NCBI GenBank assembly: GCA_019695295.1
Contig: JAIBAH010000043.1
Coordinates: 1-32,264 of the forward strand
Origin: Bacteroidia bacterium
GTDB lineage: Bacteria > Bacteroidota > Bacteroidia > J057
Length of the DNA: 32,264 nt
Reading direction: 5' to 3'
Made by a program: the position numbers and the translations under genes. Below are positions 1-32,264 of this stretch, piece by piece (positions within the stretch are counted from its first letter, which is position 1; each line of letters starts with the position of its first letter). Below the pieces are notes generated by a model, which worked only from the letters and a program-made list of their open reading frames with translations, made no database searches and was not told where the DNA came from.

Positions 1-1728
1 TCTCCTTTGGGCGGGGCTACTGCGATTCTGGTAGCCGGTACGACTGTAAAAAGAGATTATTATGCACAAATAAACCATAATATCATTCAAACCGGATGGG
101 GGCTGAATGGAATTCAACTTCAAAATGTAATGAAATATCAGTTGGCTGACAATGATATAGAGATGGGAAATAATGCCCTGAATGATTACGGTATATCGGT
201 AGAGGGATGTAATCTGGTTCAAGTGAATTGCAATCATGTACATTATAATACAAACGGGCAGCCTCCCGCTCCGTGCTATGACCCCAATACCGGTACAGTT
301 TTGGCTCCTTTTGATGCGATACATGCAATGCAATCCGTAGAATGTACGTATCACTGCAACACCACCGAAGGAACCTGTAACGGGCTGCGATTCAATATGA
401 ACTGCTCCGGTAGCACGGTAGAAGCCAATGAAATCGGGAATCATGCTACGGGTTTATACCTGGATGCTAACGCTGTAATTGGGGAGCAACCCGTCATCAT
501 TGACCCGAATACGCCTCTTAATGGGAATCGTTGGGTAGGGAGCTATGTTAATGGATGGGGGGCGAGGAATTGGAATGTGAATCCTGCCGGTTCGGTATTT
601 ACCGTAAATAATACGGTGGATGGTTTCCACTTACCGGCTTCTGTCCTCCCTAACTCTGGATGGTTTAACAACAATCTTGCCTTTTTAAATTTTGTAAGCT
701 GTAATCCGGTGGCTTGCGAAGGATATACCGGAAATGAAGTCGGGTTTGGGGAAGGGCAGCGTGCCGTTGCAGAGGGAGAGTTAAATTTCGATACCTATCC
801 ATACGAAAATAATCGGTGGTATGACCGGATATTGTATGAATTGATGGAAAAATATCCGGAACGCTGGGGCGGAGATTCTTTATATCAGGCATTTTATGAT
901 TCGGTGTTGATTACCACCCTTCATCCTTTGGTGGATTTACAGACTGAACGGGAAAATATTACCGAAAATCAGCCGGATTTAACTGAATTATGGTCAGTAT
1001 CAGATTCCCTAACGAGAATGATTGTATATTATGATAGCCTTTTAAGGGTCGTTCCACCTGCGGATACCGCAAATATTGACAGTATTTTGAATGTATTACA
1101 TTCGGAATTAGGAACAATCATTCACAGTATGGAGGTACTTATGCAATCGGCTAACGACACCCGACTTACACAATCGGAATGGCTTGCTGCCCAAAACCTC
1201 TCCTTAACCCTGACAGATACTCATCAGCAGTTTGAGCAAACGGTAAATGACATTTATCTGAATACTTATGCAAGGGGTAATTTCCTGTTGGATTCGATGC
1301 ATAGGGTTACCTTGGAAGAGATAGCGGATTTATGCCCGATAGTAGGAGGACCGGGTGTATTTATGGCTCGGAGTATGCTGTCTGTGTATGGAGTGAGGGT
1401 TTATGAGGATGAAACCACTTGTTTGGGGCAGGGATATACGATGCGGCAAAGCGGCGGACGGTCCGATGAGCCTAAAAAAGCGGAAACCCTAAATACTATC
1501 AGTATTTACCCTAATCCAACTTCAGGGAGTTTTAAAGTGGTCTTATCAGAACCTCTCATATCAGAAACCCCAATGCGAATTTATAATACTGAAATGAAGG
1601 AAGTAGGTAAATTTGAGTTAAAAACTGATTGGAAGGAATATGAAATTCAATTAGAAAAATCCCTTCCGGAAGGCGTATATTTTTATTTTATAGGTTCTCA
1701 CAGAGGAAAAATCATTCTTCAAAAATAA
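1..1728 (+). CDS. T9SS-sorted beta-helix protein, 5' end cut by window edge
   Basis: Probably a cell-surface or secreted protein exported by the type IX secretion system. The reading frame is open from base 1, so the TTG at base 7 is not the real start and the signal peptide lies outside the window. Residues about 1-250 are rich in Asn, Gly and Cys with short turns typical of a right-handed parallel beta-helix (NosD/PbH1-like). The middle (about 280-450) is more helical, with no family recognised. The last ~75 residues are a T9SS type A sorting domain: core ISIYPNPTSGSF, a late EGVYFY strand and terminal KIILQK. The next gene is also a T9SS cargo, separated by a strong hairpin terminator. The sorting domain is clear; the substrate or role is unknown. 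Confidence 0.85.
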   Translation, partial: SPLGGATAILVAGTTVKRDYYAQINHNIIQTGWGLNGIQLQNVMKYQLADNDIEMGNNALNDYGISVEGCNLVQVNCNHVHYNTNGQPPAPCYDPNTGTVLAPFDAIHAMQSVECTYHCNTTEGTCNGLRFNMNCSGSTVEANEIGNHATGLYLDANAVIGEQPVIIDPNTPLNGNRWVGSYVNGWGARNWNVNPAGSVFTVNNTVDGFHLPASVLPNSGWFNNNLAFLNFVSCNPVACEGYTGNEVGFGEGQRAVAEGELNFDTYPYENNRWYDRILYELMEKYPERWGGDSLYQAFYDSVLITTLHPLVDLQTERENITENQPDLTELWSVSDSLTRMIVYYDSLLRVVPPADTANIDSILNVLHSELGTIIHSMEVLMQSANDTRLTQSEWLAAQNLSLTLTDTHQQFEQTVNDIYLNTYARGNFLLDSMHRVTLEEIADLCPIVGGPGVFMARSMLSVYGVRVYEDETTCLGQGYTMRQSGGRSDEPKKAETLNTISIYPNPTSGSFKVVLSEPLISETPMRIYNTEMKEVGKFELKTDWKEYEIQLEKSLPEGVYFYFIGSHRGKIILQK

Positions 1729-1735
1729 AAAATTT

Positions 1736-1773
1736 ATCAAGGGTATCGCTATCAAGAGAGCGATACCCTTGAT
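1736..1773 (+). terminator. Intrinsic terminator after the first gene
   Basis: A perfect 15-bp stem (1736-1750 with 1759-1773) closes an 8-nt loop. It starts 7 bases after the stop codon and runs straight into a short T tract (ttttt, 1773-1777). An A-rich stretch precedes the stem, so it may also work on the other strand. Confidence 0.88.
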
Positions 1774-1791
1774 TTTTAACGTAAATAAAAT

Positions 1792-3246
1792 ATGAAAAGG
1801 ATAATTTTTACAGGAATTCTATGTTTATGTGTATGGTCATTATATTGTCAAAGAATGCACACAAATATTTGGCTATCATCTAATTTGATTAATAATCGCC
1901 TCTCTTTTTATGGGGATACAACCAATATTGATACAATAAGAACTGGAATAAATATATATAATAATTATTCATCTGTGTCGGATTCAATAGGAAACCTATT
2001 AATTTTTAGTGATGGCTTTCATATTTTTAATAAAGAGTATGAAATTATGGAAAACGGAGATAGTCTGTTATTCAACTCGTGGTGGGTATGGGGCATGGTG
2101 CAGTTAGGGAAAACAAATAGAATTATTAATGGCTCGTTGATATTACCCTTTCCTAATCATCCTAATCAGTTCATCATAATGTATGAAACACTAGATGGGT
2201 ATCCTCCCTATGAACGACCATTGGGAGCTTATTATGCGATTGTGGATTTAAATATGAATAATGGAAACGGAAAAGTCATAGAGAAAGACATCAGAATATT
2301 TCAGGATACCTTAGCTCCGGGTACAATCCAAGCAGTGAAGCATGGAAACGGGAAGGATTGGTGGATTCTTGTACCGGAGAATGAAACGAACTGTAGCTAT
2401 ATCATGAAATTAGATGAAACGGGAGTATCGTTAAAACATAAAGCTTGTATGGGAGATATGATGGAGGAGTGGTATCCGGTTGGGGGGCAGTCTGTTTTTT
2501 CGCCGAACGGGAAATGGTATGCAAAAGTAAATGATAAGGAGCAATTAAACCTATATGAGTTTGATCGGTGTAACGGGGAGTTTATCACTTATCAAAAGCT
2601 AACCGTATCAGATGAGTGGTGGTTTGGTGCTTACAGGGACCCTGCATTGGGAGTGAGTTTTTCGCCTAACAGTCGTTATATTTATGTAAGTTGTGGTAAG
2701 GATTTGATACAGATGGATGTAGAATCAACAGATATACAGGGGAGTTTAGCGATTTTAGACACCTTGCCTATTAGTAATTCCTTTAATTACTTTGGTCCAT
2801 CCTGTTTAGCCCCAAATGAAAAAATTTATATCAGTACCGGGAATGAGTATATGCATGTAATAGAAAATCCCGATACCGCTGCTAATTATTCACATATTAG
2901 TTTGTTTAGTGTTCAACTAATGTATCCTCTTGATTTTGCCATCCCCAACTTCGCAAATTACAACCTGGGTGCGCTGCCGGATCCGTGTCCTACGGTGTCG
3001 GTAGAGGAGCCACTGGAGGCAGGTATAAAGGTCTATCCCAATCCCGCCGGGTCGGTGGTGAATGTGGAGATAAAAGCCAGGGGTGTATTTGGAGTGATAG
3101 ATTTGCAGGGGCGGGAAATTCTGAGTCGGGTTCTTACGGAGGAGAAAACCGCAATTTCGGTTGGAGGTCTGGTGGAAGGGGTGTATATTTACAGGATTAA
3201 AACGGATAAAGGAGCGTATTATGGAAAATTGGTTATACAAAGGTAG
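1792..3246 (+). CDS. Secreted beta-propeller-like protein with T9SS sorting domain
   Basis: A complete 484-residue protein. The N-terminus (MKRIIFTGILCLCVWSLYCQ) is a typical signal peptide ending at Cys-Gln. The body has repeated propeller-type strands, most clearly VFSPNGKWYAKV and VSFSPNSRYIYVS (about residues 240-310), like the WD40/PD40 blades of many Bacteroidota cargo proteins. The C-terminal ~75 residues form a T9SS type A sorting domain (IKVYPNPAGSVVNVEI, then GVYIYRI, ending KLVIQR). The ATG lies about 19 bases beyond the upstream terminator. No catalytic residues are recognised; a binding or adhesion role is inferred only from the fold. Confidence 0.85.
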   Translation: MKRIIFTGILCLCVWSLYCQRMHTNIWLSSNLINNRLSFYGDTTNIDTIRTGINIYNNYSSVSDSIGNLLIFSDGFHIFNKEYEIMENGDSLLFNSWWVWGMVQLGKTNRIINGSLILPFPNHPNQFIIMYETLDGYPPYERPLGAYYAIVDLNMNNGNGKVIEKDIRIFQDTLAPGTIQAVKHGNGKDWWILVPENETNCSYIMKLDETGVSLKHKACMGDMMEEWYPVGGQSVFSPNGKWYAKVNDKEQLNLYEFDRCNGEFITYQKLTVSDEWWFGAYRDPALGVSFSPNSRYIYVSCGKDLIQMDVESTDIQGSLAILDTLPISNSFNYFGPSCLAPNEKIYISTGNEYMHVIENPDTAANYSHISLFSVQLMYPLDFAIPNFANYNLGALPDPCPTVSVEEPLEAGIKVYPNPAGSVVNVEIKARGVFGVIDLQGREILSRVLTEEKTAISVGGLVEGVYIYRIKTDKGAYYGKLVIQR

Positions 3247-3262
3247 GGGGAATGGGGGGAAT

Positions 3263-3376
3263 TCTGTTTTGGGTGGCGGAAATCCGGTGGGTTGTGGAAA
3301 CCCAACGGGTTTGTGGGTTTATCCTGTTTTGGGTGATGGAAACCCGTTGGGTATTGGAAACCCAATGGGTTTTGGG
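3263..3376 (+). repeat. 60-bp tandem repeat, about 1.9 copies, G-rich
   Basis: Copy 1 (3263-3322) and copy 2 (3323-3376) align at exactly 60 bp, both opening with ctgttttgggtg. Each copy has nested inverted pieces such as aacccaacgggtt and aacccaatgggtt. It begins 16 bases after the stop of the preceding gene. Short open frames cross it in more than one frame, as expected when the period is a multiple of three, but none resembles a protein. Confidence 0.8.
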
Positions 3377-3720
3377 GAAAAAGTGGCGTTCAAACTGGAA
3401 AACTCCTCTTATAAATTCTGTTAAGGGGATGGCTTATGTGACTACAAGTATGGATTTAAAGTTAAATTGAGCGTTTTCATTTTTTGATTGCTTGTTTCTG
3501 AGCCGACAGACATATTGTAGTCATGATATTTCTGATCAAAAGGGAATAATAAGCACTCAGCCTCCATTTTTTCGCGTTGAATCTTCTCAGGAATTTATCT
3601 TTTTTACTACGAAATCAACATTTAAAGAAGCTCTGATGTTTTTTCATATCAAAGCAAGCAAGTTATATTTTCCGAAAAACAGGAAAAAACAGGGTATTTT
3701 TCCAAAAGTACAACCGTTTT

Positions 3721-3752
3721 TTGTCCGAATTCAAAAATTCTCTCTATCTTCG
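3721..3752 (+). promoter_or_regulatory. Bacteroidota-type promoter for the YfhO-like gene
   Basis: TTG at 3721-3723 (in a T run), a 21-nt spacer, then TATCTTCG at 3745-3752, which fits TAnnTTYG. Transcription would begin near 3758, about 33 nt before the ATG at 3791. The rest of 3430-3720 is AT-rich DNA with no gene I can support. Confidence 0.65.
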
Positions 3753-3790
3753 TAACCGATTTCACATTTTCTATTTTTAACAGTAAAATC

Positions 3791-6379
3791 ATGTCAAAAC
3801 AAAAAACAAACGTTGCTCATACTACTGCCAAATCTGCTGCTGCTACTTCTTCCCTTCCTTCCTGGGTATTACCCCTGGCTTTACCTGTATTGTTCCTGAT
3901 GCTGATGGGGTTGTATTTTGCAGGTCCGCTTACCGAAAGCAAAACGATTTATCAGCATGATATTGTACAGAACAGAGGAATGGGAAAAGAGTTGAATACA
4001 TACCGGGAACAAACCGGAAAAGAAGCACTCTGGACAGACGCAATGTTTGGAGGAATGCCCACTTATCAGATTTCATTATTGTTTCCCAACAATCTTTTTA
4101 CCAAAACAGAAAAAATCGTCACTTTTGGGATGCAAAGCCCCTACAAACAAATATGGATGTTGTTTTTGGGCTTTTTTGTACTGCTTCTGGTGTGCAGGGT
4201 AAATCCCTGGCTTAGCTTTATCGGTGCTACCGCCTTTGCATTTTCCTCCTATTTCTTTATAATACTACAGGCCGGGCACAACACCAAAGCCATGGCCGCT
4301 GCCCTGATTGCCCCGATTGTAGCGGGTACGATTCTGGCTTACCGGGGTAAAATCATGTCGGGAGTTGCACTCACCTTGCTGGCACTCGCACTTCAGATTA
4401 ATGCCAATCACATTCAGGTTACCTATTATATGGGTATTATCCTGATTGGAATCGCTGTAGCGGCACTGATAGAAGCCGTGATGAATAAACCGGAAAATAA
4501 TTTCTTTGATCATATCACTCCCAAGCGTTTCGGGCTTGCGTCTGCTGCCCTTCTTCTGGCTGCGGGCCTTGCGGTACTGCCGAACGTATCCCGTCTATGG
4601 ACTACCTACGAATATACGGAAGTTACGATGCGGGGAAAAAGTGAACTTTCCACTGCCTATAATAAAAAAGGCGGACTCGACAAAGAATATGCACTAAGAT
4701 GGAGCTACGGAATCATGGAAACGTTTAACCTTATGATTCCCAATCTTTACGGAGGCGGAACAGGTTCATCCAAATCTCAGGCTCCTGAAACTTACGACTG
4801 GCTGGTAAAAAATTACGGAGGAAAAGTCAAAGCGGATGAAGTGATTAAACAGGTGCCTGCCTACTGGGGAGATCAGCCTTTCACTTCCGGACCTACCTAT
4901 ATCGGAGCAGGAATCGTGTTTTTATTTATCTTCTCATTAGTACTGGGATTTCATAAGTTTCAGAACGGATGGGGTTACGGAAAAGTGTTTGCAGGGAGTA
5001 TGCTGGGCGTTTCCATTCTGGCGATTATGCTGGCCTGGGGACGTAATTTCTCTCCCCTTACCGATTTGTTTTTTGACCATATGCCCATGTACAATAAGTT
5101 CAGGGCAGTAGCAATGATTCTGATGATTGTACAGTTTATGATGCCTTTTATGGGAGTGCTCGCAATCAGCGAAATCCTCAAAAGACAAGACGCAAAGGAA
5201 GAAATCCTCAAGGCACTGAAAACCGCTCTGATTATTTCCGGCGGGATTATTCTGCTGGTTCTGCTTGCCGGTATTTCGACTTTTACTTTTGAAGGAGCAG
5301 AAGATGATAAAATAGGCGCATTGAAGTCTGTTTTGATTAAAGACCGTCAGGGTATGTTTTATACTGATACATTCCGGGCATTGTTTTTCATTCTCGGTTG
5401 CGGTGGAGCAATCTGGCTGGCACTTGCCGGAAAAATCAAAAATACGGTGATGTATATTATTTTGGGGGGATTGATTATTCTGGATTTATGGTCTGTAAAC
5501 AAACGTTATCTGAATGATGGTGACTTTATTCCCAAAACGCAGTATCAAGCAGAAATCTCCGCTAAATCCGCAGCAGATGAGTTTATTCTTCAGGATAAAT
5601 CCCACCACAGGGTATTAAATATCGCTACTAATACTTTCAATGACGCACTCACTTCCTATTATCATAAATCAGTAGGCGGTTATCATCCTGCCAAAATGCG
5701 CAGATATCAGGATTTGATTGAGGCCGGAATTCAGCCGGAAACCCAAAAATTAGTGGAAAAATTACAGAAAGGGGCGAGTGACTCTACGATTCGTTCTGCT
5801 TTTGGAGCTTCTCCTGTACTGAATATGCTCAATACAAAGTATGTGATTTATGAGGAAAAAAGTCGCCCGCTGGTAAATCCTGTTGCTTTGGGCAATGCAT
5901 GGTTTGTCTCAGAAATAAAGGTCGCTCAATCTGCGGATGATGAGTTAAAGACAGTAACCGGAGTCAATACTGCGAATACTGCTGTAATCGGTCCTGACTT
6001 TGCCGCTCAGGTAAGTGGATTTACCCCTGTCAGAGATTCATCTTCCCGTATTAAATTACTGGAATATCAGCCCAATGGAGTGAAATATGAATCTCAGAAC
6101 GCGCAGGAAGGACTTGCTGTTTTTTCTGAAATCTATTATGACAAAGGCTGGAAATCCTTTATAGATGGAAAAGAAGTGCCTCACTTCCGTGCGGATTGGG
6201 TGCTTCGCGGAATGAGAATCCCTGCCGGAAAACATACTATTGAGTTTAAGTTTGAGCCGGAGTCCTATTATAAAGGCGAGTCCTATGCTTTAATGGGCTC
6301 TATTCTGGTACTACTGCTTATCGCAGGTTTACTTGCGGGTGAGTACTGGATGGGTAAAAAGAAAGGGACTGCAGCCTGA
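3791..6379 (+). CDS. YfhO-family polytopic membrane protein (GT-C-like)
   Basis: An 862-residue integral membrane protein. A Ser/Ala-rich N-terminus leads into a first membrane segment at about 24-46, followed by an extracytoplasmic loop with YQHDIVQNRGMGKE (54-67) and WTDAMFGGMPTYQ (81-93), the hallmark of the Bacteroidota YfhO-like family. Many hydrophobic helices follow to about residue 590, then a soluble C-terminal part (about 600-830) and a last membrane helix near 835-855. By family it is related to GT-C glycosyltransferases that use lipid-linked sugars for envelope glycoconjugates; the donor and acceptor cannot be read here. Length is normal. It has its own upstream promoter, and a hairpin follows at 6388. 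Confidence 0.85.
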   Translation: MSKQKTNVAHTTAKSAAATSSLPSWVLPLALPVLFLMLMGLYFAGPLTESKTIYQHDIVQNRGMGKELNTYREQTGKEALWTDAMFGGMPTYQISLLFPNNLFTKTEKIVTFGMQSPYKQIWMLFLGFFVLLLVCRVNPWLSFIGATAFAFSSYFFIILQAGHNTKAMAAALIAPIVAGTILAYRGKIMSGVALTLLALALQINANHIQVTYYMGIILIGIAVAALIEAVMNKPENNFFDHITPKRFGLASAALLLAAGLAVLPNVSRLWTTYEYTEVTMRGKSELSTAYNKKGGLDKEYALRWSYGIMETFNLMIPNLYGGGTGSSKSQAPETYDWLVKNYGGKVKADEVIKQVPAYWGDQPFTSGPTYIGAGIVFLFIFSLVLGFHKFQNGWGYGKVFAGSMLGVSILAIMLAWGRNFSPLTDLFFDHMPMYNKFRAVAMILMIVQFMMPFMGVLAISEILKRQDAKEEILKALKTALIISGGIILLVLLAGISTFTFEGAEDDKIGALKSVLIKDRQGMFYTDTFRALFFILGCGGAIWLALAGKIKNTVMYIILGGLIILDLWSVNKRYLNDGDFIPKTQYQAEISAKSAADEFILQDKSHHRVLNIATNTFNDALTSYYHKSVGGYHPAKMRRYQDLIEAGIQPETQKLVEKLQKGASDSTIRSAFGASPVLNMLNTKYVIYEEKSRPLVNPVALGNAWFVSEIKVAQSADDELKTVTGVNTANTAVIGPDFAAQVSGFTPVRDSSSRIKLLEYQPNGVKYESQNAQEGLAVFSEIYYDKGWKSFIDGKEVPHFRADWVLRGMRIPAGKHTIEFKFEPESYYKGESYALMGSILVLLLIAGLLAGEYWMGKKKGTAA

Positions 6380-6387
6380 TTTTTTTT

Positions 6388-6425
6388 TCTCTGTAAAGCA
6401 GGGTTTAAACTCTGCTTTACAGAGA
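6388..6425. other. Perfect stem-loop after the YfhO-like gene
   Basis: A 14-bp perfect stem (6388-6401 with 6412-6425) around a 10-nt loop. The T run precedes the stem on the plus strand and no T tract follows it, so it is not a textbook terminator on either strand. It may still end transcription or protect the 3' end of the upstream mRNA. Confidence 0.6.
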
Positions 6426-6567
6426 ACACGAAAACACAAGCCCGATTTTTTATTTGCTTCATGACGGACAAGCATACTACTTTCATTAAGCCCGACCGGA
6501 AAACACACAATATTGGGTAAAATGTTGGATTTTGAAAATGTCCTGATTTTAACAATGACTGATTAGG

Positions 6568-7818
6568 ATGGATTTAAGGAAACCTGTTTCTTTACTGCGG
6601 AAATACACAGGACTCATCCTGATTAATATCAGCGTTTTCCTGGTTTTATCCGAAATAGTCCTGCGTCTGTTTCCTTCAAAATATACAGAACTAAAATCGA
6701 ATTATCAATATCAGAGTGATTCCGTTACGGGTTATGTCCCCCGACCCGGCAATGATTCGGTTTACAATCTCTATTGCCTTCAGAACCGGCACGTTCGTAC
6801 GAATACTAAGGGGTTTCGGGGAAAGGAATGGGAGGGGAAAAAGGACAAGAAAATCGCTTTGCTGGGGGACTCCTTTTTACATGCGCTTACGATTCCGGAG
6901 GATATGCATACATCCACCCTGCTCTCATCCCTTACTCATGCCGAAATCTGGAACGGAGGAGTAAGCGGCTATGGTACCTATCAGGAATTGCTGCTGTGGA
7001 AAAGCAGGATGAAAGCCCTGAAGCCGGATATTACGATTGTGTTTTTTTTCGCTGAAAATGACATTCAGAACAATCATTGTACTCTCTGCCGGGGAGAAGG
7101 GCAGATTTACAATGCCTGCTGTGAAGTAAAAAACGGAGCAATACTCCCCAAAAATGACTTTCTGGTCCGGAACACTGATCTTACTCCTTTCAAAAAGTGG
7201 CTGGGGAAGCATTGCTATACCTACAAGCTGTTCAAGAATCTCAGAAACTATCAGCAATATTATCCGGCTACAAAGGATATTTTCCGGAAAGAAAGTTTTG
7301 CCTACAATGTATATCGCCCCGGATACAGTCAGATCTGGGAAGAAGGCTGGAAGGTTACGGAATGGGCTTTACGTGAGCTCAAAAAAGAATGTGACGAAGT
7401 TGGCAGCAAATTACTCATTGTCAATATTCCGGGAATGCTCCCAATTTCAAACGACTGGCATTCAGAACTCAAGTCGCAGATTGGAACGGATACCCCGCCT
7501 GAAGGCTTTGACCTCAATTATCCGGTAGAAAGAATGCGTATTATTACACAGTCGGCGGGTATTGCTTTTCTGGATTTGCTTCCTTCCTTTACAGAATACC
7601 GGGATAAACATCATCTCGAAAACCCTCTGTTCGGGTGGTGCTGCGATTCTCACTGGAACCCCCTTGGGCACCGCCTCTCGGCAGAAACGATTTACCACTA
7701 CCTCCTGAAATCCGGATGGACAGCAGGAGAACCCCTCCCTCCGATGCCTGCCCCTCAGGAAGTACTTGGGAAAAAGTTGTATGAGGAGATTTATGGCTGT
7801 AAGAGGATTCGGTTTTGA
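6568..7818 (+). CDS. Membrane-anchored SGNH/GDSL hydrolase
   Basis: A 416-residue protein with one N-terminal membrane segment (about 14-34) and an extracytoplasmic SGNH-hydrolase domain. The blocks appear in order: LLGDSF (98-103, nucleophile Ser102), a Gly-rich block II NGGVSGYGTYQ (129-139), AEND (162-165, oxyanion Asn164) and DSHWNPLGH (360-368, Asp360/His362). SGNH enzymes are esterases or acyl/acetyl transferases; related membrane-anchored forms act on acetylated surface polysaccharides, but the substrate here is unknown. It lies 188 bp after the YfhO-like gene on the same strand, so a joint envelope-glycan role is possible but not shown. The ATG at 6568 is the first in frame before the membrane helix. 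Confidence 0.82.
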   Translation: MDLRKPVSLLRKYTGLILINISVFLVLSEIVLRLFPSKYTELKSNYQYQSDSVTGYVPRPGNDSVYNLYCLQNRHVRTNTKGFRGKEWEGKKDKKIALLGDSFLHALTIPEDMHTSTLLSSLTHAEIWNGGVSGYGTYQELLLWKSRMKALKPDITIVFFFAENDIQNNHCTLCRGEGQIYNACCEVKNGAILPKNDFLVRNTDLTPFKKWLGKHCYTYKLFKNLRNYQQYYPATKDIFRKESFAYNVYRPGYSQIWEEGWKVTEWALRELKKECDEVGSKLLIVNIPGMLPISNDWHSELKSQIGTDTPPEGFDLNYPVERMRIITQSAGIAFLDLLPSFTEYRDKHHLENPLFGWCCDSHWNPLGHRLSAETIYHYLLKSGWTAGEPLPPMPAPQEVLGKKLYEEIYGCKRIRF

Positions 7819-7854
7819 TAACTGAGAAAGGGTGATTTTTTCAGGAGGGGCTAC

Positions 7855-8106
7855 TCAAAGCAGATTCATTTTCTCTGACGCAATTATGGAATCTATAAAA
7901 TCATTTATATACTGTTCTTTTAATTCCTGATATTTTTTTCTGTCCTGATTCGCTTTTTCTGCCATTTCATATTTCATTTTCTGGTATTTTATTCTTGCCC
8001 ATTCTGGGGTTGTATCAAAATGACTCCTCACCCGGTATTGCTTCGTTAAGTTCTGTTTTAGACACTGCAAAAATACCGTTTTTTCTCCATTAGGATTATG
8101 CGGCAA
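7855..8106 (-). CDS. Small charged helical protein, uncertain gene
   Basis: An 83-codon frame, 31 bp downstream of and on the same strand as the metallopeptidase-like gene. The second half is rich in Lys, Glu and Gln with a coiled-coil look (for example MKYEMAEKANQDRKKYQELK) and reads like real protein. The only possible full-length start is TTG at 8106, directly after an in-frame stop, and TTG starts are rare in this group. The first ATG is about 43 codons in. It may be a short real gene, or the tail of a gene that lost its front. No family recognised. Confidence 0.4.
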   Translation of the reverse strand: MPHNPNGEKTVFLQCLKQNLTKQYRVRSHFDTTPEWARIKYQKMKYEMAEKANQDRKKYQELKEQYINDFIDSIIASEKMNLL

Positions 8107-8137
8107 AGCGTACTCTTACCGGATTGTGTATTCGTTT

Positions 8138-8896
8138 TTACTTTTGTTTCCCGTACCAATCCAGCATTTCTTTTTCTACTATTTGCCTGCCCGTGGTATC
8201 AGAAAGCAGTTTTTCGTAACTCATTTTCTGAATGTCCATACAAAACTGAACCAATATCCAGCCTTCGTAATACACTCTCGGAGAAATGGTATTGTCTGAC
8301 AACAGAACTTCCCAGTTATTTTTATCTGAGGCATTCAGTAGTTCAATATTTTTCAAAAGGTCTTGATTATCCACACTTTTTCTGGAGATATATTCTGCAT
8401 AACCTTCCCATTTCCAGTTTGGGATACTGGCAACGGGTTTCGATTTCCATAAGCCCAGTTTATCAAATTGCAGGCAATGTATCATCTCGTGAGCCAGCAG
8501 TTGGGTCAGATTCCACCTGTAGCCATTTAATTCCACCTCATTATTTTTGTAGCTGGCGTTTCCCTGCATTACTACTTTGTCATAGAAACCCCATGCAAAA
8601 GCCCGTCCCCTCAATACCCGAATCATATCCGGATAGCCTGAACCATCATTGAGACATACATCAAGGCGCAGCTCAGGGTTGTAAAATTCACTGGACTTCA
8701 AAAGTTCATTCGCCTGATCCAACTGCGTCAGGAATATCGGGTCAAGGGCATTATTATGAAAAACAGTAAAATGATTATGCGTCGTTTTATGAGCATAAGT
8801 CAAAGACGGATTCAGAATAACCAAAAGCAGAATTCCTGCAAAAAACAGCATTAGAACCATCAGGCGAAACATCCATATTTTAATCTTTCGTTTCAT
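8138..8896 (-). CDS. Membrane-anchored zinc-metallopeptidase-like protein
   Basis: A 252-residue protein with a basic N-terminus and one membrane segment (about 8-28), so the rest lies outside the inner membrane. LLAHEMIHCLQ (133-143) contains HExxH, the zinc site of gluzincin-type peptidases. WKWEGYAEYIS (161-171), about 25 residues later, offers Glu164 or Glu168 as third ligand, in the ExxxE/EGxAEY form of peptidase MA-like families. The spacing fits an active fold, but no named family is recognised. A good promoter lies 115-145 bases upstream. A 184-codon open frame on the opposite strand is only its shadow. Confidence 0.72.
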   Translation of the reverse strand: MKRKIKIWMFRLMVLMLFFAGILLLVILNPSLTYAHKTTHNHFTVFHNNALDPIFLTQLDQANELLKSSEFYNPELRLDVCLNDGSGYPDMIRVLRGRAFAWGFYDKVVMQGNASYKNNEVELNGYRWNLTQLLAHEMIHCLQFDKLGLWKSKPVASIPNWKWEGYAEYISRKSVDNQDLLKNIELLNASDKNNWEVLLSDNTISPRVYYEGWILVQFCMDIQKMSYEKLLSDTTGRQIVEKEMLDWYGKQK

Positions 8897-9010
8897 ATTT
8901 TTATTGATTATCTGCTGAAATATTCGATAAAAGGCGCAATGAAAAGCGTACTTTTGCTCTTTTTATGTGTGGAAGTAAAACACCAGTTTCATGCTCTCCC
9001 TGTGCATGTG

Positions 9011-9040
9011 CAAATGTAGTAAGAATTAATGAAAAAGCAA
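9011..9040 (-). promoter_or_regulatory. Promoter for the metallopeptidase-like gene
   Basis: Read on the minus strand: TTG (9040-9038), 19 nt, then TACATTTG (9018-9011), an exact fit to the Bacteroidota consensus with ideal spacing. Transcription would begin near 9005, giving a leader of about 108 nt. The rest of the 8897-9206 gap shows nothing else that I can support. Confidence 0.7.
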
Positions 9041-9206
9041 TGACAAGTCTTTAAATGTAAAAATTATAACAATCAGTTTTTGTGTAAATATTCTTTTCGC
9101 CCTTGTTTGTGTTTAAGCCAGGCAACACCAACAAGAATGTGCGAAGTATATATATTTAATAATCAACACCCTTAAAAGTTTTTTAATCCATAATTCACGT
9201 TAAATT

Positions 9207-9240
9207 AAGAAAGACCGCCCTGAAAAGAGCAGTCTTTCTT
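9207..9240 (-). terminator. Hairpin terminator after the GloVer-repeat gene
   Basis: A 12-bp stem with one G-T pair (9207-9218 with 9229-9240) around a 10-nt loop, 29 bases past the stop codon of the minus-strand gene. The stem ends in a T-rich arm, followed by AATTT on the minus strand. It is less canonical than the terminators at 1736 and 16202. Confidence 0.6.
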
Positions 9241-9269
9241 GTTTATTTATCCTATTCAGAAATAAAGGA

Positions 9270-12200
9270 TTACATTTTTACGAATTTCGAAATGAAGGTT
9301 CCGCTTTCAGTGGCAACTCTTACCATGTAAGTACCTGTAATATGAGTTTCCTGCAGATTTACTTCATGATTCAGGTTTCCGTTTTCGAGCGTGGTTACGT
9401 TGCGGTAAATCGTCTGACCTAATAGATTCAGTACCTCTACGGTTACGGTTTCGCCGCTTAGGTTTCCGGCTGATACGGTAAACAATCCGTTATTCGGATT
9501 AGGATAGACAGACACACTTACCTCCAATAACTCGTCAAGGGTTTCATCCGATTCCGGTGCCATAGGACGGCTACCTGTCGGTACGGCAGTGCCGGAACAA
9601 CTCGTTACTAACCAATGCTGGGAAGGGGTTCCAGCGAGGTTGCTGCATCCAACTGGAACTACAAAAATTTCATACGTAACATTTGCTGCTACAGAAATTG
9701 ACATGGAAGTAGCAAGGGGATTAGTCGTTGTTTTTTGAGACCATACTGTGGAAGTGGAGGGCTTGTACCGTACTCTCCAGCCTCCCGTTGCTTGAGAGCC
9801 GGGAAGTGCCGGCAGGGAATTCCAGTTTACTGTAATGGTTTTGGGATTAGTAGTACAATTGGTCGTGAACCCTGAGATTTCAGGCTGGGGCGGACGAGGG
9901 TCACTTACCTGAACATAGACAGGGGTAGCATATATAGAATATTGATTACCACACATACCCGCCACGGACATCTCATAAGTAGAGCCGTATTCTGCCGGAG
10001 CAACGGTAAACTGCCAGTTCGTAGCACTTGTATAGTAAGTAGTCGCATTCGAAGCTAACGAAGGAGCAACTTTGCGCCTACTTACCACATATTGGGAATA
10101 AAGATTCCCACCAGACCAATCCACAAGGATTTTATCACAGGCAACTGACTCAGTAATAGTCGGGGAAAGTCCACAAACGGGTACTCCACTCGTAGTGAAA
10201 TATATCCAGGGAGTAGTAGCTCCGTTTGCATCTACTGCATAAGCAACGTATAGGGTAGCCGGCTGAAGTCCGGTAATCGCATAATTATTCGATGTAGCGG
10301 ACGCACTTGACCAGCCCGGTGCTGTAATGGATCTCCAGTAGAGGGTATAGGGGGAAGTCCCATTACATATCAAAGCATGAGCAACTGTATTGACAGAGGG
10401 GTTTGGGGTTACGGTAAGCGCAAATGGTCCGGCACTACACGGTTCGTACTCTACAAGTTGGGTATATTCAGGATTTTGTCCATTGGTTCCATTAAAGTCC
10501 ATCATTTTGGTATAGGTATTATTTACCGGATCCCATTCAAAAAGCACTCCTACACCAATGGCTCCGCCAGTGTTGGTCATTCCGTAGAATTTTCCATTGC
10601 TTAAGGTGAGGCTGCTCTTAGGATTACTTCCGTTGGTCCCGTCAAAGTCTATCTTTTTGGTATAGCCATTAGTCACAGGATCCCACTCAAAAATAACCCC
10701 GGTTCCATTGGCTCCGCCAGTATTGGTCATCCCGTAGAGTTTGCCATTGCTCAGGGTGAGACTGCCATAAGGATTCCTTCCGGTGGTTATTGATAAATCT
10801 ATCTTTTGGGTATAGGTATTAGTCACAGGGTCCCATTCAAAAATAACCCCTCCGTTGTTGGCTCCGCCGGTATTGGTCATCCCGTAGAATTTACCATTGA
10901 GGAGGGTGAGGTTACCATAAGGATTGCTTCCGATGGTTGTAGTTAAGCTTATCTTTGGGGTGTAGGTATTAGTCACCGGGTCCCATTCAAAAATAACCCC
11001 GACGTTGTTGGCTCCGCCTCCACTAGTCATTCCATAGAATTTGCCATTGTGGTAGGTGAGGCTACCATAAGGATAGCTTCCGCTGCCTCCGAAAAAGTCT
11101 CTCTTTTTGGTGTAGGTATTAGTCACAGGATCCCATTCAAAAATAACCCCGAGGTTGGGGCCTCCACCCAAACGAGTCATCCCATAGAATTTGCCATTGT
11201 CGTAGGTAAGGCTGCCAGAAGGATTTCTTCCGTTGGTCCCGTCAAAGTCTATCTTTTTGGTATAAGTAGTATTTATTGGATCCCATTCAAAAATCACCCC
11301 TCTGTTGTTGGTTCCGCCTTCATAAGTCATCCCGTAGAATTTGCCATTATGGTAGGTCAGGCTGCCAGAAGGATTATTTCCGTTAGTAGCGTTAAAGTCT
11401 CTCTTTTTTGTATAGGTATTATTCACAGGGTCCCATTCAAAAATAACCCCGACGCCGTTGGTTCCACCTTGCCATGTCATCCCATAGAATTTGCCATTGC
11501 TTAGGGTGAGACCACCATAACTACGGGAACCGTTGGCTAAAGTTAAGTCTATTTTTTTGGTATGGATATTAGTCACAGGGTCCCATTCAAAAATAGTCCC
11601 CCAAAGAGTGACACCACCAGAATAAGTCGTCCCATAGAGTTTGCCATTACTTAAGGCGAGTGTGCCCGGAGGATGTTGTCCGTTGGTTCCGTCAAAGTCT
11701 ATCTTTTTGGTATAGGTATTAGTCACCGGGTCCCATTCAAAAATCACCCCTTTATTATTGACTCCACCGAAAGAAGTTACTCCATAGAATTTACTATTGT
11801 GATGAGTGAGGCTGCCTCGAAAACCATTTCCGTTGGTTGTAGATGAGTCTATCTTTTTGGTATAGACATTAGTCACAGGATCCCATTCAAAAATAACCCC
11901 GACGTTGTTTGCTCCGCCAAAATTAGTCCCCCCGTAGAATTTGCCATTATGGAGGGTAAGGTTGCCATCAGGTCTGAATCCAGTAGTCCCGTCAAAGTCT
12001 ATCTTTTTGGTATAGACATTAGTCACAGGGTCCCATTCAAAAATAACCCCGACGTTGCTGGCTCCGCCTCGCTCAGTCATCCCGTAGAATTTGCCATTGT
12101 GGAGGGTGAGGTTGCCATGAGGTCTGCTTCCGATGGTTGTAGATAAGTCTATCTTTTTGGTATAAGTATTAGTCACAGGATCCCATTCAAAAATAACTCC

Positions 12201-12647
12201 TATGTTGTTGGCTCCGCCTTCATAAGTCATCCCGTAGAATTTGCCATTGTGGAGGGTGAGGCTGCCATCAGGTTTGCTTCCGATGGTTGTAGATAAGTCT
12301 ATCTTTTTGGTATAGGTATTAGTCACCGGATCCCATTCAAAAATAACTCCTATGTTGTTGGCTCCGCCTGCTTCAGTCATCCCGTAGAATTTGCCATTGC
12401 CCCCCTCTGTTAATTCGGCTTTTGGAGTTGCTCCAGGAGTCAGATTATCCAGAGAGTAATCCAGAGTGTGGGTATTCGAAGAGGGAGTGAAGTGAAAGAG
12501 TGTACCGATTCTGTCTTCGCCTCCTGATGAAGTCAGCCCGTAGAGTTGGGTCTGTGCCTGTAAGGGCGAGAAATAAACACTGAAAAACAGGAAAAAAGCA
12601 ACAAAAGTAGTTCCCCACCTACAGATACTTGTAAAAAAACTTTTCAT
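9270..12647 (-). CDS. GloVer-repeat protein with FN3-like domains and T9SS sorting domain
   Basis: A 1,125-residue secreted protein. I start it at the ATG at 12647, not at the longer frame opening at 12731, because this Met begins a clear signal peptide (MKSFFTSICRWGTTFVAFFL, ending at LQAQ) and a promoter lies at 12687-12718 inside the longer version. After one divergent unit come thirteen 50-residue units of the type GVIFEWDP-x-YTKKID-NGKFYGMT-GG, matching the 'choice-anchor tandem repeat GloVer' pattern (TIGR03803), expected to form propeller-like blades. About three FN3-like segments follow (about residues 780-1030). The last ~80 residues are a T9SS sorting domain (VSVYPNPNNGLFTV, ending FVKM). 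Function is unknown; surface attachment or secretion is inferred. Confidence 0.85.
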   Translation of the reverse strand: MKSFFTSICRWGTTFVAFFLFFSVYFSPLQAQTQLYGLTSSGGEDRIGTLFHFTPSSNTHTLDYSLDNLTPGATPKAELTEGGNGKFYGMTEAGGANNIGVIFEWDPVTNTYTKKIDLSTTIGSKPDGSLTLHNGKFYGMTYEGGANNIGVIFEWDPVTNTYTKKIDLSTTIGSRPHGNLTLHNGKFYGMTERGGASNVGVIFEWDPVTNVYTKKIDFDGTTGFRPDGNLTLHNGKFYGGTNFGGANNVGVIFEWDPVTNVYTKKIDSSTTNGNGFRGSLTHHNSKFYGVTSFGGVNNKGVIFEWDPVTNTYTKKIDFDGTNGQHPPGTLALSNGKLYGTTYSGGVTLWGTIFEWDPVTNIHTKKIDLTLANGSRSYGGLTLSNGKFYGMTWQGGTNGVGVIFEWDPVNNTYTKKRDFNATNGNNPSGSLTYHNGKFYGMTYEGGTNNRGVIFEWDPINTTYTKKIDFDGTNGRNPSGSLTYDNGKFYGMTRLGGGPNLGVIFEWDPVTNTYTKKRDFFGGSGSYPYGSLTYHNGKFYGMTSGGGANNVGVIFEWDPVTNTYTPKISLTTTIGSNPYGNLTLLNGKFYGMTNTGGANNGGVIFEWDPVTNTYTQKIDLSITTGRNPYGSLTLSNGKLYGMTNTGGANGTGVIFEWDPVTNGYTKKIDFDGTNGSNPKSSLTLSNGKFYGMTNTGGAIGVGVLFEWDPVNNTYTKMMDFNGTNGQNPEYTQLVEYEPCSAGPFALTVTPNPSVNTVAHALICNGTSPYTLYWRSITAPGWSSASATSNNYAITGLQPATLYVAYAVDANGATTPWIYFTTSGVPVCGLSPTITESVACDKILVDWSGGNLYSQYVVSRRKVAPSLASNATTYYTSATNWQFTVAPAEYGSTYEMSVAGMCGNQYSIYATPVYVQVSDPRPPQPEISGFTTNCTTNPKTITVNWNSLPALPGSQATGGWRVRYKPSTSTVWSQKTTTNPLATSMSISVAANVTYEIFVVPVGCSNLAGTPSQHWLVTSCSGTAVPTGSRPMAPESDETLDELLEVSVSVYPNPNNGLFTVSAGNLSGETVTVEVLNLLGQTIYRNVTTLENGNLNHEVNLQETHITGTYMVRVATESGTFISKFVKM
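10456..12405 (-). repeat. 13 x 150-bp in-frame tandem repeats inside the GloVer gene
   Basis: The landmark tcccattcaaaaa (one copy tcccactcaaaaa) recurs at 10531, 10681, 10831 and on to 12331, always 150 bp apart and with no insertion or deletion across thirteen copies. Units near the protein's N-terminus (12031-12405) are almost identical to one another. Units in the middle (11431-11730) differ more, which points to recent duplication at one end. Confidence 0.93.
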
Positions 12648-12686
12648 TTTAAAACGATTTAATGTTAATGTAAATAATTTTAAATG

Positions 12687-12718
12687 CAAAGATATATCGG
12701 CAGTTTCCCCCTTGTCAA
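12687..12718 (-). promoter_or_regulatory. Promoter for the GloVer-repeat gene
   Basis: On the minus strand: TTG (12718-12716), a 21-nt spacer, then TATCTTTG (12694-12687). The start site would be near 12681, about 34 nt before the ATG at 12647. It decides the start, because the longer reading frame would place this promoter inside the coding region. Confidence 0.65.
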
Positions 12719-13056
12719 TAAGTGGTAGCACGTATTTTTTGGGTTGAAAAAATGACTAATAAGTATCCATTAAGCTATTTTTTCATTGATTTTAGGGCAT
12801 ATACGTTAATCATGAATGTATGTTTTTATATCTGGTAAAAAAAATAAAAAACTAATAATCAATCATTTTTAGATACAAAAATATAATTATATTCTACGAA
12901 ACGTAATCCATTTTTCATCCCTCTCAGCCAATATTCAGCTTCTCAAATTTTTACCTTTTTACAAAACCTACCCTAAAATGTAGATTGATTGCAATATGTG
13001 TCTTTTCTTATCGTAGTCCAAAAAATGTCATGCTTAAAATGACTTTTTTATAGTAA

Positions 13057-13230
13057 TCGGCTAAAATTCAGCAATCTCAACACAGCAGTCATATTTCCAG
13101 AGGAACGCTGATTACGGAGGAGAGAATTCAATTAATCAATAAGGAAAACAAACCGGTTGTCATTTCCGATATTAGGGATGAAGCCGGAAACATAAACGGC
13201 ACCAAAGTAGAAATAACGCTTATTCTTTAA
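13057..13230 (+). pseudogene. C-terminal remnant of a LytS-type sensor histidine kinase
   Basis: The frame 13057-13230 (57 codons and a stop, no start codon, closed upstream by TAA at 13054) translates to the tail of a histidine-kinase ATPase domain: RGTLITEERIQLINK, then VVISDIRDEAGNINGTKV and ITLIL. This matches the end of His_kinase/HATPase proteins that sit directly before LytTR regulators in Bacteroidota (ITEERI-x-LIN, then GT-x-V-x-I). The upstream 270 bp is AT-rich with no kinase H-box or N-box. The kinase was probably deleted, leaving this scrap 25 bp before the response regulator. Confidence 0.75.
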
Positions 13231-13255
13231 AATCATTTTATATAATAACTCAGGT

Positions 13256-13996
13256 ATGAGAGTAATAATTATTGATGATGAGCCGAATGCAAGGGAAAAA
13301 CTGGCGTATCTGATTGCGCTTTTCTGCCCTGAACTTCAGGTTGAAGCTACTTGTAAAAATGCTTCGGAAGGGATTGAGGCTATCCGGAAATTTAATCCCG
13401 ACCTGATTTTTCTGGATGTAGAAATGCCTTTGATGAATGGCTTTGATATGCTGAGAGCCTTGGGGGAGGTGAATTTTGAGGTAATTTTTACAACCGCATA
13501 TGACCAGTATGCCATCAAGGCGATTAAATACAGCGCACTGGATTATTTACTCAAACCCATTGACGGAGAGCAACTGACCGGAGCAGTAGAAAAAGCAATC
13601 CGGAAACGTGGCGACAGCAGCCGGATTCAGACGCTGATAGAAAACACCAAATATCCCGAAAACAACTTCAAACACCTGGCTATCCCTACGATGGAAGGGT
13701 TTTTATTCATAAAACCCGATGAAGTAATCCGAATGGAAGCCGACGGAAGATACACTATGATTTATCTCGAAAACAAGGAAAAAATTCTCGCCAGTAAAAA
13801 CCTGGGGGAATTTGAAGAAATTGTCTCCGAAAATCAATTCCTGAGGATTCATCATTCTCATATCGTAAACCTCTCCCATATACGAAAATATTTGAGAGGG
13901 GACGGAGGAAAAGTGGTAATGTCTGATGCTTCAGTGATTGATGTTTCCCGAAGAAAAAAAGAGGAAGTGCTGGAAAAGCTGCTTTCCGGGAAATAA
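13256..13996 (+). CDS. LytTR-family response regulator
   Basis: A 246-residue two-component regulator. The receiver domain spans about 1-120, with the acidic pocket Asp7/Asp8, phospho-acceptor Asp54 in FLDVEMP, Thr79/Thr80, and Lys100 in LLKPI. The LytTR DNA-binding domain spans about 135-240, including IRMEADGRYTMIYL, FLRIHHSHIVNLSHI and VIDVSRRKKEE. All phosphorelay residues are present, so the protein looks functional. Its usual partner kinase is only a 57-codon remnant upstream, so it must be driven by another kinase or be unphosphorylated. No clear promoter was found in the gap before its ATG. Confidence 0.93.
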   Translation: MRVIIIDDEPNAREKLAYLIALFCPELQVEATCKNASEGIEAIRKFNPDLIFLDVEMPLMNGFDMLRALGEVNFEVIFTTAYDQYAIKAIKYSALDYLLKPIDGEQLTGAVEKAIRKRGDSSRIQTLIENTKYPENNFKHLAIPTMEGFLFIKPDEVIRMEADGRYTMIYLENKEKILASKNLGEFEEIVSENQFLRIHHSHIVNLSHIRKYLRGDGGKVVMSDASVIDVSRRKKEEVLEKLLSGK

Positions 13997-14092
13997 TTAT
14001 TCGGGTATTCGGAATCCTCAAAGGAAGCATCGTTCCATTCGCCCGTCCCGTCATTAACTCCGCTGAATCTTACGATTTCAGAAAGAATATTA

Positions 14093-14260
14093 GCACCTCC
14101 CGGATAACCACTACCGTTACCCACCCCGCCTAAGATTCCTGCGGAATGACCGGAAGGGGGTCACCACTCCCGGATGACCAAAACCCGCTACCCATTCCGC
14201 CTAAGATTCCTGCGGAATGACCGGAAGGGGGTCACCACTCCCGGATGACCAAAACCCGCT
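14093..14260. repeat. 71-bp tandem repeat, two full copies and one decayed partial copy
   Basis: The landmark cgcctaagattcctgcgg starts at 14127 and again at 14198, 71 bp apart. Through to aaaacccgct (ends 14190 and 14260) the two copies are essentially identical. A decayed partial copy precedes them at 14093-14126. Each unit carries small inverted repeats (ttcc-tgc-ggaa; ccgg...ccgg). It is much more GC-rich than the flanking DNA and lies between the response regulator and marR. No open frame of interest. Confidence 0.85.
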
Positions 14261-14303
14261 ATCCAACTCCGTCATAATCTTTTTTATTTTTTTAATAAAA
14301 AAA

Positions 14304-14324
14304 TAGTTGTACATACAAATACTA
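14304..14324 (+). promoter_or_regulatory. Probable MarR operator in the marR promoter
   Basis: The sequence tagttgtacatacaa (14304-14318) contains the near-perfect palindrome TTGTA-CA-TACAA and continues to actatt. It overlaps the TTG element and spacer of the marR promoter, the expected place for autorepression. A similar palindrome sharing TAGTTGTA precedes the pirin gene. Confidence 0.55.
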
Positions 14325-14336
14325 TTTATACCTTTG
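14307..14336 (+). promoter_or_regulatory. Promoter of the marR-pirin-DUF6069 cluster
   Basis: TTG (14307-14309), exactly 19 nt, then TACCTTTG (14329-14336): an ideal Bacteroidota promoter. The start site would be near 14342, leaving only about 12 nt before the marR ATG at 14354. Confidence 0.75.
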
Positions 14337-14353
14337 CATCCTAAATTATCAAT

Positions 14354-14809
14354 ATGCCTTCATTCGAAAACGAAATCAAGCAATCCAATTTTGCCAGTGA
14401 GCAACTCAAGGCTCATCTGAATGTGCTTTTTACTGCTAATTTTTTATACAATAAAATTACTGCGTATCTGAAACCCTTCAACCTGACTCATGAGCAGTAT
14501 AATGTATTGAGGATATTGAGGGGGAGTCATCCCAATAGTATGTGTCAAAAAGATATTTTATCCAGAATGGTTTCTCCAAGTTCTAATTTAACGTTGATTA
14601 TCAATAAATTATTAAATAAAAAATGGGTAATGGTAGAAAAGGCAGAACGGGACAGGAGAGAATATGTTATAAATATTTCGCCTGCCGGGCTTGAACTGCT
14701 TTCTCAGATTGACGGGGTACTGAAAGAAGTGGAAGATCAGCTTTTTACCCTGTCCGTTTCTGAATCCTTTCATTTGAATGCATTGCTGGATAAACTAAGA
14801 GGTTCATAA
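14354..14809 (+). CDS. MarR-family transcriptional regulator
   Basis: A 151-residue protein of normal MarR length. Helical dimerisation segments flank a winged helix-turn-helix (about 45-110): LTHEQYNVLRILRG, MCQKDILSRMVSPSSNLTLI (recognition region) and KAERDRREYVINISPAG (wing). MarR proteins usually repress their own gene and a neighbour and release DNA on binding a small ligand or on oxidation. Palindromes in its own promoter and before the next gene support local control of marR, pirin and the DUF6069 gene. The ligand is unknown. Confidence 0.9.
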   Translation: MPSFENEIKQSNFASEQLKAHLNVLFTANFLYNKITAYLKPFNLTHEQYNVLRILRGSHPNSMCQKDILSRMVSPSSNLTLIINKLLNKKWVMVEKAERDRREYVINISPAGLELLSQIDGVLKEVEDQLFTLSVSESFHLNALLDKLRGS

Positions 14810-14826
14810 CTTTTTTTTTCAATTAA

Positions 14827-14844
14827 TAGTTGTATATAAAACTA
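14827..14844 (+). promoter_or_regulatory. Second probable MarR operator, before the pirin gene
   Basis: TAGTTGTATATAAAACTA is an 18-bp palindrome with a single mismatched pair. It shares TAGTTGTA(c/t)ATA with the palindrome in the marR promoter. It ends 8 bases before the pirin ATG, so a bound repressor would block an internal promoter or transcription read-through. Confidence 0.55.
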
Positions 14845-14852
14845 ATAAAACC

Positions 14853-15692
14853 ATGAATAAAAAAATTATCCGATCCAACAGAGCGCCCCGTAGCCGGAGT
14901 ATGGGCCCGAATGTAAGACAGGTAATCCCCAGTGCGGCAAGGGATATTGACCCGTTTGTATTTTTGGATCACTTTGGTCCGTTTGAGAAGAGGCCTGAAA
15001 GCGGGGGTGTTCCTCCTCATCCTCATGCCGGAATCGCTACGATTACCTACCTGTTTGAAGGAAGCAACCGGCATCAGGACAGCCTTGGAAATGATTGTAT
15101 CATTCATGCAGGAGATATTGGATGGATGCAGTCCGGCAAAGGGATTGTACATGCAGAAGGAATGAACGAGGGCAGAACAAGCCCTGAAGTCATCCACGGA
15201 TTACAATTCTGGATTTCATTGCCTGCAAAAGACAAATTCGCGGAACCGGATTTTTTCTTTTATCCCTCTGAAGAACTCCCTTCCTTTACCCCTGGCGAAT
15301 CTTCAGTGAAAGTATTATGCGGGAGTTTACAGGGTTATACCTCACCCGTCAAAAGCCTTTCACCCGCCTATATGTTTGAAGTAAAAATGCCTGCGCTTCA
15401 GACAATAGAAATTCCGGTAAAAACAGGCGATACCTGTGGTTTGTACCTGATTTCAGGAGGTGTCACCACGCAAGACCAAAAACTGATTCCCACAAGTATG
15501 ACAGAGTTTGACCGGGAAGGTGAAGGCGTTACCATCCATGCGGATATGGATAGTCACTTTGTACTTTTTGGCGGAACACCCCTGGATGAGCCGATTGTGG
15601 CTTATGCGTCCTATGTAATGAACAGTGAAGCACAACTCCAGCAGGTGATCAGTGATTATCGTGCCGGAAAAATGGGTACTGTACAATTGTAA
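14853..15692 (+). CDS. Pirin-family protein
   Basis: A 279-residue bicupin of the usual pirin length. The N-terminal cupin carries the metal site: PHPHAGIATITY (His56, His58) and GKGIVHAEGM (His100, Glu102), with GDIGWMQSGKG between. Bacterial pirins are iron-binding cytoplasmic proteins; some act as quercetin dioxygenases, others as redox or metabolic regulators. The C-terminal cupin (about 170-270) lacks a metal set, as is usual. It lies 43 bp after marR with the palindrome in the gap, so it is a likely target of that regulator. Family assignment is firm; the substrate is not. Confidence 0.92.
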   Translation: MNKKIIRSNRAPRSRSMGPNVRQVIPSAARDIDPFVFLDHFGPFEKRPESGGVPPHPHAGIATITYLFEGSNRHQDSLGNDCIIHAGDIGWMQSGKGIVHAEGMNEGRTSPEVIHGLQFWISLPAKDKFAEPDFFFYPSEELPSFTPGESSVKVLCGSLQGYTSPVKSLSPAYMFEVKMPALQTIEIPVKTGDTCGLYLISGGVTTQDQKLIPTSMTEFDREGEGVTIHADMDSHFVLFGGTPLDEPIVAYASYVMNSEAQLQQVISDYRAGKMGTVQL

Positions 15693-15769
15693 AAGACATT
15701 TGGCCGGACAGGAAAACGCAGCCGGTCTATTGTAATTCAATATTTTTTTAAACCATAATTTCTTTCAAA

Positions 15770-16183
15770 ATGAGTACAAAATTATCTTTCGGAAAAGTCA
15801 TTACAGCCGGAGCGATTGCAGCCGGAGTGTCAGCGGTAGTAAATGCCGTATTGTTTTTTATTTTTCATGCCGCAGGGGTCATTACGGATGATATTTTCGT
15901 ACAACCCAACCAACCCATGACGATAGTACCCGTCGTAATGTCCAGTATTATCCCTACCCTCATCGGAGCGTGTGTGTTTTTTCTTTTTGATAAATTCACA
16001 GCCAATGGGTTTAAGATATTCAGTATCGTAGCAGCGGTACTACTGATATTATCCTTTGGGAATCCCTTCTTTTTGATTCCCGGCGTAACGGTAGCCTATG
16101 GAATTGCCCTGAATGTAATGCATGTGGTCGTGGCTGCGTCATTATTGTATTTTATTAACAGAAGTATAAAACAAGCAGTGTAA
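15770..16183 (+). CDS. DUF6069-like four-helix membrane protein
   Basis: A 137-residue membrane protein with four hydrophobic helices (about 10-32, 50-73, 82-104 and 110-131). The pattern FGKVITAG, FFIFHAAGVI, FVQPNQPMTIVPVVMSS and ending LNVMHVVVAASLLYFI matches the DUF6069 family as I know it in Bacteroidota. Function unknown. It is the last gene of the marR-pirin cluster, 77 bp after pirin, followed by a strong terminator, so it probably belongs to the same stress-responsive unit. Confidence 0.72.
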   Translation: MSTKLSFGKVITAGAIAAGVSAVVNAVLFFIFHAAGVITDDIFVQPNQPMTIVPVVMSSIIPTLIGACVFFLFDKFTANGFKIFSIVAAVLLILSFGNPFFLIPGVTVAYGIALNVMHVVVAASLLYFINRSIKQAV

Positions 16184-16201
16184 ATCCCTGAAAAAAGAAT
16201 T

Positions 16202-16239
16202 ACCTTCATTTAATCATCCCGGGTTAAATGAAGGTTTTC
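16202..16239 (+). terminator. Intrinsic terminator of the marR-pirin-DUF6069 cluster
   Basis: A perfect 12-bp stem (16202-16213 with 16224-16235) closes a 10-nt loop and is followed at once by TTTT; an A-rich stretch precedes it. It begins 18 bases after the stop codon. Confidence 0.88.
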
Positions 16240-16352
16240 TGTTTTCAAGACCTGTATTCTGTAACTCAAATATAACTCCTGAACAACCCTGAAAGTGGGA
16301 AAATTTATCAAAAACGCTCCCTTTTCTCTGGCGTTACCGGTGTATCATAAAG

Positions 16353-16541
16353 CTACTTTCTTCTTAAATTCCAGTAGCATATCAGCATTATCAGAAGTGG
16401 TAGTGACAATTTGTACAGTTGAGAAATGTCCCTGCCGGGTGATATGCAAAACGCTGCTAAAAGAAAAAACATTGACAACAAAGCTAAGCCAATACCAATT
16501 TTACTTAATGCTCTGGAAACACTATCGGGGTTTATTTTCAT
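16353..16541 (-). CDS. Small two-helix membrane protein
   Basis: A 62-residue protein starting at the ATG at 16541 (MKINPDSVSRALSKIG). The frame opens earlier, at 16646, but that extension has no protein-like character. Two membrane segments are visible: GIGLALLSMFFLLAAFCI and LSLPLLIMLICYW, with a positive tail RRK. It is downstream of and on the same strand as the 1,596-residue T9SS gene, 111 bp away, with no hairpin between, so it may be read from the same transcript. No family recognised. Confidence 0.55.
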   Translation of the reverse strand: MKINPDSVSRALSKIGIGLALLSMFFLLAAFCISPGRDISQLYKLSLPLLIMLICYWNLRRK

Positions 16542-16652
16542 TTTTTTATGATTAATCGTTGAGTGCTGAATTTTTATCCTAATCTTCAGGAAAGAATATA
16601 CAAAAAATTGGTCAGCAATACAATTTTTTCTGAGTATAGAATCCACTTTATT

Positions 16653-19600
16653 TTACTCTATCACGATTTTTTCTCTGAATATTTGCCCGTCTGCAGCCGT
16701 AATTTTCAGGAAATAAATTCCGGGGGAAAACGGAAGATAAAACCGGTGTTTATTGAGTCCCTTTCTGTTTTCGGTAGAAAATGAGGTTACTGTCTGACCT
16801 GCGGAATTGCTAAAGGTAAGCAAAACATTTCCTGTATTGCTGCTAAGCAGATCAAGGTTAAACCAGCCGTCCACCGAGGGGTTTGGATAAATAGTACAGG
16901 AGTATTCTCCCTGACGGTAGAGTACTTCTTTATTGGAAAAACGATAGCTGCCATCATTATCCAGCATTTTTAAGCGGTAATAATTTTTCCCGGAAACAAC
17001 GTCAGGATGAAGGAAGGAATACTTTCCGCCTCCATTCCCCTGAGTATATCCAATCTTATTAAAAACTGTCCCATCTGTACTGTGCTGAATTTCGTACCCT
17101 GCAAAGTTTAACTCCGCTATACTTTCCCATTGTAATTTTGCGGTTTCATCTGCCGTAAGGGCGGCCGTAAAATGCAGAAGACTGACAGAAAGCGGTGTAG
17201 TGGCTACTCCCATACTGAACTGACTGAATCCCGTAAGTGATAGACCGGCATTGAAAGTAATATTACCGTATCCTCCGGAATCAGTAGCTGCGTCGGCGGA
17301 ATCCAAAACTGTTCCCCAGGTAGCCCCATCGGCATTGGAAGCTCTTTTGTAAAGGGTGACATCCGAAGGAGAGACAATCATTGCGGGTGTCGTCCCGGAA
17401 GCGTTCAGGAATTGTAGTTCTGTCAAAGGGCTGAAGGTTGCATTGGTACCATAGTTCCGGACAATCCAGTATCCGGCGGGATTAGGTAATACGTTCGAAG
17501 CACAAGGCTGATCAGAAGGTACATGCAGACGGGTAACGACCAGGTCTCCGTTGGGGTAAACTCCGGCCAGAGGAAAGGTGAGGGAAAGGCCCGGAGTAAC
17601 GAAATTCTTAACTCCTCCGGTGTTTACCATCATTCGCTGAAAATTTCCTCCTCCTACAGGAGCGGAAGAAAGCTGTGATTTGGAGGCATTGCCTGCAAAA
17701 GTCAGATGTCTGCTTCCTACTTTATCATACACCGGAGCAGTAATGGACTCGTTGAACTGATAATAATGAATCAGTGAAATATCCTGGGAAGGCATAGAGC
17801 CGGGATTCGGGTTGTTCCGGGTAAGGTTCATCAGTTCGCGGATTTCGTTCCGGGAGAGTGCACGATTGTAGATACACACTTCGTCCATTGAGCCGATGAA
17901 ATTCCTGCTTGTGTTTCCTCTGTCTATACCAAACTGAAAAACCGTACTGAATAAAACGGGGTTGTGTGTACCTGTTCTGGAGTAAGGGACTCCGTTCAGA
18001 TAAACCACAGCGGTATCGGAAGTGCCCGGCCCGTCTTTAATAACCAGTGCCACATGAGACCATTCATTTGCAGGGGCTGTCGGGCCTCCGCTCCAGTTAT
18101 AAGTACTGGCCAGTCCTTCCCAGTGATATCCTAACTGATTGCCAGCCCTGAAATTCAGTCCGGAAGCCCCTCCGCTGCCGGAAAAGAGAATTCCGGCGTT
18201 GGTCATCTGGGTGCCATCGGGTTTTATCCATGCGCTAAGGGTAAGATTATTGGTGGTGATATTCATGGCAGCGTTTTGCTGTGCATAATCCCCTGCGGCA
18301 GTAAGGGTGAGCATTTTTCCCGGAATCGTATCTACTGCACATTCATTTCCCGTAATCGAAATTTTCCCGGAAACGGTTTTGGAGCTGCTTCCCATCCCGT
18401 TGGATACCGTCAAAGAAAAATCATAAGTGCCGGCTCCGCTGAATAAAACTTTGGGATTTCTGACTGAAGTGGAACTGACATAACTTGTCCCTGAAAAGGT
18501 CCACGCCCAGGTAGCACCGGAATGATTGAGGGCGGAATAGTCTTCAAAATAAAAAGTATCTCTTGGACAGGTAGTGGTAAGTTTATCTACTGTAGGCTGA
18601 GCAACGGGAGTGCCTTCTTCGTAAAAATCTACCTGCCATATTCCCTGATTTCCGGCAGAGCGGATTTTGCTGTCCCGGTAAAAAGGCTTGATGTGTTCAT
18701 TATTATGTACCTTCGGAAGATTGCTGTTAAAAATCACCCAATCCGGTTCTGAATCACTTTTGTAATACACTGCTGCATTGTCTCCCAGAATATAAACTCC
18801 GTTATCGGTTCCCTGTGCGTGGACAATGGCAGTATAAGCCTGGGCATTAATGGTAGCAGTGGTCATATTGGTCCAGGTAAGTCCTCCGTCGGTGGTTTTA
18901 AACACCCGGTTATTGCTGGTATTGGAGGGGGAAACCATCCATAGTTTATTTTCGTCTGTAAAGGAAAGTGCAAGGGAAACCCGGTTGATGGAAGCCCCTG
19001 CAGGCAAAGGCAATACTGTCCAGGTAAGGCCGCCGTCTGTGGATTTCTGTAACTGAGTAGGCGTATTGGTTGCGAGGTAGATAATATCCGGATTGGTGCG
19101 GGAGATTTCAAATTCCTTCACTCTTCCGGCAAAAGTATAAAGAGAGGTCCAGGAAATGCCTCCGTTGGTGGACTTCCATAATTCGTTTCCGCTTCCGACA
19201 TAGAGATGATTGTAGCAGTAAGGCAGAAATTCAACTTCGCTCATGTCGTTTCCATACCCATCTTCATTGGGATATCTGGTAAAGCCAAAACTACCGGACG
19301 CGCCGTTGCGGGTTACGGGAACAACTTTTGGGGTGATATCCGAAAAAGCAATATGACGGGGTCGCCCTACCATATAATAACCGGTGGCTGCCTCCCCTCC
19401 CCCGAGCCGGATTGCTTCTCCGTAGGGGTAGGTTTCGCTCATTGCGGTATTTCCGTTATGATAACGTCCTCCGCCTACGATATCTTCATTCCACCCCTGA
19501 GCAAAGCCCCACATATCGGAACTGTAAATCCCTTTGAATCTTGGGGTAAAATTGGCTATATTGTTAAAAAAATCGGAAGAATAATTAATCCCGCCGTCGG

Positions 19601-21443
19601 TGGTAATCCAGGAATCGCCTCCAATCGCAATCATATCCTGAATATCCGGATGTATCCCAAAACTTCCCATATATCCTCCCAGTACCGAGAAGGAAACCCC
19701 TCCGTTTGAGGACCGGAAAGCCGTTGTGGTTCCCACAATTACGTCATCTGCATTTAAAGGATTGACCAGAATATCCAGATCATAAAATCCCTGTCCGTTT
19801 CCCAGGCCTAAATTGTAGCCGGTAGCACAGCAGAAAAACGGGCTGCCGGTACGCCCTGTGGCGGTGGTATCCCAGGTCAGTCCGGCATCGTTGCTTCTGA
19901 AAATATAAGGTTTATCCGGGGAGGGAGTGGAACCCAGCAGTACCGCATAAATCCGGTCAGGGTTGGCAGGAGTAACGGTCATTCTTCCGCCCCCGTCTGA
20001 GGTAATGCCTTTGCCTGTCCACCCGCTCAGGCTCGGACTAAAGGAATTCCCTCCGTCAACTGACCGCCAGAACTCTGTAAATCCTGCCACTTTTTTCAGA
20101 CAAAATACGATATTGGGGTCATTGGTTTTAAAGAAAAGGTCGGTACAGGAAGTGGTCATTCCGGGAATCTGAATCCAGGACTCATTTGCCGGAGAAAGTA
20201 CTGCTCCCAAAGGACCGGTAAATGTCCATTGAAAATTACCGGTTACATTATTATTGAAAGAGGTGGAAACCAGATAATAGGTAACTCCTGTATTCAGGGT
20301 TGTGGTCATCATCGGGTCATCGTTGCAGTTTCCGCCGGAATTTGCGTCATCGTCTGAAACCAGGTGATTGGCAGGAACTGCACAGGGATTACTGCCATTG
20401 AATGCATTCTGAAACAGGGAAGCGTGTGCGTCCCAGTTGCCAGTAGGGGTACACATCGAAAAGGTGTAGCTCCCGGATACTGAAACGGTAAACGGAAAAA
20501 CATGATAATACTGATTGGTTCCCGGTGATGAGGAACAGGTGGTATTGCTTCCGGCATTACGATTCCATTTCGGGCTTGTGGTTGTCAGTGAAGCGACATT
20601 GAAGATGCTGCCTGCTGAAATTGGGGTACCTGCGGGAACATTGGCAAACAATCCATTGTCAGAGGCTACGATTATTTTATGAGGGTTCGCCGGATGAAAA
20701 GCGATTTTATGGATATTACCGGAAGGGAGTCCGGAGGTAATCCAGGTTGTTCCTCCGTCGTGTGTCATAAACAGCTGGTTACTTCTTCCTGCACAGACTG
20801 TATCGGGATTGGAAGGGTGAATCTCTATTGCTGAACAGGTTCTTATATTGTAGTCTGCGGTTTGAGCAATCCAGTTCAGTCCCTTGTCGGTGGTTTTGAA
20901 GATTCCTCCGGTTTCCGGGCAGGCAAACAGGATATTAGGGTTGGTTGCTGAGACCGCCATTGCATAAATATTTACCTGCCAGGGTGTCGGATTATTGCTT
21001 GCACTCCAGAATGTCTGGACCGGCCCGATGAGGTTCCAGACCGAGGAAGGAGACATTGGCGCAGGATTTCCGGGAGCAGCCGATTTGTGGGTAAATGCTT
21101 CCTGTTCAGGTATCCTGATTGTGCCGTCGGGTTGAAGGTAGTGGTCGGCTTCTCTTCTCCATCTCCGGTAAAAATTCAGCCAGGCGTCCTCGTTTTCCTC
21201 TCCGGTCTGAATTTCCTGCCTTTCTTCCTTTTGAGTGAGTTTTAGTTTTTGGGCATATATTTCTGCTTTTTGGTCTAATTCCTTTACATTCAGGGTAGTA
21301 AAATCCGGCGTTTCGTAAAAAACGTTAAACCATTCCGGTGTTTGGGGGGATTGGGGAGGCAAATAGATACTCCCTGTTTTCTGCGCAAAGCAGTATGATA
21401 AACCTAAAACAAAGAATAAGAAGAGAAGAACCTTATATTTCAT
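16653..21443 (-). CDS. Large T9SS cargo with BNR propeller, PKD and LamG domains
   Basis: A 1,596-residue secreted protein with signal peptide (MKYKVLLFLFFVLGLSYC, cut near FAQ). BNR/sortilin-type blades (GIFKTTDKGLNWIAQ, LFMTHDGGTTWITSG, VFKTTDGGLTWTNM and others) run over about 150-960. They are interrupted at about 285-430 by a beta-rich domain with Cys pairs (SGSYTFSMCTPTGNWDAHAS), similar to pre-peptidase C-terminal domains. A PKD domain follows (about 985-1075), then a LamG/concanavalin-like domain (about 1085-1255, ending DEVCIYNRALSRNEIREL), an FN3-like module (LQWESIAELNFAGYEIQHS) and a T9SS sorting domain from residue 1516 (CTIYPNPSVDGWFNLDLL). The likely role is glycan binding or degradation at the surface; no catalytic site is identified. 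Confidence 0.87.
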   Translation of the reverse strand: MKYKVLLFLFFVLGLSYCFAQKTGSIYLPPQSPQTPEWFNVFYETPDFTTLNVKELDQKAEIYAQKLKLTQKEERQEIQTGEENEDAWLNFYRRWRREADHYLQPDGTIRIPEQEAFTHKSAAPGNPAPMSPSSVWNLIGPVQTFWSASNNPTPWQVNIYAMAVSATNPNILFACPETGGIFKTTDKGLNWIAQTADYNIRTCSAIEIHPSNPDTVCAGRSNQLFMTHDGGTTWITSGLPSGNIHKIAFHPANPHKIIVASDNGLFANVPAGTPISAGSIFNVASLTTTSPKWNRNAGSNTTCSSSPGTNQYYHVFPFTVSVSGSYTFSMCTPTGNWDAHASLFQNAFNGSNPCAVPANHLVSDDDANSGGNCNDDPMMTTTLNTGVTYYLVSTSFNNNVTGNFQWTFTGPLGAVLSPANESWIQIPGMTTSCTDLFFKTNDPNIVFCLKKVAGFTEFWRSVDGGNSFSPSLSGWTGKGITSDGGGRMTVTPANPDRIYAVLLGSTPSPDKPYIFRSNDAGLTWDTTATGRTGSPFFCCATGYNLGLGNGQGFYDLDILVNPLNADDVIVGTTTAFRSSNGGVSFSVLGGYMGSFGIHPDIQDMIAIGGDSWITTDGGINYSSDFFNNIANFTPRFKGIYSSDMWGFAQGWNEDIVGGGRYHNGNTAMSETYPYGEAIRLGGGEAATGYYMVGRPRHIAFSDITPKVVPVTRNGASGSFGFTRYPNEDGYGNDMSEVEFLPYCYNHLYVGSGNELWKSTNGGISWTSLYTFAGRVKEFEISRTNPDIIYLATNTPTQLQKSTDGGLTWTVLPLPAGASINRVSLALSFTDENKLWMVSPSNTSNNRVFKTTDGGLTWTNMTTATINAQAYTAIVHAQGTDNGVYILGDNAAVYYKSDSEPDWVIFNSNLPKVHNNEHIKPFYRDSKIRSAGNQGIWQVDFYEEGTPVAQPTVDKLTTTCPRDTFYFEDYSALNHSGATWAWTFSGTSYVSSTSVRNPKVLFSGAGTYDFSLTVSNGMGSSSKTVSGKISITGNECAVDTIPGKMLTLTAAGDYAQQNAAMNITTNNLTLSAWIKPDGTQMTNAGILFSGSGGASGLNFRAGNQLGYHWEGLASTYNWSGGPTAPANEWSHVALVIKDGPGTSDTAVVYLNGVPYSRTGTHNPVLFSTVFQFGIDRGNTSRNFIGSMDEVCIYNRALSRNEIRELMNLTRNNPNPGSMPSQDISLIHYYQFNESITAPVYDKVGSRHLTFAGNASKSQLSSAPVGGGNFQRMMVNTGGVKNFVTPGLSLTFPLAGVYPNGDLVVTRLHVPSDQPCASNVLPNPAGYWIVRNYGTNATFSPLTELQFLNASGTTPAMIVSPSDVTLYKRASNADGATWGTVLDSADAATDSGGYGNITFNAGLSLTGFSQFSMGVATTPLSVSLLHFTAALTADETAKLQWESIAELNFAGYEIQHSTDGTVFNKIGYTQGNGGGKYSFLHPDVVSGKNYYRLKMLDNDGSYRFSNKEVLYRQGEYSCTIYPNPSVDGWFNLDLLSSNTGNVLLTFSNSAGQTVTSFSTENRKGLNKHRFYLPFSPGIYFLKITAADGQIFREKIVIE

Positions 21444-21575
21444 TTCGATATTTATTTAAAAGAGTCTGATTCTGTGGCAATTTTTGTAGAAAGATGGTCT
21501 TTTGTTTTCGTTTTCTCCCTTAAGAAGAGATAAAACCCTGCTTTAGGGGGAAAGTCCACAAAATTTGCCAGACAA

Positions 21576-21604
21576 CCCGGAATCTTAATTCCGGGACAAA
21601 TATA
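21576..21604 (-). promoter_or_regulatory. Stem-loop next to a TATATTTG element before the 1,596-aa gene
   Basis: On the minus strand TATATTTG (21604-21597) is followed directly by a perfect 8-bp hairpin, cccggaat-taag-attccggg (21595-21576). If the element is a real -7 box, transcription would start inside the hairpin, which would then be an operator or a 5' mRNA structure. No TTG lies at the right distance upstream, so the promoter is weak evidence; the hairpin itself is certain. Confidence 0.4.
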
Positions 21605-21759
21605 GGCATTAAAAAAATTTCGGGGGATGGATTGCGGGATTTTTTTATCTATGCCGGAATCGGGTAAATTGTATTGGATTTTCCGTTTTTTATTCCTCAT
21701 TTTTTTCTAACCGGATTGAAATGAGTGAAAAACATACCCGATTGTTTGTTCTTCACTAC

Positions 21760-21985
21760 CGATTTCCTGAACCATTGACCCGATTTCCTGAACAATCGAT
21801 GCGATTTCCTGAACAATCGACCCGATTTCCTGAGCAATCGACGCGATTTCTTGAACAATCGACCCGATTTCCTGAACAATCGACGCGATTTCCTGAACCA
21901 TCGAGGCGATTTCTTGAGTCATCGAGGCGATTTCTTGAGTCATCGACCCGATTTCTTGAACAATTGATGCGATTTCCTGAGGTTT
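21760..21985. repeat. 21-bp minisatellite, 11 copies
   Basis: CGATTTC(C/T)TGA starts at 21760, 21781, 21802 and on to 21970, always 21 bp apart. Most units read cgatttcctgaacaatcgac, with small dyad symmetry (CGATT...AATCG). Since 21 is a multiple of three, several frames stay open. The plus strand gives repeats of RFPEQST and the minus strand gives heptads such as IVQEIAS. Neither has a convincing start, promoter or family, so I treat the array as non-coding. The remaining gap 21985-22230 shows nothing I can support. Confidence 0.85.
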
Positions 21986-22232
21986 GCAGGCTTCTTTTTG
22001 ACTCTCTCCCGCAATGGCGCAAAGGGGGTATTTCGTTTTTATCTTTATCTCAGCGGATTGTATTTCCGGTTTATGGATTACAAACCTGCGAAAATGGGTT
22101 GCTTATCCGGGGTATTGAGGTTATGATATTCTTCTTTTAATTTTCAGCAGATGAGACTTTAGGGAATCCTTTTCAAAGCAGAGGGGAAATAATGTTCTGA
22201 TTATTAGTACTATCAATATTTTTTCATTTTTT

Positions 22233-22264
22233 TTGGGAGGATTACAAAATTCTATGTAGCTTTG
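22233..22264 (+). promoter_or_regulatory. Promoter reading into the cassette region
   Basis: TTG (22233-22235, end of a T run), 21 nt, TAGCTTTG (22257-22264). The start site would be near 22270. No gene lies directly after it; the first downstream gene is the methyltransferase at 22474. It sits 85 bp before the first putative core site (22349), the position expected of an array-head promoter. Confidence 0.55.
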
Positions 22265-22276
22265 CAATGTATTTTA

Positions 22277-22299
22277 GTAATTATGTACTGCATAATTAC
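22277..22299. promoter_or_regulatory. Perfect 9-bp inverted repeat downstream of the promoter
   Basis: GTAATTATG (22277-22285), 5 nt, CATAATTAC (22291-22299). It lies just after the predicted start site of the promoter at 22233, so it could be a repressor site for a dimeric protein or a short leader hairpin. AT-rich and without a T tract, so not a terminator. Confidence 0.55.
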
Positions 22300-22410
22300 C
22301 TGGGATATACGAAAGTGCTGTATTTGCAGGGGTTTAGTAGGTGTTGTAGTTAGTAGAAGTGGCAAAGTGACAGTGCAACCACATTGAAACAGGCTAAAAC
22401 TTAATCACTT

Positions 22411-22444
22411 TTGATAACTTAAACCGACATTATTAGTAACTTTG
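22411..22444 (+). promoter_or_regulatory. Probable promoter of the restriction-modification genes
   Basis: TTG (22411-22413), a 23-nt spacer (slightly long), then TAACTTTG (22437-22444). The start site would be near 22450, about 24 nt before the methyltransferase start. Confidence 0.5.
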
Positions 22445-22473
22445 ACCAGAACAAACAATAAATTGTATACTAC

Positions 22474-23757
22474 TTGAAAACTAATCATAAAATAATAAAC
22501 GGAGACAGCAGACAAATGACCGAACTACCCGATAATTCGGTACATTTGGCTATTACTTCACCACCGTATTGGCAGTTAAAGGACTACGGAACTGACAATC
22601 AAATCGGTTTCCACGACAGTTACGAAAACTACATCAATAACCTGAATTTGGTTTGGAAAGAATGCTACCGCACTCTTCACAATGGTTGCAGGTTGTGTGT
22701 GAATATTGGCGACCAATTTGCCCGTGCTGTTTATTACGGACGTTACAAAGTCATCCCCATTCGTGAAGAGATTATCAAGTTCTGTGAGAATATCGGCTTT
22801 GACTATATGGGAGCTATTATTTGGCAAAAGGTGACAACTTCCAACACGACTGGAGGTGGCGTTCAAATGGGTTCTTATCCCTATCCAAGAAACGGAATTT
22901 TGAAACTTGACTATGAATTTATTCTTGTTTTTAAAAAATTGGGAGACGCACCAAAACCGACAAAGGAACAGAAAGAACTTTCAAAAATGACTGCCGAAGA
23001 ATGGAACACAAACTTTGCAGGACATTGGAATTTCGCAGGAGCGAGACAAAGTGGACATATTGCAATGTTTCCGGAAGAATTACCGAAACGCCTGATCAAA
23101 ATGTTTTCGTTTGTTGGCGAAACAATCCTTGACCCATTTGCAGGAAGTGGAACAACAGCATTAGCAGCAAAAAACTCTGACAGGAATTCTGTTGGTTTTG
23201 AAATTAATCCTGAATTTATTCCTTTCATCAAAGAGAAATTAGACGTTCATCAAATGGATTTGAATGGAACAACTTATGAGTTTGTAATACAACAACCAAT
23301 TGTAAACGACTTTGAAAAAGAAATTCAAAAACTGCCTTACATTTTCAAAGACCCTCATACACTTGATAAGAAAATTGATGTAAAAAAATTACAGTTCGGC
23401 TCTAAAATCGACAAGGACAGTTCAACACAACGAGAAGAACTTTATACGGTTAAGGAAGTTATCAGCCCTGAGTTAATTCGTTTGAGCAACGATTTAATTG
23501 TAAAACTAATTGGCATAAAAGAAGACCCAATTATAAACGGACAAGCTACAGCGTTTTTAAAAGAAAAAACAAAAGGTAAAAGAGTTTTCTTGAAATATGA
23601 CGAATTGAAACACGACAGTGAAAATAATTTGCTTTGCTATCTCTACCTTGAAAACAAAACATTTATCAATGCTCATTTAATCAAAAATGGTTTAGTGAAA
23701 GTGGACAGTGATATTGATTTCAAATACAAAGACAAATTTTTAAATCTACAAAAATAA
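22474..23757 (+). CDS. Site-specific DNA methyltransferase, likely N4-cytosine, with SNase-like tail
   Basis: A 427-residue modification enzyme of a type II R-M system. Catalytic motif IV is TSPPYW (28-33), the form usual in N4-cytosine enzymes; the SAM-binding motif DPFAGSGTT (220-228) follows it, so the order is that of the beta class. Residues about 324-427 (VKLIGIKED, then FLKEKTKGKRVFLKYD, NNLLCYLYLEN, INAHLIKNGLVKV) follow the staphylococcal-nuclease (OB-fold) pattern, but the two catalytic Arg positions appear to be Lys and Asn, so it is probably a DNA-binding module. The start is TTG at 22474: an in-frame stop lies 12 bases upstream (22459-22461) and the first ATG would remove the NGDS region. 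The next gene begins 2 bp after its stop. Confidence 0.88.
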   Translation: MKTNHKIINGDSRQMTELPDNSVHLAITSPPYWQLKDYGTDNQIGFHDSYENYINNLNLVWKECYRTLHNGCRLCVNIGDQFARAVYYGRYKVIPIREEIIKFCENIGFDYMGAIIWQKVTTSNTTGGGVQMGSYPYPRNGILKLDYEFILVFKKLGDAPKPTKEQKELSKMTAEEWNTNFAGHWNFAGARQSGHIAMFPEELPKRLIKMFSFVGETILDPFAGSGTTALAAKNSDRNSVGFEINPEFIPFIKEKLDVHQMDLNGTTYEFVIQQPIVNDFEKEIQKLPYIFKDPHTLDKKIDVKKLQFGSKIDKDSSTQREELYTVKEVISPELIRLSNDLIVKLIGIKEDPIINGQATAFLKEKTKGKRVFLKYDELKHDSENNLLCYLYLENKTFINAHLIKNGLVKVDSDIDFKYKDKFLNLQK

Positions 23758-23759
23758 AT

Positions 23760-24125
23760 ATGCCAATAAATTTTACTCAACAACAGCGTCAAGCATTATT
23801 AGCTGCCTTAGGTAATGGACGACCTAATGCAATTGGTGCAAGAAGGTTAGCCCAAATTCTTGGCTACCCTACTGGAGGCAATCAAGTTCGATTAAGAACG
23901 CTGATTAAAGAATGTATTGAAAATGATAATGATTTAATTGGAGCTACAACTGGACGACCTGCGGGTTTCTTTATAATTACAAATACAAATGAGTTGGAAG
24001 CTTATTTAGATAGTTTAGAAAATAGAACACGGAGTGATAATGATAGAAGAACAGCACTCATCATTAGCTGGAATAATCAACCTAACATTCCTAACACAAT
24101 TCAACAAATCCTAACAATACAATAA
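23760..24125 (+). CDS. Small winged-helix-like protein in the R-M operon
   Basis: A 121-residue protein between the methyltransferase and the nuclease, 2 bp after the first and overlapping the second by one base (TAATG). Residues about 20-85 look like a winged helix-turn-helix: IGARRLAQILGYPTGG, VRLRTLIKECIENDNDLIGA, then RPAGFFIITNTNELEAYLDSL, resembling phage and plasmid HTH proteins with the same 'G-FFI-EL-YL-SL' wing. It could be a controller protein timing nuclease expression, or a specificity or assembly subunit. It is not a standard C-protein of the Xre type. No exact family recognised. Confidence 0.75.
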   Translation: MPINFTQQQRQALLAALGNGRPNAIGARRLAQILGYPTGGNQVRLRTLIKECIENDNDLIGATTGRPAGFFIITNTNELEAYLDSLENRTRSDNDRRTALIISWNNQPNIPNTIQQILTIQ

Positions 24126-24826
24126 TGGCAAAAGATTGGATAACAGTAACAGACGGTGAAGGCTTAAAGTTTAAGCACGAAACACTTTTAAATTATGGCT
24201 TAAATCGTTGGGGCTTAAACAAAGCTTATAGCGTTGGTGCTTTATCTGAACTAATTAGAACTTGTGCACCAAATGAGTTCAAAGAGTGGGAAGAATTTTA
24301 CTTTACAAAAGGTAAGCAGAAAAAGAAAAACGGAATAAATATTACGAGAGAATACATAACAGGACTTGGACAAACACTCTATATAAAACTATCTGAAGTC
24401 GTTCAAAACGAATTAGCATCAATTACTGAAGAAGAATGTATTGAATATGCTTATAACCTCGTTCTTCGCAGGACTTATGATGGTTATAGAACTGAAATAG
24501 AAACAATCTATGGTCAATTAGAAGGCGCTGTAGAAAGAAAAATAGAACCAGCCCCAGACAATTGGGACAGGACTTATGGTGTGGACTTTTTCATTAAAAT
24601 CGGTGAAAAATTTATTGGCATTCAAATAAAACCTATTGCCTCTGGACAAGCATTGAACCAATATCAATGGATAGAAATGCATAAGGTTAGTCACGCCAAG
24701 TTTGAAAAAGAGTTTGGAGGAAAAGTGTTTTTTGTTTACTCGACTAAAAGCACGGCAGGCAAAAAGAAGATTTACAACATTGAAGTCATTGAGCAAATTC
24801 GGGCTGAAATTATAAGGTTAAACTGA
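24125..24826 (+). CDS. Type II restriction endonuclease, MjaI-like
   Basis: A 233-residue nuclease partner of the upstream methyltransferase. The N-terminus carries NRWGLNKAYSVGALSELIR (27-45) and WEEFYF, which resemble the MjaI restriction-endonuclease family (RE_MjaI) as I recall it. A PD-(D/E)xK-type catalytic set is visible: Asp154 in YGVDFFI and Gln167-x-Lys169 in GIQIKP, 13 residues apart. The MjaI prototype cuts CTAG and pairs with an N4-cytosine methyltransferase, which agrees with TSPPYW upstream, but the target here is inference. It starts at the ATG overlapping the previous stop, so all three genes are translated as one tight operon. The operon ends at a putative attC (24845). Confidence 0.7.
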   Translation: MAKDWITVTDGEGLKFKHETLLNYGLNRWGLNKAYSVGALSELIRTCAPNEFKEWEEFYFTKGKQKKKNGINITREYITGLGQTLYIKLSEVVQNELASITEEECIEYAYNLVLRRTYDGYRTEIETIYGQLEGAVERKIEPAPDNWDRTYGVDFFIKIGEKFIGIQIKPIASGQALNQYQWIEMHKVSHAKFEKEFGGKVFFVYSTKSTAGKKKIYNIEVIEQIRAEIIRLN

Positions 24827-24844
24827 CACCGAAAAAGCCACATC

Positions 24845-25133
24845 CGCTAACAGCACCTACAAGAAATTGGCGGTTAAATGGTTAAATGAAGCTTTGCGCT
24901 TCGTATCAAGTTCAGTACAGGCAGACAGTTTAGTGCTTCGAAATCGCCCACTAGCCGCAAACCGTTCTCAAACAGTCTCGCTCAAGTCCTGATATTTTTC
25001 TCACAGGTTCGAAAAAAGTACGCAATCCCCGACCGGTTTTAGAACAGCAGCTTTCCGTGATTTTTGTCGTTTTGGGGAAAATATTTATATTTGTGGCGAG
25101 GAAAACGGAACGCAAAGGTGCGGGACATTAACT
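24845..25133 (+). repeat. Separator element A: attC-like, promoter-bearing
   Basis: 289 bp between the R-M operon and the SEC-C gene. Left end CGCTAAC (24845-24851) is followed by GCACC (24853-24857), which pairs with GGTGC (25117-25121) near the right end ATTAACT (25127-25133). Inner stems are GGCG/CGCC (24869-24872 with 24945-24948) and GAAGC/GCTTC (24888-24892 with 24898-24902). The left half matches element D and the right half matches elements B and D, ending like element C. A promoter lies at 25064-25093. Confidence 0.65.
25064..25093 (+). promoter_or_regulatory. Promoter inside element A, for the SEC-C gene
   Basis: TTG (25064-25066, within TTTTTG), 19 nt, TATATTTG (25086-25093): ideal consensus and spacing. 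The start site would be near 25099, upstream of the core site at 25127, so the transcript would cross the cassette junction into the gene at 25167. Confidence 0.75.
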
Positions 25134-25166
25134 TCAATTATAATAAACATATAATTAATAAAATAG

Positions 25167-26621
25167 ATGACAACGGAGGAATTTTGGAAAATATATACAA
25201 GCGAAGAAGATATTCTCAATATTTTTGACATTACTTATGATTTTTTTTCGAACGATTTACCCTCTGAATTTGTTGAAAATTATGATGTTGGTGAAGTTAT
25301 TTTAGAAACATTGGGACATAATGAAAGTGCCAAAGAATTTGAAAAAGTTATAAAATTTACAGAACTTTTACAAAATAAACATCCTGAATTGTATAGCGAA
25401 TATTCTCATTATTTTGATGGTTTTTTAGTCGATTTTTATTGTTTTCATAAAAACAATAAAAAGGTGGAAAGTGCATTTTCAAATTTTGTCAAAAACCCAG
25501 AAGAAGATTTTGATATATTATTAATCGCTTTTAAGAAATTGCTTTTTTACCAATATTTAGACACCTTAGATACCACAATAGTAAATATTTATGACACCGT
25601 AAAAAATTCAAGTAAATTAATTGGCGGTGCGGGATATGATTTGGCAGTGAGTAAGTTTTATATTAATCTCGAAAAAATTTATAATAAAACTGACAAAATT
25701 GAGCATTTTAATCGAATTGAATTTGCTGAATCTTTAATTCCTTATGATTTTAACCTTAAAGATAAAGCACAAACAGCACTTGAAAATGGTCTTTTGGGAA
25801 GCAATCTGCCAAAAGAAACGATAGTAGATAATTTCATTCAAAATAGGAGTGATTTTGTTTTGACTTTACAAGGTTTATTTCTTAAAGAAATGAAAAATAA
25901 AAATTTTCATTTTGCCCTGAGTGGCAGATTGTGGGATAATATGTTAGGTTTTTGGGAAGAGCTAAACAAAAAGAAAAAGCAAAAACCGGATGAATATTTT
26001 TCAATACAATCAGATGAATTTGAACAATATTTAGATAGATTATCAGGTGGTTTTTTTGTTGATAACAAATCAGAAATGATTGCTGTTCTTTGGGGTAGCG
26101 TATATATTTACGATTTCTTACAATCAATAGGATTAATCAATCAATCTACCTATAATGGTTTTAAAGAAACTTCAAAAATTTTAAAAGGGAAAGTAATTGA
26201 ACAATTTACGGGTGATTTGTGGAATTCTAATTTTGTTCATTATTGGGCAAAACCTGATAGTATTTCTGAAATTGAGTTTAGAGAAGAAGAAAAAATATTT
26301 CTAAAAAGCATATTCCTTAAACCTCATCAATTTTCAAAATTAAGAAGTGAAATATCGGAAGAATTAAAAAATATCGGTGAGCTTTCTGAATACATTATTC
26401 AAGATGGAAAAACTGACATTAGTAAATCAAATTTATTATTTGATGATTTATTAGGGTCTATTCAAGATACTAAAAAAATTAAGGAAAAAAATAATGACCA
26501 ATATATTGACGATGATTTTGCTAAATTGGAGCCAATAAAGATTGAAAAAAAAGTTGGAAGAAATGAACCTTGCCCATGTGGAAGTGGGAAAAAATATAAG
26601 AAATGTTGTGAAAATAAATGA
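25167..26621 (+). CDS. SEC-C motif protein of unknown function
   Basis: A 484-residue, acidic, mostly helical protein with no signal peptide. The first ~455 residues match no family I recognise. The C-terminus ends in a SEC-C zinc-binding motif, [19 protein letters not shown] (463-481), with the four metal-binding Cys of the type found at the end of SecA and many accessory-region proteins. SEC-C often acts as an accessory metal or protein-binding tag, so it does not fix the function. It is very AT-rich. It occupies a single-gene cassette between element A and the site at 26629. Confidence 0.75.
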
Positions 26622-26628
26622 AAAGTGC

Positions 26629-26725
26629 AGTTATCATTGTGTAGCTGGCCATTTGCCCTTGAATCGGTTTTGCGGTGCGAAACCGTTGTAAAAGGGAAAA
26701 CGGCGGTTACACATGTACGTTAGGC
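26629..26725 (+). other. attC-like site 2
   Basis: A 97-bp structured gap. Left end AGTTATC (26629-26635) is close to the complement of the cassette's own start (ATTAACT at 25127). The right end is GTTAGGC (26719-26725), an exact GTTRRRY core. Between them are nested stems: gtgta/tacac outside (26639-26643 with 26708-26712), ccctt/aaggg (26656-26660 with 26692-26696) and cggttt/aaaccg (26665-26670 with 26680-26685), capped by a 9-nt loop. Size and shape match classical integron attC sites. It is unrelated in sequence to element A. Confidence 0.65.
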
Positions 26726-26750
26726 ATAATGCTAAAAAACAAATAATAAA

Positions 26751-27479
26751 ATGTGGAGTAAGTTTTTAAAAATATTTAAGTCCAAAAATTCAGAATCTGA
26801 CGACTTTATAAAACGAATTCGCTCATTAGTAATTGGTGAAGGTATGCTGAAAGAAGGAAATATAAGGCTAATGAATTTTGCTGTCAAAAATATGCCTGCA
26901 GAAGGAAGTGTTGTAGAAATCGGTTCCTATGGTGGCTTATCAACAAACCTGATAATTTATCTGATGCGTAAACATAAAAAGAGTAATTCGTTTTTCACCT
27001 GCGATGCCTGGGTATATGAAGGATTTAATGATCATTTACAAGAAATATCGGATGTCCATATCGATGGTAGAACGGATATATTAAGAACAGATTATTCTGT
27101 GTATTTGAAAAATGCTTTTATCAATTCAACAACCTTTCTCAGCCCACAAAATTTGCCTTATTCATTCCATATGTTTTCTGATTTATTCTTTGATAACTGG
27201 CATAATTGCAGAAGCGAATCAGACATTTTTGGTCGCAAAGTTGAGTTGGGCGGAAATATATGTTTTGCTTACATTGATGGTGGACATTCGTATGAAGTAG
27301 CCTGGAAAGACTTCAATAATATAGCTATACACATAGTAAAAGGAGGCTTTATCTTATTGGATGATTCTGCTGACGGAGAAAATTTTGGGAGTGCACATAT
27401 GATGACCAATATTAAAAAAGACAAAAGGTTTAAAGTAATTGCAAAAAGCCCTACTTATTTGATTCAGAAAGTGGAATAA
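26751..27479 (+). CDS. Class I SAM-dependent methyltransferase
   Basis: A 242-residue Rossmann-type methyltransferase. SAM-binding motif I is VVEIGSYGGLST (54-65). Later motifs are FAYIDGGHSYEVAWKDFNN and GGFILLDDS, the pattern of the Methyltransf_24 group, whose known members modify small molecules, sugars or rhamnosyl products. The first 20 residues are basic and look unstructured. No partner genes are nearby, so the substrate is open. The gene lies alone between exactly complementary core sites (GTTAGGC at 26719 and GCCTAAC at 27504). Confidence 0.85.
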   Translation: MWSKFLKIFKSKNSESDDFIKRIRSLVIGEGMLKEGNIRLMNFAVKNMPAEGSVVEIGSYGGLSTNLIIYLMRKHKKSNSFFTCDAWVYEGFNDHLQEISDVHIDGRTDILRTDYSVYLKNAFINSTTFLSPQNLPYSFHMFSDLFFDNWHNCRSESDIFGRKVELGGNICFAYIDGGHSYEVAWKDFNNIAIHIVKGGFILLDDSADGENFGSAHMMTNIKKDKRFKVIAKSPTYLIQKVE

Positions 27480-27503
27480 CTTTTTTTTTACAAAAAGCAC
27501 TAT

Positions 27504-27795
27504 GCCTAACAGTGTTTTCACGCAATGGCTGGTTCAGCTTTCTTTATCGGAAACTACTCAAAAGGAAATTGTATATATTTAACCCTTACTATAAAGTTGT
27601 CATCACTGCTTGAAGCCGCCAAACCGTTCTCAAACTGTCTCGCTCAAGCCCAGATATTTTTCTTACAGGCTCAAAAAAGCACGCAGTCCCCTGACCGATT
27701 TTAGAACAGCCGCTTTACGTGATTTTTGTCGTTTTGGGAAATATATTTATCTTTGTGGCGACAAATACGGGAGGCAAAGTTGCAAACCGTTGTGC
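27504..27795 (+). repeat. Separator element B: attC-like, promoter-bearing
   Basis: 292 bp. Left end GCCTAAC (27504-27510), right end GTTGTGC (27789-27795). Its left third is its own; from about 27618 (aaaccgttctcaaac) it matches elements A and D closely, including ctgatattt-like and cacaggctc-like blocks and the promoter module, then gcaaagttgc before the right core. An open frame of about 70 codons across it has no protein-like features. Confidence 0.65.
27726..27755 (+). promoter_or_regulatory. Promoter inside element B, for the SRPBCC gene
   Basis: TTG (27726-27728, in TTTTTG), 19 nt, TATCTTTG (27748-27755). The start site would be near 27761, about 100 nt before the ATG at 27861. Confidence 0.72.
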
Positions 27796-27860
27796 GTCAT
27801 TCATTGCAGATCGACGCCATAAACAGACAAAATACTAAAACGCTAAATTTGGAATAAAAA

Positions 27861-28277
27861 ATGAACGAAAAAATTAAGGTAACTGCGACAATCAATGCAG
27901 ACACCCAAACAGTATGGGACTATTACACAGACCCAAAACACATTGTAAACTGGAATTTTGCCGACCCAAGCTGGCATTGTCCGAGTGCGACAAATAATAT
28001 GATTACAGGAGGCACTTACAAAGCAAGAATGGAAGCCAAAGACGGAAGTTTTGGTTTTGATTTTGAAGCCATTTATACAAAAATCAACGTTGGTAAATCA
28101 TTCTCTTATGAATTTGGTGGTCGAACTGCAAATGTAACAATTGCGAAACAGGATACTCAAACTGAAATAACTATAGAATTTGACCCTGAAAGCCAAAACC
28201 CTGTTGAAATGCAGAAAGCAGGTTGGCAATCAATTTTAAACAACTTTAAAAATTATGTTGAAAATGAGAAGCAATAA
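27861..28277 (+). CDS. SRPBCC (AHSA1/START-like) protein
   Basis: A 138-residue protein of the SRPBCC helix-grip fold: IKVTATINADTQTVWDYYTD at the start, WNFADPSWHCP, a central beta-sheet (TYKARMEAKDGSFGFDFEAIY) and the closing helix GWQSILNNFKNYVE that covers the ligand pocket. Members bind hydrophobic ligands or act as co-chaperone-like AHSA1 proteins; the ligand is unknown. Its last codons overlap the start of a broken DoxX-like gene, and a VOC gene follows. I have seen this grouping of families in Bacteroidota, which suggests a small stress- or detoxification-related cassette. Confidence 0.87.
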   Translation: MNEKIKVTATINADTQTVWDYYTDPKHIVNWNFADPSWHCPSATNNMITGGTYKARMEAKDGSFGFDFEAIYTKINVGKSFSYEFGGRTANVTIAKQDTQTEITIEFDPESQNPVEMQKAGWQSILNNFKNYVENEKQ

Positions 28278-28565
28278 AATAATCTTTGGGACAGCCTATA
28301 TCATTTTAGCATTGAGAGAAGCCGTACAGCCGATTAGTTGTTGAATTTTTGCACCAGAGTATATGACAGCAGGAAAAAACCGCTTTTCTATCCTGACTAT
28401 TTTGGTTACACTCTTGTAATTGCAAAAGTGCATGGAATAATTGCAATAGTTTACCCAATGCTGATGGAACCAAACGAAATGAGAGATTATGGTTTTATTC
28501 AGCAGAGAACAACAGACGATTTTGACGGACATACCCGGAGAAAATTTTTATATGGACATAACTGA
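28264..28565 (+). pseudogene. Broken DoxX-like membrane gene
   Basis: The ATG at 28264 overlaps the SRPBCC stop and opens a DoxX-like N-terminus: NKIIFGTAYIILALREAVQP, then a stop at 28342-28344. In another frame from about 28338 the protein resumes with YPDYFGYTLVIAKVHGIIAI, the second-helix region of DoxX proteins, and runs to 28563. The halves are in different frames, and the expected third and fourth helices are not recognisable. I read this as a frameshifted, decayed DoxX gene. It fills most of the gap between the SRPBCC and VOC genes. Confidence 0.6.
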
Positions 28566-28610
28566 TTTTCAACTGAATAATCATTTTTTAATCAATTAAA
28601 TTTTAATAAA

Positions 28611-29057
28611 ATGGCACAAATTAATCCTTACATTCATTTTAATGGAAATGCAGAAGAAGCATTTAACTTTTACAAATCCGTTTTTGGTGGAGAATTCGCA
28701 ATGATAGTACGTTTCAAAGATATGGCTTCGGAAGAGTTTCCGGTTTCCGAAAACGAAGCAGAGAAAATAATGCACATTGCTTTACCAATTGGCAAACACA
28801 GCATTTTAATGGGTAGTGACACTCCGGAAAGTATGGGTAAGCACAACGAAAACGAGAATAGAAGCAAAATCTCAATAGGTGCAGAAAGTAAAGAAGAAGC
28901 AGACCTTTTGTTTAATGGACTTTCGGCAGGCGGACACATCGAATTTCCAATAGCAGACAGTCCCTGGGGTTCATATTTTGGGATGTTTAGAGACAAATAC
29001 GGGTTGGAATGGATGATAGACTTTGACCCGGGACAGCAAGAGAGAACAGCCGGATAA
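28611..29057 (+). CDS. VOC-family protein (PhnB/glyoxalase-like)
   Basis: A 148-residue protein of the PhnB/YjdN-type VOC family: IHFNGNAEEAFNFYKSVFGG near the start, IMHIALPIGKHSILMGSD in the middle, and SPWGSYFGMFRDKYGLEWMI at the end. VOC proteins are metal-dependent lyases, dioxygenases or drug-binding proteins; the PhnB group has no firmly known reaction. Length and motifs are complete. It lies 45 bp after the DoxX remnant and ends at a putative attC left end (29069). There is no core site between it and the SRPBCC gene, so the three probably form one cassette. Confidence 0.88.
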   Translation: MAQINPYIHFNGNAEEAFNFYKSVFGGEFAMIVRFKDMASEEFPVSENEAEKIMHIALPIGKHSILMGSDTPESMGKHNENENRSKISIGAESKEEADLLFNGLSAGGHIEFPIADSPWGSYFGMFRDKYGLEWMIDFDPGQQERTAG

Positions 29058-29068
29058 AAACAACAAAC

Positions 29069-29192
29069 GCATACCAGCATTTTGGCAAAATGGCGGGGTT
29101 AGTGCTAAATTGAACGGCAATTCTTATATTTAACTTCTGTACAAAACGAAACTTTTGTGCTTCAATCATCACCAATCCTCAAACCGTTGGGG
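29069..29192 (+). other. attC-like site 4
   Basis: A 124-bp gap after the VOC gene. The left end (GCATACC) is a poor core but 5 of 7 match the complement of this cassette's start (GTTGTGC at 27789). The right end is GTTGGGG (29186-29192), followed by ATTCCAGAGAC, which also follows the core at the end of element D. An 8-bp stem with one G-T pair lies at 29139-29146 with 29153-29160. The block ggttagtgct (29097-29106) recalls the ttagtgcttcg block of elements A and D. Confidence 0.45.
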
Positions 29193-29245
29193 GTGATTCC
29201 AGAGACCCAGGACAAAATCTGTAGAAATTAATTTATAAAAACTGA

Positions 29246-29983
29246 ATGAAGAAAATAGCACTGATAATAGCTTCCCTTTTTTCGCTGACAAATACCTTTG
29301 GACAGTCGAATGAACCTAAACTTATAATCTCACACTTAACCGGTGACTTTTATATCTATACAACATACAATACCTACGAAGGAAACAAAATACCTGCTAA
29401 CGGGATGTATCTTGTTACCAATAATGGCGTCGCTCTGTTTGACACACCCTGGGATACGACACAATTTCAACTGTTGCTTGACAGTATTCAATTGAAACAC
29501 AACAAAGAGGTAACAATCTGCATAGCTACTCATTGGCATGGTGACAGAACTGATGGGCTTGAATACTACAAGCAAAAGGGAATTAAGACATACACAACTA
29601 AATTAACAGATGATTTATGTAAAAAGAATAACAAAAAAAGAGCTGAATATCTGATTGAAAAAGATACCATTTTCAATACAGGACAATATTCATTTGAAAC
29701 TTATTATCCAGGACAGGGACATACAGAGGACAATATCGTTTTGTGGTTTAGCAAAGAGAAAATTCTTTATGGAGGCTGTTTAATAAAAGGTGCAGAAGCG
29801 GCAAACCTGGGGTATTTGGGAGACGGGAATATTTTTGAATACGAAACAACTCTTAAAAATGTTCAGAAAAGATATCCTGACCCCAAATATATAATTGTGT
29901 CCCATCATAATTGGAATAATATAAATTCCTTGAAACATTCAATTAAGATGGCAAAAAAACTAAAAAGGAAAAATCGAAAATAA
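29246..29983 (+). CDS. Subclass B1 metallo-beta-lactamase-like enzyme
   Basis: A 245-residue periplasmic MBL-fold enzyme with signal peptide (MKKIALIIASLFSLTNTFGQ). The full B1 zinc set is present: His96, His98 and Asp100 in THWHGDRTDGL; His159 in GQGHTEDN; Cys178 in GGCLIKG; and His221 (or His220) in SHHNW. Lys181 and Asn188 are at the usual substrate-contact positions. The run from GQGHTEDNIVLWF through GGCLIK to NLGY resembles the IND/BlaB enzymes of Flavobacteriia. B1 enzymes hydrolyse most beta-lactams including carbapenems; activity of this protein is inferred only. The SHHNW block replaces the usual PGHD-x-W. It sits alone in a putative cassette. Confidence 0.85.
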   Translation: MKKIALIIASLFSLTNTFGQSNEPKLIISHLTGDFYIYTTYNTYEGNKIPANGMYLVTNNGVALFDTPWDTTQFQLLLDSIQLKHNKEVTICIATHWHGDRTDGLEYYKQKGIKTYTTKLTDDLCKKNNKKRAEYLIEKDTIFNTGQYSFETYYPGQGHTEDNIVLWFSKEKILYGGCLIKGAEAANLGYLGDGNIFEYETTLKNVQKRYPDPKYIIVSHHNWNNINSLKHSIKMAKKLKRKNRK

Positions 29984-29990
29984 AAACTAT

Positions 29991-30121
29991 CATTAACATA
30001 ATATTGCCAAAAGCGGGGCAGAACGGCTTCGATTGGACATTGGTACAAGGTTCAACTTTCGTTCTTCGATTGGGCATTAGTACTAAAAATTCCCGCCTTA
30101 GGCAATACCCAATCCGTAGGC
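29991..30121 (+). other. attC-like site 5 with long imperfect palindrome
   Basis: 131 bp. Left end CATTAAC (29991-29997); right end CGTAGGC (GTAGGC at 30116-30121), which looks like CGTTAGGC with one T lost. Outer arms 30002-30017 and 30092-30107 pair at 14 of 16 positions (tattgcc...gcggg with cccgcc...ggcaata). Inside is a 20-nt direct repeat, 18 of 20 identical (cttcgattgg... at 30027 and 30064). Confidence 0.5.
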
Positions 30122-30131
30122 AGCAAACATA

Positions 30132-30704
30132 ATGAGACACATTACTAAAATCGACATTGACGAAAGTGTGTCACGACACAAACTAATTTTTCAAGAAGAG
30201 TGGCCTGAAAAATTTGACCGTTTTCTTGTTTACCTGTTTTTTAGCGGAATGATTATTTCCCCTGCGCTGACAATATTTGAGGTGGACTTTAATAATCCCA
30301 ATGAAAAATTCATTTCAATGACACTTATACCGCTTTGTATTCTATTTGGACTTTATGTTATTTATCGTAAAGCTACAGAAAAACGCCTATACACATTGAC
30401 AACTCCATTTGACAGACAGAAAAACAGGCAAATATTATTAACCTATGCTGACAAACAACAGTTAGAAATTTACCGCAAATCTAACGACTGCTTAATTTTC
30501 AACGAATCATCTGGCAACAGTAATCCAAGCTATAAAAAGTTAATGGTGTTTATCCTGAAAGAGAATCAAGTATTATTCACAATACTTAAAGACCAGGACA
30601 AACTCAATTTGCCGACTTTGACATCACATTTATTTCTAAAATATGACCTGAAAAAATTATTTAATCACGTATCAACAAATGACAGCGGACTTGCGGACAG
30701 ATAA
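30132..30704 (+). CDS. Two-helix membrane protein of unknown function
   Basis: A 190-residue protein with a short cytoplasmic N-terminus, two hydrophobic helices (FLVYLFFSGMIISPALTIF, about 31-50, and FISMTLIPLCILFGLYVIY, about 60-78) and a soluble C-terminal part of about 110 residues, probably cytoplasmic by the positive-inside rule (KATEKRLYTL follows helix 2). The hairpin-plus-soluble-domain shape recalls PH-like (YcxB-type) membrane proteins, but no motif proves it. It lies alone in its putative cassette, between sites at 30116 and 30714. Confidence 0.6.
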   Translation: MRHITKIDIDESVSRHKLIFQEEWPEKFDRFLVYLFFSGMIISPALTIFEVDFNNPNEKFISMTLIPLCILFGLYVIYRKATEKRLYTLTTPFDRQKNRQILLTYADKQQLEIYRKSNDCLIFNESSGNSNPSYKKLMVFILKENQVLFTILKDQDKLNLPTLTSHLFLKYDLKKLFNHVSTNDSGLADR

Positions 30705-30713
30705 AATGCCAGC

Positions 30714-30807
30714 GGGTAACAGCCACTTTTTGTGATTTTTGCCGTTTTGGGAAAATATTTATATTTGTAGCGTGAAAAACAGGACGCAAAGTTGCGGGAC
30801 GTTATAG
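30714..30807 (+). repeat. Separator element C: short form, promoter-bearing
   Basis: 94 bp. Left end GGGTAAC (30714-30720), then agccac, then directly the last ~80 bp shared with elements A, B and D: gtgatttttg, the promoter, ggacgcaaagttgcggga and right end GTTATAG (30801-30807). About 200 bp of the central part of A, B and D is missing, so the minimal conserved unit is the left core, the promoter module and the right core. Confidence 0.65.
30739..30767 (+). promoter_or_regulatory. Promoter inside element C, for the APH-family gene
   Basis: TTG (30739-30741, in TTTTTG), 18 nt, TATATTTG (30760-30767). The start site would be near 30773, about 68 nt before the ATG at 30841. Confidence 0.7.
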
Positions 30808-30840
30808 TCACAATTTTAAATCTGACAATAAAGCAGGCCA

Positions 30841-31848
30841 ATGAGACATTTTCCAGTAACAAATTCCACCCTTTCAGCGACACATATAGGAGTGTTTTTA
30901 CAGGAGAAATATTCTTTGAGTAAAGACACCCAATGCAAATTAATAAAAGCCGGGATTAATGACACATATTTAGTTACCGACAACTCAGACAAATTTGTAT
31001 TTAGAGTGTATAGTTTAGATTGGCGTTCAAAGACGGAGATTGACGAAGAAATTAAATTGCTGAATCAACTAAAAGAAAATTCCATTTCCATTTCCTATCC
31101 GGTATCAGACAAAGAAAGCAACTACATACAAACACTAAGTGCTCCGGAAGGAGACAGATTTGCTGTTCTTTTTTCATTTGCATCCGGTGAAAAACAAGAT
31201 ATCATTTCAGAAGTAAGTCATTTCCAAATTGGACAACTCTTAGCCCGACTTCATAAGATAACGAATAATCAAAAATTAAATCGTACAGACTATACACCCG
31301 AAGTAATTCTTATTGACTCACTAAAAAAAGTGTCAGCCTTTTTGAAAAGTAATACAGCAGAAATGGACTTTATGAAATCGGCTCAAAAATACCTGTTAAA
31401 AGAGTTTGAAAATGCAAACAATACCGAAATTCGAAAGGGAGTTGTTCATTTTGACATTTGGTTTGACAATCTAAACATAACAAAAGACAATAAAGTAACT
31501 GTTTTTGACTTTGATTTCTGTGGAAATGGTTGGCTTTGTTTAGACATTGCTTACTATATTATACAGCTTCACAATATTGAGCAGTATGAAACAAAAGGTT
31601 ATACACCTAAAATTGATAGTTTTATGAAAGGGTACGAATCTGTGACGCCAATAAGCGAAGAAGAAAAACGACTTATTCCAATGCTTGGTGTAAGCATATA
31701 CTTTTTCTACTTAGGTGTTTATTGTCAGCGTTACGACAATTGGTCGAACTCCTTTTTAAGTGAAAATTATTTAAAAAGATTTATCAACGGACTAATTAAA
31801 AGATACTATGACATTTATGAACTTGGGGACAATAAAACCTGTATCTAA
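30841..31848 (+). CDS. APH/choline-kinase-family phosphotransferase
   Basis: A 335-residue cytoplasmic kinase of the APH fold. GINDTYLVT (38-46) and FVFRVYS (52-58) form the nucleotide-binding region with Arg55 in the usual Lys/Arg position. The catalytic loop VVHFDIWFDNLNI (201-213) gives His203, Asp205 and Asn210; VFDFDFCGNGWLCLDIAYYI (221-240) gives metal-binding Asp223/Asp225. The family includes aminoglycoside kinases, homoserine kinase II (ThrB-like) and SrkA; HFDIW is closer to the metabolic members than to known resistance enzymes, so I do not call drug resistance. The stop codon lies inside the next attC left end (ATCTAAC). Confidence 0.85.
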   Translation: MRHFPVTNSTLSATHIGVFLQEKYSLSKDTQCKLIKAGINDTYLVTDNSDKFVFRVYSLDWRSKTEIDEEIKLLNQLKENSISISYPVSDKESNYIQTLSAPEGDRFAVLFSFASGEKQDIISEVSHFQIGQLLARLHKITNNQKLNRTDYTPEVILIDSLKKVSAFLKSNTAEMDFMKSAQKYLLKEFENANNTEIRKGVVHFDIWFDNLNITKDNKVTVFDFDFCGNGWLCLDIAYYIIQLHNIEQYETKGYTPKIDSFMKGYESVTPISEEEKRLIPMLGVSIYFFYLGVYCQRYDNWSNSFLSENYLKRFINGLIKRYYDIYELGDNKTCI

Positions 31849-32137
31849 CAGCACCTACAATAAATGGGCGGTTCAGTGGGTAAATGAAACGCTATGTTTC
31901 GTATTAAGTCCAGTGCTGGCAAACAGGTTAGTGCTTCGAAATCCGCTTCTTCGCCAAGTGCCATACCGTTCTTAAACAGCCCCCAAGCCCTGATATTTTC
32001 CTCACAGGCTCAAAAAAAGCACTTACTCCCCAGACCGGTTTGAGAGCAGCAGCTTTTCGTGATTTTTGTCGTTTTTGAAAAAAAAACATTTATATTTGTG
32101 GCGACAAAAATGGACGCAAAGCTGCCGGGCGTTAGTG
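31843..32137 (+). repeat. Separator element D: attC-like, promoter-bearing
   Basis: 295 bp. Left end ATCTAAC (31843-31849, exact RYYYAAC, overlapping the stop codon of the kinase gene), followed by agcacctacaa as in element A. It has a stem GAAAC/GTTTC (31886-31890 with 31896-31900) where A has GAAGC/GCTTC. The right end is GTTAGTG (32131-32137). Similar to A along almost its whole length. Confidence 0.65.
32066..32098 (+). promoter_or_regulatory. Promoter inside element D, reading out of the window
   Basis: TTG (32066-32068, in TTTTTG), 22 nt lengthened by an A run, TATATTTG (32091-32098). The start site would be near 32104; the gene it serves lies beyond the window end. Confidence 0.6.
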
Positions 32138-32264
32138 GCAATTCCAGAGACTCTAAAAGGGTTACGTTTCTCAGCTAACGGGAAAAAGTGTAAATTTGGG
32201 CTGACTTCCATCGAGACCGATTTTTAAAGTGGTACGTAAAAGTCCCCCGGCAATTCTGGTTGAG
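32138..32264 (+). other. Start of a further cassette, no gene seen
   Basis: After the core at 32131 the sequence begins with the ATTCCAGAGAC block (32141-32151) that also follows the core at 29186. No start codon with a convincing frame occurs before the end. The array probably continues to the right. Confidence 0.4.

Follow-up and report, generated by a model that had tools for sequence, protein, structure and literature searches.

The class I SAM methyltransferase gene at 26751-27479 reads as a single-gene cassette in a chain of about ten, and we consider it very probable (roughly 0.88, judged from sequence) that positions 26720-27626 are a one-gene mobile cassette in the array of a Bacteroidota integron-like system. 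The window, by which we mean the whole stretch of 32,264 nucleotides analysed, is an entire contig (C85) of a 4.9-Mb, 223-contig assembly. Secretion-tail domains characteristic of Bacteroidota point to that phylum as the source. We describe the system as integron-like rather than as a canonical integron because its putative enzyme does not have the trait by which integron integrases are defined; the system would nonetheless operate like an integron, through excision and integration of cassettes. It seems to be a widespread Bacteroidota version that uses a recombinase of a type other than the integron-defining one.

The methyltransferase cassette and its array

The original prediction placed exactly complementary core sites on either side of the methyltransferase gene, and both were located: GTTAGGC at 26719-26725 and GCCTAAC at 27504-27510. 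The complementarity is longer than had been claimed. The start arm, GTTAGGCATAATGCT (26719-26733), matches GTTAGGCATAGTGCT, the reverse complement of the end arm AGCACTATGCCTAAC (27496-27510), at 14 of 15 positions, and the lone mismatch is position 11. We scanned the whole 32-kb window for GTT...AAC pairs with 15-nt arms at a spacing of 300-3000 nt, leaving out position 11; 26719-27510 was the sole pair that matched at 14/14, and no 14/14 pair was found when the same scan was run on 100 Markov-shuffled windows. Between the arms lies the gene for a 242-aa protein of the Methyltransf_24 family (PF13578, 46 bits against a cut-off of 26), encoded on the plus strand, as are all the other features that we describe in the window. 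The end arm opens an attC-like site at 27496-27626, whose boundaries are taken from the cores and whose diverged inner part is not recognised by our attC profile. The stretch up to 27795 had been taken as one attC, and this we had to revise: the attC-like site stops at the GTT that occupies 27626-27628, and positions 27627-27789 form a gene-less cassette of their own, with promoter-like sequence, and do not belong to the methyltransferase attC.

It had also been proposed that the same gene might be found elsewhere with the same boundaries and other neighbours, and that a conserved block reaching past the boundaries would speak against the cassette. Such a gene is present at locus L060, the one close homologue found (73% nucleotide identity), where the homology begins exactly at 26719 and is lost at 27486-27510, the sequences on both sides are different, and the conserved block does not extend past the boundaries. 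There is no recognised attC in L060, so that this locus supports the boundaries and not the system. A different cassette, of 1,435 nt, is 96.7% identical between genomes of two families; its homology begins within the preceding site and ends at a GTT core, beyond which the sequences differ.

The array as a whole comprises about ten cassettes at 22349-32264, with ten main genes (22474-31848) that belong, by their ORFs and Pfam matches, to unrelated families: a DNA methylase with an MjaI-type endonuclease, SEC-C, methyltransferase, SRPBCC, VOC, metallo-beta-lactamase fold, an unknown protein and an APH-type kinase. Several of these genes are separated by repeats of up to 290 nt. Cassette 1 (22350-24964) encodes the DNA methylase (N6_N4_Mtase), a small ORF and the MjaI-type restriction endonuclease, and has an attC-like site at 24837-24964 that the profile matches at 24864-24952 (E 4e-11 with the iterated model, 0.018 with the model excluding the window). 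Cassette 3 (25128-26719) encodes the SEC-C protein and ends in a short hairpin attC-like site (26621-26719; bottom-strand folding z -2.3). For both of these the fits between the ends that had been proposed are present but weaker than that of the methyltransferase cassette: the 7/9 match of the restriction-modification cassette becomes 12/15 when the whole arm is counted (22349-22363 against 24837-24851), and the near-fit of the SEC-C cassette amounts to 5/7, or 10/15 (25127-25141 against 26621-26635).

Downstream of the methyltransferase, the cassette at 27790-29186 carries an AHSA1/SRPBCC protein, a degraded fragment and a VOC protein, with an attC-like site at about 29060-29186 (E 0.005 with the profile lacking the window). 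The sequence between its SRPBCC and VOC genes (28278-28600) resembles a broken membrane-protein gene, a remnant that suggests a decayed or fused cassette. The cassette at 29187-30116 encodes the metallo-beta-lactamase-fold protein and has an attC-like site at about 29983-30116; the profile without the window matches it at 30004-30104 (E 1.4e-9) and matches three further window sites weakly. There follow a 190-aa protein of unknown family together with a truncated promoter cassette (30117-30801, the latter at 30721-30801), and an APH-family kinase (30802-31968) with an attC-like site at 31835-31968 (E 3e-11 iterated, 0.024 without the window). A further cassette begins after 32131 and is cut by the contig end. 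The folding z-scores of the window's own attC sites are mostly not significant, and several of the sites fold no better than shuffles. The array has the look of an old one that has decayed in part; its best-preserved member is the methyltransferase cassette, in which the outer arms pair as described, and the other, decayed cassettes fit less well.

We considered the repeats of about 290 nt as single attC sites and rejected this on the evidence of the sister genome G003. Its contig C57 has two tandem copies of the repeat's second half, with the junction exactly at GTT, and on C7 the counterpart of that half lies directly at an attI-like block; therefore the repeat is composite, with a gene-less cassette about 165 nt long following an attC-like site. 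Within the window these gene-less cassettes are found at 24965-25127 (GTT/ATT cores at its ends, and a promoter-like TTTG-N19-TATATTTG at 25063-25093), at 27627-27789 (86-90% similar to the first, with TTTG-N19-TATCTTTG at 27725-27755) and at 31969-32131, a third full copy similar to the first. The pattern TTTG-N18-20-TAnnTTTG occurs three times in the window, always inside gene-less cassettes, where 0.9 occurrences are expected by chance. The promoter pattern at 30738 lies inside the truncated cassette. In its exact form, the only form searched, the pattern is absent from the window's attI-like block, where it was sought as a sign of a platform promoter (Pc) that would read into the first cassette. 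The gene-less cassettes of the window's genome (G000) and G003 lie between gene cassettes and carry a predicted Bacteroidota-type promoter that would probably drive the next gene. Genome G017 (L192, L193) contains several almost identical copies of a gene-less cassette roughly 280 nt long, and each copy begins at a GTT core. Elsewhere in the window's genome (L035, contig C165), a two-gene block of a DUF1801-like gene and an SRPBCC gene is duplicated (2961-3922 and 7216-8084), and both copies sit downstream of promoter-cassette remnants.

Pairing of cassette ends in related arrays

Of 395 genomes from the class to which the window belongs, 54 matched a strict attC hairpin pattern, and the reversed control matched none. 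These genomes are draft assemblies, and binning error could explain some of the sharing, though the matches are spread over 35 of 197 genera. The attC profile was built from the strict-pattern matches with the window left out. The hairpin is also carried by 18 IMG/VR contigs filed as viral (L165-L182), one of which, L171, additionally has a recombinase of the family described below. Rfam returned nothing relevant, and the phage and plasmid collections gave one weak plasmid match and no phage match.

The idea that the start of a cassette is complementary to the left core of its own attC held in 58 array loci, both against swapped pairs and against the alternative in which the repeat is the unit. 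For cassettes shorter than 1.5 kb (n=48), own start and own end match at 8.02 of 11 positions, compared with 3.98 for swapped pairs (Z 17.8; 0 of 10,000). At a spacing of 1.5-3 kb the pairs reach Z 7.9, and at 3 kb or more there is no signal, as expected if intervening sites were missed. Between the two outer ends of a single repeat, complementarity is at chance level (Z -0.1, n=136). The inner arms behave in the opposite manner: scored as the best of three offsets, because the arms are shifted by one base, they match at 3.51 of 4 positions within a repeat, against 2.45 when swapped (Z 16.2) and 2.45 between neighbours. Along the outer arm, position 11 matches in 0 of 48 cassettes, whereas positions 12-15 match at frequencies of 0.60-0.79; the mismatch is a fixed A/G, and the methyltransferase cassette of the window has the same one. 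At all 35 sites compared, joining a cassette's own start to its own end produced a more stable fold than the hybrid present in the array (mean predicted energy -33.2 against -24.0 kcal/mol), and attC orientation is uniform within each locus. Outer arms that pair cassette-wise combined with inner arms that pair within the repeat are, as far as sequence can tell, the signature of integron attC sites.

These measurements bear on two explanations in which the gene is not a cassette. Were the repeats themselves the mobile units, REP- or MITE-like elements inserted between immobile resident genes, one could account for the long similar repeats between genes and for the near-identical hairpins in dozens of families. 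The arm test refutes this model unless some cassette-specific bias exists, since complementarity joins the ends of one cassette and not those of one repeat, and entire cassettes are common to different families with different neighbours; we regard it as very unlikely. A transposon that carries one cargo gene between 15-bp terminal inverted repeats would likewise present a gene flanked by an inverted repeat, but the arm sequence varies between cassettes and matches only within a cassette, and no transposase is encoded between the arms, leaving this explanation with next to no credibility.

Recombinases and putative attI sites

The array is preceded by an attI-like block (22186-22349), the conserved part of which stops at the GTT core at 22349-22351. 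The block is a 79% copy of one located upstream of a tyrosine recombinase gene elsewhere in the same genome (G000:C140:692-1750), and these are the only two copies there. G003, which is of the same genus, has the block next to a recombinase of 74% identity, and on C7 has it with no recombinase alongside. All of the copies stop agreeing at the same TAGTT, after which each continues into a different sequence. In both genomes the recombinase is divergent from the block, and the short contig that carries it has no intact array after the gene; the case for its role in these genomes therefore depends on the attI copies. A 21-nt tandem repeat occupies 21717-22031, just before the block in the window, and similar tandem repeats lie beside the C140 recombinase (L009, about 1790-1890) and on C42 (L056, 635-743).

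Homologues of the C140 recombinase were found at the starts of arrays. At 11 loci, the core predicted from the arm of the first attC falls just past the recombinase stop codon and matches at 13-14 of 14 positions, where the next best candidate has 8-10. A scan that used neither attC nor enzyme models placed cassette-start cores 17-156 nt past the stop codon at 17 loci, mostly at 85-112 nt, and gave very few pairs on the opposite strand. We regard the cores after the stop codon as putative attI sites. Arrays upstream of the recombinase homologues were looked for and none was found, the arrays lying mostly downstream on the same strand; a divergent arrangement of recombinase and array is seen at L204, L130, the viral contig L171, G000 and G003. 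Many members of the family have no detectable array nearby. At L095, L096, L104, L105 and L108 the contig ends no more than 300 nt after the recombinase gene, and many contig ends at this position would be expected if assemblies break at arrays. In the putative attI of L249, L251, L253, L204 and L099, a short inverted repeat (for example ACGCAACTAGTTGCGT) lies about 10 nt before the core and is perhaps a candidate binding site for the recombinase.

In an alignment of 17 recombinases the catalytic residues are intact throughout, and the IntI-specific insertion is missing from every one. The additional domain around patch III is regarded as defining for integron integrases and as necessary for their activity (PMC9668308). 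The integrase profile TIGR02249 scores protein P0001 and six array-adjacent recombinases at 188-223 bits, below its cut-off of 265, and its alignment to them is split in two, with the first part ending near position 180 and, in P0001, the second starting at 240. No protein in the window's genome scores above this cut-off.

We propose that the last 130 nt or so of a cassette act as an attC-like site, in which the inner arms would pair within the repeat and the outer 15-nt arm would pair with the 15 nt that begin the same cassette, a contact open only to a circular or folded cassette. The enzyme would be a tyrosine recombinase lacking the IntI-specific domain, here that of G000:C140:692-1750; it would cut at G/TT, excise cassettes as circles and, through recombination of single strands, insert them either at the attI next to the recombinase gene or at another attC site. 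For the window, the predicted circle would join 27626 to 26720, or 27789 to 26720 if both cassettes leave together.

Cassettes might instead have been shuffled by ordinary homologous recombination between similar repeats, with the arms as a relic. In favour of this, the repeats are long, resemble one another and often mark contig breaks, and a segment moved in this way would bring both of its arms along; yet neither the origin of complementary 15-nt arms with a fixed mismatch nor insertion beside a recombinase gene, at an attI unlike attC, would be explained, and we think this improbable. Alternatively, a canonical IntI encoded elsewhere could move the cassettes, making the patch-less recombinase next to them a bystander. 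The attC-like geometry is similar to that of canonical sites, and the reported need for the IntI-specific domain favours such an enzyme. Set against this are the lack of a protein above the TIGR02249 cut-off in the window's genome, the presence of a single patch-less family where the array begins in 17 loci, its stop codon separated from the core by a near-constant distance, and the finding that the array-adjacent members tested all fall below the cut-off and lack the segment. We hold a canonical IntI to be unlikely as well, and favour the integron-like system served by the neighbouring recombinase.

Relation to known systems

Like the class 1 integrons and the Vibrio superintegrons, this system has cassette arrays running in one direction, a G/TT core, attC sites whose outer arms pair cassette-wise and whose inner arms pair within the site, with unpaired bases in the fold, and an attI, here consisting of predicted cores, adjoining a tyrosine recombinase. 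It differs in that the recombinase lacks the IntI-specific domain and falls below TIGR02249, that the attI lies mostly 85-112 nt downstream of the recombinase with the array on the same strand, and that the outer arm is as long as 15 nt, position 11 being a fixed mismatch. We had thought the 15-nt arm to be new in itself, a view weakened by a control in which eight class 1 cassettes match to about position 12 (0.88-0.62 at positions 8-12). In this small sample the fixed position-11 mismatch and the pairing at 12-15 were not seen, and of the features of the arm these alone differ from class 1.

Gene-less promoter cassettes are known from Vibrio superintegrons (PMC11014356) and oral integrons (PMC6557892). 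Those described here similarly lie between gene cassettes and carry promoter sequence, predicted in our case, but that sequence fits the Bacteroidota pattern TTTG-N19-TAnnTTTG. With XerA/XerC-type enzymes (NCBIfam NF040815, "site-specific tyrosine recombinase/integron integrase") the recombinases share intact catalytic residues, and P0001, at 224 bits, lies above the cut-off of 220; unlike those enzymes they are tied to cassette arrays, have a C-terminal SPLD-like motif and in many cases bear an N-terminal extension (DUF5710 in P0001). We found no prior account of this system in the open-access literature, to which our search was confined. A plasmid of Microscilla (Bacteroidota) reportedly has long repeats between its genes, which we mention as a lead only.

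Integron searches depend on integrase profiles and attC models from other phyla. A published survey describes complete integrons in Bacteroidetes as only exceptional (PMC9024848), and published taxon-specific attC models exclude Bacteroidota (PMC8352920). The arm rule detects cassettes without any attC or enzyme model. We put at about even odds the joint reading that Bacteroidota have a large integron class of their own, that its recombinase lineage never had, or has lost, the domain held essential for recombination of folded attC sites, and that the fixed mismatch of the outer arm stands in for that domain in recognising strand and site. Should the recombinases prove active, a gene-exchange system of considerable size has so far been missed, and whether the extra IntI domain is truly essential could be tested directly.
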